Source: Sciscionella marina DSM 45152 (lineage in GTDB: Bacteria > Actinomycetota > Actinomycetes > Mycobacteriales > Pseudonocardiaceae). Taken from it: a DNA stretch of 64,000 nucleotides. The translations under genes and the position numbers were made by a program. Within the stretch, counting starts at the first letter, position 1, and each line of letters begins with the position of its first letter. Location: positions 206 to 64,205 of the forward strand of contig NZ_KB905395.1 in assembly GCF_000379465.1 (NCBI RefSeq). Direction: 5' to 3'. Of the stretch, positions 1 through 64,000 are shown piece after piece. The notes under the pieces were generated by a model. The model was not told the DNA's origin, did not search any database, and saw only the letters and a program-made list of their open reading frames with translations.

Positions 1-2
1 CC

Positions 3-830
3 CGGTTGATGGCTGGTGCTCGACGGGGTGCACGCCAGCCGGGCAAGTCGGACCCCATCGACGCCGAGGCTGTGGCTTTGGCGGCGTTGCGTCAGCCTGA
101 CCTGCCGGTCGCCGAGCTTGATGGACCGACCCGCGAGGTCAAGCTAATCGTCGGCTACCGCCGCGACCTTGTCGCTCAGCGCACTCGCGTGCATAACCGG
201 CTGCGCTGGCACCTGCACGAGTTGGCCCCCTCGCTGCACATCCCTAGCCGGGGGCTGCGTCGCTACCGTGTGATGGACGAGTTGGCCGTGAAGCTCGAGG
301 AGTTCGATGGCATGGTCGCGCGCTTGGCCCGCGAGCTCGTCGCGGAGGCGCGCCGACTGACCGAGAGGATCAACGGCCTGGAGGCCGAGCTGCGTCCGTT
401 GGTGCGGGAGCTTGCACCCTCGCTGCTCGCGGTTCCTGGCTGCGGCATCCTCGGCGCAGCGATGATCGTTGGCGAGACCGCCGGCGCACACCGCTTCCGG
501 AACAATGACGCCTATGCGCGGTTCACCGGAACAGCCCCGATCCCGGTCTGGTCCGGCAGCAGCAAAGGCAAGGTGCGACTCAACCGTGGCGGCAACCGCA
601 CCATCAACACCGCGCTGCACATGGTCGCGGTGACCCAGTCCCGCGGCTACGGGCCAGGCAGGGCATACCTGGACAAGCTCGAAGCCGCTGGGAAGGGCCG
701 CACCGAAGCCATTCGCCTGCTTCGTCGGCGCTTGTCCGACGTCGCGTTCACGGCACTGCGCACCGACGAACGAGTCCGTGCTCGGGTCGCCGATCAGGCT
801 GACGAACCGTCGCTGCCGGCAGCGGCTTGA
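3..830 (+). CDS. IS110-family transposase, C-terminal part (cut by window edge)
   Basis: Transposase of the IS110 family, DEDD-type enzymes that move an element through a circular intermediate. The reading frame is open at the first base of the window, so the N-terminal catalytic residues lie partly outside it. Visible are an N-terminal-domain segment with SDPIDAEAVA near residue 15, a helical linker, and the C-terminal Transposase_20 part with AVPGCGILGAAMIVGET near residue 143 and NRGGNRTINTALHMVA near residue 194. The listed start is the first full codon, not a true start. The gene ends just before the remnant of an IS3 element, which suggests that this element inserted into or next to it. 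Confidence 0.85.
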   Translation, partial: RLMAGARRGARQPGKSDPIDAEAVALAALRQPDLPVAELDGPTREVKLIVGYRRDLVAQRTRVHNRLRWHLHELAPSLHIPSRGLRRYRVMDELAVKLEEFDGMVARLARELVAEARRLTERINGLEAELRPLVRELAPSLLAVPGCGILGAAMIVGETAGAHRFRNNDAYARFTGTAPIPVWSGSSKGKVRLNRGGNRTINTALHMVAVTQSRGYGPGRAYLDKLEAAGKGRTEAIRLLRRRLSDVAFTALRTDERVRARVADQADEPSLPAAA

Positions 831-871
831 CATAGGAGTATCGCCGAGCTCGACCGGCCACAGCGCTGATC

Positions 872-1816
872 GTGCGGTTTATCCAGCAGCATCAAGGATA
901 TCGTGACCATGGTGGGTTGGTGTGGGGTGTCGAGTCGATTTGCGCGGTGCTTTCGGAGCACGGTTGCGGGATCGCCCCATCAACCTACTACGAGCATCGT
1001 GGCCGTAGGCGGTTGCGGCAGCAGGTCCGAGACGACGAACTCAAGACCGAGGTTTCCCGTGTGTACCAGGAGAATTTCGGTGTTTACGGGGCTAGGAAGG
1101 TGTGGCTGACGTTGAACCGGGAGGGTGTCCGGGTAGCACGCTGCACCGTGGAACGGCTCATGCGGGAACTCGGCCTGGCTGGTGCTGTTCGTGGGAAGGT
1201 CAAGCGCACCACCATCAGCGATCCGTCCGCGCCGCGGGCGGCGGATCTGGTGGATCGCCGGTTCAACCCGCGGGCGCCGAACCTGTTGTGGGTAGCGGAC
1301 TTCACCTATGTTTCGACATGGTCCGGGTGGGTGTATGTCGCGTTCGTGATCGACGCCTACGCCCGTCGCATCCTGGGCTGGCGCAGTTCCACGAGTATGA
1401 CCACCAGCCTCGTGCTGGACGCGGTCGAGCACGCGATCTGGACCCGAAACCGTTACGGCACAACCGATCTGAGCGGTCTGATTCATCATCACGACGCAGG
1501 CAGCCAATACACCTCGCTGGCCTTCACCGAACGGCTCGCCGAAGCCGGCATCGATGCCTCGATCGGCAGCATCGGTGACAGCTACGATAACGCGCTCGTC
1601 GAGACGATCAACGGTCTCTACAAGACCGAACTGATCAAACCCGGCAAACCGTGGCGCACCGTCGAACAAGTCGAACTGGCCACAGCCGAATGGGTCGACT
1701 GGTACAACCACAGGCGTCTCTACCGGTACTGCGGCGACATCCCACCCGCACAACTCGAAACCGCCTACTACGATCAACACCGAGCCCAGCAACCCGCCGG
1801 GCTCTCAAACCAATAA
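872..1816 (+). CDS. IS3-family transposase OrfB (DDE integrase)
   Basis: Catalytic part of an IS3 transposase. A short helical region and HTH_21-like segment (about residues 55-90, YQENFGVYGARKVWLTL) precede an rve integrase core. The DDE triad can be placed at WVADFTYV (about residue 142), HHDAGSQYTS (about residue 207) and DNALVETINGLYKTE (about residue 245). The second motif is usually HSDRGSQY; the aspartate is kept but the following arginine is alanine, a mild departure. The start chosen is the GTG at 872, two bases after the orfA stop; in complete elements OrfB is made as a frameshift fusion with OrfA, which is lost here. Confidence 0.9.
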   Translation: MRFIQQHQGYRDHGGLVWGVESICAVLSEHGCGIAPSTYYEHRGRRRLRQQVRDDELKTEVSRVYQENFGVYGARKVWLTLNREGVRVARCTVERLMRELGLAGAVRGKVKRTTISDPSAPRAADLVDRRFNPRAPNLLWVADFTYVSTWSGWVYVAFVIDAYARRILGWRSSTSMTTSLVLDAVEHAIWTRNRYGTTDLSGLIHHHDAGSQYTSLAFTERLAEAGIDASIGSIGDSYDNALVETINGLYKTELIKPGKPWRTVEQVELATAEWVDWYNHRRLYRYCGDIPPAQLETAYYDQHRAQQPAGLSNQ

Positions 1817-1818
1817 CT

Positions 1819-1842
1819 CTCCGGACACGCCGGGGCGATTCA
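1819..1842 (+). repeat. Right terminal repeat of the IS3 element
   Basis: The sequence from CTCCGGACACGCC to GGCGATTCA directly after the orfB stop matches the usual right-end layout of IS3 elements, whose outer ends read TGAA(T/C)CGCCCC in inverted sense. No partner left end is found in the window. Confidence 0.6.
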
Positions 1843-1938
1843 AGCTGCGGATTGTTCTCGCCTCGGGTTTGTGTCCCGATAGTCCACCGCCGGGTTTCTA
1901 CGGACACGCAGACCAGTCTTACCGAGCAGTGCGGATTC

Positions 1939-2175
1939 CTACCGGTTAGGTTCGATCGCACGGTGCACTACCAAAGTGACAATCACACCGAGCAGCAGGC
2001 TTCCGGTGATCACTGCTGCCGTTGGCAACGAGTACAGGCCAGTCACGGTCAGCACGACCCCCACCGCGACCAGAGAACTGATCACGGTCGTCAGCCACAC
2101 CTGGCGTTTCACGGATGACAGCTTACCTCTCAAGTTCTGCTCGGTCGCGCCCCGCGCTGTGGTTCCCGTGTTCAC
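1939..2175 (-). CDS. Small membrane protein with two predicted transmembrane segments
   Basis: Unrecognised 78-residue protein. A polar N-terminus of about 25 residues is followed by two hydrophobic stretches (roughly residues 30-48 and 52-71, separated by a short loop), ending in the charged tail HRAIEPNR. This is the pattern of a small two-pass inner-membrane protein. It starts at GTG and diverges from the HAD hydrolase gene, with the shared upstream region only 41 bases long. No family assignment is possible from sequence alone. Confidence 0.55.
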   Translation of the reverse strand: MNTGTTARGATEQNLRGKLSSVKRQVWLTTVISSLVAVGVVLTVTGLYSLPTAAVITGSLLLGVIVTLVVHRAIEPNR

Positions 2176-2216
2176 CCGGTGGATCTCATGCCGGTGGATG
2201 AAGTAGGAATAGTGGT

Positions 2217-2852
2217 GTGTTGAAGTCGGTGGTGTTCGACGTGGGCGAGACGTTGCTGGACGATTCGCGTGAATGGGGGTTGTGGGCTGATTGGATCACC
2301 GTCCCTCGACACACGTTCTCAGCGGTGTTGGGGGCGGTGACCGCTGCCGGGCAGGACAACGCGCAGACTTTCGAGTACTTCCGTCCCGGGTTCGACGTCG
2401 CCCACGAGCGCCAGCTTCGGGAAGAAGCAGGCTGGGGTGAACAGATCGGGGAAGCCGACCTGTACGCCGACACTCAGCCATGTCTGCAGCAGCTGCGGGA
2501 CAAGGGACTCTGGGTTGGCGTGGCGGGGAACCAGACTGTTCGAGCTGCTCAGCTGTTGCGGAGCTTGGCACTACCGGTCGATCACATCGCCACGTCTGGC
2601 GAATGGGGCGTGTCGAAACCGCACCCCGGGTTTTTCCAGAAGATCATCGACCTTGCTCCTGGCGAGCCAGATGAGATCGCGTATGTCGGCGACCATCGGG
2701 ACAACGACATAATCCCCGCCAAGGCCTTCGGGCTCCAGACCGTATTGATTCGACGTGGTCCATGGGGCTATTTGTGGGCCGACGATGCGGCAACGCGCGA
2801 GCATGCGGACTGGGTCGTGGATTCGCTGTTGGAACTTCCGCGCATCATCTAG
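2217..2852 (+). CDS. HAD-superfamily hydrolase
   Basis: Haloacid-dehalogenase-fold phosphatase or related hydrolase of 211 residues, the usual size for a single-domain HAD with a helical cap. Motif I is FDVGETLLD (residues 7-15): the nucleophile Asp is present, but the usual second Asp (DxD) is replaced by Gly-Glu, a known variant of the FDVGETL group. Motif II is near VAGNQT, motif III is the lysine in SKPHPGFF, and motif IV is YVGDHRDND. GTG at 2217 was chosen because AGGAA lies about 7 bases upstream. The substrate cannot be inferred. It lies between mobile-element debris and a regulator, with no operon partner. Confidence 0.85.
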   Translation: MLKSVVFDVGETLLDDSREWGLWADWITVPRHTFSAVLGAVTAAGQDNAQTFEYFRPGFDVAHERQLREEAGWGEQIGEADLYADTQPCLQQLRDKGLWVGVAGNQTVRAAQLLRSLALPVDHIATSGEWGVSKPHPGFFQKIIDLAPGEPDEIAYVGDHRDNDIIPAKAFGLQTVLIRRGPWGYLWADDAATREHADWVVDSLLELPRII

Positions 2853-2911
2853 CTCGCGCCCACGTTGTCCGGGCGCGTCCGCGGATATCTACCGGTCCGC
2901 CGATAGAAGCT

Positions 2912-4207
2912 TCAGTGTCTTGATTCCCGGAGCACCAGGCCCGGTACCGGTGAGCTGGAGGTGTACCCGGTGGCGAGCAGTCGATGCACAGTTTGGCGGA
3001 CTCCTGGGTGCTCGCGCGTGTGTTGCGGAGCGATCGAGTGAGCTCGTTGCAGTGATCGGTATGCATCCTCGGAGTGTTCGAGGTCGAGCTGAGCACGGGC
3101 GAGGTCGATGTAGTAGTGCGAGCGCCGCTCGGCGGGGAGGTCGTCAGGCGGCTGCCAGACGGTCGCGCGTTGCACTGAGGCTGGGCTATCGCCGAGCTCG
3201 ACAGCGACCGCCAGGTCATGAATCCGCAATGACGCTGGACCGAACGCTGTTCCTAGATAGATCCCTTCGGGAACATGCTGTGTGCATCGTCGGGCTTCGG
3301 CTAGATGGGCCCAGGCGTCTCCCGGGTCGTACGCGCGAGCAGCGACAACGGCTGCACGCATGTGCAGGGCTCCCACCGCTGCGAGTGCCGATACCGAGCT
3401 TCCCTCGCGATGGCCGACGTTGTCCGCGGCGCTGGTGAGGGCACGGCGCGCGGTGGCTAGGTCACCTGTGACGAAGAAGGTCTCGGTCCGTACATAGGAA
3501 ACAGCTGCTTGCACCAGTGGATCATCCGCCTGCGCGGCGAGACGCCGCATATGGTCGACGATGCGCGCCGACAGGTCCAGGAATCCAGATTTATACGCCA
3601 GCCCGTCGGCGGCGCGGTAGGCCAGAGTAGCCAGGCGCAACGCTTCTTCTCGGCTCTCGCAGGTGGCCTGCGCTACCGCGCGTGCCAACTCATCGAGTAC
3701 ATCCGGCAACTCCAGCGATAGCGCCGAGTAGCGAGCTTGTAGTCGATGGGCGTTCAATCGCCGCACAGCCGTGCGGAGCGCGGGCAACGATCGTATGTTC
3801 CCATCGGGTGGCGTGTCCCATCGATCCAGAGCCATGCGCAGGCTGGCCACCCCCGATGTAATTGGGTCAGCCCCAGACGAACCCGAAGGGTCATGTTCGT
3901 ACACGCCGATGAGGCTGTCGTCCCTGTCCTGTACTGGGGTGGAAAACTCGTCGGGAGCGAAGGCGTAGAGGGACTCCACCGAGATGTTCAGGACTCGGGC
4001 GTAAGCCTGAACATATTCCGGACGGATCGTGCGCTTGCCGTTCTCCATACGCGAGACCACGGACTTGTGCAAATTTACAGATGCGGCCATAGCCGCGAGG
4101 CTCAACCCTGCTGCCTCGCGCGCGGATCGCAAACGGTGCGCCAGTTGCACACGCCGACTATAGCTGCGTTGCCACGAGGCGTGGCTCTCACTGCCGGACA
4201 TAGTCAT
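2912..4207 (-). CDS. XRE-family regulator with TPR-like C-terminal domain
   Basis: DNA-binding regulator of 431 residues. An N-terminal Cro/C1-type helix-turn-helix is clear at about residues 20-75 (RLRSAREAAGLSLAAMAA then KSVVSRMENGKR). The remaining 350 residues are Ala/Leu/Arg-rich helices resembling the TPR-like sensor half of actinomycete XRE regulators. The open frame runs far upstream, but the regulator domain begins at the ATG pair at 4207/4201, and upstream residues look like shadow coding. An alternative start near 4268 has a better purine-rich stretch ahead of it. Target genes are unknown. Confidence 0.8.
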   Translation of the reverse strand: MTMSGSESHASWQRSYSRRVQLAHRLRSAREAAGLSLAAMAASVNLHKSVVSRMENGKRTIRPEYVQAYARVLNISVESLYAFAPDEFSTPVQDRDDSLIGVYEHDPSGSSGADPITSGVASLRMALDRWDTPPDGNIRSLPALRTAVRRLNAHRLQARYSALSLELPDVLDELARAVAQATCESREEALRLATLAYRAADGLAYKSGFLDLSARIVDHMRRLAAQADDPLVQAAVSYVRTETFFVTGDLATARRALTSAADNVGHREGSSVSALAAVGALHMRAAVVAARAYDPGDAWAHLAEARRCTQHVPEGIYLGTAFGPASLRIHDLAVAVELGDSPASVQRATVWQPPDDLPAERRSHYYIDLARAQLDLEHSEDAYRSLQRAHSIAPQHTREHPGVRQTVHRLLATGYTSSSPVPGLVLRESRH

Positions 4208-4413
4208 ACGACTGGCAGACGGACCTGGACCGGCCACAGGTAACCAGCAGTTCGGTTGACCGGTCATGTGCGGCTTCTTCCCGGTTGGTGTGGGGCTGGA
4301 TGGTCTCGGTGGCGTCGGACGATGTTCGGGGCAGGCCGGTTGCCTTTCACCGTCCGACGCCGCCGCCGTGCTCCGAGCGACCACGTGCGGGGCCCCGTTG
4401 CCCTGTCGAGGTT

Positions 4414-4923
4414 TCAGGGGCGGGTGTGGTCGTAGGTGAGCACGGTCTGCGCGGTGTCGCGCAGGCGCTCCAGCAGTGCGCGACAGGCGCTGGTGTTCAG
4501 CGCACCGCTGGTGTGCAGCGTGGCTCGGGCGCGCTGCACTGATCGTTGTGTGGCTTCGAGTTCGGCTTCCATCTCGCGCGCATCCGTGCTGGTGCTGTGT
4601 GGTTGTGGGGTCATTGGTTCCCTCGTTGGTTGCCAGCGTTCGATGTGCGGGATCTGGTTGTGACCGAGGGCGAGCGCAGCGGCGCGGACCTGGTCGGCGG
4701 AGGCGGCGCTGATGTGCACGGTCGAGTGGTGGTCGTGGATTCGCAGCTGAATGTCCGCCTGGTCGAGACGGTAGGCGCAGGTGTGACTGGTGTGCCGATC
4801 CGGTTCTCTCCAGCTGCGGACACCTCCGGCGCGGCGAATCGCACGACAGGTTTCGTCCGGGTCGCTCGTGGCGATCACGGTCGACCACCGTTGCGGTGTC
4901 CGAGCGCGGTCTGCGGCGGTCAT
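4414..4923 (-). CDS. Hypothetical protein, 169 residues
   Basis: Unrecognised protein. The N-terminal 100 residues look like a small mixed alpha/beta domain (WSTVIATSDPDETCRAIRR, then alternating strand-like and helical parts). The C-terminal half (about residues 105-160) is strongly charged and helical with coiled-coil character (AREMEAELEATQRSVQRAR). The ATG at 4923 overlaps the stop of the small upstream gene (ATGA), so the two are probably co-translated. The long open frame extending upstream of 4923 reads as arginine-rich shadow coding and was rejected. Confidence 0.6.
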   Translation of the reverse strand: MTAADRARTPQRWSTVIATSDPDETCRAIRRAGGVRSWREPDRHTSHTCAYRLDQADIQLRIHDHHSTVHISAASADQVRAAALALGHNQIPHIERWQPTREPMTPQPHSTSTDAREMEAELEATQRSVQRARATLHTSGALNTSACRALLERLRDTAQTVLTYDHTRP

Positions 4924-5045
4924 GCCAAGACCAGTCCGATGGTGGTCACCGCTGCGAGCATCGCGACCACTGTGAGGGCCACGAGGGAGAACTTCAACGC
5001 GGCCGTGGGTCCGGCGAACGTTCCCCGTACGGGTGGTCGTGGCAT
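4920..5045 (-). CDS. Very small membrane protein, 41 residues
   Basis: The reading frame carries one hydrophobic segment of about 22 residues (residues 18-40) after a short basic N-terminus, MPRPPVRGTF. ATG 5045 was chosen over two upstream in-frame starts because AGGAGA lies 5-8 bases ahead of it. The stop overlaps the ATG of the next gene. Probably a one-pass membrane peptide made with its partner at 4414-4923; function unknown. Confidence 0.55.
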   Translation of the reverse strand: MPRPPVRGTFAGPTAALKFSLVALTVVAMLAAVTTIGLVLA

Positions 5046-5465
5046 CGCGCTCTCCTGGATTCCGGTCATGAACCCTGTTCGGTCGGGTAGGGCTCGGTAG
5101 TGCGGTGCGGGGCGGACGCCAGCCGCGATGGCTTGGTGCGCCGCGTCGCGACCGGCGTCCGAGTCGAGAAGACTGGTCCCGACGCAGTCTGGCGCCGCCA
5201 CGGACGCGCAGCGCCCTGGTCGGTGCGCTGTCGAACGGTTGGGAGTACCGCGTTCGCCGGGGATCCGCGGGGAACACTCCATCGTGATCACCACAACCTA
5301 CGTGTATCAACCTGACAATATCGAACATACGGTATTGAAGGTTGATAATCAACCTTCAATATGTGTTGGTTGATAGGAGGGGGCGAGATATCCTTCCGCT
5401 ACAGCATCGCGCGGGCTCGCCGGGCCCCACGGTGCGGCGTGACGTGTTCGAGCGAAGGAGAACCG
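5046..5465. other. Divergent intergenic region, 420 bases, with operator-like palindromes
   Basis: No convincing gene. Open frames here are arginine-rich shadows. The right half, from about 5290, is AT-rich for this window and holds the palindrome at 5333-5361 plus two further copies of the half-site TATCAACC/GGTTGATA (5305-5312 and 5368-5375). It separates the minus-strand pair (4414-5045) from the plus-strand Scr1-type regulator, so it most likely holds both promoters. Confidence 0.5.
5333..5361. promoter_or_regulatory. Near-perfect 29-bp palindrome, probable operator
   Basis: Two 13-base arms, TATTGAAGGTTGA and TCAACCTTCAATA, flank the centre TAA. It lies about 105 bases upstream of the start of the Scr1-type regulator, which may bind it. 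Extra half-sites on both sides support cooperative binding. Which protein binds is an inference. Confidence 0.55.
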
Positions 5466-6350
5466 GTGCCAGCGGGAAACCCAACGACCAAAAAACGACT
5501 GTTGGGACGCGAGATCGCCTACATGATCGACAAAACCGGGATCTCGCAGACGCAAGCCGCCAAGATCCTGGAGACCAGCCAGTCACGCATCGCGGGCCTG
5601 CTCAACGGGACCGGCACGATCACGCCCGGCGACCTGACCCTGCTGGCCACCGGGCTCGGGTTCACCGACCCGGACTACCTCGAAGTGCTGCGCGAGTTGC
5701 GCCGCGACTATCACAAGCGGGGCTTCTGGAACACCGGTCACCGTCGCGCCTACTCCGAGGACATTCGCCTGCGCATCGACCTGGAACAACACGCCGACAA
5801 GTTCTCCGCGCTGGAAGTCGAGATCGTGTTCGGACTGTTCCAGTGCGAGTCCTACGTGCGTGCGCTGCACGCCGACGAGCCGAACATCAACGACGTCTCG
5901 CTCGAAGACATGATCCAGGCCCGGCTCGCGCGCCAGCAGATCCTCGACACCAGCAACCCGCCCAGCATGCACGTCGTGCTCTCCGAGTCCTGCCTGCGAC
6001 GGGTATGGGGCGGGCCCGAGGTGATGCGCGAACAGATCGATCACCTGATCAAACTCTCCAACCGGCCGAACATCTTTTTGCAGGTCATGCCCTTCGACCA
6101 GCCCGCCGGTCGCCGCTCACCCATCGGATGCCCGTTCGTCGTGCTCCGCGTGCCCACCCCAGGGCGGGCGGGACCACTGGAGATGGCCTACGTCGAGGGC
6201 CAGGGCGAGATCCGCTACGTCGACGACGAGGACTCGGTCCGGGTCTACGAAGACGCCTGGGCACGGCTATCCAACGCCGCCCTCCGATACGATGAAACCC
6301 GGTCGTTCCTCACCGAGGTCGACCGCGAGTTCGCGAACCGATCCGCCTAG
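5466..6350 (+). CDS. Scr1-type helix-turn-helix regulator (DUF5753)
   Basis: 294-residue regulator of the XRE plus DUF5753 type common in actinomycetes, often described as antitoxin-like partners of DUF397 proteins. The HTH lies at about residues 15-70 (LGREIAYMIDKTGISQTQAA ... SQSRIAGLLNG). The DUF5753 region (about residues 110-285) shows its typical LFQCESYVRAL, a run around RLARQQILD, and the conserved YVEGQGE near residue 240. GTG 5466 was chosen because AAGGAG ends 5 bases before it; the open frame upstream is shadow. The DUF397-like gene follows 29 bases later. Confidence 0.85.
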   Translation: MPAGNPTTKKRLLGREIAYMIDKTGISQTQAAKILETSQSRIAGLLNGTGTITPGDLTLLATGLGFTDPDYLEVLRELRRDYHKRGFWNTGHRRAYSEDIRLRIDLEQHADKFSALEVEIVFGLFQCESYVRALHADEPNINDVSLEDMIQARLARQQILDTSNPPSMHVVLSESCLRRVWGGPEVMREQIDHLIKLSNRPNIFLQVMPFDQPAGRRSPIGCPFVVLRVPTPGRAGPLEMAYVEGQGEIRYVDDEDSVRVYEDAWARLSNAALRYDETRSFLTEVDREFANRSA

Positions 6351-6379
6351 CGCCCGATCGAGGAGGAGTCCCCGAGGCC

Positions 6380-6757
6380 ATGAGCACCACCCGCCCGCGC
6401 TTCCTCGAAACCGACTTCCGCAAAGCCACCCGAAGCAACCCCAACAAGGACTGCGTACGGGTCGCCCGTCACAGCGACCGGGTCGAGATCCGCGATGACA
6501 AAACCGTCTTCGGCTCCGAGCAGGATCACCGCCTGCTGCTCACCGCCGCAGAATTCGACGCCTACCAGGCCGCCATCCGCCACGACGCTCCCACCGTCGA
6601 GCACCTGGCGCTCACGCTCCAGCCAGACGGCACCTACCGGATGAGCACCGCCACCCGCCCGGAGGTGTTCCTGGTGTTCACCGCCGCCGAGATCGCCGCG
6701 TTCCATCACGGCGTCTGCCACCACGAGTTCGACCACGACACCCTCGCCGCCGCCTAA
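6380..6757 (+). CDS. DUF397-like protein, apparently with a second half-domain
   Basis: 125 residues. The first 55 residues match the DUF397 pattern (FRKATRSNPNKDCVRVA ... VEIRDDK then a hydrophobic end). The second half (about residues 60-120) is not a normal DUF397 part, but it ends like one, with FLVFTAAEIAAFHHG resembling the first half's LLLTAAEFDAYQAA. Usual DUF397 proteins have 60-80 residues, so this is a long variant or a partial duplication. GAGGAGG lies about 13 bases before the ATG. The pairing with the DUF5753 regulator suggests a toxin-like or regulated partner role; this is not proven for this copy. Confidence 0.7.
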   Translation: MSTTRPRFLETDFRKATRSNPNKDCVRVARHSDRVEIRDDKTVFGSEQDHRLLLTAAEFDAYQAAIRHDAPTVEHLALTLQPDGTYRMSTATRPEVFLVFTAAEIAAFHHGVCHHEFDHDTLAAA

Positions 6758-6780
6758 ACCCCCGTATGCGGGCTGATCGT

Positions 6781-7492
6781 TCAGACCGGCCTCGTGCCTT
6801 GCACGTGCAGCATCCCGTCGGGACCTGGTTCGAGCGCAAGGTTCGCGCCATGGATGTCGTGCTCGGCCAGCAGTTCAACGGTTTTCGTGTCACGCGAGAG
6901 CCCGAAGAGCGCCTCGCAGCACCGCAAGGCGAGCTCGTTGAGCACGACCGCCCAGTCACGCAACCCATCCCGCAGTATGCCAGGGCAGTGCAGCTCTGGT
7001 AGGCCGAAGCGGCCCAGCCCCGTGGTCTGCACGGTGAGCGTGTCGTTGTCGGGGAAGTGATCGAGTTTCATCCATTTCGTCAGCCGCAGCGGTTCGTCCT
7101 CGGTCGGCAGCCCCGCATCCGCGGAATCGATCAGTTCGAAGGTGCAGAAATCCAGTGGCCGCACCGAGTTCGCCCTGCCGTACGCCAACGCGACCGCGCG
7201 CGGACCACTCGTGCGCCGGTGGCCACCCCGGAAGATACGTACACCCGACACTGACCAGCCACCGCGCACCGTGCAAGTCGCTCGCATCACCGGTGTAGAC
7301 CGGTGGCAACGGCGACACGGCCTCCACCGGATCGCAACGCTCCTCAACCAGCCCGCTCGCGCGCATATCCAGAACCAGCCCACGCAACGGTTCAGCGAGC
7401 AAGTCGAGCACCGGTTCGCCCACCGGTCCCGGCGCCGGCACGAGGTAGCGCGCCGTCACCATGTCCGGCAGGTCAAGCCTCAACGTCCGCAT
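6781..7492 (-). pseudogene. Hypothetical gene broken by a one-base insertion
   Basis: Two overlapping minus-strand frames join into one sensible protein of about 236 residues. The first 83 residues read in the frame that begins at 7492 (MRTLRLDLPDMVTARYLVPA ... ARWLVSVG). The rest reads in the next frame from about 7244 (VRIFRGGHRRTSG ... ELIDSADAGLPTEDEPLRL ... ELLAEHDIHGANLALEP). Beyond the switch each frame turns into arginine/alanine-rich nonsense. The total length leaves one base over, as expected for one insertion, near GGGTGTAC. Family unknown. Either a real mutation or a sequence error. Confidence 0.55.
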
Positions 7493-7583
7493 CCCGCCAT
7501 CGTGCCAACAAGGACACAGCGCACCGCCAAGACCTCCGTGGACACCGCCACGCGACGCTGGCCGACGGATTTTCAGCTTGTTG

Positions 7584-8783
7584 CTAGACGAGTCTGTAGA
7601 GGTTGGCGAGGCGCGCGAAGGTGTGGGTGCGGCGGCGTGGGGCGTGGTCGATGAGGGCTTGCATGGTTGAGCAGCCGAGCGGTTGGCGGCTGGCCCAGTC
7701 AGGAGCGAGACGCGCGGCTTCGGCGAGGTAGGTCAGGGCTTGGTCGCGGCGTTTGAGGGCGAGTTCGGCTGAAGCCATGAGCAGACGGTGACCGGCTTCC
7801 CAGAATGCGGGGACGCCGCCGTTCGGGATGGCAGCGTTGAGTCGTACGGCTTCGTCGGGGTTTCCGGCGCGGATGGTGTGTTCGATGGTTTGGAACGCGG
7901 CGACACGGGGACCGAAGATGGCTGCCTCGCTGACCCAATCGCCTTCTGCTCTGGTAGCGGCGGCTCTGGCTTCGGCGAGTAGGTCGCCAGCGCGCGGGTG
8001 TGCTCCAGCGAGCGTTGCGGCGGTGGCGGCGTTGAACAGGAGGTTGCCGAATACTCCGGCGCGCTGCGTGTCACGATCGAGCATTCGTGGTTCGATGCGT
8101 TCTGCCGCGATGGTGGCCACGCGTTCGGCCTCTGCGTACCGGTGTTGACGAACGAGGGTCCAGACGAGGTAGCGGGTAGCGATGGCAGCTTCGAGCTCTG
8201 GCTGGTCGCAGTGACGGGCGTGGTCCAGGCCCTCGTGGGCGGCGATCCAGGCCAGGTCTGTGCAACCGAATCGGCCAGCTGTCCCGGCAGCTAGACGGTA
8301 GGCGGTGGATAGCACGCGTTGCCCAGCGCTGCGTTGATCGTCAGGAGAGGCGTGGACGAACCTTCGTGCGTCGCCGAGAAGGACAGGGAGCGTGTCGATG
8401 AGCCGATCGTGTTGTCCCTCGACGTACGCAGCCCACGCACTGTGCGCTGCGATGTCCAGTTGGGGAAGGCTGAGCAGTTCGCGATCGTCGTCGGCGAGGT
8501 CGCGCATGCCGGGAATGTCCTCGCTCGCGGTAATCGCGGCGCGTAGGTCTTCGATGCTTCGCTCGTTCTGGCCCTCGCTGGGGGCACTGCCGCCGAGAGC
8601 TTGAGGTGTGACGCCGAGCGCAGTGGCAAGCCGGTCGATCGTGGTTGGACGGGCGGTGCGTCGCTTGCCCTGTTCGATACGGGCCACGGTGTCCGTGCCG
8701 ACCTCGGCTGCCTCGGCCAGTTCCTCTTGAGAGAGGTCACGGGCCTTACGAAGTCGAGCCAGGTTCGCCGCTAGATCGGTCAC
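7584..8783 (-). CDS. XRE-family regulator with TPR-like repeats
   Basis: 399-residue regulator. HTH at residues 5-60 (LARLRKARDLSQEELAEAAEV ... VARIEQGKR), then a long helical region with repeated A/E-rich helix pairs (for example RYAEAERVATIAAERIEP, AGDLLAEARAAATRAEG, ALTYLAEAARLAPDWA), typical of TPR-like ligand or peptide sensing modules. Its ATG overlaps the stop of the upstream NUDIX gene (ATGA at 8780-8783), so NUDIX and regulator form one transcript. This is the second such XRE/TPR protein here, but it is not a close copy of the one at 2912-4207. Confidence 0.85.
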   Translation of the reverse strand: MTDLAANLARLRKARDLSQEELAEAAEVGTDTVARIEQGKRRTARPTTIDRLATALGVTPQALGGSAPSEGQNERSIEDLRAAITASEDIPGMRDLADDDRELLSLPQLDIAAHSAWAAYVEGQHDRLIDTLPVLLGDARRFVHASPDDQRSAGQRVLSTAYRLAAGTAGRFGCTDLAWIAAHEGLDHARHCDQPELEAAIATRYLVWTLVRQHRYAEAERVATIAAERIEPRMLDRDTQRAGVFGNLLFNAATAATLAGAHPRAGDLLAEARAAATRAEGDWVSEAAIFGPRVAAFQTIEHTIRAGNPDEAVRLNAAIPNGGVPAFWEAGHRLLMASAELALKRRDQALTYLAEAARLAPDWASRQPLGCSTMQALIDHAPRRRTHTFARLANLYRLV

Positions 8784-9265
8784 CGCACGCGCTCTCCGTT
8801 CTCGCAGAGCGCGAACCCGCCGGTGTTCACGACTTCGAGCGCGACCGCAATCCGCCTGATTAGGTCCGGCTTTGTCTGGTCGGCCACCTCGTCAAGGTGA
8901 TGCAGGGTAACGGAGTGAATCTCGGGGTCGGTCAGCTCCAGTGCCTTGACCTCGGACTCGGTGATCAGGCCACCATCGAATACCCACGCGAATCCCTCGG
9001 GGAGGCGTTCGTTGGTCGGCGTGTAGTCGATGACCACCGGTGCGGCGAACGTTCGCCGTATTCCGAGCTCTTCATAAACCTCGCGGGCAACGGTTTGCCA
9101 GGGTGGTTCGTCCGCCTCGACCGCGCCGCCAGGTAGGTCGAGATGTGGCTTGTAGGTCGGTTCGACGAGCAGAACACGGCCGTCGGCGTCGTAGAACACT
9201 GCGGCAGCCGAATTCCGTTTCCGATTCAGCGAGGCCACGTACTCGTCAAACGGCAACAAGTCCAT
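8780..9265 (-). CDS. NUDIX hydrolase
   Basis: 161-residue NUDIX-fold pyrophosphohydrolase. The Nudix box is clear at about residues 46-68: GGAVEADEPPWQTVAREVYE followed by ELGI, with the catalytic RE..EE pattern intact. The N-terminus (RKRNSAAAVFYDADGRVLLVEP) forms the usual first strands. The substrate is unknown; such enzymes remove nucleoside diphosphates linked to other groups. It is the first gene of a two-gene unit with the XRE regulator that overlaps its 3' end. Confidence 0.88.
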   Translation of the reverse strand: MDLLPFDEYVASLNRKRNSAAAVFYDADGRVLLVEPTYKPHLDLPGGAVEADEPPWQTVAREVYEELGIRRTFAAPVVIDYTPTNERLPEGFAWVFDGGLITESEVKALELTDPEIHSVTLHHLDEVADQTKPDLIRRIAVALEVVNTGGFALCENGERVR

Positions 9266-9550
9266 TCCAGCATTGTACGACCACCCGCTGTGCCCACTTC
9301 TAGGCCCAAAACGCCTAGTTCCGTTGGATCACGGCCACAGACAGGGCTTCATGAACCGTTCCGTGCAACCAGGCGATGTACGACGATCGGATTTACGCGC
9401 GAGCGGCGAAGCACCTCAGCAGAGAGTCTGCAAGCTGGAAGAGACACGATGACCTACCGCGACACGATCCGTAATGCCTCGTTGGCGAGAGAAGTCTCCA
9501 ACACCACGTCATGCTCGCGAACACGAGGTGGCCGGGACGTCGATGACGAG

Positions 9551-9832
9551 CTAGTCGAGAGCGAAACGCAGCAGGTTCTGCGGTGCGTCATGGAAGATGG
9601 CGACTGCGCGGGGCTGGGCGTGAAGGCGTTCGGGTGTGATTGGGCGTTGCTCTGTGTCCAGCGAAGGCGGCTCTTCGCAGCTAGATCTCGTGTACTGGGC
9701 CAGCGAGGACAGGTTGATGTCGGTGGCAGCACGCGCAGCGTCTTCAGGCTCCAGGCGAATTGGCAACGGCTGGCAACAGCCAGACACTTCACTGTTCCGG
9801 GTATGCCAGTCGATGCTGTACAGAACCGACAC
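9551..9832 (-). CDS. Possible small hypothetical protein, 93 residues
   Basis: A minus-strand frame whose codon choice is clearly coding-like (mostly C/G third positions), in a stretch otherwise hard to interpret. It contains LPIRLEPEDAARAATDIN and ends LLRFALD. GTG 9832 is the most upstream start before the composition turns to nonsense, but no good ribosome-binding site is seen. It may be a fragment of an older gene. No family recognised. Confidence 0.35.
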   Translation of the reverse strand: MSVLYSIDWHTRNSEVSGCCQPLPIRLEPEDAARAATDINLSSLAQYTRSSCEEPPSLDTEQRPITPERLHAQPRAVAIFHDAPQNLLRFALD

Positions 9833-10098
9833 ACCAACGAGGGAACCGAACGGATGAGCACGATGACCACCGAAACGGCCGCGTGTACAGGATATTGGGG
9901 TGATTCGCCGGCCGTTGCCCGATAGCTCACGGCGGGGCGGAATCGACCCGAGCGTGTTCCGTCTTGCCGTGTTCCACCCGCTCGAAAACAACGACGAGAA
10001 GCAGTGCCCGCGCTACGACCATTCATCGGGAACGCGCAGGTTCCCCGGGTTTCGTGCTGGGTGTTATGGGCTTCGACGACGATTTGGGGAGGAAGGTA

Positions 10099-10311
10099 AT
10101 GCGTTCTGGATGGGGTTTTACTCATCGCGGTCGCGGTGATAGCGCCGAGGGGCGTGCTCGGCAGCGTGAGTTCGTGGCTGCGATGAATGCGCGTCCGGAG
10201 GCGATCAGGCGACGGATCGAGACCGCTGGCCGCCGGAAGGCTGCGCGGCGTGAGGATCTTCTGGCGCGTGTGGTTGTGGTTGACCGGCGTGCTGTTCGGT
10301 GGGGTCGGTAA
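10099..10311 (+). CDS. Small basic protein, 70 residues
   Basis: Unrecognised, very basic helical protein (RQREFVAAMNARPEAIRRRI, then AGRRKAARREDLL). ATG 10099 has a strong ribosome-binding site, GGGAGGAAGG, 2-10 bases ahead, better than the in-frame ATG at 10066. Its stop TAA overlaps the next ATG (TAATG at 10309-10313), so it is the first gene of a coupled run leading into the lanthipeptide genes. Confidence 0.5.
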   Translation: MRSGWGFTHRGRGDSAEGRARQREFVAAMNARPEAIRRRIETAGRRKAARREDLLARVVVVDRRAVRWGR

Positions 10312-10778
10312 TGCCGCGGCCGTTGTCCTGGATGGAGCTGGCGTACTCATTTCTGCAGCAGGAGGGCAAGTGGCGGGCGGTGGCGTTTCGGGCGCTGCGC
10401 GGGGAGATCTCGGCGGACCGGTTGCTGGGATACGCGAAGGAATTGCGCGAGACCGCCGCGGAAGTGGAAGAGTCGGTGCGCCAGAGGGTCAGTTCGGAGA
10501 CCGCGCTCGATTCGGCTCCTGCGGGTGAGGGTGCGCTGTTGCGGCCGGAGGTGGTCGATTCGCTGAACTCGATCCATGTGCTCTCCGGTAGTGGTGCGGT
10601 GGCAATGTTGGAGAACACGCGCACTGCCGCTGACCTGCACGAACTGTTGAAACGCACGGCCTTTTCCTTGGCTGAGGCCGCGAAGCTGGCCATGGACAAC
10701 GCTCAAGACCTCGACCGGTCACGCGAGTCGGCGCCCGGAGACCCGCACCCGCCCGGAGGTCAGCATGATCAGCGCTAG
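10311..10778 (+). CDS. Hypothetical helical protein, 155 residues
   Basis: Unrecognised, mostly alpha-helical protein (MELAYSFLQQEGKWRAVAF, AKELRETAAEVEESVRQRV, LHELLKRTAFSLAEAAKLAM) with a Pro/Gly/His-rich tail. No membrane segment or catalytic motif is seen. The start overlaps the stop of the preceding gene, and the tail overlaps the next small gene by 14 bases. Its place in the run suggests a part in the same transcription unit as the lanthipeptide genes, but a role in biosynthesis is not shown. Confidence 0.6.
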   Translation: MPRPLSWMELAYSFLQQEGKWRAVAFRALRGEISADRLLGYAKELRETAAEVEESVRQRVSSETALDSAPAGEGALLRPEVVDSLNSIHVLSGSGAVAMLENTRTAADLHELLKRTAFSLAEAAKLAMDNAQDLDRSRESAPGDPHPPGGQHDQR

Positions 10779-10959
10779 CTGCCTGCTTCCCGTGCTGATA
10801 CTGACCGGGTTGTGCGTTGTTGGCGGGGTGCGGGACGGCCGCTGTTGCGTGGACTCCCCGCGAGAGCAGCGGTATGGGGAAGCCGGGGCCGTCGGGGCGC
10901 CGCTGGGCGGCCCCGGTCTCCCCCATCATCTGGCCACACCCCGCATGGGGAGTGTGTGA
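10765..10959 (+). CDS. Possible small secreted or membrane peptide, 64 residues
   Basis: Frame overlapping the end of the previous gene and ending TGATG at the start of the NUDIX-like gene, so it would be coupled on both sides. The N-terminus MISASCLLPVLILTGLCVVGG looks like a signal or membrane anchor; the rest is polar and Gly/Pro-rich. Overlap at both ends and lack of a known family keep confidence low. Confidence 0.4.
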   Translation: MISASCLLPVLILTGLCVVGGVRDGRCCVDSPREQRYGEAGAVGAPLGGPGLPHHLATPRMGSV

Positions 10960-11492
10960 TGGCTGACCATGGTTGGCGGGTTCGCGCGGAAATCGTGATC
11001 CACGATCGCGACGACCACCGCGACAAGGTTCCAATTCTGCTCGTACAAGGACCGCAGGGCTGGGCACTGCCGGGCGGATTCGTGGAGAACACCTCGGTCC
11101 GCGCCGCGCTGGACGAACATGTTCGCGAACAGACCGGCCTTGACTTCTCCGGCGACCTCCAAGAAGTCGTGCCGGTGGGTGTTTTCGAAGTCGATACCGG
11201 GTATGGGTGGGTTCTGGTGTTTCAGCTTGAGGCCGTTGCCGAGGCCGCGAAAGCCGCACGTGGCCGATGGTTCGACCTGGGAGACGACCTCCCGTCACCG
11301 ACGGACCCGTGGTCGCAGGCCACCTTGCCCCGCAGTTCGTGGGTGGTCCCTCACGACGGGCTGCCCAACGAGGTCGGCTGGCCCCTCGATCAGATCCCCC
11401 ACGGGGGCGCACCAACAGAACCTCACGACAACACACCACCCAGTCAGATCCACGACAGCGAAGCACAGGGAAAAGGACACGATTCACGGTGA
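10959..11492 (+). CDS. NUDIX-fold protein with a degenerate Nudix box
   Basis: 177 residues with the NUDIX opening RVRAEIVIHDRDD ... LLVQGPQGWALPGGFVE. The position of the box (about residues 42-66) reads GGFVENTSVRAALDEHVREQ then TGLD: Gly-Gly and the trailing helix are kept, but the REUxEE core is DEHVREQ, lacking the two metal-binding glutamates in place. It may be a binding or regulatory NUDIX rather than a hydrolase. The C-terminal 60 residues are Pro/His/Asp-rich and unstructured. The stop overlaps the GTG start of the methyltransferase. Confidence 0.65.
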   Translation: MADHGWRVRAEIVIHDRDDHRDKVPILLVQGPQGWALPGGFVENTSVRAALDEHVREQTGLDFSGDLQEVVPVGVFEVDTGYGWVLVFQLEAVAEAAKAARGRWFDLGDDLPSPTDPWSQATLPRSSWVVPHDGLPNEVGWPLDQIPHGGAPTEPHDNTPPSQIHDSEAQGKGHDSR

Positions 11493-12784
11493 GCAGCAAG
11501 AACAACCGGCCAAACCAGCGCATCGGACGGGCGGATCAGGACCGGATCGAGGATGCTCGCCAAGCGATGATGCACGAGCTGTGGCATATGCGCGCACTCA
11601 GGACGGTGCGGGTATCGGATGTATTCATGCGCCTGGGCCGTGAAGAGTTCGCGCCCGAGGTGGCGGTCGAGGAAGTGTACGCCGCGGCGAACGCGGTAGT
11701 CACCAAGCGGGATGAGCATGGGCGTGCGGTGTCGAGTATTTCGGCGCCGCAGATTCAGGCGTTCCAGTTGGAGCAGGCCGATGTGCGCCCGGGGATGCGG
11801 GTGTTGGAGATCGGCTCGGGTGGGGTGAACGCGGCGATGCTAGCCGAGCTGGTCGGCGACACCGGTGAAGTGATCTCGATCGACATCGATCCCGAGATCA
11901 CCGCCCAAGCCCGGCGCCTGCTGGACGCCAACGGATACAAGCAGGTTCGTGTAGAGACGGCGGACGCCGAGAATGGTTTGCCGGAGTCGGCACCTTTCGA
12001 TCGCATCTTGACTACGGTTGGTTGCTGGGACCTGCCACCGGCTTGGATCACGCAACTCACCGACGGGGGCCGGATCGTGGTTCCGTTGCGGATGCGCGGG
12101 TTGACACGGTCGCTGGCCCTGGATCGCAGCGGGGACCGGTTCGTGGCCCGCTCAGCCGAAACGTGCGGGTTTGTTGAAGTCCAAGGCGCGGGCGCGCACA
12201 CCGAGCGGATGCTGCTGCTCTACGGCGACCAGGTCGCACTGCGCTTCGACGACAACAACGGCCCCGACAACCCACACACCTTGGGTGGGGTGCTGGGCAC
12301 CGAGCGGGCAACCGCCTGGTCCGGAGTCACCGTGGGCGGCATGGAATCGTTCGAGGACCTGTTGCTGTGGCTGGCCAGCACTCTGCCCGGGTTCTGTTCG
12401 TTCGCTGTCGCCGACGACTACAACCCCGACGAGCGTGCCCCACACCTGGTGGACGCGGGCCAGCGCTGGTTCCCGACCGCGTTCCTGCATTCGGATCAGG
12501 CCTCGTTCGCGTATCTGGTCAGCGCCCGCCGCGATGAGGGAGTGTTCGAGCTCGGCGCGCACGGGTTCGGCCCGGCCGCCGAGGACGCGGTGGCGACCAT
12601 GGCCGCCCAGATCCGCAACTGGGACCACGACCACCGTGGTGGCCCTGGCCCGCAGATCAGCGTGTGGCTCTACAACACCCCCGACAAAGCCATGATCCCC
12701 GCCGGAGACCCCGAGGGATCTGTGGCGGTATTCGACAAACACCACTGCCGGGTGATGGTCTCCTGGCCCACCCCCGCCGGATAA
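11489..12784 (+). CDS. FxLD-system methyltransferase (PCMT-like)
   Basis: 431-residue SAM-dependent methyltransferase related to protein L-isoaspartate O-methyltransferase, of the kind found beside FxLD lanthipeptide precursors. Motif I is VLEIGSGGVNAAMLAELVG (about residues 105-123) with the acidic end of strand 2 at ISIDIDPEI. The N-terminal helical part (MRALRTVRVSDVFMRLGREEF) matches PCMT-like enzymes. About 180 C-terminal residues (from about 250) are particular to this system. Related enzymes methylate an aspartate in the lanthipeptide, leading to aspartimide or isoaspartate; that chemistry here is inferred. GTG 11489 overlaps the previous stop, with AAAGGA upstream. The precursor gene follows 76 bases later. 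Confidence 0.85.
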   Translation: MSSKNNRPNQRIGRADQDRIEDARQAMMHELWHMRALRTVRVSDVFMRLGREEFAPEVAVEEVYAAANAVVTKRDEHGRAVSSISAPQIQAFQLEQADVRPGMRVLEIGSGGVNAAMLAELVGDTGEVISIDIDPEITAQARRLLDANGYKQVRVETADAENGLPESAPFDRILTTVGCWDLPPAWITQLTDGGRIVVPLRMRGLTRSLALDRSGDRFVARSAETCGFVEVQGAGAHTERMLLLYGDQVALRFDDNNGPDNPHTLGGVLGTERATAWSGVTVGGMESFEDLLLWLASTLPGFCSFAVADDYNPDERAPHLVDAGQRWFPTAFLHSDQASFAYLVSARRDEGVFELGAHGFGPAAEDAVATMAAQIRNWDHDHRGGPGPQISVWLYNTPDKAMIPAGDPEGSVAVFDKHHCRVMVSWPTPAG

Positions 12785-12860
12785 ATCCGGCACTCACTTT
12801 TGGGGCTTGGTCAGGGATTTGGTGAAGGAAACCCTTGATGAGGAAGGAAGTGGGTTCGTG

Positions 12861-13043
12861 ATGTCCACCGTAGATGCCACGCTCGCTAGTCCGGAAGCGG
12901 TTGGTGAGGACGGTTTTCGGCTGGAGTTCGCGGTGATCGAGTCCGCGGTTCCGTTGGCGAAGCTGGGTTGCAACACCAGTGATGGGTGCGGGCACACCTG
13001 TCAGGGCTCAGCGTGCAATAGCCAGGCCAACAACCCGTCCTAA
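12861..13043 (+). CDS. FxLD-family class I lanthipeptide precursor
   Basis: 60-residue precursor. The leader is acidic and holds FRLEFAVIESAVPLAKL (residues 25-41), the counterpart of the FxLD motif, here FxLE. The core starts about residue 42 and is Cys/Ser/Thr-rich: four cysteines in GCNTSDGCGHTCQGSAC and about seven Ser/Thr, enough for up to four (methyl)lanthionine rings. ATG 12861 was chosen because AGGAAGGAAG lies just upstream; the earlier GTG at 12807 gives an unlikely leader extension. The genes before and after are its methyltransferase and LanB. No cleavage site of the GG type is evident. Confidence 0.85.
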   Translation: MSTVDATLASPEAVGEDGFRLEFAVIESAVPLAKLGCNTSDGCGHTCQGSACNSQANNPS

Positions 13044-13053
13044 CCCTCAATCC

Positions 13054-13095
13054 CGGGTGCCTCGGTACGCGCCTCGCTGTACCGGGGCACCCGGC
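13054..13095 (+). terminator. Strong hairpin between precursor and lanB (attenuator)
   Basis: Arms CCGGGTGCCTCGGTAC (13054-13069) and GTACCGGGGCACCCGG (13080-13095) pair over 16 bases, with one G-U pair, around a 10-base loop. No T-run follows, so it is better seen as a partial terminator or an RNA end-stabiliser. It would keep precursor transcripts in excess over the modification enzymes, a common arrangement in lanthipeptide clusters. Confidence 0.65.
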
Positions 13096-13156
13096 ATCCG
13101 CGTGGTTTCTCTTGTCGTTTCTGGCTTTCGCTGTCGTGGGAGGAGGTGTGTATCCG

Positions 13157-16100
13157 ATGAGTGTGCCGCGGTTGTATCGGCATTCCGGGTTCGTCATGGT
13201 GCGCGCGAGCACCGGCCCCGGTGGGCTGGTGTTGCCGGATCTGGATCTGCATACCAGCGAAAACGCCGCAACCACGGGGAAAACGTGGCTGGAATGGTTG
13301 TGGAACCGCGACGACGTACGGCAGGTGGTGGAGCACGCCAGCCCTGCCGTCGCGAACAAGATCGGCGAGGCTTTGTCTGGGGAAGCCTTGTCCCGGCGGC
13401 AGTGGCGCCGGTTGTTGACCACGACATGTTCCTACGTGTTGCGGTGGCAGCGCCGGGCGACCCCGTTCGGCTACTTCGCCGGAATCAACACCGCCACGAT
13501 CGGCCCCGCGACCGAGGTGATTCTCGGCGACGAGCACCAGATTCATCGCCGCCCGGATCCCCGCCACCTCGACGAGCTCCTGCGCGAGCTCGAAGCCAAC
13601 CCCGCTGTGGTGGCGCAGTTGTCGGTGATGGTGAACAACGCGGGTATCACGCGTGGGGACCAGTTCGCGGTCCCGAAACGCCTCCACAACACCACCACTG
13701 CGCCTGGGCAGGCCGTGACCGCGCTGTCCGCCGTGGAGGTGGCAGTGCGCCGCACCCCGGCGGTCGACGCGGTTCTTGACCGGGCGGCGTCCCCGATACC
13801 GGCCGAAAAGCTTGTCACCGAGTTGGAGAACCAGTTCCCCACCGCCACCGCCGAGCAGATCACCGGGTTGCTGGGCGGGTTGATCGAGGCCGGGGTACTG
13901 CTCACCGATCTTCGCCCCGCCTCGACCGTGCACGCCCCGCACACATGGATCCACGACCAGCTGAACAAGACCGACCGCACCACGAACCTCACAGCCCGCC
14001 GCGCGGTCACGGAGACGCGTACGCGTCTGCGAGCCCTCACCACCCCGACACCAGAGAGGAGCCCGTCTCCCCGCGAGGTCGGGCCGGGAAGCGGTGTGGA
14101 TCTCGCACTGGATGCTCAGGTGAGCCTGCCCGAGCCGGTCGTTCATGAGGCCGAGATGGCCGCGTCGGTGTTGGCGCGGGTATCGGCGCACCCGTTCGGC
14201 GCCCCGGCCTGGCGGGAGTTTCATCAGCGGTTCCGCGAGCGCTACGGCGCGGGCTCACTGGTTCCGGTCCGCGAGCTGGTCTCGGATTCCGGGTTGGGCT
14301 ATCCGGCCGGGTTTCTCGGCGCAGCCCGCGAACCCGCCCCGCGGCTGCTGTCTGAGCGCGATGCCGTGCTCGGGGACTGGATCCAGCAAGCCCTCATCGA
14401 CGGGGACACCGAGATCGCGCTGTCGGAGTCGATGATCAACCGGCTCACCGTCGGCGACCCAACCCACCATATTCGACCGGAGCGGGTCGAACTGTCTTTC
14501 ACCGTCCACGCCAACACGCCAAGGGATGTGGATCGGGGCCGGTTCGAGTTGTGGGTCACCGGCGCACCCCCAGCGTCGAGCAGCATGTGCGGGCGATTCA
14601 CCGATCTCCTCTCGGCAGCCGAGCAGGACCGGCTCGCCGCCACCTACACCACCGAAATCCAGGATGCGGTGTTGCGGGCACAGCTGTCGTTCCCGCCCCG
14701 TCAGGTGCGCAACGACACGATCGCCCGCGCCCCGCACCTGCTGCCCTGGCTGCTGCCCATCGGTGAACACACCCCCGACCACGAGCCGTACCTCAGTCTT
14801 GATGATCTTGGGGTCACCGCAGACGCCGCCCGCTTCTATCTCGTGCACCGCCCGAGCGAGAAGCTTGTAAATCCCTATGTGCTGCACGCGTTGGAACAAC
14901 CCATGCAAACCCCGGCGCTGGTGCGGTTCCTCGCCGAGCTACCGATCGCGCGCAGCAGCGTGTACGGTCCGTTCGATTTCGGCGCCTTCCGTACCGCACG
15001 GTTCCTACCCCGCATCCGGTATGGGCGCAGCATCCTTGCCCCGGCCCGCTGGCTGCTGTCTGCCGCGGATCTTCCCGGCCCCACCGCGCCAACCGACGGG
15101 TGGGATACGGCGTTTGCCGCGTGGCGAACGCGATGGCATGTCCCCGCGCGGGTCGCGGTGATCGACGGGGACCAACGCCTGCCCCTCAATGTCGAGGACC
15201 GGACCGAGCGGAGTCTGCTGCGAGCGCTGGCACACCGCGGCGGCAAGCTCGAACTGTGTGAAACCAGCCCACCCGCCGAGGACTCGTGGACGGGGAGTCC
15301 GGTGGAGTTCGTCGTTCCCCTCACCGTGCACACCACACCGACCCCGCACTGGACGGGCGCGGCGAGCGAGCCCGTGTTCCCGGGGGATTCCGGGCTGCTG
15401 ACCGCGCGCCTGGAAATCCACCCGCAACGCGGGGACGCGATCCTGTCCAGCTACTTGCCCCAGCTCACCCGGGAACTTCCGGACGGTGCGCGGTGGTGGT
15501 TTCGCCGCTACCACGACACCACCCGCCCCGACTCTGCCCACGAGCTGCACCTGACCATCCGAAGCACCGGCCACGGCGACCATGGTGCCCTCGCCGCGCT
15601 GGTATCCCGATGGGCGCAGGAGCTGCGCGCGGCCGGGCTGGTGTCGCGGCTGGTGTTCGACACCACCTGGCCGACCGCCGGGCGCTACGGCGCCGCCCCG
15701 GACGTGTGTGAGCCGCTGTTCGCCGCGGACTCGGCCGCGGCCCTGACCGAAATCGGGTTCGCTAGCAGGCACAACATGCCGATCGAGGTGGTGGCGGCGG
15801 TCTCCATGCTCGACCTCGCCGCAGGCGTCCTCGACGATCCGGTGCGGGCGTGGTCCTGGTGTCGCGACGAACTGCCCCGCCACGAGGGGCACTGCCCCCG
15901 CGACCACCAGCAACAAGCCCGGGAGCTCCAGCGAGCACTGGCCGCAACCCCGGTTGACACCGCGCGGGCGGCCATGTCGGCCAGGTGGGCCGAGCGGCGC
16001 GTCGCCCTGGACGACTACCGCTTCCGGGTGGACCGTGATCCGGTTCGGGTGGTGCGTGCGTTGCTGCACGAGCACTTCGTGCGCGCCGTGGCCGTGGATC

Positions 16101-16183
16101 CGGGCCGGGAGCAGAACACCAACCGTCTCGTGCGCGCCCTGGCCCTGCAGCAGCTCTCCCGAACCCCGCAGGGCACCCCATGA
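13157..16183 (+). CDS. lanB: Full-length lanthipeptide dehydratase LanB
   Basis: 1008-residue class I dehydratase that activates Ser/Thr of the core with glutamyl-tRNA and eliminates glutamate. The glutamylation domain (about residues 1-700) shows the LanB signature RRATPFGYFAG near residue 100. The C-terminal elimination (SpaB_C) domain begins about residue 745 (LTARLEIHPQRGDAILSSYL) and runs to the end. Length matches complete LanB enzymes, so both half-reactions should be possible with this one protein. ATG 13157 follows AGGAGG by 10 bases; the longer open frame has no such site. The stop overlaps the lanC start (ATGA). Confidence 0.92.
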   Translation: MSVPRLYRHSGFVMVRASTGPGGLVLPDLDLHTSENAATTGKTWLEWLWNRDDVRQVVEHASPAVANKIGEALSGEALSRRQWRRLLTTTCSYVLRWQRRATPFGYFAGINTATIGPATEVILGDEHQIHRRPDPRHLDELLRELEANPAVVAQLSVMVNNAGITRGDQFAVPKRLHNTTTAPGQAVTALSAVEVAVRRTPAVDAVLDRAASPIPAEKLVTELENQFPTATAEQITGLLGGLIEAGVLLTDLRPASTVHAPHTWIHDQLNKTDRTTNLTARRAVTETRTRLRALTTPTPERSPSPREVGPGSGVDLALDAQVSLPEPVVHEAEMAASVLARVSAHPFGAPAWREFHQRFRERYGAGSLVPVRELVSDSGLGYPAGFLGAAREPAPRLLSERDAVLGDWIQQALIDGDTEIALSESMINRLTVGDPTHHIRPERVELSFTVHANTPRDVDRGRFELWVTGAPPASSSMCGRFTDLLSAAEQDRLAATYTTEIQDAVLRAQLSFPPRQVRNDTIARAPHLLPWLLPIGEHTPDHEPYLSLDDLGVTADAARFYLVHRPSEKLVNPYVLHALEQPMQTPALVRFLAELPIARSSVYGPFDFGAFRTARFLPRIRYGRSILAPARWLLSAADLPGPTAPTDGWDTAFAAWRTRWHVPARVAVIDGDQRLPLNVEDRTERSLLRALAHRGGKLELCETSPPAEDSWTGSPVEFVVPLTVHTTPTPHWTGAASEPVFPGDSGLLTARLEIHPQRGDAILSSYLPQLTRELPDGARWWFRRYHDTTRPDSAHELHLTIRSTGHGDHGALAALVSRWAQELRAAGLVSRLVFDTTWPTAGRYGAAPDVCEPLFAADSAAALTEIGFASRHNMPIEVVAAVSMLDLAAGVLDDPVRAWSWCRDELPRHEGHCPRDHQQQARELQRALAATPVDTARAAMSARWAERRVALDDYRFRVDRDPVRVVRALLHEHFVRAVAVDPGREQNTNRLVRALALQQLSRTPQGTP

Positions 16184-17454
16184 CCCCACCCCCACCTTCA
16201 ACCCCACCTGCAGCCTCGGCCCCGCAGCCGACCTCGACGTCGATGCCGGGCATCGACGGGTCGCGCGAGGTGGTGCTGGCCCGGTTGACCCAGCAGCTGG
16301 CCCAGCCCGTGAACCCGCCGGGGCAACGCCAGTCCCTGGCCAGCGGGGTGCTCGGTGCGGCGTTGTGGCATCTCGAACGCGCCCACTACGGCATCCCGGC
16401 CGCCCGCGAACGCGCGCACACCTGCATTAGCACCGCGCTGGCCGACCCGATCAGCAACGCCGAGGTAGCGGGCTTGTTCGCCGGGCTGCCCGCGGTCGCG
16501 TTCGTGCTGCACACCGCCGAAGCGGTGATTCCCGAGTACCAGCCGGTGATCGCCGAGTTCGACACCCACCTCATCCGGCTGGCGCATCGCCGGGTCGACA
16601 CCGCCCAAGCCCGGATCCGCTCCGGGAAGCCCGCAACATTCGGCGAGTACGACTTGCTTGGTGGGCTCACCGGCATCGGTGCCCTGCTCCTGCGCCACCA
16701 TCCGGGCAACGACGCGCTGCACCGGGTCCTGACCTACCTTGTCACCCTCACCCAGCCCCTGCGCCGGGACGGGGAAAACCTGCCCGGCTGGTGGGTCGGT
16801 CACGCCCCGGATCCGCTGCTGCCCACCCCGGGCGGGCACGCCAACCTCGGCCTCGCCCACGGCATTACTGGCCCCTTGGCCCTGCTCTCCCTCGCCCATC
16901 GGCGCGGGATCCACATCGACGGGCACCGCGAAGCCATCGAACGAATCTGCGCGCACCTCGACCGGTGGCAACACCCCAGCGACACCGGCACCTGGTGGCC
17001 CTACTGGATCACCCATCACACCTACAAACGCGGTCACCACGATCAGACCCACCCGGAGCGCCCGTCGTGGTGCTACGGAACCCCGGGTATCGCGCGCGCC
17101 CAGCAACTCGCCGCGATCGCCACCGGCGACACGCGCCGCCAACAGCGCGCCGAAACCGCGCTCGATGCCTGCCTGTCCGATCCCGACCAGCTCGACCTAA
17201 TCACCAGCACCGGGTTATGTCACGGGTGGGCCGGGCTCTACCACACCACCGTGCGCGCCGCCGCCGACGCGCACACCCCCGCCCTCGCCGCGCACCTACC
17301 CCGGCTGGCCACGCGCCTGGCCCGCCACACCGCGGAGGCGCCACCTGCCGAGTACGGGTTCCTCGACGGCGCGACCGGAACCGCCCTGGCCCTGCACACC
17401 ACACCGATCAACACTCCGCTCTCGGACTGGGACCAATGCCTGCTGACAATCTGA
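16180..17454 (+). CDS. lanC: Lanthionine synthetase C (cyclase)
   Basis: 424-residue zinc-dependent cyclase that adds cysteine thiols to dehydrated Ser/Thr to close lanthionine rings. The family marks are in order: GLAHGITGPLALL (about residue 223, active-site His region), WCYGTPGIARA (zinc Cys, about residue 298) and TGLCHGWAGL (zinc Cys-His, about residue 346). Glycine-rich turns between helices fit the double alpha-barrel. A Pro/Ser/Thr-rich N-terminal tail of about 25 residues is extra. Start overlaps the LanB stop by four bases, so the two are coupled. Confidence 0.93.
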   Translation: MTPPPPSTPPAASAPQPTSTSMPGIDGSREVVLARLTQQLAQPVNPPGQRQSLASGVLGAALWHLERAHYGIPAARERAHTCISTALADPISNAEVAGLFAGLPAVAFVLHTAEAVIPEYQPVIAEFDTHLIRLAHRRVDTAQARIRSGKPATFGEYDLLGGLTGIGALLLRHHPGNDALHRVLTYLVTLTQPLRRDGENLPGWWVGHAPDPLLPTPGGHANLGLAHGITGPLALLSLAHRRGIHIDGHREAIERICAHLDRWQHPSDTGTWWPYWITHHTYKRGHHDQTHPERPSWCYGTPGIARAQQLAAIATGDTRRQQRAETALDACLSDPDQLDLITSTGLCHGWAGLYHTTVRAAADAHTPALAAHLPRLATRLARHTAEAPPAEYGFLDGATGTALALHTTPINTPLSDWDQCLLTI

Positions 17455-18464
17455 ACCCCAACCACACCGTCTGTCCGGAAGCGCTGCACGCTGCCGTGCA
17501 CCACGCGCTCACCGGTGCCGCCCTTCCGTTGGTTGCCGCTGAACACGGCCTCAACCACGATGAGCTCCACGACGCGGTCGAAGTATTCCTTCGCGCTGGC
17601 GCGAGCGCGCTCTACGAGTACAGCAGCGATCCCGACTGGTACAGCGCGCACCTGGAGTTCTCCGACTGGGATCAGGCTGAACGGATCGCGCTACTGACTT
17701 TCGAGCCGCTGCTCAACATCTGGACCGGCAGCGGTCTGCTCGAACGCTGGTGGTTCATCCGCAAAGCCCCCGCCTGGCGCCTGCGACTCCAACCAGGCCC
17801 CAACGCAGGCGACATCCTCGTCCCGACCGCCAACGATCTCTTCGACAAGCTCGTCACCAGCCACACGCTCGCCGACTGGCGCCCCGTGCGCTACGAACCC
17901 GAAGCACACGCCTTCGGCGGCCCCACCGGGATCCGCCTGGCCCACCAGCTCTTCCACGCCGACTCGGTTCACCTGTTCGCCTACCTCGCCCACGATCAGC
18001 CACCGATCGGGATCCGCGAACTATCCATCCTGCTGTGCACGGTGTTGTTTCGCGCCGCGGACCAAGAAGGGTTCGAAACCGGCGACATCTGGCACCGCGT
18101 CACCTATCTACGCCCCAGCACCGGGCACGACAGCAGCACCAGCACCGGGCACCACACCGAACTCACCGAACAACTCCGCACCCTGCTGCGCTACGACACC
18201 CACCCCGGCGGGCCCCTATTCGGCGATGACGGTCCCCTGCACGAACTACAGCCGTGGGCACAGGCCTTCCACGACTGCGGCCACGCCCTCGCTGCGGTGA
18301 ACCACACCAACCAACTCCACCGCGGACTCCGCAACGTCCTCGCCCACCACGTGATCTTCCACTGGAACCGGTGCGGATTCGACCAACCCACCCAGCACGC
18401 CCTCGCCCACGCCGCGGCCACCACAGCGTTCGAGCTTCGCCCCGAGCCAGACCCACCACCATGA
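17436..18464 (+). CDS. Stand-alone elimination-domain protein (thiopeptide-type, SpaB_C-like)
   Basis: 342-residue protein of the 'thiopeptide-type bacteriocin biosynthesis' group, related to the elimination half of LanB. Seen are WYSAHLEFSDWDQAER, WWFIRKAPAWRLRLQ (about residue 105, like RYxDxxPHLRLR in the family), and the C-terminal NVLAHHVIFHWNRCG. Since LanB here already has its own elimination domain, this protein is a second copy of that activity or has a different job, such as a further modification. An N-terminal segment of about 60 helical residues precedes the domain. It overlaps lanC by 19 bases. Confidence 0.8.
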   Translation: MPADNLNPNHTVCPEALHAAVHHALTGAALPLVAAEHGLNHDELHDAVEVFLRAGASALYEYSSDPDWYSAHLEFSDWDQAERIALLTFEPLLNIWTGSGLLERWWFIRKAPAWRLRLQPGPNAGDILVPTANDLFDKLVTSHTLADWRPVRYEPEAHAFGGPTGIRLAHQLFHADSVHLFAYLAHDQPPIGIRELSILLCTVLFRAADQEGFETGDIWHRVTYLRPSTGHDSSTSTGHHTELTEQLRTLLRYDTHPGGPLFGDDGPLHELQPWAQAFHDCGHALAAVNHTNQLHRGLRNVLAHHVIFHWNRCGFDQPTQHALAHAAATTAFELRPEPDPPP

Positions 18465-18538
18465 GCACCCGCACCAGGCATGGCCCCGGTCATTTCCCCT
18501 CTTCCAGCACGGAGCGATTTCCACATACAGGAGAAACG

Positions 18539-19114
18539 ATGATGTTGACCGCCCACGTGCTCATCGCGTGGCGTCCGCGACGGCCCGGCGATGAGCAACC
18601 CGAACCGCAAGCCGCCTACCCGTATCTGACCGCCGCGAGACCAGACGGCGGGATCGACGAATCCACCGAAGCGTGGCAAGAGGCCACACGTCACCAGCAG
18701 CGATTGCGCGCGGCGAACACGGACACCACGTTCGCCGCGATCACGGTGTCCTCGTCGGTCGCGGATCCTTCCGGGGTCGCCACCGCGCTCGTGCTCAACC
18801 GGGCCCGCAGTGTGCGCCGACATGACGCGGTCCCGAACCTCACGCTCACCCCTGCCACTCCGGAGCAAACCAGCCAGATCAGCGCACTCGAAGCGGCCGA
18901 GTATCTGCGCACCGGCCACGGACTGGTCCTCGATGACAGCATCGACGGGTGCAACGCCGTCTTGCTCGCGCTCGCGCGTCGAGCATTGTGTGGAGACCCG
19001 TGTGCGCAAGTGGCTCTGGCCGAGTTCTGCACCGAACACGACGCCCTGCCCTGGCATCAACGCCCTTTCGACCTCGCCTCCCCGGCCCGCGCGGACACGG
19101 AATCTCGCCGCTGA
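18539..19114 (+). CDS. Hypothetical protein in the lanthipeptide cluster, 191 residues
   Basis: Unrecognised protein. The N-terminus MMLTAHVLIAWRPRR is strand-like; the middle is Ala/Thr-rich, and a helical C-terminal part contains DGCNAVLLALARRALCGDPC. ATG 18539 is preceded by CAGGAG at good spacing; an upstream frame start at 18461 overlaps the previous stop but lacks this site. The position directly after the elimination-domain gene suggests membership of the same operon. Confidence 0.6.
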   Translation: MMLTAHVLIAWRPRRPGDEQPEPQAAYPYLTAARPDGGIDESTEAWQEATRHQQRLRAANTDTTFAAITVSSSVADPSGVATALVLNRARSVRRHDAVPNLTLTPATPEQTSQISALEAAEYLRTGHGLVLDDSIDGCNAVLLALARRALCGDPCAQVALAEFCTEHDALPWHQRPFDLASPARADTESRR

Positions 19115-19147
19115 CCACCACCAGGTCCACAGGGTGTTTTGCTTGCC

Positions 19148-19408
19148 ATGCAGCTGCTTGTGACGATGTCGATGGCGGCCGCACTGCTGGTATCCGGAAG
19201 CGGGGCGGTGATCGGCGCGCTCGCGCTGCGCGTCGGTCGCGCTCGCCACCAACAACGACGCCCCCGCATTCCTGATTCCAGGGCGCAGATGCGGGTACGC
19301 GAAACCCGGTGCCGCGAAGGCACGCCCGTGGAATCCACGATGCCACTTCCCCTGATCGCCGACGAACCGCCCGACCATCACCCCGTCAGACCCGATCCGA
19401 CCTCGTGA
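19148..19408 (+). CDS. Small single-pass membrane protein, 86 residues
   Basis: The N-terminal 28 residues (MQLLVTMSMAAALLVSGSGA, continuing hydrophobic) form a membrane anchor or signal peptide, followed by a basic stretch (RVGRARHQQRRPR) and a Pro-rich acidic tail. The basic residues after the anchor fit an N-out, C-in orientation. Unrecognised; same strand and spacing as its neighbours, so probably in the same unit. Confidence 0.5.
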   Translation: MQLLVTMSMAAALLVSGSGAVIGALALRVGRARHQQRRPRIPDSRAQMRVRETRCREGTPVESTMPLPLIADEPPDHHPVRPDPTS

Positions 19409-19426
19409 CCAACTCCACCATGGCCC

Positions 19427-20476
19427 ATGACAATCCGAAAGATCAGTGAAAAGATGACAGGCGACCGAAAGACCGAAGCGGCCGCGCCGATCACCACCTT
19501 GCTGGATTCCTCGTATGGCTACGACCGAGAAACGCTTGTTCTCCGGGCGCAACAACAGTGGAACAGCCAGTTCGGCACCCAGCGGCCGTGGGAGCAGGCC
19601 ACCGACAACGAGCAGCAGCAATGGCTCCACCTGGTCGCCGGGCAGATCTTGCAGTGTTTCCACGAAGCCCCGGACCCCGCGGATTCCGTTATTCCGATCG
19701 ATCACTCGGCACCGTTCTCGCCTCCCTACCCGGCAGGCGCCGACGAACTCGCGCACTGGCATCGTCGAGCAGCCCAGAGCATCGACTGGTACCGGTATCG
19801 AGCACACACCGACGGGCTGCACATCGCAGGCGACACCGACCAGCCCCAGCATCTGGTCCTCCAGCCCGCCTGGGACAGTCCCGACCTGCCCGATGAACAT
19901 GTGCGCGGAGAACTGGACGAACGCATCAGCTTCCTGCGGATGCTCGACCACCGCCGCCCGCGCCCGAGTGGTGTCGACGAACTCGCCGAGCTGATCACCG
20001 CTCAAGCCGCCCGCGTGCAGCACACCGAAACAGGCCTGAGGTCCGGTGTCGATAACTACCGACGACGCCGGCACAGCGAAGCCCAATCCTGGCTATCCCT
20101 GCTCCGCGACCGGCAACACAACCGGGCCACGCCACACCTGTGGCGAACAGGTGGGCCAGCCCTCGTGCGCGCCCTCGAAACACACGCGCCACACCTGCTG
20201 CTCACCGAGACCGATCGCGTCCCCGAGGCCCTGATCGTGATCGCCGTTCACGACCACGCGCCCGACAAGCCGTTCGACCTGTTCGACGAAATCCAGGCCT
20301 ACGCCGGAATCTGGGACGAGCACGCGATCGAAAACACCCTGCACTCCGCCATCGCAGGCGGCCTCGTCTGCCTGCAACCAGAACTGGGCGCACTCCAGCT
20401 CACCGAGACCGGGCAACGGCGATACCAGAACCTCCTCGACACCATCCGCAACACACCACCGAACCCAGACGGCTGA
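19427..20476 (+). CDS. Hypothetical protein, 349 residues, winged-helix-like C-terminus
   Basis: Unrecognised soluble protein. Helical N-terminal half with Trp/Gln-rich segments (AQQQWNSQFGTQRPWEQA). The last 80 residues (FDLFDEIQAYAGIWDEHAIE ... GGLVCLQPELGALQLTETGQ) have the look of a winged helix, in which the ALQLTETG strand would be the wing. No catalytic motif. ATG 19427 is kept, though an ATG at 19455 is possible. It sits between the lanthipeptide genes and the GntR regulator. Confidence 0.6.
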   Translation: MTIRKISEKMTGDRKTEAAAPITTLLDSSYGYDRETLVLRAQQQWNSQFGTQRPWEQATDNEQQQWLHLVAGQILQCFHEAPDPADSVIPIDHSAPFSPPYPAGADELAHWHRRAAQSIDWYRYRAHTDGLHIAGDTDQPQHLVLQPAWDSPDLPDEHVRGELDERISFLRMLDHRRPRPSGVDELAELITAQAARVQHTETGLRSGVDNYRRRRHSEAQSWLSLLRDRQHNRATPHLWRTGGPALVRALETHAPHLLLTETDRVPEALIVIAVHDHAPDKPFDLFDEIQAYAGIWDEHAIENTLHSAIAGGLVCLQPELGALQLTETGQRRYQNLLDTIRNTPPNPDG

Positions 20477-20537
20477 AACCCAACCGAGCCCCGACCGACA
20501 TCGCACTACCCACGCAAAGGCAAGGAACCCAGCCCTC

Positions 20538-21338
20538 ATGACCGACTCGACCACCACCGCCCCCGCACACCCTTACCAGCGCTTGGCTGACGAGCTGCGC
20601 GAACAGATCCTCAAAGGCCACTTCGAACCCGGGCAAGTACTACCCAACGGCCGCGAACTCGCCGCCGAACACGGACTGTCGAGAGCACCAGTTCTTCGCG
20701 CTATGCAGCTACTGCGCGACGAAGGACTAGTGCACCTCGAACACGGTTGTCCCGCGCGCGTCAAACTTCAACCAGAAATCCATCGCCTTGCGCGAACCGC
20801 GATCCCCACCCCCTGCCAGGACCCGGGTACGCGAAACCCCCTCGGCGAATCCGAACAACCGGAATCACACGTTTCACCGACGGTACGGATCCGATTCCAG
20901 CTCGCCGGAGAACGCTTCGCCGAGATCCTGGGCATCGATCCCGACGCCGAAATCACCGTGCGCGAACACCTCCAACGCCCCGGCAAGCACGCGATCCTGC
21001 ACACCACCTCCCGGCTACCACGCGACCTCACCCAGAACACACCCATAGAACGCACCAACAGCACACCCGACCAGCTCTACCCCCAACTCGAAGCAGCAGG
21101 CCACACCATCACCCACTACACCGAAGAAGTCGGCGCACGCATGCCAACCCCAGACGAACTCGCCCGATTAGGCACCACCAACGGAATACCCGTCCTCACC
21201 ACCACACGCATCACCCACTCAACAACCCGGATCCTCGAAGTCAACGAGTCAACCATGTTCGCCGACCGATTCCGACTCACCTACACCTGGCCCAACCACA
21301 CAAATCACCAAACAACCGAACCGCGCCCGCACATCTGA
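20538..21338 (+). CDS. GntR-family regulator with UTRA domain
   Basis: 266-residue repressor-type protein. Winged helix at about residues 12-78 (YQRLADELREQILKGHFEPG ... LAAEHGLSRAPVLRAMQLLR), then a UTRA ligand domain (about residues 110-255) with the usual pattern RFAEILGIDPDAEITVREH and GARMPTPDELARLG. Belongs to the HutC-like branch. As the last gene of the co-directional run it may control the lanthipeptide operon; the effector is unknown. A strong hairpin lies about 100 bases after the stop. Confidence 0.88.
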   Translation: MTDSTTTAPAHPYQRLADELREQILKGHFEPGQVLPNGRELAAEHGLSRAPVLRAMQLLRDEGLVHLEHGCPARVKLQPEIHRLARTAIPTPCQDPGTRNPLGESEQPESHVSPTVRIRFQLAGERFAEILGIDPDAEITVREHLQRPGKHAILHTTSRLPRDLTQNTPIERTNSTPDQLYPQLEAAGHTITHYTEEVGARMPTPDELARLGTTNGIPVLTTTRITHSTTRILEVNESTMFADRFRLTYTWPNHTNHQTTEPRPHI

Positions 21339-21775
21339 CCCCTCCACGATCCTGCGAACGATTCAGTGCTATTCCCGTTTTTTCACGCTGATCCCTCCCC
21401 GCGAGGCACCGCGCACGTCGATAACGAGCACAAAACTCCGCCGTCGACTGATCGACGGCGGAGCCGGGATCGGCGATCTCCTGGGGGAGGTAGAGATCCA
21501 GCCGATCCCGTTCCACGGTACGAACTCGACACAGTCTTAGGCACCAATCGCGCCGATTTCACCCGTTTGTCGCAGCGCAGCGACCCCAGAAAACTCTCCA
21601 AACCCTCTTGACCAACCAGGTCGACGGCAAGCCTCGGGGTGTTACCGTTGAACCGGACCATCACCGCCCGAGCACTGGTCGCGCGCCAGCCGCGTGCTAC
21701 CAAGGACGCTCGTATCCGCGGTGCCCCGCGGATACGATTTCTTCAAGGCGAGGAGTAAACCACGAGGGGGATTGC
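21339..21775. other. Intergenic region, 437 bases
   Basis: No supported gene. It holds the hairpin at 21436-21463 and, just before the lipoprotein gene, the GA-rich ribosome-binding stretch GAGGGGG. A promoter for the lipoprotein gene is expected in the right half, but no clear -10/-35 pair was found. Confidence 0.5.
21436..21463. terminator. Perfect 12-bp hairpin, probable terminator of the GntR operon
   Basis: CTCCGCCGTCGA (21436-21447), loop CTGA, TCGACGGCGGAG (21452-21463), preceded by AAAA on the left side. Located about 100 bases after the gntR stop. GC-rich stem with a tetraloop and no long T-tract, as is common in actinomycetes. Confidence 0.65.
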
Positions 21776-22258
21776 ATGATCGGCAATAATCGGAGGCTGC
21801 ATCGAATGCTGCTGGGGGTACCGGTGGGCGCCGCGGCGATACTGTTCGGCGCGTCCTTGACCGGATGCGCCCTGACTCATTCCCACACTCGTTCGGGCTT
21901 GTACGCCTCGACGTGCCAGGATGAGCGAACCCACGTGCGCGTCGACTATCGACAGTGCCTAAACCGGGATCCCGCGCTGCACTTCGTGTTCTGGCGACCC
22001 GGTGATCACTATCCTGCCATCGGCGAGCCAAGCCACAACCCCCTCGCCGCGGTCCCAACTGACCAAATCGGCTACACCATCACCACACCCGGATCCGGTA
22101 CAGCACCACAACCCGACCGCAACGACTCCGACTCCGGCAGCTACACCGGAGGCGGATACTCCGGTGGCTCCGGTGACGAGGAAGGCGGTTCTGGCGGCGA
22201 GGAAGGCGGCTCCGGAAGCGAAGGCGGTGGCTCCAGCGGCGGTGGCGGTGGCGAATAG
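21776..22258 (+). CDS. Lipoprotein with glycine/serine/glutamate-rich tail
   Basis: 160-residue secreted lipoprotein. A basic N-terminus (MIGNNRRLHR) and hydrophobic core lead to the lipobox LTGC with the lipidated Cys at about residue 31. A short folded part of about 75 residues carries two further cysteines (STCQDE, YRQCLNRD) and FVFWRPGDHYPAIG. The last 45 residues are a low-complexity Gly/Ser/Glu repeat (GGSGDEEGGSGGEEGG and similar). Ribosome-binding stretch GAGGGGG sits 6-12 bases upstream of the ATG. Probably an extracytoplasmic surface protein; function unknown. Confidence 0.75.
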   Translation: MIGNNRRLHRMLLGVPVGAAAILFGASLTGCALTHSHTRSGLYASTCQDERTHVRVDYRQCLNRDPALHFVFWRPGDHYPAIGEPSHNPLAAVPTDQIGYTITTPGSGTAPQPDRNDSDSGSYTGGGYSGGSGDEEGGSGGEEGGSGSEGGGSSGGGGGE

Positions 22259-22542
22259 GCACATCGACGTGGAAGTGCTGGTGCCCCAGGCGGTCAGCGC
22301 GAGGCAGCGCCACAGGTAGTTCGCATCCCGACAGGTGCCCGCCCGCGGTCATGACGGAGCTCTCGACCGCCACCACGACGCACATGCGGCGCCGAGGTCT
22401 TTCCGCGGTACCTGCACGAACAGATCATCACGGATCCGGACACCTGGCAGGACCGTCGCGCCGAGGCACGTACATCATGCCCGAGCCCCGTCACCATCCC
22501 TTTTCCAACGGCAGGGAACCCGCGCTCGAACAAGCACGTCGG

Positions 22543-23151
22543 TTACCGAACCCCCACAGCCACCGGGACTTGTCGAAGGGCCGCGAGCTGGGGCATGCTC
22601 GCCGCGGCCGGGCCGTGGACATGGTGTGACGCGAACACCGCGACTAGAACCGCTGCTGGACCGGTAAGGCGCAGCGGGGTGGTGTTGGCGAACGACAAGG
22701 TCACCTGCGAGCAACCGAGGTTGGGGTCGACCCCGGTGGTAGCCGCGTAGTCGAACCGCAATGCCGTTCCCCACGCGTCGCAGTACAAGCGGCGGTCGGT
22801 GATGGTGACCATCGCGCCAACGGGGTCCTCCCAGTAGGGCTGCGACATCTTGCGGGCGCGGCGCCGTCCGAGCATCCCGGCGGCCATGGAGCCGAGCAAA
22901 GCACCAGTCACGAACTGCGGCGATCCGACCACTAATCGTCCCGGCTGGTGGTAGTGCACCGGGTTCGGAACGATCAGGCGACTGTAGTCGATGTCCTGGA
23001 TCATCAAGTTCCCAAACGCGACCTCGCCAGGATCCATGGTGAACGACGACCACGTCGTGTCAGGGCGAATCCCCGCGGACAGCTGGGCGTGCGCGCGGGC
23101 CGCTTGCTGCCACCACCGCGCGGTATGGGCTGTTCGGGCTTGCCGATTCAT
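22543..23151 (-). CDS. Hypothetical protein, 202 residues
   Basis: Unrecognised. The sequence suggests a membrane-associated PH-like fold: a strand-rich region (TWSSFTMDPGEVAFGNLMIQD), a Gly/Ala-rich hydrophobic hairpin (FVTGALLGSMAAGMLGRRRA, about residues 80-100), then VTITDRRLYCDAWGTALRFD, typical of PH-like proteins that test whether they are displayed at a membrane. The ATG at 23151 follows AGGGGG. It converges with the lipoprotein gene, 284 bases apart. The PH-like assignment is an inference. Confidence 0.6.
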   Translation of the reverse strand: MNRQARTAHTARWWQQAARAHAQLSAGIRPDTTWSSFTMDPGEVAFGNLMIQDIDYSRLIVPNPVHYHQPGRLVVGSPQFVTGALLGSMAAGMLGRRRARKMSQPYWEDPVGAMVTITDRRLYCDAWGTALRFDYAATTGVDPNLGCSQVTLSFANTTPLRLTGPAAVLVAVFASHHVHGPAAASMPQLAALRQVPVAVGVR

Positions 23152-23412
23152 CGGAACCCCCTGTTCCGGAATGAGACTGGGTAAACGTCATGATAGCCGG
23201 ACGGGCGGGCGTCGTGGGGTGCCGCGCACGAGGTTCACACAGGGGTATGAGCGACCGGCCATCATGGTCTGTTACGTCCATATTATCCGATTTCGCTGAG
23301 GTTCGAGTCCTGTGTTGTCGACGTTGCTGGCGTCGACGTGTCAAGATGGGGCTGGCTGCGGAACCGATGTCAGCGGGCGCTGACCGGCGTCACGTGCTGC
23401 CGCAGCTGGGGG

Positions 23413-24255
23413 ATGAGGGTCATCAGTATCAAGGCCATGAACTGGGTTTGGGAGAATTCACCGACGTCTGGCACCGAACTTCTGCTACTGCTCGCGATCG
23501 CTGATTGTGCTGACGACTATGGAAGAAATGCGTTTCCCTCGCGAACGACATTGGCTCGGAAACTGCGAATGAATCCCAGTACCGTCCGCAGACTGGTCAG
23601 AAAACTGGAGAACGCCGGGCAGCTGAGGGTCGAACGCAGCGTCGGCCGACACCAGACGAACTCGTACAGCCTGGTCTTGCACACCGCCCAGGCTCCTGTG
23701 GAAAATCCTGTGGATAAATCGCCGGAAAATGGGGCAGGTTGCCCCGGGGCGATCTGCCCCCCAGGGCAATCTGCCCCATCAGGGGAGGCAACTGGGACCG
23801 AAAAAGGGGGCGCAGCTGTGCCCCCCAGAACCACCAGAACCGTCCTAGGTGGTGGAGGCGCGCGCGAACCGACGGTTCACGACATCACGTCCCCGGCCCC
23901 TGGAGATCCGATCGCCGACGCCGTCCTGGACGGACTCGGTTCAGCGTGGCACCTGACCCCAGCTCAGCGTTCCCGATTGCGTCCGCGTATCCTCGACGCG
24001 TTATTGAATGGTTGGTCCATCCCGAATCTCATCTCCTATTTGTCCGCCAACCCCCGTGGCGTGCATTCACCATTCGCGGTCTTATCCAAAAGAATTGAAG
24101 ATTTGCCGCCGAATCGGCCGCGAAAACAAGCTGGTAGCCGAAAGCCCGCGTGGTGTGGCGTTTGCGACGAACACACGCGTCACGAGGAAACCGCAGCTGG
24201 TCTCCGCCGCTGCCCACGCTGCCATCCCCACAGAACCATCACCGAGCCCATATGA
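23413..24255 (+). CDS. HTH replication-initiator-type protein with zinc ribbon
   Basis: 280 residues. The N-terminal domain (about residues 1-80; MNWVWENSPTSGTELLLLLA, TLARKLRMNPSTVRRLVRKL, LENAGQLRVERSVG) is a winged helix of the HTH_36 type found in plasmid and phage replication or helper proteins. A linker of about 70 low-complexity residues follows, encoded by DnaA boxes and repeats. The C-terminal end has a zinc ribbon: CGVC (about residue 248) and CPRC (about residue 268). This layout recalls lambda-O-type initiators, whose origin lies inside the gene. ATG 23413 follows a GGGGG stretch. Could also be a plain regulator. Confidence 0.65.
   Translation: MRVISIKAMNWVWENSPTSGTELLLLLAIADCADDYGRNAFPSRTTLARKLRMNPSTVRRLVRKLENAGQLRVERSVGRHQTNSYSLVLHTAQAPVENPVDKSPENGAGCPGAICPPGQSAPSGEATGTEKGGAAVPPRTTRTVLGGGGAREPTVHDITSPAPGDPIADAVLDGLGSAWHLTPAQRSRLRPRILDALLNGWSIPNLISYLSANPRGVHSPFAVLSKRIEDLPPNRPRKQAGSRKPAWCGVCDEHTRHEETAAGLRRCPRCHPHRTITEPI
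23698..23777 (+). other. Possible replication origin inside the HTH gene: DnaA boxes and 15-bp repeats
   Basis: TGTGGATAA (23709-23717) is a perfect DnaA box (TTATCCACA on the other strand) and TGTGGAAAA (23698-23706) is a near copy. They are followed by three 15-base palindromic repeats: GGGGCAGGTTGCCCC (23731-23745), GGGGCGATCTGCCCC (23746-23760) and AGGGCAATCTGCCCC (23763-23777). The repeats fall in the linker-coding part of an initiator-type gene. That arrangement is known for lambda-like origins; a role here is inferred. Confidence 0.5.
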
Positions 24256-24333
24256 GGCGGCCAGGCCCACGACGCCGCGCGACTTGCGAGTGCGCTGGAA
24301 TTCTGCCTGGCCAGCACGCCGCGAACGGCATTC

Positions 24334-24882
24334 GTGAACTGCCGCCCAGATCGTGCGATTGACGTCTTCCGGCGACGCACCGACGCGGCGACCGCCCCGC
24401 AGCGCATCGACCACGGCGGTACCGCCTCGCTCGGGGTCGTCGACATCCCCACGACGCGCTCGACCGCGTCCTGGGTATCCGGCAGCCTCCTGGCCAGGGC
24501 GACGGCCCTGGCCAACGAGAACATCAAGACCCTCAAACGCCGCCTCGCCGAGCCCGTCACCCGCCCGCAGACCTGCCCCGTGCGCTCCTCGCACACCCGG
24601 CACACCTGGAAGAACACCTTCGGCATCACCGAGGGCCGCGCGTTTCGCTCCATCGAACGCCGGGGCCACCTCGGTACCGGGATCTCCGGAGAATACATCG
24701 GCGCCGCGATCACCCGCGCCGGCGAACGTGCCGGGCTGGCCACCGAGGCCCGCCGCGCCGGGCACGATCCCGTCGCCATCGGCCGCCAGGGCGGCTGGTC
24801 CGACGGATCGGCGGCCTTACTCGGCGACATGCAGATCGCGGACCGTTGGGACGACAACGCCCTCGAAGACATCGGCCTCTAA
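24334..24882 (+). pseudogene. Remnant of a tyrosine recombinase (integrase), catalytic box lost
   Basis: The C-terminal 70 residues are those of a phage-type integrase: AFRSIERRGHLGTGISGEYI, then ERAGLATEARRAGHDPVAIG, RQGGW and VDRWDDNA-like IADRWDDNALEDIGL. In complete relatives, an HSxRRGLATEA segment carries the catalytic His and Arg. Here AGERAGL runs straight into ATEARRAG, so the HxxR box has been deleted. Upstream residues are poorly conserved and arginine-rich. It marks an older integration event; it cannot act as an integrase. Confidence 0.6.
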
Positions 24883-24966
24883 CCCGCGTCGATCCACGGA
24901 TCCCGTTGCCAGGTCCCGGATCCCAAGCGTGTTTTCCCGCACCGGGCGGGGCCGGACGGCATCCTG

Positions 24967-25362
24967 GTGACCATGCCCATCACTCCGCGGATCGACGAGA
25001 TGCTCACCGAGACGGTGCGGCTGATCGTCGACGCCGAAAAATGCGACCGTGACCAGATGACCTTTCGCCCCTTCGAGATCTACCGCGGCAACACCCAGAT
25101 CGGCAGCGGCGATTACACCACCTGCCACACCTGCCGCCTCGTCGAGCTCGGCGAGATCGGCTTCATCGAGCCCGAACAGCGCCGCGGACTCGGCACACGA
25201 ACACTGCTGCGGTTGCGCGCCCTGCTCCCCGGCTACCACTGGATCCTCACCCCGACCAAAGCCGGTTCGGCCCCGTTCTGGCACCGCATGCAACGCGCCT
25301 ACCCCGACGAGTACTACGACGGCCGCGACCCGCGCGGGCGCCGCTGCCGCCACATCATCTGA
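24967..25362 (+). CDS. GNAT-like protein, 131 residues
   Basis: Short protein with features of an acetyltransferase fold: RPFEIYRGNTQIGSGDYTTC as a central strand pair, IGFIEPEQRRGLGTRTLLRL as the acetyl-CoA-binding RxxGxG/A-like loop and helix (about residues 76-95), and ILTPTKAGSAPFWHRMQRA at the C-terminus, as in small GNAT proteins. The pocket loop reads RRGLGT, fitting the family. GTG 24967 and ATG 24973 are both possible starts. Substrate unknown. Confidence 0.65.
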   Translation: MTMPITPRIDEMLTETVRLIVDAEKCDRDQMTFRPFEIYRGNTQIGSGDYTTCHTCRLVELGEIGFIEPEQRRGLGTRTLLRLRALLPGYHWILTPTKAGSAPFWHRMQRAYPDEYYDGRDPRGRRCRHII

Positions 25363-25567
25363 CGAGAACCGATCGGCGAATCCCGACCGGAATGGCGCTC
25401 TCGACGAAACACTCCTTGCCCTTCGAGCCGATCGTGAGCTCGGAGGGCAGCGCTACTGGATCCGGCGCAACGATATTCCTACTCCACTCAGCCAAGGAAC
25501 AAGCTCCGGTCTCGTCCTCCGTGCCTGACGTTCCGCTTCGGTCGGCAACCGGCGAACACAGGAATAC

Positions 25568-25603
25568 AACGGGGAGGGCGCCGTGCGCGACGCCCTCCCC
25601 GTT
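25568..25603. terminator. Perfect 13-bp hairpin, probable terminator
   Basis: AACGGGGAGGGCG (25568-25580), a 10-base loop, and CGCCCTCCCCGTT (25591-25603). It lies about 200 bases after the GNAT-like gene and would stop transcription in either direction. Confidence 0.7.
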
Positions 25604-26067
25604 TACTCCACACAACACCGTCACCTCACGGCTCTGGCACCGTCAGGTTAGCGTATTCGGGATGCATCACTCACAGGCTCAGCCAGTTTCTCCAGCCCCA
25701 GCCGGTGATTGAGGCACCCTGCAGCATCTGCGGAGACGAGAGGCGGACAGATGCAGGGAACGGTCGGTCCGTCCTCTTCCACATCCCTGGAACCTGATCG
25801 CGGCCTCCCGTAGCAGATTTCTCAAGAACCCGCCGAGGGTGTGTGTCAACGCGACGATGATGCACTGGTTGACGCCAGGAACTGCATCATCGTCGGCGAG
25901 CCCGACGTGGACGTGCCATACCGCCGCGCTCCGCTAGTCAGCTCGTCAGGTCCTTCCGTTACGAGCGCACGACCGTCTCGACACCGTCCGATGGTTCGCC
26001 CGACCGTCACGCCAATCCGGTGCTCAGTAGGTAGTTGCAATGGAGCGTTCGCAGCAGATCTATTTGG

Positions 26068-26195
26068 TACCCCACGGGCCGGTTCTTGACTACTAGTGTT
26101 CTTGGTATCGGCGGTCGCGATTCATCATCCGAATTAGCCGAGTCCATAGCAGTCGCGAACAAAACGGAAATGGATTGTGCACGTGGTCAATCGAG
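26068..26195 (+). repeat. Upstream region, copy A of a duplicated regulatory segment
   Basis: Shares ordered blocks with 27893-28010: GTACCCCACGG, CTACTAG.GTTCTT, TCGGC, AGCCGAGTC and ATTGTGCA..TGG, with similar spacing. The final block in copy B is the start of the gene at 28002; in copy A the frame that follows soon degenerates. The blocks probably hold a promoter and operator shared by both modules. Confidence 0.55.
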
Positions 26196-26267
26196 CCCTT
26201 TTCAGTTGAACGACGTTTCCAAGTCCAGACTCAAACATCACTCCGACTCTTTGGGAGGCACCAACAC

Positions 26268-26705
26268 ATGTGCAAGTTCAGCGAACAGCGCCAGTCCAAC
26301 TATACCGGACCGGGCGACCGAATAACGGTTACTCCATTCCATGAGCCGCATGACAAACTGGAGAAGATGCGCGAAATCGTACGGCGTTGGCCTATCGGTG
26401 AACCTGACTCCGATGGCTGGCAGCGTTACACCGAGCTCAATTCGTGCCATCGGGCGGGTAAGGGCTATGTGGCCATACTGCTGACGGTTCAGATCGAGCA
26501 CCGCTGGCCCGTCCATGCCGTGCGCTACGGCGTAAGCCTGTTTACGCGCTAGTTCCGCATCAGCACCCGAGAAAGAGCGCGCCTCCATCGCGGTACTCTG
26601 CTCCAATTCGCCGAAGAAGCAGAGCAGCTGCTCCGGCTGAGGTTTAATGAAGGTGATGATCAGGCACGGGCTTTCTTTGACCCAGACCGAACACCGATGG
26701 CGTAA
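26268..26705 (+). pseudogene. Hypothetical gene interrupted by one in-frame TAG
   Basis: ATG 26268 follows GGGAGG by about 9 bases and opens a frame with clearly coding composition (MCKFSEQRQSNY ... KMREIVRRWPIGEPDSDGW ... RYGVSLFTR). The frame meets TAG at 26550-26552, then goes on in the same frame with coding character for 50 codons (FRISTRERARLHRGTLLQFA, EEAEQLLRLRFNEGDDQARA) to TAA at 26703-26705. The whole would be 145 residues. Either a nonsense mutation or, less likely, read-through. Family unknown. The DUF4192 gene follows. Confidence 0.55.
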
Positions 26706-26833
26706 TCACGCAAATTCATGGTGGCGGGGCCGCGCGGAGTGGCCCTGCCACCTCAAACTCCGATGGCGATGATGCGCCGATCAGGAGATTACTCACGAAT
26801 GTTCCGTCCACCTTTTCCTACCCTGGAGGAGTC

Positions 26834-27808
26834 ATGACCTCATCGTCCGTCTACCGTCTGCTGTTGAGCACCCCCGGTGAAATGCTGGCCGCTTTGCCGC
26901 TGTTGCTGGACCACACGCCAGCCGATTCCTTTGTTTTCATTGGTCTCGATGCGCAGCGAGGTCTCGTTGGCGCGGCGCGGTGCGACACCGACGCATCGCA
27001 GGCACGCGAGGCTGTTCGTGGCGCACTGGGAACGCTCATGCGCGAAGGCGCTCGAGCGATTCTGGTTTTCGTGATACATCCGCTCCGGGAAGACGGCGAA
27101 CTTCCCTACCGCGACACCGTAGGTGAGACAGCAGAGGACGTCCGGGCGATGGGAATGCAAGTCGTTGGGGCATTCTGGACACCCCGAGTGCAGCATCGCG
27201 CACAGTGGCGCAACTACTTCGACCCGACCGATACCGGGCTGGTAGCCGATCCCTACGCTGCACGGTTCACCGGACTGTCCGAGACACCGACGACGCTGTC
27301 CGCTACCCGAGACGAACTGGCCGCGTCGTACGGCCATGCGGTCGGCGAGCCGGTGCTGCGCGTCCGGAAACAGCGGATCGAGCGCACGGAGACCGATCCG
27401 GCTCTACTGCGTGAGGCGTTCGGGCGGGCCGTGGGTTCCGCGTCCAAGGGCCAGTGGAGCCCAGGCGAGGTCGAGTTGGTCGCCTTGGCACAAGCGCTCG
27501 CGAGTAAGCCCATTCGGGATGCGGCAATCCGATACCTGCTCGACGAACGTGCGGGCGCTGCGGAGCTGGTTCTCACTTATCTCGTACGGCATCTTCCTGC
27601 CCCCTACCGGTGTTCTCCGGCGTTGCTGTTCATGATGTTGGAGGCTTCTCAGCGCAGCGGTCCGCGTGCGAGCATCCTGTTTGAGATCGCACGTGAGTCA
27701 GATCCGGAGAACTCGCTGGTTCAAATATTTCAGCAGATGCCTTTGAACAGTTTCCCTCCCCAGGTGATCAGCAAGATGCTGTCGAAACTCACGAAGAAAG
27801 AACCGTAG
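26834..27808 (+). CDS. DUF4192-family protein (intact copy)
   Basis: 324-residue actinomycete protein of the DUF4192 family, whose function is not established. The family opening is clear: LLLSTPGEMLAALPLLLDHT then PADSFVFIGLD, followed by LGTLMREGARAILVFVI and a long helical C-terminal half (EAFGRAVGSASKGQWSPGEV ... LVRHLPAPYRCSPALLFMML). GGAGGAG lies 3-9 bases before the ATG. A second, frameshifted family member lies at 28573-29566, each preceded by a small gene and a related upstream region, so this looks like a duplicated module. Confidence 0.82.
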   Translation: MTSSSVYRLLLSTPGEMLAALPLLLDHTPADSFVFIGLDAQRGLVGAARCDTDASQAREAVRGALGTLMREGARAILVFVIHPLREDGELPYRDTVGETAEDVRAMGMQVVGAFWTPRVQHRAQWRNYFDPTDTGLVADPYAARFTGLSETPTTLSATRDELAASYGHAVGEPVLRVRKQRIERTETDPALLREAFGRAVGSASKGQWSPGEVELVALAQALASKPIRDAAIRYLLDERAGAAELVLTYLVRHLPAPYRCSPALLFMMLEASQRSGPRASILFEIARESDPENSLVQIFQQMPLNSFPPQVISKMLSKLTKKEP

Positions 27809-27892
27809 CCCTCGTTTTCGATCAATACGTTCGCGACCGTGGGCCAGTGATGCGCCGCGCCACCGTGTCGAGGTGCTTTTCGATTGAACTTT

Positions 27893-28010
27893 CAGTACCC
27901 CACGGCTTGCATATTACCTACTAGAGTTCTTCGCGTCGGCACTGGAGTTGTTGTTCTAGTCAGCCGAGTCAACCGTAAGTATGATCAAGTTGGAGTGAAT
28001 TGTGCAGTGG
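27893..28010 (+). repeat. Upstream region, copy B of the duplicated regulatory segment
   Basis: Counterpart of 26068-26195 with the same ordered blocks (GTACCCCACGG, CTACTAG.GTTCTT, TCGGC, AGCCGAGTC, ATTGTGCA.TGG). Here the last block contains the GTG start of the gene at 28002, preceded by TTGGAGTG as ribosome-binding site. Confidence 0.55.
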
Positions 28011-28535
28011 AATAATCCTGCCCTCTTTCCGTGTAGCGACCGGGCCGTCGTCGTACCGTCTTCATGGGATGGCGTGTACTGGCAAGGAAATTCGGACGCA
28101 CTGGATGCGATTGTGCGCGGTCCGGATCTCATGTTCGCCGAGGCCGATACTGACGGCATCGTTCGGTTCGATAGCCCTCGACGGATCTGCCATGCCGCGC
28201 TTGATCGTGATGGCGGTGCATCGCGTGCATTCGCTGTCATCGACGAGACGTTCCCGTCGGTCTCCGCGCCGACCTTGGTTACCCGTCCAGGACATAGTCA
28301 TGCGGGCTCAGCGATCGGACTGTACCGGCCTCTCCGACTCGCGGTGCTGCTGTCCCAGCAGCACCCCCACCGAGGAGCACGTCCGGTGTGCGCCCCGGTC
28401 CGTCCGAATGGATTGGTGTCGTGGGAGCTCGGGGTGCTCCTCGACCACATTGAGCTCACCGACCAGGACGCGGCCGCGTTGACCGCGTTCGTGGACGCGT
28501 TGCATGGCGGCGACAAGTCGATCACAGCCGTCTGA
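28002..28535 (+). CDS. Hypothetical protein, 177 residues
   Basis: Unrecognised soluble protein without membrane segment. It has strand-rich parts (AVVVPSSWDGVYWQGNSDAL, GIVRFDSPRRICHAALD) and a helical C-terminus (LDHIELTDQDAAALTAFVDA). It starts at GTG 28002 and is followed, 37 bases later, by the broken DUF4192 gene, so the two were once a unit. The matching position before the intact DUF4192 gene is occupied by decayed sequence and a different broken gene. Confidence 0.6.
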   Translation: MQWNNPALFPCSDRAVVVPSSWDGVYWQGNSDALDAIVRGPDLMFAEADTDGIVRFDSPRRICHAALDRDGGASRAFAVIDETFPSVSAPTLVTRPGHSHAGSAIGLYRPLRLAVLLSQQHPHRGARPVCAPVRPNGLVSWELGVLLDHIELTDQDAAALTAFVDALHGGDKSITAV

Positions 28536-28572
28536 CCGTATTCCGATCATCTGGACCTGAAAGGACATAGCT

Positions 28573-29566
28573 ATGTATCGTGACGAGTCACCTACGCCCG
28601 AGTTCCGTACCCATGAGGAACTGGTGCAGTATCTTCCGCGCGTGTTGGACCACTATCCCGCCCAAGCAGTGGTTGTTCTTGGATTCGGCACGGACGACGG
28701 CTTACGTACCAGCGTTGGAGCTTGAAATCGAAGACTTCGATCGAAACTATACGCAACTGGCACTGGACGTCCTTATTCGTGAGGGTGCATCGTCTGTTCA
28801 GCTTGTGGTGATCGCGCTCAGCGGTGACGACGAAACTCCCCCTTTTACCGACATGGTGGCGCAGGCTCCTGAGCTGGCGGGCGAGATGGGGATCGGTATC
28901 AGGACGCCGTTATGGGCACGGTTAATCGACTCGGGCGAGGTTATCCGAAGCTACGATGATCCCGATTACGTCGGCATCATCCGCGCTCCCGAGGAACAGC
29001 CGGTTTACCGTGAGGAGTTCGGCGGGCAGATCTCGCCACAGCTGCGGTCATACCTGATGCGCCAGTTGGAGCCTGGCGCGAGTCAGACCGTGCTCGACGA
29101 ACGCACCAGCAGGATTTTCGAAGCATTGGAAGTTCCACCGCACCGGATGCGGCACGCACTGCTTGCTGCGATCGAGGACTCCCGCAAGGGGCTCCCGATT
29201 GCTTTCGAGGCCGATCTCGTGCTGGTGGGTGCTGCGTTCCCTTCGCCCTTGCACTACTGCCACGTCGCCCCCTATTTGCGTGACGATGACTTCGTAATGA
29301 CGTTGTTGCGGAACCTGGTGCGAGACCTGCCGGGGCGGTTTCGTGCTAATCCCGCAGCGATGTTGGCACTGTGGCAGATGCTGCGCGGTCGGCTCGACCA
29401 CGCGAACGTGAGCGTCGGGGTCTGTTTTGATGCGGAGCCGGAGAACCCGATCGGCCATCTCCTCAACCTCCTCGGGCGCACCGGTACATCGGTCGAGCAG
29501 TTGTGGAGTGCGATCTGTTCGACGAGCGAGGAGCAATTGAGTTCATCCCGGGAGGATGATTCGTAG
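28573..29566 (+). pseudogene. Second DUF4192-family gene, broken by a one-base insertion
   Basis: The N-terminus (MYRDESPTPEFRTHEELVQY, LPRVLDHYPAQAVVVLGFGT) reads from ATG 28573, with AAAGGA upstream, until TGA near 28723. The rest (LELEIEDFDRNYTQLALDVL, IREGASSVQLVVIALSGDD, onward to 29566) reads in the next frame. Joined, they give about 330 residues colinear with the intact paralogue at 26834-27808. The total length leaves one base over, as expected for one inserted base around 28715-28722. Frameshift by mutation or sequence error. Confidence 0.72.
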
Positions 29567-29590
29567 CCAATCCGGCAGGCAGCCACATCG

Positions 29591-29621
29591 GTGGGGCGGC
29601 ATCATGGTGATGCCGCCCCAC
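29591..29621. terminator. Perfect 14-bp hairpin between convergent genes
   Basis: GTGGGGCGGCATCA (29591-29604), loop TGG, TGATGCCGCCCCAC (29608-29621). It lies 25 bases after the DUF4192-like frame on one strand and overlaps the stop codon of the minus-strand gene at 29602, so it should serve both directions. Confidence 0.75.
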
Positions 29622-30144
29622 CGTCGTGTTCGGCACCGGTCGTGGTGTCCTCGGCTTCCGAGGGGTCTGCCGCGGGTCGCGCGTCCTGATCTACGGCCCG
29701 CGCCGTGCGAGGCCTGGGGCTCCTGAGAGGCGAGGTGCGTTCCGCTTGCGGTGCTGTTGGATTGGCTTGCTCGCCGCTCGTTCGGTTGGGGCCTCGGCGG
29801 GGTGGGCGCAGCGGTTCGCGCGCGTCTAGTTGTTCTTGGGTGAGTCCGGCTTTTCGTGCGGCACGGTAGGCTTCGCGCCAGGCGCGAGTGCGGTTTCGTA
29901 TCTCGTCGCGCGCTTCTCGGCGGGCGCGTGCCTTGTCTCGTCGTGCTTGGGCGCGGATCTCGGCGATTCGCCGTGCCGCTTCGTCTGCGATCCGGGTGAC
30001 TTCCTCTTCTCCTGCTGCCCGGACACTGGCGGTGTCTTTTGCCTTTGCGGCGGCCAGGACGAGGTTTTCCACGGCGTCGATTTGCGGCGCGACGATCTTC
30101 AGTGCTTCGTTATGCACGGTGCTGCGTGTTGTTTTCTCCCCCAT
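29602..30144 (-). CDS. Coiled-coil basic protein near the mobilisation genes
   Basis: 180 residues. The first 100 form one long, highly charged helix (VTRIADEAARRIAEIRAQAR, RDKARARREARDEIRNRTRA) with coiled-coil character; the last 70 are Pro/Arg/Glu-rich and disordered. ATG 30144 lies about 150 bases from the oriT-like hairpins, diverging from the MobC-like gene, so a role in DNA transfer or relaxosome binding is possible but not shown. No family recognised. Confidence 0.6.
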   Translation of the reverse strand: MGEKTTRSTVHNEALKIVAPQIDAVENLVLAAAKAKDTASVRAAGEEEVTRIADEAARRIAEIRAQARRDKARARREARDEIRNRTRAWREAYRAARKAGLTQEQLDAREPLRPPRRGPNRTSGEQANPTAPQAERTSPLRSPRPRTARAVDQDARPAADPSEAEDTTTGAEHDGGAASP

Positions 30145-30295
30145 AGCGTCGAGGATACCCCGGGCAGGGCGTCGACGTCGAGGTGCAAGGTCGTCTTATC
30201 GATGCGGTTGCGCTGTTTGGTTTTCGCTGATTTGATGCGGATTTGACGCGTAGTTTTGCGGTGGGCTAAGTTGTTCCTGAATCCGGAGCAAGTTG

Positions 30296-30395
30296 AGTCA
30301 ATTTCGGCCGACATTGACTGTGCCACACCACAGGTGTGGCATGCTGATGCTAGGTCGCATCAGCGATGGGTGTCCGGCACCTGGCGGTGCCGGAC
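30296..30395 (+). other. Candidate origin of transfer (oriT): four adjacent hairpins
   Basis: Four inverted repeats in 100 bases: AGTCAAT/ATTGACT (30296-30319), TGCCACACC/GGTGTGGCA (30321-30341, loop ACA), GCTGATGC/GCATCAGC (30343-30364), GTCCGGCACC/GGTGCCGGAC (30372-30395, loop TGGC). All are perfect. They end 29 bases before the MobC-like gene, which is followed by the relaxase. Such runs of repeats next to relaxosome genes are typical of oriT; the nick site is not identified. Confidence 0.6.
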
Positions 30396-30424
30396 GAACG
30401 TTGAACGAATTGCTTGGGGGAATT

Positions 30425-30820
30425 GTGGGAAAGCATGATGGGCGCGGCTATCGCAGCCGCGGTAGCGAGCCGCATAGCGTGGAAGTGAAGGTGTATTTCG
30501 CCCCGAGCGAGGTCGCCGATATTCAGGTCGCTTCGGCGCGTGCGGAGTTGAGGGTGGGTTCGTGGATCGCGCAGACGGCTGCTCAGGTGGCTCGGGCGCG
30601 TCGGCTGGGTGAGCGGATTGATTTCGATCGGCTGATCGAGCTGGTGGCCGTGTTGCAACGGCACGAGCGTGGGGTTTCTGCTCTGGTGGCGCATGTCGCG
30701 CGTATCGCCACCACAGGCGGGGACTCGGACGGCGAGGCGCAGCGGTTGGTCGGTGCGGCACGGCGCACGCTCTGGCAGCTGGACGAGTTGCTGCGGGCCG
30801 TACGGGTCCATATTCAGTAG
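30425..30820 (+). CDS. MobC-like relaxosome accessory protein
   Basis: 131 residues. SVEVKVYFAPSEVADIQVAS (about residues 19-40) resembles the ribbon-helix-helix start of MobC/BfmC-type proteins, followed by a helical domain (SWIAQTAAQVARARRLG, LIELVAVLQRHERGVSALVA, LWQLDELLRAVRVHIQ). Such proteins bind oriT and help the relaxase open the DNA. GTG 30425 is preceded by TGGGGGAATT. The relaxase gene begins 22 bases after its stop. Position directly after the hairpin run supports the call. Confidence 0.72.
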   Translation: MGKHDGRGYRSRGSEPHSVEVKVYFAPSEVADIQVASARAELRVGSWIAQTAAQVARARRLGERIDFDRLIELVAVLQRHERGVSALVAHVARIATTGGDSDGEAQRLVGAARRTLWQLDELLRAVRVHIQ

Positions 30821-30842
30821 CACGCGGACACGGGGGCTTTCG

Positions 30843-32369
30843 ATGATCGCGATTTCCTACGATGGATGGGATCCGGCCGGGTTGGTGCGTTACCTGCTCG
30901 GGCCCGGCCGGTACGAGGAGCACATCAATCCGCGGGTGATCGCGGGCTCGCGTCCACCCGAGCTGCTTGATCCGCGCCCCGTCACCGTCATGGATGGCGC
31001 TCCCGAGAGCGTCGGGCTGAAGGCATTCGATCCGGCGGGATTGCAGGCCCTGTACACGTATCTGGAGACTGGGGTGCGCGAGGCGGGTCTTCCGCTGCGT
31101 ACTCCGGGCCCGGATTCATTGTTCGCGGGGCGAGAAGGATATGTGTGGCACACCCCGGTACGCCTAGCACCGGAGGACCCGATCCTTGACGATCAAACCT
31201 GGGCGCGGATCGCGCACCGGTTGATGCGCGCGACCGGGATCGATCAGGCTGGGTGCCGGTGGGTCGCGATCCGGCACGGCGAGGACCACATTCACCTGGC
31301 CGCAGTGTTGGTGCACTGGCGTGATGGCCAGTGGCGTCGGTTCTATCCGGGGTTGTGGAAGCGACGCCTGCGTGAGGAGGTGCGGCGGATCGAGCGCGAG
31401 ATGGGGTTGCGCGAGACCGCGGACGCCGATCGCACGGCGACTCCAGCGTTGACCAAGGGGGAATGGCGTCGAGCCAAGCGCACCGGAGCCGAGCCGGCGC
31501 GGGTGTGGTTGCGCCGCCGGGTCAGCCAGCTCGCCGCGACCGTCACCGGTGCCGCGGAGTTCGATGCTGGGTTGCGGCGCGAGGGGATCATGGTTCGCTA
31601 CCGGTACGACAAGCAGGGCGACACCGTTGGGTATTCGGTCGCGGCCCCCTGGCAAGCATCCGCGACAGGGATGGTGCTGTATTCGGGTGCGAAGCTGGCC
31701 CCGGAGCTGACCTGGCCGAAACTTCTCCAGCGCTGGACGACCACACCGTCGGTCGAGACCGTGCCGCGCCAGCACCATGACCGAGTGTCCCCGCAGGATC
31801 GCCAAGCCGTCCTCGACGAGGCGACACGCATTGTCGAGGACGCTGCGGCCACGATCCGCGCCGAGCCCGCGCACGGCGCGGCGATCGGGTGGGCCGCCGG
31901 GGAGATGTTGCATGCCATGGCGCGGACCGCCGAGTTCCCTGCCATAGGAGGGTTCACGGCGGCCGCCGAACAACTCGGCCCCGCCACCCGTACCCCGCAT
32001 CAGGTTCTGCCGGATCGTCTCGCGCTCGCGGGCGTGTCCCGCCACCTCCGCGGACTGGCGCGCCGGTTGGCTTCGATCAACGCGTTTCCACCACCAGGGC
32101 GCGGATCAAGTGCGACCGCGCAGGCACAGTTCACGCTCGCGCTGGCCAGCCTGCTCGCCGAGATCGGTGCCTGGTATCAGAATCGCGACCGTGCCCCACA
32201 AGCACGTGCCGCCTGTCAGGGAACGGCTTCCCTGCGGCGCACGCCATCCAGGGGCTCTCCCGCCACACCGATGGCTGTCGAGTCGCAGGGGCACGCGCCC
32301 GTATCGCAACGTGCCTCCCGTGGACCACAGCCCGGTACCCAGTGGCCACGGGCACCACGGCGCAGCTAA
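30843..32369 (+). CDS. Relaxase (mobilisation nuclease)
   Basis: 508-residue DNA relaxase that nicks oriT and leads the strand into the recipient. The metal-binding histidine motif is seen as RHGEDHIHLAAVLVH at about residues 144-158 (HxExxHxH-like). N-terminal YLLGPGRYEEHINPRVIAGS is typical of actinomycete relaxase families. Tyr candidates lie in the N-terminal 100 residues. A second domain (about residues 200-330) has LTKGEWRRAKRTGAEPARVW. The C-terminal third is helical and ends disordered. ATG 30843 was chosen where the family sequence begins; the upstream frame overlaps MobC. Third gene of the mobilisation unit. Confidence 0.85.
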   Translation: MIAISYDGWDPAGLVRYLLGPGRYEEHINPRVIAGSRPPELLDPRPVTVMDGAPESVGLKAFDPAGLQALYTYLETGVREAGLPLRTPGPDSLFAGREGYVWHTPVRLAPEDPILDDQTWARIAHRLMRATGIDQAGCRWVAIRHGEDHIHLAAVLVHWRDGQWRRFYPGLWKRRLREEVRRIEREMGLRETADADRTATPALTKGEWRRAKRTGAEPARVWLRRRVSQLAATVTGAAEFDAGLRREGIMVRYRYDKQGDTVGYSVAAPWQASATGMVLYSGAKLAPELTWPKLLQRWTTTPSVETVPRQHHDRVSPQDRQAVLDEATRIVEDAAATIRAEPAHGAAIGWAAGEMLHAMARTAEFPAIGGFTAAAEQLGPATRTPHQVLPDRLALAGVSRHLRGLARRLASINAFPPPGRGSSATAQAQFTLALASLLAEIGAWYQNRDRAPQARAACQGTASLRRTPSRGSPATPMAVESQGHAPVSQRASRGPQPGTQWPRAPRRS

Positions 32370-32413
32370 ATCCAAACCCCACGCACCTCGCATTCAGGGG
32401 TATTCTCGAAAGA

Positions 32414-32440
32414 GAGTATGCCCTGGGTGTCCGCATACTC
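32414..32440 (+). promoter_or_regulatory. Inverted repeat upstream of the gene at 32486, possible operator
   Basis: GAGTATGC (32414-32421) and GCATACTC (32433-32440) form a perfect 8-base inverted repeat with an 11-base spacer; a further TCTC-GAAA-GAGA repeat lies just upstream. The pair sits 46 bases before the start codon of the next gene, a likely site for a repressor. Confidence 0.4.
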
Positions 32441-32485
32441 TGGGGGAATTTCTCGTTGTGAATACCGATTTGGGGGAGATATCTG

Positions 32486-34018
32486 ATGAGCGAAGACGCG
32501 CCGACCCTGGCTCCAACCGCGCAGGAACTCTGGCAGTGGGCCCAAGCGCTGGGAATGGTCCGCGATTCCCTGGCCCGCGCCCGCGAGCGGCGAGGACGAC
32601 TCGCGCATGCCGAGGATGAACACGCCGCCCGTCTCGACGAAGCCCGAGAACGCCCGCCCGCACGGGCCATGACGACCGCAGAACAGGAACGGTGGGCCGC
32701 CGCGCTCGGTGAAAGCGCCTATCCCGGCTGGCAGCAGAAGCCGATCAGCGTCCAAACAGGTCCCCTGCCTGGCGAGGACGACAACACCATCGTCGGCTGG
32801 GGTGTGCATGCCACCAGCTGGGATCGCCGCGGCCTGCCCACCGCATCCGCGTGGGTAGTGTGCCGCGACCATGAAGACGCCAAATCGATCGCGACCATGT
32901 TGCGCAACCAGCCAAGCAAAGACGCGGTTATCGCCTTACACACAGCCGCAACAGCAACCCCAGCGGGCGCATTGACCGCAGCCCAGCGGCGCAGTCCCGC
33001 CGCCGAACCCATCCAACGCGGCCAACAACCGCCGTCGCTGCCTGTGGAAGCGTGGGAGGCCGCCCTTCGCGCCGAGCTACCGGACAGACTGACGAGTCAG
33101 GTGATCGTCCACGACCCGAACCATCCACATTTCGGTGCCTCGCGGCAGCTCTATGCCAAGGCAGTCGAGGAAGTTGATCGAGTCGGCGCGGACCCTGCCC
33201 GGTTAGCCCGGTTGATCCACACCGTGCCGAGCTGGACCGACAAGGTGCGCAATCCCCCATCCCTGGCGCACTGGGCGATCGCCGAATCGAGCACCAGCCC
33301 CAGCTACGAACAACTGGTCCGAGCCGACCCGACCACCGAACACAACACCAACACCAGCACCAGCAGCGAGACGCAGACGACGCCCACCCGGATCGACACC
33401 ATCCACACTCACGAGCAGGCACTCGGATGGGCTCACGGCCTCCAGGCGAACAACCCCATGGACCGGCTCGCCGCGAAACAAGGATTCGGCCACTTCGGTT
33501 CCGACGTCGATGCGATGCTCACCGCGAAGTTTCCCGGGCTCCTCGACTCGACCCGCCAAGCCGCGGACGCCCAACGCGCAAACCCGACGAAGATCTCCAG
33601 CGAGGGACAGCCAGTCCTACGACCCGATCCCGCCGAGCTAGTGGCTCACGTCGAAACCCTGGAACCTGACAAGCCCGTCGATCGGCTTGCCGCGCGCACG
33701 ATGCTCGGGCGCTCCAGCACCACCGTTGACGCCGCGATCGCTTACCGCTTCAGCGACGACCCGGCAGTCGCCGAACGCCTCGCTGAACTGTATCCGGACG
33801 GGATACCCGACACGCCCCTGTGGCAGCGCGCCCAAACCGACCAGGAACACGCCGCCGACGAACACTCGGTCGCAGACGACCCGGCAACGACCGTGCGCGA
33901 AGACCAAGAACACGAACCACTCGCTGAACAGCTCGATGGCCTCGCCGCCAGCGAACGAGCCATCGCCCGCCGCAGCGCCCACAAACCACCCCAACCGACC
34001 GTACGGCGAAGCCGCTGA
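32486..34018 (+). CDS. Hypothetical mobilisation-region protein with an internal repeat
   Basis: 510 residues, unrecognised. The N-terminal 60 residues are helical; residues 65-150 form a folded part (GWGVHATSWDRRGLPTASAW). Two similar 45-residue segments follow: HEQALGWAHGLQANNPMDRL ... VDAMLTAKF (about residues 310-350) and PAELVAHVETLEPDKPVDRL ... VDAAIAYRF (about residues 380-425), both with PxDRLAA and VDA. The tail is Asp/Glu-rich. It lies between relaxase and DnaB-N-like genes and probably belongs to the same unit. ATG follows GGGGGAGA. Confidence 0.65.
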   Translation: MSEDAPTLAPTAQELWQWAQALGMVRDSLARARERRGRLAHAEDEHAARLDEARERPPARAMTTAEQERWAAALGESAYPGWQQKPISVQTGPLPGEDDNTIVGWGVHATSWDRRGLPTASAWVVCRDHEDAKSIATMLRNQPSKDAVIALHTAATATPAGALTAAQRRSPAAEPIQRGQQPPSLPVEAWEAALRAELPDRLTSQVIVHDPNHPHFGASRQLYAKAVEEVDRVGADPARLARLIHTVPSWTDKVRNPPSLAHWAIAESSTSPSYEQLVRADPTTEHNTNTSTSSETQTTPTRIDTIHTHEQALGWAHGLQANNPMDRLAAKQGFGHFGSDVDAMLTAKFPGLLDSTRQAADAQRANPTKISSEGQPVLRPDPAELVAHVETLEPDKPVDRLAARTMLGRSSTTVDAAIAYRFSDDPAVAERLAELYPDGIPDTPLWQRAQTDQEHAADEHSVADDPATTVREDQEHEPLAEQLDGLAASERAIARRSAHKPPQPTVRRSR

Positions 34019-34048
34019 CCAACCATTGGCTCACGCCCAGGGGGAACC

Positions 34049-35575
34049 GTGACACAAGCAACCGAACCCAATCCAAACGAGGACATTAAGGAAGTCCTCA
34101 CCGATGAACAGATCGCCGAGCGCGCCACCACGAAAGCCCGCGAACTCGCCCAGTTACTCCACGAGGCACATGACTCCGATCACCTGCGCGCCGAACGGCT
34201 CGACATCGATATCCTCGCGCATCGGTTCATCGACAACCAGGCCTGGGACACCGACACCACAGCCGCGGACGTGCTCATCCGCGAAGCCGCCCAACTCCGC
34301 ACCACCGAGAACCCCACCGAGGCTGCCCTCGCCGCCGCCGCGCAATGCGAAACCATCGCCGTACGATTGGCCGAACTGGGCGGATTCACCCTTCGCACCG
34401 CCGAACAACTCGACCACACCGACACCGCACAACCACCTGTCGCCGACCAGACCACCAACACCAGCCTGACCGGCGCCCCCGAACAGCCCAGTGGTCCCGG
34501 GGACAACCTGCCCGACCAAGTCGCCGAGCAAGCCCTGCTCGGTAGCCTGCTCCACGCCCCCGATGTGGTCCCCGAGATCGCTAAATTCCTACGCGCCGAC
34601 GACTTCTCCGATCCACGCCTGGCGGCAACCTACACGACCATCACCACGCTCCACGACGTCGGTGAACTCATCGACGTTTCCACCTACGAATCCTCAGCCG
34701 ATCGCCAGAAGGCCTCCCACACCAACCACCAGCGCGTCCTCTCCGAGCTCCGACAGAACCAACCCTCGACTCGACCAGCTTCCCTAATCGCCGATCTCAC
34801 CACCGCGGCCCACCACGACAACACCGGAAACCTCCTCACACCGGATGCGCAGCTGCGAATGGCGCGCACCGTGCTCGCCGACGCCGCGCGGCGCGCCGTC
34901 ACCCAAGCCGGGATCCGTACCCACCGAGCCGCGCGCGCCACCCGATGGGGCGTACACCGCCAACACAGCATCGACACCGCGACCACCGTCCTTGCCGAAC
35001 TCGACACCCTCGCCCAACGCCTTGGCGCCGCCGGTCACCCCACCAGCCACGACGCAGCAAGCCAGCTAAACGGGCTCCTCGACCAGTCCCGACCCGACCG
35101 CGCTTCCACCCGCTTCACCGGGCTGTTCACCCGCCGCGCCGAACGCGACCTCATCCACCTCGCCCTGCGCGGCAACACCGAAGTACTCCGCTTCATCCCA
35201 CAAGACTTCGCCAACCGCGCCCACGCCAACACATGGCGCGCCATTCAAGCCCTCTATGACCGCCGCGAACCCGTCAACTACGTGTCCGTCTACACCGAAA
35301 CCCGCGCCCTGCCAGCACGACACCGCACCACCCTGTCCGCCCAACAACTCCAACACCTCGAACAACGCGACCTCATCAGCGCGGTCAGCATGACCCGATC
35401 CCTCGAAACCATCGCCAAATCCGCACTCCGCCGCAACGCAGCAACGCTGGAAACCAGCCTCCACGATGTGGCCACCAACCGAGATCTCTCCTCCAGCACC
35501 GTCGTCACAGCAGCCCAAGCGGGACACCGACAACTCACCAACCAAATCCAGGCTTCAGCTTCCCGAACCCGCTAA
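34049..35575 (+). CDS. Protein with two DnaB N-terminal-like domains, no helicase core
   Basis: 508 residues. From about residue 152, LPDQVAEQALLGSLLHAPDV and VPEIAKFLRADDFSDPRLAA match the start of replicative DnaB helicases. A second copy begins about residue 360 (RRAERDLIHLALRGNTEVLR, FIPQDFANRAHANTWRAIQA). No Walker A or RecA-like core follows either one. The N-domain of DnaB binds primase and forms the trimeric collar, so a doubled N-domain could bind or load replication proteins during transfer; this is inferred. It begins 30 bases after the previous stop. Confidence 0.7.
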   Translation: MTQATEPNPNEDIKEVLTDEQIAERATTKARELAQLLHEAHDSDHLRAERLDIDILAHRFIDNQAWDTDTTAADVLIREAAQLRTTENPTEAALAAAAQCETIAVRLAELGGFTLRTAEQLDHTDTAQPPVADQTTNTSLTGAPEQPSGPGDNLPDQVAEQALLGSLLHAPDVVPEIAKFLRADDFSDPRLAATYTTITTLHDVGELIDVSTYESSADRQKASHTNHQRVLSELRQNQPSTRPASLIADLTTAAHHDNTGNLLTPDAQLRMARTVLADAARRAVTQAGIRTHRAARATRWGVHRQHSIDTATTVLAELDTLAQRLGAAGHPTSHDAASQLNGLLDQSRPDRASTRFTGLFTRRAERDLIHLALRGNTEVLRFIPQDFANRAHANTWRAIQALYDRREPVNYVSVYTETRALPARHRTTLSAQQLQHLEQRDLISAVSMTRSLETIAKSALRRNAATLETSLHDVATNRDLSSSTVVTAAQAGHRQLTNQIQASASRTR

Positions 35576-35603
35576 CCCCAACCAGAAAGGCGTGTTGACC
35601 GCG

Positions 35604-35852
35604 ATGAGCACCCAACAGCCGATTCCCGAAGCCGCGATGAACCACTACCAAACCACCGGTCAAGCCACCCCTTGGCGGCACGAACTCAACGGCGTCATAC
35701 CCGAACTCGTTCACTGTGCAGGAACCTGGTGGTACCGGGATCAACAGGAAACCTACCGGCCTAGCGATCCCGCTCGATCCAACGATCTCGGCGACTACGA
35801 CCGACGTCTCGACCTTGCACACCGAGCGATTAGCGACCGTGATGTGCGCTAG
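35604..35852 (+). CDS. Small hypothetical protein, 82 residues
   Basis: Unrecognised. MNHYQTTGQATPWRHELNGV, an aromatic stretch (AGTWWYRDQQETYRPSD) and a helical end (YDRRLDLAHRAISDRD). Coding composition continues the mobilisation run, 28 bases after the DnaB-N-like gene. The last 23 bases overlap the converging HEPN-type gene on the other strand. Upstream GTG/TTG starts at 35592/35595 are possible, since AGAAAGG lies at 35584-35590. Confidence 0.5.
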   Translation: MSTQQPIPEAAMNHYQTTGQATPWRHELNGVIPELVHCAGTWWYRDQQETYRPSDPARSNDLGDYDRRLDLAHRAISDRDVR

Positions 35853-37233
35853 TGCATCTATCGAATTGCCATCTCGTGGAGCTACTGATAGTCACCGATT
35901 GAGCCGCATAGCGAACCAGCTTCACCTCCTGAGTCAAATGTTCGATCTCATCTGAGTCAGGGACGATTACGAAACGGCCATTCGAAGCGTCGCTACTCTT
36001 CGCATGCACCAGACGGTTGCGAAGTTCATATATTCGATCGGCCACCTTCTCCACCAGTTTCTGCGCCTTGGCCGATAACGATCCGACTCCGTTAATCGTA
36101 TCCCTTTTCGACAGATGCTCTTTCAGGTGTTTGTCAGACTCGATAAAACATACCAAGTCTTCTTCAGCGAGACACCGACTCAAGGTCAGCCTGATCTGCG
36201 CCTGTTCCGACCGGGTCGTCTTAAATCTGTCCTCAAGCATGGCCACAAGACTGGATACCGACTCGTGTTCGTCTACATTGAACCGGGGATGTCGCAGCCT
36301 TCGGCGCAGTTGTTCGACCGCATCCTCGCGCGAGTATAGCGGATAATGAAATTATATCACTTGATAATAATTCAAGTACTCTACAACCGGCATGTCATAG
36401 GATCGACGCGCATGCCAGTAGTAGCTCAAGGCTTCGGCCGCATAGCGGTTTAGACTTAGACTTAACGGTTGTTTCAAAGGCTTCTCGACATCCTCCTTGG
36501 ACTCAACCTCATCCTGCGGAACTTCTTCTTCAGGTCTGAGGCATAGCTCGAAACCATGCTCAGCTAGAACATCAAGATCGTAAGATAGGGACGAGGAAAT
36601 ATGTTCGGCAATCCCGACCGCCTCGCACTCCGAACGCAGAGGACGCGCCAAGGAGATTTTCAATGTATTGTAATGAAGGCCGGGAACCATGAAAAGTTCA
36701 CGAGTAGGCATCAATTCACTTCGAAAACGGCCAGCCAGGGAACCGAGAGGGGATATTTCGATTGAAATACCCTGCGCATTATTGCGCGCACTAATGCGGC
36801 GATCCGGGAAAATGGAGCGATCAATATCGTAGTTCCACCTATGCCGATAGTCGCTAGAGCGAAGAGGAAGGGATCGAATCAAGACTTCAATGTATCCCTG
36901 CCTCAGTTCAGCAAATCCAGCATACCTTCCAAGCCAAACGAGTTCGGACGAAACTGCCTGCACAATCCTGCGAACGTCTTCAGCTGCGCTCCACCTTAAG
37001 ACAACAGAAACTTCCCCACACTCGCTGGGAATGCTTAGGCGTGTCGACCATTCATGCTTGCGTTCACGAGTTGATGAGTATTCGATTTCAAGATCCGGGC
37101 ACCTTTCAGCAAGTTTAGCGTTCAGCTCGTCCATGCGTCGTTGCTCATCCAAGCGCGCTTGATCCGATACATGAGCCTGCTCGGGCTCATTTGGTACCGT
37201 TTGGTCTTCTCGCCAGGGACCTTTGCGAGGCAT
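35830..37233 (-). pseudogene. HEPN-type protein gene broken by an in-frame TAA
   Basis: A minus-strand frame starts at ATG 37233 and runs 293 codons to TAA (36354-36352), then continues in the same frame for 173 more codons to 35830. Across the stop the sequence reads VVEYLNYYQVI-stop-FHYPLYSREDAVEQL, smooth if the stop was GAA (Glu). The C-terminal part has IYELRNRLVHAKSS (about residue 395; codons 36004-36021), an Rx4H motif as in HEPN ribonuclease domains. Lower GC than the neighbours suggests recent arrival. Intact, it would be a 467-residue protein, perhaps a defence or stress RNase; as it stands, a 293-residue fragment lacking the HEPN motif is made. Confidence 0.7.
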
Positions 37234-37311
37234 CCCTTCACCCCTTTTCTGTCGACTGCACCACAGGAATCCTGGCAGATCGCGGTCGACGTGTCAGTAC
37301 CCCTCAGTTTG

Positions 37312-40300
37312 TTATCGGTAGTCGCGGCTTTCGGTTGGCAGCGCGATCGGAAGCGGGCTGATGTGGCGGGCGATGAGGGTGTGGGTGTTGTTGGCCGCCT
37401 GGAGTTGCCCGCGGATCTGGATGGCGTTGTGCTGCAGGGCCCGCGCGTGGCGCTCGGCGACGCGTGGGTTTATGAGGATGTTGGTCATGCCGGTTTCGTC
37501 TTCGAGGTTGAGGAACAGGATTCCGCCTGCGGTGCCGGGGCGTTCTCGGTGGGTGATGAGCCCAGCGACCCGGACGATGGTCTTATCCGCCTGGCTGGCC
37601 ACCTGGGCGACGGGGATGACTCCGGCTTGATCGAGTTGGGGGCGGTAGTGGGCGATGGGATGCTGGTCGGGGGTGATGCCGGTGGCCCACAGGTCGGCGT
37701 GCGCGGTTTCAATCGGATCGAGACCGCGCAGCGCGGGTGCGGTGATCGAGGCGTCAAGGTCGGGTTGGTTGTGGGCGGGGTGTCCGACGCTCCAGAGTGC
37801 TTCGCGCCGGTTCGGTACGAGTGTGTCGAAAGCACCCGCGGTGGCGAGAGCTTCACGCTCGCCGCGGGGTAGGTATGTGCCTATGCGGGCGAGGAAGTCG
37901 TTGAGATCCCGATAGAACCCGTTGGCACGGCGTTCGGTGACGATGTGGTCGGCGTGGGTGTCACCGACGTTACGGATGCCGCTGAGGCCGAGGCGGATGG
38001 CGCGGTGGTCGCGGCTGGTCGGGTGGGGTTCGAGGGTGGCCTCGGTGGTGCTGTGGTTGATATCTGGGCCCAGGATCTGCACGCCGTGGTGCCGGGCGTC
38101 GGTGATCAGGGATTGGGGGGACCAAAAGCCCATCGGCTGGGCGCGCAGCAGGCCGGTGCAGAAGGCTGCTGGGTAGTAGTGTTTGAGCCAAGCGCTGGCA
38201 TAGACCAGGTGGGCGAAACTATGCGCATGGCTTTCCGGGAACCCGTAGTTGCTGAAGGCTTGGACCTGTTCGAAGATCGTTTCGGCGGTCTCGCGGGGAA
38301 TGCCGTTGGTATCGGCCCCGGTGAAGAAGCGCTCGCGGAGGCGTTCCATGGCGCGCGCGGATCGTTTGGCGCCCATCGCGCGGCGGAGTAGGTCGGCATC
38401 GGCGGGGGTGAAGTCGGCGGCGTCGATCGCGACCTGCATGACCTGTTCCTGAAAAAGTGGCACACCGAGAGTTCGATCCAAACTGTTGGCCAGCAGGGGA
38501 TGTAGATGTTGCCAGGGTTCCCCGTCCCGGCGCCGTAGGTACGGGTGCACGCTCCCGCCCTGGATCGGACCCGGCCGGATCAGGGCGACTTCGATGACGA
38601 GGTCGTAGAAGCAGCGGGGGCGTAGGCGTGGGAGGGTGGCGAGTTGGGCGCGGGATTCGACCTGGAACCCCCCGAGAGACCGCGTCCGCGCGACAGAGCA
38701 TGTCGTACACAGCCTCATCCGCCAGGTCGAGGTGGCCGAGGTCGATCTGGTCGCCGTGGTACTCGGCGATCAGATCGAGCGTGTGGTGCAGGGCGGTGAG
38801 CATGCCCAGACCGAGGAGGTCGAATTTCACCAGGCCCGCGGTAGCGCAGTCGTCCTTGTCCCACTGCAACACCGACCGGTTGGCCATCCGCGCCCATTCC
38901 ACCGGACACACCTCCGAGACAGGGGTCCGCGACAAGACCATGCCGCCCGAATGAATCCCCAAATGCCGCGGATGATCCACAAACTGCTCGGCAAGCCCCC
39001 GCACATCCTCGGGGATCACCTCCGCCTCACCGTCCGCGCCGCCATTGGTGTTGCTGTCGCTGGGTTTCGAATCAGAGCTGGTGTGGCTGGTCATGTGGTA
39101 TTGGCGCAGGACGCGGGAGAAGGCGTCTTGCTGACCGGTGGTGTAGCCAAGCGCTTTCGCCGCGTCCCGGACCGCCGAGCGGAGGCGGTAGGTGATCACG
39201 TTCGCCACCTGCGCCGCGTTCGTACGCCCATAGTTCTGGTACACGTACTGAATCACCTCCTCACGCCGCCCTGACTCGATGTCGACGTCAATATCCGGGT
39301 ACCCGTCCCGTTCGAGTGAGAGGAACCGTTCGAACAGGAGATTCCAGCGGACGGGGTCGGCGTTGGTGATCCGCAACGCGTAACACACCGCCGAGTTGGC
39401 CGCCGATCCCCGACCTTGGCAGAGAATGTTGTTGTTTTCGCAAAACTGCACGATGTCGCGCACGATCAGGAAATACCCCGGAAAACCCATCCGCTTGATC
39501 ACGTCGAGCTCGCGATCGAGTTGCGCGTACGCCTCCGGCGCCACCGTGGGTGGGCCGTACCGATAGCGGGCATACCGGTAGGTGAGTTCTCGCAACCAGG
39601 AGGCTTCGTCGTGCCCGTCCGGGACCGGGCACAGCGGCAGTTCCGGCGCCACGAGACTCAGGTCGAGCGAGCATTCGACCCCGAACACCGCGGCGCGCTG
39701 CACCGTCCCGGGGAAATGCGCGAACCGACGCTGCATCTCGGCACCGGAACGCAGATACGCCATCGGGGCCGCGGGGAGCCAGCCGTCCATCTCGTCCAGG
39801 CTCCGGCGGGCGCGGACCGCGGCCATCGCCGCCGCCAACCTCCCCTGGTTCGGCTGGTGATAGTGCACATTCCCCGACGCGATCGTCGCCAACCCCAGAT
39901 CGCCCGCGATCCCGGCCAGCACATCATTGTCCCGATCCTGGCCGGGCACACTGTGATCCAGCAACTCAACCGCCACATGATCGCCGCCGAACCGGTCGGT
40001 CAGCCACCGCAACTCCTCGGCCGCCGCCTGCGGCCCCCGCACTGTCAGCGCGTCGCGCACCAGGCCCTTGCGACACCCGGACAGGACCAGCACGTGCCCG
40101 GCCAACTCGTCAACGATCTCGTCCAGGTCATACCAGGGCTGGCGCTTGCCCTGCCCACGCAGATGCGCCGTTGAGAGGACCCGGCACAGGCGCCGGTACC
40201 CCTTCAAACCCCGCGCGAGTACCAGCAGATGCCGCCCACCCGGATCCGGCTCCCCCTCCGGCGCGCCCGCGTCCAGGGTCAGCTCCGCCCCGTACACGGT

Positions 40301-40438
40301 CCGGATCCCGCACGTTCGTGCCGCCTCGGCGACCCGGACCGCGGCGTACATGCCGTCATGATCGGTGACCGCGATCGCGTCCAGCCCGAGCCGCACGGCC
40401 TCCTCGACGAGTTCTTCGGGACTGCTGGCACCATCCAG
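37312..40438 (-). pseudogene. dnaE2: Error-prone DNA polymerase DnaE2, 3' main part (frameshifted, 5' end cut off)
   Basis: Most of a C-family translesion polymerase. PHP domain from LDGASSPEELVEEAVRLGLD at the transposon junction; polymerase core with RGSAANSAVCYALRIT and the catalytic PDIDVDIES (about nt 39275-39310); C-terminal part to SLPIALPTESRDYR. The frame shifts near 38674-38679: ADAV is followed by an extra TCTC before GGGTTCCAGGTCGAATC (GGFQVESRAQ), a four-base gain at a GA repeat. The first 70 codons are at 45767-45976, separated by the Tn554-like element. No active enzyme is expected. A partner ImuB is not seen in the window. Confidence 0.9.
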
Positions 40439-40449
40439 TTAACCGACCT
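40439..40449 (+). repeat. Left terminal inverted repeat of the Tn554-like element
   Basis: TTAACCGACCT, the exact inverse of 45756-45766. It directly follows ATCCAG (40433-40438), which encodes the Leu-Asp pair of the main dnaE2 fragment on the minus strand. Confidence 0.85.
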
Positions 40450-40593
40450 GACCACCAGAAATTTCGCCTCTGACCTGGTGATTCACGTCGCGAACATGTG
40501 TGTGACGACGCTGCTTAAGTCAGTTGGAGCCGTCGCAAGATCACTCGTTTGAGGGGGTGAGATGAGACCGCCAGGGTCGGCGGGGCAGGCCGT

Positions 40594-41111
40594 TTAAAAG
40601 GGGACGCTGAGGTGTTCGATGGCGGTCTTGGCCCATTCCTGCGCCCCTTCGCCAGCGCCGGTCGCCACTCCGGTGGCTACTGGAGTGAGGAACCACTTAA
40701 TGGCGGAGAGCGCTCGCCGGATCCTGCCGGGTTTCGGCTCGTCCTGCGTGACCTCTTCGAGCACTTCCTTCGCTGCGTCCTCGGCGTCCTGCTGGTCTTG
40801 CTCGGAGAGCCCCAGAAGCGGCAAGTTTTCCAGCGTGTGCGCCACCGCCTGCGCGATTAGCTCGAAGCCTGGCGCGATGTGCTGAGTCTGGTCCTGAACC
40901 TGGTTGACCGTCTGGTTGTCCCAAGCCAGTTGGGCGCCGTCGGCGTTGCCGTAGATCACCGGACCGTTGTAGACGGTGGTTGAAGGAGTGGCACCGTTGG
41001 GGAGTTCGGGTGTGTCCGCCTGGATGGGGACGTTGATCGGGTGTCGAATTCCTTCTGCATCTCGCTCATCATCTGCGCGATCTGGCGACAATCGATCGAA
41101 AAGCCCGCCAT
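40594..41111 (-). pseudogene. Transposon cargo gene, broken by a one-base deletion
   Basis: ATG 41111 follows GGAGGGG and reads MAGFSIDCRQIAQMMSEMQKEFD; near 41043 the sense moves to the frame HPINVPIQADTPELPNG ... TTVYNGPVIYGNADGAQLAW ... to 40594. Restoring one base (EFD-HPINVP) gives about 172 residues. The C-terminal 75 residues (IAQAVAHTLENLPLLGLSEQ, DAAKEVLEEVTQDEPKPGRI, RRALSAIKWFLTP) resemble small helical modules seen at the ends of diverse actinomycete effector proteins; no catalytic motif. Only the downstream frame with a TTG start would still be open. Confidence 0.6.
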
Positions 41112-41237
41112 GATGGCCCCTCCAATGCTCTTACCTGGTCAGCAGTATGCACCTGCGTCAGCATCATCGTTCCGAGGCCCCACTGTGTGACAAATCAAGG
41201 CCGAGCCCAGGGGGGGCGGATGGATCGCGCCGAGTGA

Positions 41238-41819
41238 TCACTGTCCGGACTTCTCAAGCAGTTCGGCTTCCAGGCCGGCAACGCGTTTATCGAGGAACCG
41301 GGTGTTGTCGCGGGCAGCCTGTAAGCGTTCCTGTAGGCGCTGGTTGTCGTGGGTGAGCTGACGGACCTTCTGTTTGAGGGTGGTGTTCTCGATGACGGTC
41401 CGTTGGATGCCGTCCTCGGGCAGATCCAGTTCCAGGTCGCGAACCTTGCCCAGTAATTGCCCAATAGTGGTGCGCTGTAAGGAAATCTCCTCGTGCGCGC
41501 GACTGAGTACCTCTTCGGCGTTCAGCGCTCGTTCCCGCCACGCTGCCTCGTTCTTCGCGGTCTGCTCGGCCTGGTCCCGGACGTGTTGCCCCCTGGCCGC
41601 AGCGGTGGCTTCCTCGACGAGCTGACGGGCGTTCGGGTTCTGGTAGAGGAAGGTGCGGGAGACTCCGGCTCGTCGGGCGAGGGCGGCGACGGTGATTTTG
41701 GCGCGTTCGCGGCGCATCTGGCGAAGGGCATCGCGGACGCGGTCGAGCATGTTCTCGATGCTGCTGCGGCGGGCGTCGAGCGCGGCCGCGGCGCGGCTCG
41801 TAGTGGGTGTGGTCGTCAC
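41238..41819 (-). CDS. tnpC: TnpC-like protein (DUF6262 type)
   Basis: 193 residues: an N-terminal segment with a helix-turn-helix (KITVAALARRAGVSRTFLYQ, about residues 42-62), then a long coiled coil (EEISLQRTTIGQLLGKVRDL, TLKQKVRQLTHDNQRLQERL). TnpC of Tn554 is not essential but affects efficiency and orientation of insertion. Its ATG overlaps the stop of tnpB (ATGA, 41816-41819), matching the Tn554 order. DNA binding through the HTH is likely. Confidence 0.8.
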   Translation of the reverse strand: MTTTPTTSRAAAALDARRSSIENMLDRVRDALRQMRRERAKITVAALARRAGVSRTFLYQNPNARQLVEEATAAARGQHVRDQAEQTAKNEAAWRERALNAEEVLSRAHEEISLQRTTIGQLLGKVRDLELDLPEDGIQRTVIENTTLKQKVRQLTHDNQRLQERLQAARDNTRFLDKRVAGLEAELLEKSGQ

Positions 41820-44470
41820 GCGGGTTGCTCCTCGTTGAAGTCGTCCCGGTCACCGTGCTCGTCCTCGCCGTCTTCGTCGTCCTGCTCGTTGTCGGCGACG
41901 GCGGCCAGGTCGGTGGCACGGAAGTTGGTGCTCCAGATGCGGTGGAAGTAGTCCTGCGGTCGCCGTAGGTCCATCGCCAGCGCTTCTTCGAGCAGACCGA
42001 GCCCGGCAAGGGCTTTCTCCAGTCCGGCGATGGCGCGGGCGGTAGGTTCGAAGACCTGGTGCAGGTAGTCGGCGGTGGCATCGTCGGGCGCGCGTTCCGC
42101 GAGCGAGCGCCATTGCTCCTGCTTGCGGCGCCAGTAGAGCAGATCCGCGCCGGAGAGCACGAACTTGTCGCAGTTCTCGCAGTCCAGCTTCCAGGGACAA
42201 GCGCCGCCCTGAACCACAGGTTGGAAGGTGCAGAATCCGCCATCAGCCGGGGTGCTGCGCCGCGAGACGTCCAAGGCCAGAGCCATTGCTTCACCGCGGG
42301 TCAGAGATGTGAACTCGCCCGAGAGCAGCTCGCCGGGATGGGGTGCGCCGGGACCGGCGACCCAGACCGCGTGCAGCACGTCTTCCAACTCGGTGTTCGC
42401 GATCTTGACGTAGTGCTCGGCCATGCGATCACTGACCTGCCCCAGATAGCGACGGATCTGTGACAGGTTCGCCCCGGCGCGCAACAGGTTCGTGGCCAGC
42501 GTGTGACGGGCCTGGTGCGCGACCGCCTTGCCCAGGGCCAGGCTTTCCACCCATGCTTTGAAGCGAATGTAGAAGAACGTGTAGCTGACCGCCTTTTCCT
42601 CGTCGTGGTTGCGCATGGGGCTGGGGAACAACGCGATCCGTGCCCGCTCCTGCATGGTGGGCATCCGGCCCTGACGGTGTTCGAAGCGGATCAGTGTCTT
42701 GCGTCGGCGTTCGTCGAGGAGAGCGTAGAGCGATTCGGGGATCCGGATGGCCTCGTCGAAATTGCCGACCTTGGTCTGGTCGTGCCAGAGCATCGGCAAG
42801 CCGCGGTAATGGCCGATGCAGTCCAAACGAAGCTTGATCACCTCGCTGGGACGGCGACCGGTGACAACGATGGCTTCCCAGATATCGCGCAGGCCACGGT
42901 CGTTCGGATCGTAGGTCTCGCTGAACTGCCCGAGGTTGGTCTGATCGGCCAGAGCGCGAGCCAACTCGTCGGAGAACGGGGTTCTGGATCGCTTGTTGGA
43001 CGCTATCCCGTTGGGCATCGCGGCGATGAACCCGTTATCCAGTCCGAACTGCGCGGCCTGCCCGGTTGTCAGCGAGGTGTGGAGGATTTTCCGCGCGTAG
43101 TTGAACACAAGCCGATGTGTGCTGTCGGTGACAGTGCCGGGCTTGCCGTCCTTGCGGAACAGCCCGAGCGACTCCAGCCCATGCCGAGCGCGGTGTCGCT
43201 GGTCGATAACGAAACGTTGAGCATGCTCCTCACACAGTAGCGTGGGATCGTGCCCACCGTCGGGCGCGTCGACCTCGAGGAAAGCACTCAACTCAACACA
43301 AGCTCGGCGCATGCCCTCGAACGAGTTCCGGGAGCGCGGAGGTTTCTCGCCACGCAGCATCTCAGCCATCTGGTCCCAGAGCATGTCCCGCAGCCAGCGC
43401 TGCGAAACCGCGCTGATGTCGAAATGGCTCACGGCATCGGTGAATCGGCGACCGAAATGATCGGTCTCGATGAACCCAGCGTCCCTGGTGTCTGCCGGGC
43501 TGTTGTAGACACAGCGCAGCCCTGCGGTGATGTGACCACAGACCATGCGCTCCATCGAGTCGAGATCCTGACGAGTCAGACCGTCGCCGCCTTGAGCATT
43601 CAGCTCGACAAGGGAAACGACCCTGTGCCGCCGGACACAATTGACCAGCCGCTGAGCTGCGCCGAGCTCCCACCTGGAGCGGTTCTTCACCTGCGCGTGA
43701 GCGTAGAAGCCCCACTGAATCTCGGTCTTGACCAGAGGATGCAGATCCATCACATTGATCTCGCCGACCCGGTAGGCCGGTGCCTGGATCGCGCACCATC
43801 GCCGAAACACAGCCTCGTCTTCATAAAGGATCGGGACGGGCAGGCCACGCGGTTCCAGCCGGTGATACCACGTCTGTGGCAATGTCGCACCGCCTGGACG
43901 CCCTTGACGACGGTACCGTTCTCGATGCTGGAAACACATGCCCAGCGGCGAGTCCGCCAAGGAAGTGCAGACCGCGGTCCCGCACAAGCCATAGCCACGC
44001 AGCTGCTGATCTTGGCTGGCCAGCCACGTCTCGAAGTCGCGAGGCCCGGAAATATCCTGGCGTCCGTTATAGGCGCCCCACCGCGCAGTGTGACGCTGAC
44101 ACAACCCCGTCGTCCTCGAATGCGCCGGTCGGTCCGGGCAGATACGACACACCCCGAGGTCGAAGCCCACTCTCCCCGGGAACGGTTTTGCCGCAGCGAG
44201 GAAGGACGCCATCGTCGTCGTGTCATCCCGCCTGGCGTTCCACGCGGTGATGTGCCTGTAGCACAGGTTCACACCCAGCCTGCGGATCCGCACGCAGCCC
44301 TCAACCACACACTCCCAGCCATAGACAGGGTGTTGCGGCGGGATCTTGATAATGTCGGCTCGGTAGATCGGGTCGAACCCGGGAGCGTTGACCAGGGCAG
44401 TGATCAGCTCCAGCCGGTCACGCCCAACCCGGCTGCCGTTGTCGTTCGGCAGTAGTGTCAAAGGGATCAC
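41816..44470 (-). CDS. tnpB: Tyrosine recombinase TnpB of a Tn554-like element
   Basis: 884 residues, longer than Tn554 TnpB (about 630). The catalytic domain is in the second half: TGRRPSEVIKLRLD (Arg, about residue 537), HQARHTLATNLLRAG (His/Arg, about residue 652), AEHYVKI (Tyr nucleophile, about residue 687). The extra N-terminal part holds three similar Cys/His units (CVVEGCVRIRRLGVNLCYRH, CRICPDRPAHSRTTGLCQRH, CGTAVCTSLADSPLGMCFQH), probable zinc-binding DNA contacts. Another Cys cluster (ACPWKLDCENCDKFVLSGAD) lies after the catalytic domain, as in other TnpB proteins. Overlaps tnpA and tnpC by four bases each. Confidence 0.9.
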   Translation of the reverse strand: MIPLTLLPNDNGSRVGRDRLELITALVNAPGFDPIYRADIIKIPPQHPVYGWECVVEGCVRIRRLGVNLCYRHITAWNARRDDTTTMASFLAAAKPFPGRVGFDLGVCRICPDRPAHSRTTGLCQRHTARWGAYNGRQDISGPRDFETWLASQDQQLRGYGLCGTAVCTSLADSPLGMCFQHRERYRRQGRPGGATLPQTWYHRLEPRGLPVPILYEDEAVFRRWCAIQAPAYRVGEINVMDLHPLVKTEIQWGFYAHAQVKNRSRWELGAAQRLVNCVRRHRVVSLVELNAQGGDGLTRQDLDSMERMVCGHITAGLRCVYNSPADTRDAGFIETDHFGRRFTDAVSHFDISAVSQRWLRDMLWDQMAEMLRGEKPPRSRNSFEGMRRACVELSAFLEVDAPDGGHDPTLLCEEHAQRFVIDQRHRARHGLESLGLFRKDGKPGTVTDSTHRLVFNYARKILHTSLTTGQAAQFGLDNGFIAAMPNGIASNKRSRTPFSDELARALADQTNLGQFSETYDPNDRGLRDIWEAIVVTGRRPSEVIKLRLDCIGHYRGLPMLWHDQTKVGNFDEAIRIPESLYALLDERRRKTLIRFEHRQGRMPTMQERARIALFPSPMRNHDEEKAVSYTFFYIRFKAWVESLALGKAVAHQARHTLATNLLRAGANLSQIRRYLGQVSDRMAEHYVKIANTELEDVLHAVWVAGPGAPHPGELLSGEFTSLTRGEAMALALDVSRRSTPADGGFCTFQPVVQGGACPWKLDCENCDKFVLSGADLLYWRRKQEQWRSLAERAPDDATADYLHQVFEPTARAIAGLEKALAGLGLLEEALAMDLRRPQDYFHRIWSTNFRATDLAAVADNEQDDEDGEDEHGDRDDFNEEQPA

Positions 44471-45645
44471 GGCTGCTGCTCCCAGACGGTGTTCAGCGCG
44501 GCGACGAACATCGGGTCGTGAACATCGACATGGCCGTAGGTCTCGTCGACGGTGGTGGCTGAGGCCCAGCCGCCCGCGTCACGGGCAATGACGGTGTTAC
44601 CGCCGCAGGCATCCAGCACATTGGTGGCGAACTCGTGGCGCCACTGGTGTGGGCGGATCTTGCCGAGTTCCAGGCGGATTCCCGCCCGGCCCAGCATCCC
44701 CCGAGCGGCCACCGTGGCCCAGGGCTGGCCGTAGCCCGGGCCGTGCAACTGGACCAGCAGCATGCCGTGCTCGGCCTCGGACGGGTATTCGGTGGTCATG
44801 TACTCGAAGTAAGTGTGGATCATCGCCGGGCTCGCCCGCCGGATCGCCCCACCCCGAACAATCCCGTCCACCAGCGCCCAGGGGTGTTTGGTCTTGACAC
44901 GGGCACGGTTCGGATTGTTCTCCCGGTGACAGATGTGCACGTGCGGCGATCGGCATTCGCCGCAGGCCGCGCCCTCCCGCAAGTGCAGGTCGATCAAGTG
45001 CAGGCCGCAAAGCTCGCCGATGCGGAACCCGCCATCGTCCAGCCAGGTCACCACCATGCGATCCCGCGCCGCGGACAGCGCCTCGATCAGCCGGCCACGG
45101 GCACCCTGCGGCGGCATCTTCGGGTGCCGCCGCCGAACCGTTTTCGCTGGGGCCAGCGGGTTCGCGGGCACCACCTTCTTGGTGTGGCCGAGGAAAGCCC
45201 GCCGCTTGTCGGCCTTCGTCGGCAACCGGGTGTGCTGGAACTCCTTCGCCACGCCCTGGTTGACCCCGCGCATCCCCTGATAGAGGTAGAAACCCTTCAG
45301 CGCGGCCGCGGTCGTTTCCAGGCTGCGCTGCCCGTAGGGACGCTTGCCCTCCCGCCACGGGCGCCCGAACGGCCCGGCGTACTCGGCACCCAGCAGTCCC
45401 ATGTAGCGCTGCAAATCCCGCAACACCACCAAATCCGTACTCAGGCCGTCGAACTCCAGCCACCGCAGATGATCCACCAGCAGATAGGCATAGGTCCGAT
45501 CCGTCCCGCCCTCACAGGACCGCAGGAACCCATCCGCCATCCGATGAACCTCACCACCGGGAAACACGATCGTATAAGCCCGACGCCCGTTCCCGTGCAC
45601 CACTTCCTGAACCCGGATATTCCCGATAACCAGCCGCCCGGCCAC
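44467..45645 (-). CDS. tnpA: Tyrosine recombinase TnpA of a Tn554-like element
   Basis: 392 residues, near the 361 of Tn554 TnpA. N-terminal SAM-like core-binding domain (RTYAYLLVDHLRWLEFDGLS), catalytic domain with DDGGFRIGELCGLHLIDL (Arg, about residue 210), HQWRHEFATNVLDACGG (His-x-x-Arg, about residue 335) and VDETYGHVDVHD (Tyr, about residue 370). First gene of tnpA-B-C, starting about 120 bases inside the right end of the element, so the promoter must be within that stretch. The ATG overlap with tnpB points to one polycistronic message. Confidence 0.9.
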   Translation of the reverse strand: MAGRLVIGNIRVQEVVHGNGRRAYTIVFPGGEVHRMADGFLRSCEGGTDRTYAYLLVDHLRWLEFDGLSTDLVVLRDLQRYMGLLGAEYAGPFGRPWREGKRPYGQRSLETTAAALKGFYLYQGMRGVNQGVAKEFQHTRLPTKADKRRAFLGHTKKVVPANPLAPAKTVRRRHPKMPPQGARGRLIEALSAARDRMVVTWLDDGGFRIGELCGLHLIDLHLREGAACGECRSPHVHICHRENNPNRARVKTKHPWALVDGIVRGGAIRRASPAMIHTYFEYMTTEYPSEAEHGMLLVQLHGPGYGQPWATVAARGMLGRAGIRLELGKIRPHQWRHEFATNVLDACGGNTVIARDAGGWASATTVDETYGHVDVHDPMFVAALNTVWEQQP

Positions 45646-45755
45646 ACACTCTCCGCTCGCTCGCGCACATCACGAACAACCCGTCCATGATCGATTAGGC
45701 GCGAACAGTAGCGAGCCAGAAGAAGATCCCCAAACGTCACACACACCGTCCACAT

Positions 45756-45766
45756 AGGTCGGTTAA
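45756..45766 (-). repeat. Right terminal inverted repeat of the Tn554-like element
   Basis: AGGTCGGTTAA, the exact inverse of the left end at 40439-40449. Directly followed by GTCCAA (45767-45772), which encodes Leu-Asp at the end of the severed dnaE2 5' fragment. Confidence 0.85.
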
Positions 45767-45976
45767 GTCCAAGTACAAGAAGTCCGTATGGCAGTGGAGC
45801 TCCGCGTACGGTACCTCCCGATCTCCGTCCTCCCACCGCCACCGCACCCGCACATCCCGTGGCGGCACATACACACCACCTCCTCCCCCTACCTCCTGCT
45901 CTGGCCGCTCACCCCCACGCCCCGAAGCCACCCGCTCCACCGATGCCCACGAAGCATCCGGCAATCCGAATCGCAT
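45767..45976 (-). pseudogene. dnaE2: DnaE2 5' fragment cut off by the transposon
   Basis: ATG 45976 opens MRFGLPDASWASVERVASGR, the usual start of actinomycete DnaE2, and ends in PYAELHCHTDFLYLD, the first PHP-domain metal motif, exactly where the transposon begins. The continuation (LDGASSPEELVEEA) is at 40438 and below. A perfect SOS box lies 28 bases upstream. Translation would run about 10 codons into the transposon (LTDLCGRCV) and stop, giving an inactive 79-residue peptide. Confidence 0.88.
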
Positions 45977-46003
45977 CACGCACCACTCCCAAGACCCCCG
46001 CAC

Positions 46004-46019
46004 TCGAACTTACGTTCGA
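46004..46019 (-). promoter_or_regulatory. SOS box (LexA operator) of dnaE2
   Basis: TCGAACTTACGTTCGA fits the actinobacterial SOS consensus TCGAAC-N4-GTTCGA without mismatch. It is placed 28 bases upstream of the dnaE2 start and 159 bases upstream of the divergent gene at 46178. In mycobacteria dnaE2 is LexA-controlled, so the regulation fits. The divergent gene might also be under LexA. Confidence 0.85.
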
Positions 46020-46177
46020 TATGAATTCATAGTCAAGCCGGGCGCCAGCGGTCACCGAAGGTGCCCTCACGGTCGCGTGCTGACATGTGTTCGTCGGCAC
46101 TCCCCGTGGCATGCGCTGCGGGAATGTCAGACCCAGCACCTACGGTGAAGACCTCGACTAGGAAAAGGAGCGATCTC

Positions 46178-46636
46178 GTGGCAGCCGGAACGGTGGATCT
46201 GGAGGACAAAGCACGCCTGACGTGGAACGACCAGGGCAAGACACTGTCCCCGTCCACCCGCGAGGAACGGACCGCCCTGCTGATGGCCAGCACCGCGTTG
46301 GTCGACACGCTGGTACAAACCCTCGGCGGCTACGAGGTCGACGCCGAAGCAGGCACCGCCCGCCTCGCCCCCTCATCAACCCACACAGGTCGCGTTATGA
46401 CCCTTGTGATCCACCTCGCCAACCACTCGATCGAGATACCTGTCCTCGTCGGCGAGACCGTCTGGACCTACTATCCTCACGTCGCGCCCAAGGCACTCAA
46501 AATCGGGGAATCCCACAGCCTCGGAGATCCCCTCGGGCAAATCACCTTTCCCGAAGACGCGAGCACCGACCAGTGGATACCAGTATCAACCCTTGTCGAA
46601 CGCATCATGGATGTTCTCGCTCCAATCTCTACGTAG
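46178..46636 (+). CDS. Hypothetical protein, 152 residues, divergent from dnaE2
   Basis: Unrecognised soluble protein. Helical first 50 residues (REERTALLMASTALVDTLVQ), then a strand-rich part (RVMTLVIHLANHSIEIPVLV, VWTYYPHVAPKAL) and a final helix (VSTLVERIMDVLAPIST). GTG 46178 has AAAAGGAG 8-15 bases ahead. The shared upstream region with the dnaE2 SOS box raises the chance of DNA-damage control. No family or catalytic motif identified. Confidence 0.6.
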   Translation: MAAGTVDLEDKARLTWNDQGKTLSPSTREERTALLMASTALVDTLVQTLGGYEVDAEAGTARLAPSSTHTGRVMTLVIHLANHSIEIPVLVGETVWTYYPHVAPKALKIGESHSLGDPLGQITFPEDASTDQWIPVSTLVERIMDVLAPIST

Positions 46637-46769
46637 GAATGTCCTTAAAACATAATTAGAACTTGTCAGCCCTAAGGCATCGACGATTGGCACGTCGATA
46701 CCGCAGAAAGGATGGGAAAACTTAGGCGGGCATGGCAATGCTCAAACCTCACCGGATTGTAATATGCAA

Positions 46770-47783
46770 TCAATGCATGATGGATATTACAATGGACACA
46801 AATGAGACAGCGAGGGCAACAAATGGAATAGCTTCCTTGGACATCTCCCAAGAAGTCCTGTTCCTCGTCGGATATAGATAGTCCCGGTCGCGTTCTTGCC
46901 GGTTCTGGTCTCGAACTGGATACGGGATATCCGAGTGCAGGACTCGAACCTTTCGAGTCAAGTCACAGCGCCCTGCTGCAACCACCACCATCAAGTGTCG
47001 CAGCAAAAAAGCGAGCTCCCGAGCCAGCTCTAGTTGATCAACCCCGCCCCGTTCGCGCAAATCAACGTCCAGCAGAGGATAAGCTATCTCCAAAGCACGT
47101 TCGCAAGCCCCAGGCGGCACACGCCACAAAAAGCGATGAGTATTGACAGCTCGAAATAGTAACTGAGCAATCCGTCCAACGGTAGGCCAAAGGTGCGCCA
47201 CCAGACGAGGCGGTTTCAATGTCCCATCTCGCCATTTACGACGCCTGTATAGATAATCTAGATGCCTTATAAACCGGCCTGCACGACGCAGGAAACGCAC
47301 CTCCGCAAGAGGGTAAACCCATGCTATAGATGTAAAAGATAGAAGTGCCAATATCAAAAGAGCAGCAACCACAAGACCCCAGGCTATGCCGCCCCATATG
47401 ATCCGCTCGCCCCGGAGATAGGGCACGATATATGCAGCCGCGCCACTCGATAGCAACAGCACTAGTGTAGAAGCTACAATTAGTGGTCGACCAACAGCTA
47501 ACGTTACTCGAACTCTTTTTACGTACCGAATTCGACCAGCGGAAATATTTTCATTCCACTCCTCGTTCAGCGCAGACAGCAGATCTCTAACTTCGCATTG
47601 TTCCACTTGAACATCGGAGCGCGGGAACTGCCCGTCTTTGGATGAATAGAAGGGTTTTCGGCGGCAATCAGTCGAGCTATCACAGCTCGCAAAATTCGAA
47701 GTTTTATCCTCGACCGAGGCAGTACCATCATTGATACTAGACTCACCATGACCCAAGTACTGCGTATCTTCTTTCATTTCCAC
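46770..47783 (-). CDS. AT-rich membrane protein of unknown family, 337 residues
   Basis: About 70 polar N-terminal residues rich in Ser/Asp/Cys precede two membrane segments (LIVASTLVLLLSSGAAAYIV and WGGIAWGLVVAALLILALLS, about residues 100-160). A cytoplasmic basic region of about 140 residues follows (RFIRHLDYLYRRRKWRDG), with one segment at the very end (IPFVALAVSFVSIVISIMH). Base composition is far more AT-rich than its neighbours, indicating separate origin. It sits alone between the dnaE2 region and the conjugation block. No known motif; an accessory or defence-type role is conceivable but not shown. Confidence 0.6.
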   Translation of the reverse strand: MEMKEDTQYLGHGESSINDGTASVEDKTSNFASCDSSTDCRRKPFYSSKDGQFPRSDVQVEQCEVRDLLSALNEEWNENISAGRIRYVKRVRVTLAVGRPLIVASTLVLLLSSGAAAYIVPYLRGERIIWGGIAWGLVVAALLILALLSFTSIAWVYPLAEVRFLRRAGRFIRHLDYLYRRRKWRDGTLKPPRLVAHLWPTVGRIAQLLFRAVNTHRFLWRVPPGACERALEIAYPLLDVDLRERGGVDQLELARELAFLLRHLMVVVAAGRCDLTRKVRVLHSDIPYPVRDQNRQERDRDYLYPTRNRTSWEMSKEAIPFVALAVSFVSIVISIMH

Positions 47784-47918
47784 CTCAACCGACTAAGCAG
47801 ATTCACATTTGCCCGCCAAGCATACTTTTCGACAACCAACGAATGCAACCCGCCCCTCAGGGCTCTGCGACTCCTACCTAAAGTCATTTACCAAGAAGGC
47901 GATTCAGAAAAATCTGCA

Positions 47919-48962
47919 CTATAGGCCAACCCTTGTTGCGCCTAAGAATTCGCCGATAACACGCAGATTGGCCTCGTGGATCTTCTCTCCGGATTGCGGT
48001 GCTTCTACCTGGTGGTTGTTGCCGCTGTAGATGGCGATGTGATGAATGCTGCTGGGGCTACTTCCGTAGAAGAGGAGGTCTCCGGGCTGAAGGTGGTCTC
48101 GGGGGATTTGGTGTGCTGCGGTTGCTTGGTATTGGGCTGCTGATGTTCTGGGGAGGGTGGTTTTGCCTTTGGTGGCTTGGTAGTAGGCGTAGCGGACGAG
48201 GCTGGAGCAGTCGAAGCCGGTGACGCCTGCGTCGATACCGGTGCCTTGGCTGGGTCCGTTGAGGGTTCCGCCTCCCCAGGCGTAGGGAGTACCGATCCAT
48301 TTTCGGGCGGCGCTGATGACCGCGCCTGCTGTGCCGCCGGGTGTTTGGGTGGGTTGCGTGGCGGCATATTTCTGTATGATTTTGCGGATTTTGGCGATGT
48401 AGTTGGTGGTTTCGGGGAAGGGTGGGACGCCGCCGTATTGCAGTACGCGGCCGGGTCCGGCGTTGTAGGCGGCGAGGGCGAGGTCGATGGTGTTGCCGCT
48501 GAGTCCGGGGTGTGCGTGGATGGTGCGGACTTGGGCGCACATGTAGTTGGCTTGTGTGGGTATGGCGTCGGCGGGGTCGGTTGGGTCGGTTGTGCCGTCG
48601 TGGTTGCCGTCGATCTTGTAGGTGTTCCAGGTTGAGGGGAGGAATTGTGCGAGTCCTTCGGCTCCGCTGCTGGGATTGTGGGCGTGGGGATTCCATCCGG
48701 ATTCGGTTTCGATCTGCGCTGCGAGCAGTGGTGCGGTGATTTCGGTGCAGGTGTGGGCGGCTTGGTGCAGCGGTTCGGTGGCCCATTTTGGTACGCTTCC
48801 GGGGCGTAGCTGGGTGTCGTTGCTGTCGACGCTGCTGTCTTGTTTCTTGACTGCGCTGCTGTATCCGGTGGCGCTGCCCAGGACCATGAGTAGGAACAGG
48901 ATGAGCAGGAGCATCGGCGAGGCCGCCAGTGCTACGCCGAGGGCGATGTTGCTGCGCCGCAT
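47919..48962 (-). CDS. Conjugation cell-wall hydrolase: SLT transglycosylase plus NlpC/P60 peptidase
   Basis: 347-residue bifunctional peptidoglycan hydrolase that would open the wall for the transfer channel (VirB1-like role). Membrane anchor at residues 5-32. Lytic transglycosylase part: QIETESGWNPHAHNPSSGAE with Glu87, then GLAQFLPSTW and LALAAYNAGPGRV (about residues 160-172). NlpC/P60 part: GFDCSSLVRYAY with Cys252, and HHIAIYSGNN with His near 307. The start overlaps the stop of the lipoprotein gene (TGATG). The gene ends the minus-strand conjugation block. Confidence 0.9.
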   Translation of the reverse strand: MRRSNIALGVALAASPMLLLILFLLMVLGSATGYSSAVKKQDSSVDSNDTQLRPGSVPKWATEPLHQAAHTCTEITAPLLAAQIETESGWNPHAHNPSSGAEGLAQFLPSTWNTYKIDGNHDGTTDPTDPADAIPTQANYMCAQVRTIHAHPGLSGNTIDLALAAYNAGPGRVLQYGGVPPFPETTNYIAKIRKIIQKYAATQPTQTPGGTAGAVISAARKWIGTPYAWGGGTLNGPSQGTGIDAGVTGFDCSSLVRYAYYQATKGKTTLPRTSAAQYQATAAHQIPRDHLQPGDLLFYGSSPSSIHHIAIYSGNNHQVEAPQSGEKIHEANLRVIGEFLGATRVGL

Positions 48963-49534
48963 CAGTGCCCGCCTGGGACGGGTGGCATGTCCCCGGCGTC
49001 GGAGATGGAGAGCTGATTGATTCGCCAGCGGAGTGGTTGTCCTGTTGGGTGTTGGAGGGTGCAGTAGACGGCGTGCCCGAGAAGCGGTTTGCGGGCCCCA
49101 TCGGGTGTGACTGCGCTGCGTTGGGCGAGGACGCCACTCGAGCGAATGTTCCCGCGGGTATCGGGCGGGTCATCGGTGATGTGCCGCGTGGTGACTTCCA
49201 CGCGGGCGTGGCTTTGTTGGAGTTGGGGCCATTCGTCGTCGCGGATGCCGTCCTGTTGGTAGGTCTTGGAGAGTGGTCCGATCAGGTAGCGGCGTGCCGC
49301 TGTTGTTCGCGCGCGTTGTGGGGTGTCTTCGGTGTTGGTGTTCCAGGACAGCAGAGTTGTCGCGAACTCGGCGCATACCTGGTTCGGTGATGCGTACCGC
49401 TGCGAGGCATGGGTGGTCGCCGGGCGCCGGTGGTGGACCTGGACGTGGTGGGTGACGGTGCAGGCGGATGTGCTTACCGCGGCGAGCAGGGCGACGCGGA
49501 GCAGGCGCGTGTTGATGGTGCTGCGCTGTTGCAT
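48962..49534 (-). CDS. Conjugation-associated lipoprotein, 190 residues
   Basis: Signal peptide with lipobox-like STSAC (Cys25), a His/Arg-rich stretch (THHVQVHHRRPATTHASQRY), then a mixed helical and strand-rich domain (FATTLLSWNTNTEDTPQRAR ... VEVTTRHITDDPPDTRGN ... LGHAVYCTLQHPTGQPLRWR). Layout resembles small extracytoplasmic proteins found in actinomycete type IV secretion loci. It is coupled to the hydrolase gene by overlap and follows the giant methylase-helicase gene by 24 bases, so all share one operon. Confidence 0.72.
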   Translation of the reverse strand: MQQRSTINTRLLRVALLAAVSTSACTVTHHVQVHHRRPATTHASQRYASPNQVCAEFATTLLSWNTNTEDTPQRARTTAARRYLIGPLSKTYQQDGIRDDEWPQLQQSHARVEVTTRHITDDPPDTRGNIRSSGVLAQRSAVTPDGARKPLLGHAVYCTLQHPTGQPLRWRINQLSISDAGDMPPVPGGH

Positions 49535-49558
49535 TGGATACTCCCCCAGGTTGTGTGG

Positions 49559-52500
49559 TTAGGCACCGCGGCGGTGGCGTCCTCCGCTGTGGCTGTTGGT
49601 TCCGTGGTCGTGTGCCAGTGCGACCAGGTGCCGGAGACGTTGCCGACCCGTGGGCGCGCGCCCGCCATCCGGGTCATGGATCGTGTCGGTGCTCGGCGGT
49701 TGATCGAGTCCGTATCGCTCGGCAATCTCGGCGAAGATCGGCGTATCGCGCGGGTCCGTGCGCTCTGGGCTGTCGGTGGTGGGTTCCGGAGTAGCGGATG
49801 GTGCTTGGTTGGCGAGTCGACGCTCGGCGAAGAGCAGGCTGGCAGGAAAGGCTTTCGGACTCGGTTCCTGTGGCGCGGACGCGCTGGGTTCGGTGGCAGC
49901 TGGTTCGGCATCGGCGAGCGCGGCGGGGAATGGCTTTGCCTGTTTCGGCGCCGAAACCGCTACGTCGACAGGTTCGTCGTCTGAAGAGCGGTCTTCGGTC
50001 TTCTCGGGCTGTTCCTGGATCGCTGGTGCAGCCGCGTCCTGTTGAGGCACCGTCGTTGGCACGTGAGCGTCGATGCCACTGTCGGTGGCCGTCGGGTCGC
50101 CGGGTTGATCGGTGACCAGTGCCTGCGCGGGCTGTATCGTCTTGGACGAGGGCTGGTGTTGCGTCCTCGGTTCTGGTGCTGTGTCGACGAGTTGGCCGAT
50201 CTGGGTGGCGAGATCGAGTACGCGTTCCTGGGCGCCTTGGGTGATGCTGCTGTAGATGGTGCGGTCGTCGTGGTCGATCGAGCTGGTTTCGGTGGTGCTC
50301 ACGACTTTGTAGCCCGTCTCGGCGGCTTTCTGGGTAAGGCGTGTCCATTCCTTGGCCAGGAGCCGGTGGTCGGTGACTGGGACAGGGCGGAAAGGCTTCT
50401 CCTCGGAGGTCCCGTTCGGTCGGTCGTGACTGTCCTGATGCGTGACGGCGTTGGATTCAGTGCCGTCGGTTACCGGCGTGCTCGGTTTCGCCGCTGGTCC
50501 CTGCACGGGACGGCGTGGTTCTGCGTTTGCGTTGTCAGGCTGGGTGTCGGGTGCGGGTTCGGGTTGAGTCGATTGCTGTGGTGGTGTGGTGGCCCGCAAC
50601 GGTCGCGCTGGTTTGTGCGCGTTCGCGATGCGTATGCTGAGCTCGGCGCCGAGTTCGTGGACCTGGTTGCTGGTCTTGGTGTCGCTTGCTGCGAGGGTGT
50701 CGGCGAACACGGTGAGCGCTTGGTGGATCTCGGTGGCTTCCGCGTGGTTATGAGCGAGGTTGGTCAGGATCTGTGCGTGTGCCGCGGGCGTGGATTCGTC
50801 GGCGAGCATCCGGTTGGCCTGGATCAGGGCGAGCCGGGATGGCTCGTGGGCTTTGATTGAGGTGGGGATCTGGCGAACGCTGGCCGCAAGCACGGCTAGG
50901 AGTGGTTCTCGGCCAGGTGGAAATGCCAGTGTTTGCAAGGGATGGCGAGGTGCGTTCGATGGTCTCGTCGGCTGGGGTTCTTGCGGTGTGCCCGTAGTGG
51001 CTTCGGTGGCCGATGTTTCCTCGACGACTCCTGTTTCGGCCGGCTGATCGGCATGATCGTGCTCCTGCGGCGGAGAAGCCGGTTCTTCCTGGTCCGTCGG
51101 AGCCTCGCGTTCCGGTGCCTGGTCGGAGGTGATGCCGAGTTGTTCTGGTTCCCGCTGACCGTTGGCGTCTCGCTCGGGCTCGTCATCGTGCAGGGTCTGC
51201 TGGGACGGTCCGGACGGTTGATCGGCGAGCGCAGCATCGTCGGCTGCAGTGCTGGTTTGGGCGGTCGGCGTTTCGGTGTCGCCTTGGAGCACCGTGGTCA
51301 GCGAGTTGGGGAGTTCAATGCGCACCAGCCTCGGGTCAGGGTTGGTGCTGGCGTCGACATGCCAGATGGTCTCAGGGTCGGCGATGCGCTCGTCGAGGAG
51401 TTCGCCGCGGAGGACAAGGGTGTCGCCGTCTCTGGTTGGGAGCCCTGTCAGTCGGAATGGTCCGAAATAGTAGCCGGGATGTTCGAGCACGTCCCCGATC
51501 GCGAGTGCCGAGGCTGGCACGTGCGTCGTCGTCTTTTCGGGCATCGTGCGGAGGAGTTGGGCAATACGGTGTGCGAATTCGTGTTGTTCCGGTGCGAGGA
51601 GTTGCAGGGCTCTGTCGCGATCGAGTTCCGGTAGTCCGGAGCTGCGTTGGCGACGGGTCGGGGCGGTGCCGGTCTCGTGCGCGTGTAGTGCGGTGGCGAT
51701 GATGCGGTTCGCGATCCTGCGCTCGTAGGTGTCCAGTTGGTTCTCGGCGTTCTGGGCAAGGCGAGCTTCGCCGATCGCTCGGTAGCCACTCGCGTTGTGC
51801 TTGACGCTGAGGCTCGCGTGGTGGGCGTGTTGGAGCAACCAAGCGGTGCCGTCATTGAGGGCGGGGGCGAGCCAGATGGCGAGCTTGCGCCAGGTGATGG
51901 TTCCCTCCCTCGCTCCGTTTTGACCGTCGACCCGTAGCCACAGACCTTTGCCACTGAATTCGCCACGTTCCGGTGCCCGTGGGTCCGGTGCGTCGACGGA
52001 GCGCCAGCTCGCCCAGCCAGAGAAATTAGCGGGGTTGACCGGTTTCCCGTTGTGGATGCTGCGCAAGAACCGAGAGAGCTCCCAGGGCGCGATGTGGCGT
52101 AGTCCTTCGGCGATGTCAGAGTCGTTCAGTGGTGCCGGTTCCTCCGCGTCTGCGCCCGCGCTGCTGTGCTCGTCTGCGGCGGCTGTTTCGGTTTCCTCGC
52201 CCGTCAAAGGCGTGGTTGGTCCCGATGTGGTGCTGTGTTCGGGCGCCGCTGTGGTAATCGCGTCGAGCTGGTCCAGGTGTGCCCGGTTTTCGGGTGTCAG
52301 GAGTTCAAGGGCCTGCGTTCGGTCCAGGCCCGGGATGGTAGGGGCGGGACGGGTGCGTGGTCCGGGTGGGTTTCCGGTTTCGTGGGCTTGCTGCGCGGCT
52401 TTCGCGATGGTGGCAAGAACCTGGTCGCGAAGCTCGATGACCGTCTGGAAATCAGCGTCGGTTCCGTACTGGCCGTTGCGCAACTGACCGTAGACAGTTT

Positions 52501-55500
52501 CGGTGTGCGCCAGCAACCATGCCCGCCCTTGGTCGAGGCCGGGAACGAGCCAGCGCGCGAGCTTTCGCCAGGCGATGTGGCCCGCGCGCGGGTGTTCGGG
52601 GCTGTGAACGTCGAGGCGGATCCCGGACCGGTCGGCGTACAGACTTTCGTGGACACCGGGCTCGGTGGTGGTGTCGTCGCGTGTACCGGAGAACGCGTGC
52701 CCGGACGTGGGGTTGGTGGGGGCGCCTTGGATGATGCTCGCGGCGAAAGTGTTGATCAGCACGGGGCCCAGGTGTTCGACGATGTGGGCGATGTCGGCGT
52801 CGGTGAGTCCCTGGGGAGCCTCATCGGATGCGGTCGCGAATGCTGATTCGACGAGCTGTGTCGGCTCGGGTTGATCGTCGCGGGCTGCCGCGGCTGTGTC
52901 GACGTGTTCGGATGGCGCAGTGAGGCTGTCGAAGCTGAGCTGACCGATCTGTTCGGTTGCCTGCGGTTGCCGCGTCGGGGTCTCGGCGACCTCGGACTCC
53001 GTGGCGTTTGTGGTGATAACGGGGACCGCGGCGTCGGCCGGGACGGTTCGGGAACGCTGTGAGCCGTCTGGTGGTTGGAGGACCAGCAGCATCGTGGTGG
53101 CGTCCACGGGGCGAACCTCGACCACGGTCGCGTGCGCTTGTTCGCGGTCGTCGTCGAGTTCAATGTTCTGCCCGGCGGTGTTGATTGGTAGCCGGGCGTC
53201 GTCGTTGGCGAGCCTGCGCAAGGCGTTCTGCGCGCGGGCGGTATCGAAATCTGCTGCTTTCCTGGCTTGTCCGACCGAGGCGGTGACTGCACGGCGGTAG
53301 AGGTCGGCGTCGAGCGTTTCGAGTTCGCTGTAGGTCTGATGAGGACGTAGCCCGTTGCGGGTCCGTCCGGAGAGCAGGACAGCGACGGCGTTGCGTGCCT
53401 GGCTGCCGGTGTGTGTTCTGAGGACGTATCGCGCGACGGCTTCGCGGTTGCGGAAACGCGGAATGCTGATGTGCACGGCGGCGTCGAGGTGTTCCCCGGT
53501 ATCCGGATCGCGCCAGCCGTTCTCGTCGCGTACGACGTGACGGCCGTCTGTGCTGGCGAGAGCATCGGGCGGGTCTGGGGACAGGAGTGGTTCGATGGCC
53601 CGGCGGCCGGGTTGGCGGGTGGGCAGCGCGATGCCGTGGCGTCCCAGATGCGTGAGGAGGTGTTCCATGCCCGCGCGGCTGCTGGTGTAGGCGGGGTTGA
53701 TCTCGATCCAGTCGGCGTCGGCTCCCAGGTTCTCGTTGTAGACGTGCTGTTCGACCAGCAACTGGTCGTCGAGGTCGTAGTTCAGGGCGAGAAGCAGTTC
53801 GTCGCGCAGCCACGCTTGGGTGTGGCCGGTCTCGTTGGGTTCTTCCTGAGCGAGGGTCCAGCCCCAGGTGGCGGGGTCGAGTGGATGTTCGCTGTCGATG
53901 CCGTCCACCACTGGGAAGCGGTGGTCGGCCGCCCGGTCGTGGAAATCCTCAGCGACAGCCTGAGCGTCGTCCTCGGCTGCGTCGTGGCGGGTTTCACCCA
54001 CCTCGGGGTCATCTGTGCCGGGCGGGTCCGCGGGGAGCGTGACTTCTAGCGGCGGTATCTCCGGATCCGCGTCGCTGTCGCGCGACTCGGTTCCCGTAGC
54101 AGGATCGACGGGATCGGCGACCGCTTCGCCCTGGACTGCGACGTCGGTGTCCGGAGTGGAGTCGGCGGTTTCCGAACGGGACGTGTCCCCATCGGAGGCG
54201 GTTGGTACGAGGGTGTCGAGGTGTTCGCGGGCTTGGGCGATGCGTTGGGCTGGTGTCAGTTCGGCCCAAGTGCCGATCTCGTTGGGTGCGCTGTGGTGTC
54301 CGGCGTGCCAGCGGGAGAGCACGGTCGTGAGGCGGTGTCCATGCGTCTCGGCGTGTTCGGCGAGCGCGTCCCATTCCCTGAGTGCGGTAGCGCCATCCGC
54401 GGCGTTGAGCACGACGCGGCCATGTTGGTCGAACCAGGCGTCGGGGGCGAAGGTGTGGGTTTGGCGTTCGCCGTAGCCGGTTTGACCGGTGATGCGGACC
54501 TGATTCGCGTCGTCGCGGTCGACGCGTTCGACGAACAGATCCCCATCAAGCCGAATCACCAGTCCGACCAACTCGGCATCGGTGATGCGAACGAGCCCGA
54601 GCGGGTCACTGCGTCGTTCACTGCTGGACTCCAGGTCAGTGCCGTCGCCTTCCGGTGCATCCTGAACGGCCTCGGATCCTTCGTCTGCGTCGGCGGCAAC
54701 GCTGACGGGTGTTTCGTCGCCAGCGCGGGGATCGACGTCTGCGAGGGTGCTCTGGGTGTCGACTGCTTGGGGCACGGTGGCCTGTGCGACCGTTCCGGTG
54801 TGCGCGACGATCGGGGCTTCGTCTGGGGCGGTGAGCTTTCCGGAAACGGGGTCCCGGCTGGTGCGGGGATCAGCGTCGAGGAGCACCGCGTGTCCGGCGC
54901 TGTCGTGGCCGCGCAGGTGTAGGTGTCCGGTGATGCCGATATCGATGCGGTGGATGCGCAGCGGCTCACCGCTTTCCGGGTGCGCAACGGTGAGGATGCC
55001 GGGTTCTGCGTCCAGCACTGTCTGTTGGCGTTCCTGTGCGTGGCTCAACAGGTTCGTAGCTTCGTCTGCGCTGATCTGGCCGTTCACCAGCTGCCACACG
55101 GCGCTTTGCGTGGTCGCCGCGAACGGAGTGGACCTGTCTTGGTTGAGCAGCGTGGCTCGTGCCTCGGTCCAGGAATAGCGCAGCACCTCCGAGTCACGGC
55201 CGCGGATCGCACCGTTGTCGACATATCGAGGGAGCTCGTAGCGCGACACACGGGGGTACTCGGCGGCAAGAACGGTCCGCCACCGCGACGGAAGGACCCG
55301 AATAGCCGGTCCCCCGCGTCGGTTGTCGAGTTGGTAAGCGACAGTGAGCAGTGTGTCGGCGATGGCAGGGATCCCGATCGCGGTGCAGATCCTCCCGGTG
55401 GGGCTGTCTTGTCCTCCCAGTTCGATCAGCGCATCGGAATGTGCGACCAATCCGGCAACAACCGCGGACACGGCCTCGTCGTCGACCCGGGACTGAACCT

Positions 55501-58500
55501 GGTCAGCCGTGTCCCGCTCGGTTCCGGATTGCTGTCCTTGGGTCAGGATCGTGCGGACCACACCGATGGTCGTGCGGACGTCCGGTACTCGAAGCTGGTC
55601 ATCGTCGGGTAGGAGCGCTGCGATGAGGCCGATCGTGTGTGCTCGGGCAGCGTCCGCGGTGGTGTCGGCATCGTGTTCGTGAATCCAGGCTGAACGCAGT
55701 TGTTCGATCGTCTCCCCGGAGAACAGGTCGTGCCATAGCTGCCGGACCGGTTCCTGCGCGGTGTCGCGCATCGTCGCGACGTGTTCCGCGGTGTCCAGTT
55801 CATCGATTCGGCCGCGGATCGCCTGGACGTGCCGGTCGGACAGGTCGTGCAGATCGGTCGTGATCGCGAATCCGGCATCGTGGAGCCGTTCCGCGGCATC
55901 GGTGAGACGTCGCTGGAGACGCTGGTGGAAGTCGATCATGGCGCGCTGGTCGCGTTGGACCTTCCACGTTTTCGGCAGCAACCAGGCACCGTGCTCGCCG
56001 TTCGGAGTTGGTACCTGGCGCCACTTCCATCCGGCCCGTTCGGTCCGAAGCAGGTCACCGATACCGTCGACCTTCTCGGTCCCGAGGAGCTGGACGCCGT
56101 GGTTGTACGAGTAGTGCAGGATCAGGAACCGCTTGCTCGTCTGCTCGGGCTCCGTGGTCGCGGAGGTTTCCGCGTGTTGCGCGGTTTGCACCGCAATCTC
56201 CGTAGCTGTTTGGGCGGTGTTCTCCGGCTCCTGGAGCGTGTACGTCGTCTCGTTCTGCTGGCTCCCCGGCGGCTGGGGCGGCTGCTCGGCACTCGCCGCC
56301 GCGTCGCCACTGGTCGGTTCTGGCTCATCCGCGCGTGCCGTTCCCGCGCCCGGGTCGGTTTCGGCGGCGGGTTGCTCCACTGTTTCCGGTTCGACGACCG
56401 GCGTGTCGTCGTGTTCGTTCACTGCGCCGGTTTCGGCGGTGTCTGGTTCGGGTTCGCCTGTGGTCAGGGCGTGGGTGAGCGCGGCGAGACGTGTGCTTTT
56501 CTGGTCGAGTTGTTCCTGTTGGGCGAACGTGTCAGTGCGGCTTGTCTGGGCTTGCTCGGCCGTGTGCCGTAGTCGCGTGATGGTTTCTTGCTGTCGTTGC
56601 AGGTCTGTTTCGAGGCTGTGGAGTCGGTTTTCCAGTCGTAGGACCAGATGGTGGCTATCCGGCAAGGCTCTGTGGTGCAGGGCAACCGAAGCACCGACAC
56701 CGGAAAACCGCAGGGTGATGTCAATAACTTTGTCACCTGGGGCGAGTTTGGCTTCGAGTTGGTGGCCGCCGAGTTCGCCGATGGGAATCGTGGCTGTGTC
56801 GTGCTGGCCGAGATCTTTGAGCCGGGTCCGAAGCAGTGCTTTGAGGTGTTTGGCTGCTTCGGTGCGGTCGGTATGGTCCTTGGTGCCGATCCGCATGGCG
56901 AAGGCTTCCCCGCGAGTGTCGCGGCGCTGGGCGATCGCGGCCTTCAGTCCCGTGACTCGTTGCTCATAGCGCGGTATTTCGACTTCGGCTGTGTCGATGG
57001 TGAGTCGGTGTGCGGTTTGCTGGCGTGCCCAGGCTTGGCGCAGGCGGGTAAGGCGATGGACTTCGGATTCGAGTTTGGCTTTCTCCAGGACGCGGGGATC
57101 GCCGGAGGCAGCGGCCATGAGTTCGCCGTAGAGGTCGGTGTCTTCGTCGGGCATGTCGATGACGCGGCTGGTGATCTGCCCGGTCATCAGAGGCCGGAAC
57201 CCGGTCCATTTCTGGCGGACAAGTTCCCATCGTTTGGCATCGAGACTCGGTGCGGTGACCAGGGTTTCGTCGAAGATCTCGGCGTTTTGGTTGCCTTGCC
57301 GTTCGACTCGTCCGCGTTCCTGATGGGGAATATCGGCGCGCCAGGGCGGGGTGATGTGGTAGAGCCCGATGGCGCGGTCCTGGATGTTCACGCCGGTGCC
57401 CATTTTCTCCGCGGATCCGATGAGGACAGCGACCTCACCGGATCGGGCGGCGTGAAACAGTTCGGCCTTCTGCTGGTCGGTACCGGCTTCGTGGATGTAG
57501 CGGATCAAGCTGCCCGGCATTCCACGGTTTTCGAGTTGGGTGCGGAGTTCGTCGTAGAAGTTCCAGCCGTTCTTCGGGGTCGACAGGGAACAGAACACCA
57601 GCTGCAGGGCGCCCGGGGTGGGGTGCTCGGTGCCGTCCCTGCGCAGGTATCGGGTGTCTCGGTGTTCTTGCCAGCGCCCGAAAACCCGGTCAGCGAGGAC
57701 ATCGACCTTCTGTGGCTCGGCTGTCTGCATGTCGAGAGTGCGCAGATCCAGCGCAGCCGACACGCCCTCGTGCAACAGCGACAGGTGGTTGTCGTCGCCT
57801 TTTTGCGGGCGCGGTGGGATGTTTGCGTACCTCGTTCCGAGGGAGTGGTTGAAATCGGCGAGTTCTTCGCTGGCTGGGACCTCGACGACACGCGAGTGCA
57901 CGGTGGGGGTGGGCAGGTTGAGGTCTTCGGCGGTACGGATATCGGCACGCAGCCGGAGTTGGCGGGACAGCTCGGGCACGTTGACCAATTTGCGGAGGCG
58001 GGTTTTGTCCTTGAACCCACCGCCGGGAATCATCTCTTGAGTGGTGGACAGTTCGGCAAAAGTACGCGCCCAGTTGTCCAGTGCCCCGACGTCGAGACCG
58101 AGGCGTTTTTGGATGGTGTGGATCTCGGCGAGGCTGTTGGTCCACGGTGTGGCGGTCGCCAGCACGACACGGGAGTGCCCGTATTCTCCGACCAGGTGGG
58201 CGAGTTTGATGTCGAAGTCGATCGCCCGGACTGCGCCGGGATGGCCCAGGTCGGGCAGTGAGGAGTGGCGCCGCGAATTCTTGTAGTCCTGGGCTTCGTC
58301 GCACACGATTTTGTCGATGCCGAGGTCTTCCCAGCACAGTCCGGGATCGCGGGGCATGTTGTGCAGGCGTTGTTTCAGCGATTCTTCGGCGTTCGCCTGC
58401 GCCTCTTCGAGCTGTTTGACGGTGCGCTGATCGCATCCAGCTTCGCGCGCGTTCTCCAGCGCGGCGGCGATCTCATCGCGTTCGGCGGCGTGATAGGCGT

Positions 58501-61500
58501 GCGCGGTCTCGCGGCGCACCGGTAGTGCTTGAAAGCCTGTGCGGGTCAAGATGATGGCATCCCAGCTGCCGGTGGCCACACGCGCGACGAATCGCCGCCG
58601 GTTCTCGACAGTCAGGTCGTCGCGGGTGGCGGCGAGCAGACGGGCTTGGGGGTAGGCGCGCAGCCATTCGGTGCGGAACTGTTCAAGCATGTGGTTCGGT
58701 ACGATCACGACCTGCCGGTTGGTCAGCCCGAGTCGGCGGCATTCCATCGCGCCGACGATCATCTCCAGCGTTTTGCCCGCGCCGACTTCGTGGAACAGAC
58801 CGACGGCGGGGTTGAAGATCTGCGCGGCCACCGCGTTCTTCTGATGCCCGCGTAGCTCATAGGCCGGGGACAAGCCGGGCAGATCCAGGTCGATGTCGTC
58901 ATAGCGACGCGGGATTTCGGCGTTGAACCGATCGTTGTACTGCTCCACGAGCGCGCGGGCGCGGGTGGTGTCCTCCCACACCCAGGACGCGAACCGGTCG
59001 CCGAGCTCGACTGCCTTGAGTTTCGCGGCCTCGGTGGCCGGCGCATCGGTGCGGATGGCACCGTCCGAGTCCTTGTAGGTCACACGGATCGGCCGACCAG
59101 TCAGGGTCGCTTCGAGCAGCTCCTGCGCCGGACGCTGCCCGGTTCCCCACTCCTGCCGGGCGGCGGGGCTCGTGCGTGATCCACCGTTGACAGTCCAAAT
59201 GTTCTCGCCCGGGTGATCAACAGTGATCCGATCGTCGCCGAGGAGTTCTCGGATAAACTGCTGCACATAGGATGCGTCGACCCACGAGCCGAGCTGGACC
59301 TCGATCTCCTCCGGTCCCAGATCCGCGGGAACGACCTCGGTGAGCGCATCGACGTTGGGTTGCCATCGCGGGTCTTGTTCGGCCGCGGCGGCGGCGGTGC
59401 GGAGTTTGGCGCGGACATTGCCGGACAGGTAGTCGTTGCGCAGCACGGCCTGCCCGGTGTCCGGCTCGGTGAACACGAGTTCTCCGAGCTTGTCTCGTGC
59501 TTCCTCGGCGCCGTTGAGACCGAGAAGTTCGGCGATCGTGTCCAGGTCGAGGCGTCCGTGCTTGTTCAAACACAGCGAGATCGCGTCGGTGGGCGACTCG
59601 GTGGCGGTGCGGGGCGTGACCGGGGTGATGACGCGTTGAGTGAAGATCTGGGCCTTGGCCGCGATACCGGATACAGGGTCGTAGTCCTCCAGTGCCGCTA
59701 CCAAAGGCGCCATCGGATCGCTGCGGAACCCGCCCTGTGCGGGTGTCACGCGAATCTCGGTCGTCAGGCCATGATTGCTGGGGATGAAGTGGGCGCTGTC
59801 GGTTTCGGGCAGCGTGGACAGGTACTCCTGCGCTGCCTCGATGGTGGTGTGGTCGAGTCCGGTGTCCTTGTCGCGGTGGCGGTTCCGGATGGCCGCGAAG
59901 TGCTTGGTCAGCCGGTCGGATCCGGCTCCGGCGGTGCCAAGTTCCTGGAGGTATTCCAGCAGTGCCTGCTGGGAGGTCGGGATGGACGTGTAGTCGCGGT
60001 CACGGCACCAGCGCGCCCACACGTGCCATGGCGTTCGGTTTTGGGTGCGCCAGGTGAATCGGTTGATCGGCCCCCAGGTCGCCGCATACTGGTCGTAGTC
60101 CCGGTTCAACCGGGCACGCAGGTCCCCGATTTCGGTGGTGTCGTTCGGGTTCTGTTGTTCGGCGGCCAGCAGCGCCTGAGTGGCGTCGCGCAGCTCCAGC
60201 AGGACACGTAGCTCGGCGCGGTCTTTCTTCGTGGGTTCGTACGGGATCCAGTGGCCCTCCGCCCACACGTCGAATCCGGTGCCGTGGATACGAATCTGCC
60301 CGTCGACGAGCTGTTCCGCATCGTCTCGGAAGCGCACCTCGGACGCCGCTGTTTCGGTGGTGGGCGTGGGGATCGACATTCCGGACTCCTGCGCGGCGCG
60401 CACGTCCGCGCGCAGCCGCGTGCGCAGTGCTTCGGCAAGGTCGGGGTGCCGCATGGAGACGGTAAGCTCGTGCTCACGATAGGGACCGTGCCCGGCTGTG
60501 AAGGTGCCCAACACGTGTTCGGGGTGAGTGTGGAACCACTCGTTGACCTCCAGCTCCACCAGCTGGTCATCGGTGGGGATCGCCAGTGGGCGTGTCTGCT
60601 GCCACCCCTGCTGCGGCGCAGGTGATTCGGTGGTGTCGCGGCGGCGCAGGACGAGCAGGTCGGTGACCACCGTGGTTCCGGCCGCGGCTTGGTGCGCGCC
60701 GCTGGGCAGGCGGATGGCGGTGATCAGGTCAGCGAGGTCGGCGATCTCCGCACGAGCGCTCGGATCGGTGGAGTCCAGGGTGTAGCGGGAGGTCAGCAAG
60801 GCCACGACCCCGCCGGGGCGGGTCATGCGCAGGGATTTGAGGATGAAGTGGTTGTGGATGGAATGCTGGTTCGTGGGGTTGTATTCGGGATCATGCAGCC
60901 GGATACGGCCGAACGGCACGTTCCCCACCACCGCATCGAAATAAGCCTCGCCACCGGTCACGTCCGCGAAAGACCCCGCGAGGATCTGGGCGTGCGGGTA
61001 CAGCGCTGCCGCGATGGCCGCGGTGGTGGGTTCGACTTCGACCCCGGTGACCGCGATCCCCTCGGGCGCAGTGCCGAGGAAATTGCCTGCCCCGCAGCCA
61101 GGCTCAAGGACCTGCCCGCGGGTGAGGCCGAGGTCGTGAACGGCTTCCCAGATCGGTTCGACCAGACGTAGGTCGGTGTAGTGGGCGTTCAGCGTCGAAC
61201 GTCGCGCCGCGGCGTAGTCCCGTTCCCCGAGCAAAGTTCGCAGTTCCTGGCGCGCCTCGGCATGGTCGGGGTTGTCGTCGTCGAAGACCGCCGGGACCGC
61301 GCCCCACCCGGACCAGCGCACGAGGATCCGCTGCTCGCCGGTCGTCGCGACCCGTTGCTCGTCCTGGATCGTGCGCAGGGTGCGCAGCGCGGCGAGGTTC
61401 GCCGCGACCCGGGCCTTGGGTCCCGAGGGTGCCAGATCATCCTGAGTGGCAGGACGAAACGACCTATCTAGTTCTCCTGCTCCGGATCGTCCTCGTTCTC

Positions 61501-61723
61501 CGGGTTCGGCAGGTATTCGCGCAGGATCGTCGACTCCGCCGTCTGCCGGGCCGTGTTGCGTTGCCGGTAATTCTTCAGGAAGTCCCCGCTCGGCGGGTCC
61601 TCGCTCGTGTGCTGCTCGGTCAGCGCGCTCGCCAGGTGGTCGATCTCGAAGGCCATCTGCTCGCCCAGCTCGGTAAAGTAGGTCTGGGGATCGGTGATCT
61701 GCGCGTACCGGTCGGGCAGCCAT
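49559..61723 (-). CDS. Giant DNA methylase-helicase of conjugative elements, about 4000 residues
   Basis: Numbering from ATG 61723. N6-adenine methylase domain: LEPGCGAGNFLG (about residue 205) and NVPFG (about residue 268, in place of NPPY). SNF2-like helicase: FHEVGAGKTLEM (Walker A, about 977), VCDEAQDYKN (about 1141), KMGTGVNIQDRA and QERGRVERQGNQN (about 1445-1470). Then a coiled coil (1550-1750) and 2000 residues of mixed folded and acidic Pro/Thr-rich sequence, including two related 180-residue segments (about 2970-3150 and 3200-3375). Such fused proteins travel with conjugative elements, perhaps protecting incoming DNA. Start unresolved: conserved sequence begins about 61460, but no ATG/GTG/TTG is in frame there; 61723 overlaps the next gene by 256 bases. 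Confidence 0.85.
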   Translation of the reverse strand: MAARPVRADHRSPDLLYRAGRADGLRDRPPGERADRAAHERGPAERGLPEELPATQHGPADGGVDDPARIPAEPGERGRSGAGELDRSFRPATQDDLAPSGPKARVAANLAALRTLRTIQDEQRVATTGEQRILVRWSGWGAVPAVFDDDNPDHAEARQELRTLLGERDYAAARRSTLNAHYTDLRLVEPIWEAVHDLGLTRGQVLEPGCGAGNFLGTAPEGIAVTGVEVEPTTAAIAAALYPHAQILAGSFADVTGGEAYFDAVVGNVPFGRIRLHDPEYNPTNQHSIHNHFILKSLRMTRPGGVVALLTSRYTLDSTDPSARAEIADLADLITAIRLPSGAHQAAAGTTVVTDLLVLRRRDTTESPAPQQGWQQTRPLAIPTDDQLVELEVNEWFHTHPEHVLGTFTAGHGPYREHELTVSMRHPDLAEALRTRLRADVRAAQESGMSIPTPTTETAASEVRFRDDAEQLVDGQIRIHGTGFDVWAEGHWIPYEPTKKDRAELRVLLELRDATQALLAAEQQNPNDTTEIGDLRARLNRDYDQYAATWGPINRFTWRTQNRTPWHVWARWCRDRDYTSIPTSQQALLEYLQELGTAGAGSDRLTKHFAAIRNRHRDKDTGLDHTTIEAAQEYLSTLPETDSAHFIPSNHGLTTEIRVTPAQGGFRSDPMAPLVAALEDYDPVSGIAAKAQIFTQRVITPVTPRTATESPTDAISLCLNKHGRLDLDTIAELLGLNGAEEARDKLGELVFTEPDTGQAVLRNDYLSGNVRAKLRTAAAAAEQDPRWQPNVDALTEVVPADLGPEEIEVQLGSWVDASYVQQFIRELLGDDRITVDHPGENIWTVNGGSRTSPAARQEWGTGQRPAQELLEATLTGRPIRVTYKDSDGAIRTDAPATEAAKLKAVELGDRFASWVWEDTTRARALVEQYNDRFNAEIPRRYDDIDLDLPGLSPAYELRGHQKNAVAAQIFNPAVGLFHEVGAGKTLEMIVGAMECRRLGLTNRQVVIVPNHMLEQFRTEWLRAYPQARLLAATRDDLTVENRRRFVARVATGSWDAIILTRTGFQALPVRRETAHAYHAAERDEIAAALENAREAGCDQRTVKQLEEAQANAEESLKQRLHNMPRDPGLCWEDLGIDKIVCDEAQDYKNSRRHSSLPDLGHPGAVRAIDFDIKLAHLVGEYGHSRVVLATATPWTNSLAEIHTIQKRLGLDVGALDNWARTFAELSTTQEMIPGGGFKDKTRLRKLVNVPELSRQLRLRADIRTAEDLNLPTPTVHSRVVEVPASEELADFNHSLGTRYANIPPRPQKGDDNHLSLLHEGVSAALDLRTLDMQTAEPQKVDVLADRVFGRWQEHRDTRYLRRDGTEHPTPGALQLVFCSLSTPKNGWNFYDELRTQLENRGMPGSLIRYIHEAGTDQQKAELFHAARSGEVAVLIGSAEKMGTGVNIQDRAIGLYHITPPWRADIPHQERGRVERQGNQNAEIFDETLVTAPSLDAKRWELVRQKWTGFRPLMTGQITSRVIDMPDEDTDLYGELMAAASGDPRVLEKAKLESEVHRLTRLRQAWARQQTAHRLTIDTAEVEIPRYEQRVTGLKAAIAQRRDTRGEAFAMRIGTKDHTDRTEAAKHLKALLRTRLKDLGQHDTATIPIGELGGHQLEAKLAPGDKVIDITLRFSGVGASVALHHRALPDSHHLVLRLENRLHSLETDLQRQQETITRLRHTAEQAQTSRTDTFAQQEQLDQKSTRLAALTHALTTGEPEPDTAETGAVNEHDDTPVVEPETVEQPAAETDPGAGTARADEPEPTSGDAAASAEQPPQPPGSQQNETTYTLQEPENTAQTATEIAVQTAQHAETSATTEPEQTSKRFLILHYSYNHGVQLLGTEKVDGIGDLLRTERAGWKWRQVPTPNGEHGAWLLPKTWKVQRDQRAMIDFHQRLQRRLTDAAERLHDAGFAITTDLHDLSDRHVQAIRGRIDELDTAEHVATMRDTAQEPVRQLWHDLFSGETIEQLRSAWIHEHDADTTADAARAHTIGLIAALLPDDDQLRVPDVRTTIGVVRTILTQGQQSGTERDTADQVQSRVDDEAVSAVVAGLVAHSDALIELGGQDSPTGRICTAIGIPAIADTLLTVAYQLDNRRGGPAIRVLPSRWRTVLAAEYPRVSRYELPRYVDNGAIRGRDSEVLRYSWTEARATLLNQDRSTPFAATTQSAVWQLVNGQISADEATNLLSHAQERQQTVLDAEPGILTVAHPESGEPLRIHRIDIGITGHLHLRGHDSAGHAVLLDADPRTSRDPVSGKLTAPDEAPIVAHTGTVAQATVPQAVDTQSTLADVDPRAGDETPVSVAADADEGSEAVQDAPEGDGTDLESSSERRSDPLGLVRITDAELVGLVIRLDGDLFVERVDRDDANQVRITGQTGYGERQTHTFAPDAWFDQHGRVVLNAADGATALREWDALAEHAETHGHRLTTVLSRWHAGHHSAPNEIGTWAELTPAQRIAQAREHLDTLVPTASDGDTSRSETADSTPDTDVAVQGEAVADPVDPATGTESRDSDADPEIPPLEVTLPADPPGTDDPEVGETRHDAAEDDAQAVAEDFHDRAADHRFPVVDGIDSEHPLDPATWGWTLAQEEPNETGHTQAWLRDELLLALNYDLDDQLLVEQHVYNENLGADADWIEINPAYTSSRAGMEHLLTHLGRHGIALPTRQPGRRAIEPLLSPDPPDALASTDGRHVVRDENGWRDPDTGEHLDAAVHISIPRFRNREAVARYVLRTHTGSQARNAVAVLLSGRTRNGLRPHQTYSELETLDADLYRRAVTASVGQARKAADFDTARAQNALRRLANDDARLPINTAGQNIELDDDREQAHATVVEVRPVDATTMLLVLQPPDGSQRSRTVPADAAVPVITTNATESEVAETPTRQPQATEQIGQLSFDSLTAPSEHVDTAAAARDDQPEPTQLVESAFATASDEAPQGLTDADIAHIVEHLGPVLINTFAASIIQGAPTNPTSGHAFSGTRDDTTTEPGVHESLYADRSGIRLDVHSPEHPRAGHIAWRKLARWLVPGLDQGRAWLLAHTETVYGQLRNGQYGTDADFQTVIELRDQVLATIAKAAQQAHETGNPPGPRTRPAPTIPGLDRTQALELLTPENRAHLDQLDAITTAAPEHSTTSGPTTPLTGEETETAAADEHSSAGADAEEPAPLNDSDIAEGLRHIAPWELSRFLRSIHNGKPVNPANFSGWASWRSVDAPDPRAPERGEFSGKGLWLRVDGQNGAREGTITWRKLAIWLAPALNDGTAWLLQHAHHASLSVKHNASGYRAIGEARLAQNAENQLDTYERRIANRIIATALHAHETGTAPTRRQRSSGLPELDRDRALQLLAPEQHEFAHRIAQLLRTMPEKTTTHVPASALAIGDVLEHPGYYFGPFRLTGLPTRDGDTLVLRGELLDERIADPETIWHVDASTNPDPRLVRIELPNSLTTVLQGDTETPTAQTSTAADDAALADQPSGPSQQTLHDDEPERDANGQREPEQLGITSDQAPEREAPTDQEEPASPPQEHDHADQPAETGVVEETSATEATTGTPQEPQPTRPSNAPRHPLQTLAFPPGREPLLAVLAASVRQIPTSIKAHEPSRLALIQANRMLADESTPAAHAQILTNLAHNHAEATEIHQALTVFADTLAASDTKTSNQVHELGAELSIRIANAHKPARPLRATTPPQQSTQPEPAPDTQPDNANAEPRRPVQGPAAKPSTPVTDGTESNAVTHQDSHDRPNGTSEEKPFRPVPVTDHRLLAKEWTRLTQKAAETGYKVVSTTETSSIDHDDRTIYSSITQGAQERVLDLATQIGQLVDTAPEPRTQHQPSSKTIQPAQALVTDQPGDPTATDSGIDAHVPTTVPQQDAAAPAIQEQPEKTEDRSSDDEPVDVAVSAPKQAKPFPAALADAEPAATEPSASAPQEPSPKAFPASLLFAERRLANQAPSATPEPTTDSPERTDPRDTPIFAEIAERYGLDQPPSTDTIHDPDGGRAPTGRQRLRHLVALAHDHGTNSHSGGRHRRGA

Positions 61724-61764
61724 CGGCGCCAATGCGTCATCGCTTTGGCTCCGTACTGGTTCAT
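61468..61764 (-). CDS. Small conserved conjugation-locus protein, 98 residues
   Basis: MNQYGAKAMTHWRRWLPDRY begins a short helical protein that I recall as a regular neighbour of methylase-helicase genes in actinomycete elements; its function is unknown. Helices around YFTELGEQMAFEIDHLASAL and FLKNYRQRNTARQTAESTIL; acidic tail DPEQEN. ATG 61764 has AGGAGA just upstream. It overlaps the only usable start of the giant gene in another frame, so either that gene starts inside this one or its start is non-standard. Confidence 0.7.
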   Translation of the reverse strand: MNQYGAKAMTHWRRWLPDRYAQITDPQTYFTELGEQMAFEIDHLASALTEQHTSEDPPSGDFLKNYRQRNTARQTAESTILREYLPNPENEDDPEQEN

Positions 61765-61830
61765 GGGTCTCCTCCTCACCGCCAGTATGACCCGGATCGG
61801 TGAACCCGTGTGGTGTCTTCTCGTGCGGTG

Positions 61831-62532
61831 TCATCGTGTCGTCTCCCCCGTTTTCGCGTATGGCTCACCGTCTGGTGGTTCGTGGTCTTGCCCGAGCGGT
61901 GTCATGACGGGGGAATGACGGGTGGGGCTACACCCCGAGAAAGGTCCGACCGGGCTGGTCAGCACGGTCAGGTGCGGGTCGAGGTGGTCGCGCAGATACG
62001 TCGAGAGCCATCCCGGCTCGCCGGACTCGGCGAGGTCGCCGTAGGCCCAGTACAGGGCGGTGAAGCGTTCGATCGCGTCGTGGTGGCACCACCACGTCCG
62101 GCACCAGCGCAGCCCGCCGCCCTCGCCGCTGGTGGTCATCTTGCGCACCAACGGTGCGATCTGTTCGCCCACCCATGCGTACAGCTGCTCCTGGGTCGGG
62201 CGGGGAGGCTGCTTTTTCTGGCGCTGGCTGCCCTTTTTCCGCGCAGCGCTCGGTTCCTGCTCGGCCACGTGGTCGGTCTTCGTGTGTGACGGGGACGTGG
62301 CCGGGACCGGTGGCTCGGGCGGGCTGGGTTGAGTGCGCAGGTGGTGGGTAAGCGCGCTAAGGGATTCCTCCAGGTCGTCGTGCCAGCTCAACATGGTCTC
62401 GTGGCGCTTGTGCTGCTCGTTGAGTCGTTGATGAACAAAGAAGATGTCCGCGGACAGCCCATCGAGCTGAACTTGCATCGCGGCCAGGAGATCGCTGGGT
62501 TCCGGGTGTGCTGGTTCGGGTGGTTCAGTCAC
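61831..62532 (-). CDS. DUF4913-family protein
   Basis: 233 residues. N-terminal coiled coil (DLLAAMQVQLDGLSADIFFV), a Lys/Gln/Pro-rich linker, then the DUF4913 domain (about residues 115-205): LYAWVGEQIAPLVRK, GGLRWCRTWWCHHDAIERFT, ALYWAYGDLAESGEPGWLST, HLDPHLTVLTSPVGPF. This family is recurrent in actinomycete conjugative elements, where it accompanies the coupling protein; its function is not established. GTG 62532 overlaps the end of the coupling-protein gene by 8 bases. Confidence 0.8.
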   Translation of the reverse strand: MTEPPEPAHPEPSDLLAAMQVQLDGLSADIFFVHQRLNEQHKRHETMLSWHDDLEESLSALTHHLRTQPSPPEPPVPATSPSHTKTDHVAEQEPSAARKKGSQRQKKQPPRPTQEQLYAWVGEQIAPLVRKMTTSGEGGGLRWCRTWWCHHDAIERFTALYWAYGDLAESGEPGWLSTYLRDHLDPHLTVLTSPVGPFSGCSPTRHSPVMTPLGQDHEPPDGEPYAKTGETTR

Positions 62533-64000
62533 CGCGGCCTCCTTCGCGCAGGTGCGCGGCCACGGGGTTGTCCGGTCCGAGGTAGTCGATCGCGGCCTGT
62601 TTGACCTGTTCGGTCGCGGCGCGCGCGTGCCCGGCGATGTCCTGGTCCTCGTCGGGCTCGGCGTACCAGGGGTGCAGCGTCAGCAGTCCGGGTCGGCGAC
62701 CGCTGGTGAACAACAACGCCTTCGAGCGATCCAGGGCGGCGATGTCGGCCGCGGTGAGGATGCGTTCGGTACGCAGGGACCGCGAGGACGAGTGGCCTCC
62801 CGCGGAGTAGCTGGTCGAGGTCTCCTCGACCTTGTGATCACCGACCAGGCGGGAGAGGTCTTCGGCGAAATCCGGATCCGCGAGCCCCGCGCCGACGGTC
62901 TTGATGGTGGCCGCGGACCAGAGGGCGTCGAAACCTTCGCGCCCCCAGGTGGCGCGGCCCTGTTCGCGGGACTGGAGCACGACGGTGACCGAAAGCCCCA
63001 TCGAGCCGAACCACGACATCCACGATGGCAATTCCGGGAGCCGGACGATATTGGCGCACTCGTCGAGTGGCAGCGTGACGACTGGGTCGAGTCGGCCGCC
63101 CTGGGCGGTGGCGGCATGTACCGAGACCTGGATGAGTTCCCCGATCAGCGCGGCGACGATCGGGCGCCCGGACCCTTCCCCTTCGCGGGAAAGCAGATAC
63201 AGGCTCGGGTGCCGCGCGCCGGGCGGGGTGAGCAGCTGCCAAAGGTCGAGCTTGGCAATGGGCTCGATACGGTCTGGTGGGTGTTCCCAGGTATCGGGTG
63301 GTGTGACCCACCGCAGCAGTGCCTCACTGTCCAAACAGGACACCGCGGTCGACACGCCTTCGTAGATGCCGCCGCGGGTTTCGACCGGCAGCTCCAGGGT
63401 GGAGCGCAGTGAGGCCGCTTGTGCGGGGAATCCGCCGCGTTCCAGATGCGCGGCGGGTTCGTCGCTTCGGGTCGCGATCCACAGAACGACGTCGCGCAGC
63501 GTGTAGCCGCCGCACGCGGCGGCGAGCAGGAGTTGGCGCAGTGTTTTCGCCGCGGCCGGGGTGAAGAACGGGTCGGCCCGGTTGGTTCCGCCGCTGGCGT
63601 TGGCGCCGACTTCGCGCATGAAGTATCCCGCCATCCGCGCCGCGGATTCCACGTCGACCACGTGCACGAGCGGGTCCCACCACCAGGACTGCTCCTGATA
63701 GGTCAAATGCTGGGCATCGAACGTGAACACCGGCCCGACCCGCGAGCGCAACGCGGCGGTCAGCAGCCACACGTCGGGTTTGTTGCTTGTGGCGATCACC
63801 GGTCCGGGCGCAGCCAGGATCTCCGGGACGACCTTCGCGGAGGTCTTGTTCGAGCGCGGCCCGCAAAGGACCACTTCGACGTCCTCCAGGGACTTGAACA
63901 GCAGGCGTCCTTGGATCGAGCCGAGCCGCGCCCCGATCCGGCGCACATCGATTTCCTTGCTGGGTGTGTTGGCCAGCGAGGGGGCCAGACCTTGCGCGCG
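62525..64000 (-). CDS. Type IV coupling protein, TraG/TraD-like (cut by window edge)
   Basis: C-terminal 490 or so residues of a conjugation coupling ATPase that brings the relaxosome to the transfer channel. The frame is open at base 64000, so the N-terminal membrane part lies outside. Nucleotide-binding motif: VLCGPRSNKTSAKVVPEIL (GPRxxKT, about nt 63820-63880). Further TraG-type features are PVVTLPLDECANIVRLPELP (Walker B region), VTVVLQSREQGRATWG (motif like SxxQxxxQ) and TSYSAGGHSSSRSLRTERIL. First visible gene of the minus-strand transfer operon. Confidence 0.88.
   Translation of the reverse strand, partial: RAQGLAPSLANTPSKEIDVRRIGARLGSIQGRLLFKSLEDVEVVLCGPRSNKTSAKVVPEILAAPGPVIATSNKPDVWLLTAALRSRVGPVFTFDAQHLTYQEQSWWWDPLVHVVDVESAARMAGYFMREVGANASGGTNRADPFFTPAAAKTLRQLLLAAACGGYTLRDVVLWIATRSDEPAAHLERGGFPAQAASLRSTLELPVETRGGIYEGVSTAVSCLDSEALLRWVTPPDTWEHPPDRIEPIAKLDLWQLLTPPGARHPSLYLLSREGEGSGRPIVAALIGELIQVSVHAATAQGGRLDPVVTLPLDECANIVRLPELPSWMSWFGSMGLSVTVVLQSREQGRATWGREGFDALWSAATIKTVGAGLADPDFAEDLSRLVGDHKVEETSTSYSAGGHSSSRSLRTERILTAADIAALDRSKALLFTSGRRPGLLTLHPWYAEPDEDQDIAGHARAATEQVKQAAIDYLGPDNPVAAHLREGGRGD

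Follow-up and report, generated by a model that had tools for sequence, protein, structure and literature searches.

The window analysed here, a stretch of 64,000 nucleotides from Sciscionella marina DSM 45152, holds a gene of about 12 kb within a conjugation operon, raising the question of what a gene of this size encodes, and whether it encodes one protein or two.

The giant gene lies in a conjugation operon

An open-reading-frame check of the window confirmed the giant gene of about 4000 residues put forward in the original prediction, as one uninterrupted frame of 4091 aa on the minus strand (49559-61834). Its start had been placed at 61723, an ATG within the frame; translation more likely starts from the ATG at 61834, preceded by GGGGGAG and overlapping the stop codon of a DUF4913 protein gene (61831-62532, minus strand) in the sequence ATGA, and we prefer this position because the giant frame of the relatives begins upstream of the small nested gene, tnpV, described below. 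Translational coupling of the DUF4913 gene and the giant gene is probable.

Read from right to left, the operon consists of a type IV secretion system (T4SS) coupling protein with TraG/TraD C-terminal and T4SS-DNA_transf domains (62525-64000, minus strand, running past the window end), the DUF4913 gene, the giant gene, a conserved hypothetical protein of 190 aa immediately downstream (48962-49534, minus strand) and a protein combining an SLT transglycosylase with an NlpC/P60 hydrolase (47919-48962, minus strand), so that the predicted placement between coupling-protein and cell-wall hydrolase genes was correct. The same gene order surrounds a 7285-aa homologue in Amycolatopsis sp. AA4, with a few additional small genes separating DUF4913 from the giant gene, and of the 63 relatives for which 8 kb or more of upstream sequence was available, 34 have a coupling-protein gene upstream in the same orientation. 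The core of the giant protein is present once in the genome to which the window belongs.

Several other features of the window were noted. The 190-aa hypothetical protein has no family match and adjoins the NlpC/P60 gene in such operons (also at L041, 47508-48098). On the strand opposite to the transfer operon lie a MobA/VirD2-type relaxase (30669-32369, plus strand) and, at 34049-35575 (plus strand), a protein whose N-terminal domain is that of DnaB. A dnaE-like gene for DNA polymerase III alpha (37312-40396, minus strand) is broken across two frames near 38690, its PHP/NTPase part at 38219-40396 and its finger/HHH/OB part at 37312-38718; the split may reflect a pseudogene, an assembly error or a frameshift. 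Between this gene and the transfer operon sits a Tn554-like set (41238-45645, minus strand) of two phage-integrase-family recombinases and a DUF6262 protein. Class I lanthipeptide-type genes, for a PCMT methyltransferase, a LanB dehydratase and a LanC cyclase, occupy 11267-17454 (plus strand).

The core is a DarB-like methylase-helicase

The first 1700 residues of the giant protein are occupied by a methylase-helicase dyad consisting of LPD36, a TaqI-type N6-adenine methylase with NVPF and a SNF2 motor, with a conserved core at 56915-61459 (minus strand). The LPD36-like N-terminus carries its GXG(G/A/S) motif as WSGWGA at aa 174 (GWGA, 61315-61298, minus strand), and both glycines are invariant in our alignment. 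The methylase fits the gamma class of N6-adenine enzymes; its motifs are LEPGCGAG (SAM motif I) at 61108 (aa 243) and NVPF at 60925-60911 (GNVPF at aa 304), both on the minus strand; LEPGCG.G and GNVPF are invariant in six sequences, NVPF being a variant of NPP(Y/F). C-terminal to the methylase lies the SNF2 ATPase (58792-57293, minus strand), in which HEVGAGKT, DEAQ, TATP, MGTGVNIQ and QERGRVERQG were all found, with Walker A and B and motifs III, V and VI intact and conserved. The original call of an adenine methylase with NVPF joined to a SNF2-type helicase is thus upheld, all motifs being present and the key methylase and SNF2 residues being invariant in five aligned relatives of 36-50% identity. 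At the position of the TP motif that caps the helix N-terminal to the methylase core, the window protein has YTD, and YTP occurs only in the G006 relative.

Profile searches gave the same picture: the match to PHROG 10089, "DarB-like antirestriction", spans aa 98-1845 (E=0), and among solved structures the core profile matches the TaqI methylase (E 5e-6) and ISWI/SMARCA motors. Relatives were found in 1992 plasmid records, 718 of them predicted to be conjugative, in 114 phage records and in 494 stretches of GTDB genomes.

Proteins of this kind have been described. DarB of phage P1 acts in cis, shielding DNA from type I restriction, and a like role has been proposed for the methylase-helicase fusions found on conjugative elements (PMC5512222). 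Iyer et al. 2017, who described the methylase-helicase dyad of polyvalent proteins, proposed methylation of DNA entering the recipient and reported an actinobacterial version, 12,242 aa long, to which UvrD is added (PMC5512222). The window protein shares with P1 DarB and the LPD36-methylase-SNF2 dyad, in this order, an LPD36-like GWGA, a TaqI-like N6 methylase and a SNF2 ATPase, as well as the mobile-element context; it differs in having NVPF instead of NPP(Y/F), its own set of C-terminal modules and a nested tnpV. Judged by its sequence, the giant protein is a member of the described DarB-like polyvalent family and by itself adds little; the earlier treatment of it as undescribed does not hold (PMC5512222).

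The C-terminal half carries recurrent modules

The C-terminal 2300 residues consist of disordered or low-complexity linkers bearing small modules. Pfam, NCBIfam and PHROGs gave nothing convincing beyond the core, and in this respect the claim of 2000 largely unassigned residues stands; it fails in that several modules are common to relatives, each recurring, often several times, in relatives of 7285, 8812 or 5407 aa. Module M1 (55796-56131, aa 1902-2013) shares 50% identity with part of the 8812-aa relative, and M3 (53141-53881, aa 2652-2898) has several copies in giant relatives. The tandem modules M4a and M4b (51275-52879, aa 2986-3198 and 3229-3520) form an internal duplication that is repeated in relatives too, and M7 (50189-50359, aa 3826-3882), of about 60 aa, is repeated in AA4 and other Amycolatopsis relatives; all lie on the minus strand. 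The sole plasmid match to the C-terminal half is AA4, and it is weak. Most other relatives stop shortly past the core, and the long tail is therefore lineage-specific.

The 8812-codon relative, a single open frame (L033/L034/L040, G007:C101:71059-97494), combines methylase and SNF2 motor with a DnaG primase and a UvrD helicase. The 7285-aa AA4 relative carries DnaG; domain searches found neither DnaG primase nor UvrD in the window protein.

A second gene is probably nested within the giant gene

Reading the locus as a single gene missed a second frame indicated by GC3. A putative tnpV-family gene of 98 aa (starting MNQYGAKAMTHWRRWLPDRY) lies on the minus strand at 61764-61468, in the -1 frame relative to the giant gene and within its first 300 bases. 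It has a strong Shine-Dalgarno sequence, GAGGAGGAG, and GC3 over this interval tracks the small-gene frame, not the giant frame. Where it overlaps tnpV, the giant frame encodes a peptide that appears disordered and may serve only as a linker. Within the window alone, the openness of the giant frame over the small gene is unremarkable (P about 0.10-0.37), and the case for dual coding rests on the relatives.

Searching with a profile grown from the small protein recovered a counterpart in 73 of 82 loci, in almost every case adjoining the core. Where both genes were in place, the giant frame stood in the -1 relation to the small gene in 68 of 70 loci, and many loci have no ATG, GTG or TTG between the stop of the small gene and the conserved core. 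This constant relation, together with the frequent lack of a later start codon, indicates that the giant protein most likely starts upstream and reads through the small gene. When the set was broadened to 105 loci from Actinomycetota and Bacillota, the small gene lay upstream of the core in 91, comprising 85 nested loci (all in one frame), five adjacent and one partial; an in-frame TnpV-giant fusion was found in none of the loci compared.

The openness of the giant frame was compared with chance expectation in 68 actinobacterial loci by keeping the small protein and drawing synonymous codons. The giant frame was stop-free across the small gene in 66 of the 68 loci, against 13-15 expected. It contained 9 stops overall, confined to two loci, where chance predicts 114-134, while the third frame contained 391 stops against 282 expected; these loci are mutually related, such that the counts overstate the independent evidence. 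All 16 close pairs compared showed less divergence at the fourfold-degenerate sites of tnpV than at those of the core beside it (0.155 versus 0.243 when pooled), and in most close pairs the amino-acid-changing positions of tnpV diverge as much as the core or more. Conservation extends to both reading frames, which keep a constant relation to each other, and the catalytic motifs remain intact.

The nesting extends to Bacillota

The 98-aa protein of the window has no Pfam match, including to TnpV (PF14198), and its membership of that family is suggested through relatives: 5 of 50 aligned relatives match PF14198 weakly (best E 0.0019), and several Arthrobacter relatives bear the RefSeq name "TnpV protein". 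In plasmids of Listeria monocytogenes, L. seeligeri and Enterococcus faecalis, the methylase-helicase gene encloses, in the same frame relation, a TnpV that scores above the Pfam cut-off, and six further Bacillota or gut-element loci show the same nesting. All nine of these loci (32-54% GC) have zero giant-frame stops across tnpV, against 4.6-13.4 expected in each; at 32-38% GC, 7-13 stops would be expected and none was found. Two tnpV copies with no methylase frame over them contain 2 and 4 stops. A scan of viral_contigs with the gut Bacillota core gave no match.

TnpV, named from transposon Tn4451, is also a small protein of conjugative and mobilisable elements; at this locus it is encoded within another gene. 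A role in Tn4451 excision has been postulated (PMC3158075), which leaves the lock to the methylase-helicase unexplained. The idea that TnpV is an acidic DNA mimic was rejected as a general one, since net charge averages -13 in the actinobacterial and -2 in the Bacillota versions. Stand-alone tnpV copies occur, for example on plasmid pMSR0, and because both stand-alone and adjacent tnpV genes exist, an origin by overprinting, in which the giant frame was extended upstream through a pre-existing tnpV, is likelier. A quick tree is compatible both with a single origin of the nesting and with its movement between phyla by transfer.

In the Bacillota and gut elements, the giant (methylase) frame encodes a separate N-terminal domain ahead of tnpV. 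The giant protein of a Micromonospora plasmid (L122, 4222-6200) opens with what by inspection is a DnaG-like domain, followed by the tnpV overlap and then the methylase core. A sliding-clamp-like motif (QLEFDLW, QLDLF, QPDLF, QLSLEALW; for example in L050, L073 and L119), mostly just upstream of tnpV, occurs in 54 of 68 actinobacterial giant-frame leaders against 0.15 in shuffles, the pattern having been defined after viewing the sequences. The window protein has no match to it, QLSFDSL at aa 2965 being the only similar stretch.

In the records examined, annotation keeps either TnpV or the full giant protein, never both. The SNF2 protein is the only name at the overlap in most Bacillota records, the E. 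faecalis pEFM9-2 record names TnpV and begins the SNF2 gene after it, and RefSeq places the start of the AA4 giant gene after the small gene. No description of a TnpV overlap or nesting was found in the open-access literature, and no mention of a nested tnpV or of "overlap" was found in the text of Iyer et al. 2017 (PMC5512222).

Discussion

We consider it likely that the locus produces a DarB-like antirestriction polyvalent protein and TnpV from overlapping frames of a conjugation operon, with TnpV as partner or regulator of the enzyme. The antirestriction role is probable by analogy with the family. The SNF2 motor would move along double-stranded DNA carrying the N6-adenine methylase, and the element DNA would thereby be methylated, most critically after second-strand synthesis in the new host, and escape restriction. 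The C-terminal tail would serve as a chain of accessory modules for binding, joined by flexible linkers. TnpV would have a translation start of its own within the giant gene and, made in step with the enzyme, would probably act as its partner or regulator, since the pair is locked in one frame arrangement in actinobacterial and bacillotal elements. We infer both the contact between TnpV and the enzyme and the action in the recipient. A role in handling or protecting DNA, as originally suggested, agrees with the presumed family function and the recurrent linkage to transfer genes; the proposed site of action in the recipient gains no such backing, as no basic signal of the T4SS type recurs consistently at the C-termini of 86 proteins, whose last 20 residues average a net charge of -0.20.

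Two other explanations of the overlap were weighed. High-GC genomes keep alternative frames open, and tnpV and the giant gene might simply be adjacent, non-overlapping genes, the latter starting after tnpV at a rare start codon, as RefSeq has it in AA4 and as an ATG after tnpV allows in a few relatives (L053, L124). We find this improbable: the nesting persists at 32-38% GC with no stop where 7-13 are expected, 85 of 85 nested loci share one frame, and in L053 and L124, which have the downstream ATG, the giant frame is closed upstream. Still less do we favour a programmed -1 frameshift by ribosomes reaching the end of tnpV, which would make TnpV the N-terminal domain of the giant protein. The nearly invariable -1 relation and the frequent lack of ATG, GTG or TTG past the tnpV stop fit such a mechanism, yet it needs no open giant frame through or upstream of tnpV, where the frame is open, carries domains and conserved leaders, and has usable upstream starts in most loci.

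Function, too, can be read in other ways. The core might serve mainly in processing or replicating the element's DNA, through remodelling or synthesis of the second strand, methylation being a lesser function; the joining of DnaG and UvrD domains to it in one polypeptide in relatives, the clamp-like motif in 54 of 68 leaders and the dnaE-like gene elsewhere in the window point this way. This is possible but doubtful, given that the window protein has no primase, UvrD or match to the motif pattern, that the methylase motifs are invariant, and that the pattern was defined only after the sequences had been viewed. Weak PADLOC matches of the methylase to mads_2 and Type II methyltransferases would suit a protein that supplies the modification activity for a restriction or phage-defence system on the element and is not an antirestriction factor. 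That assignment seems most improbable; Pfam and PADLOC scans of the flanking proteins found no nuclease or other defence component, the gene lies within a transfer operon, and DarB-like antirestriction is the best match by far.

Nested genes of this kind have a counterpart in comS, a short, out-of-frame gene wholly within the giant gene srfAB on the same strand in Bacillus subtilis. The tnpV pair differs in residing on mobile elements and in being kept across two phyla. That it is an ancient dual-coding pair, with one frame relation in Actinomycetota and Bacillota, in which co-translation couples a TnpV partner or regulator to the antirestriction enzyme, is in our judgement as likely as not.

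The nested gene shows that the annotation of such elements is often wrong, and the nesting points to a specific, testable partner for TnpV, a protein common on mobile elements. Deep same-strand overlap is rare in bacteria, and this one suits the study of two proteins co-evolving in one DNA segment. If the dual-coding pair is real, it would rank with the most deeply conserved gene overlaps known outside viruses.
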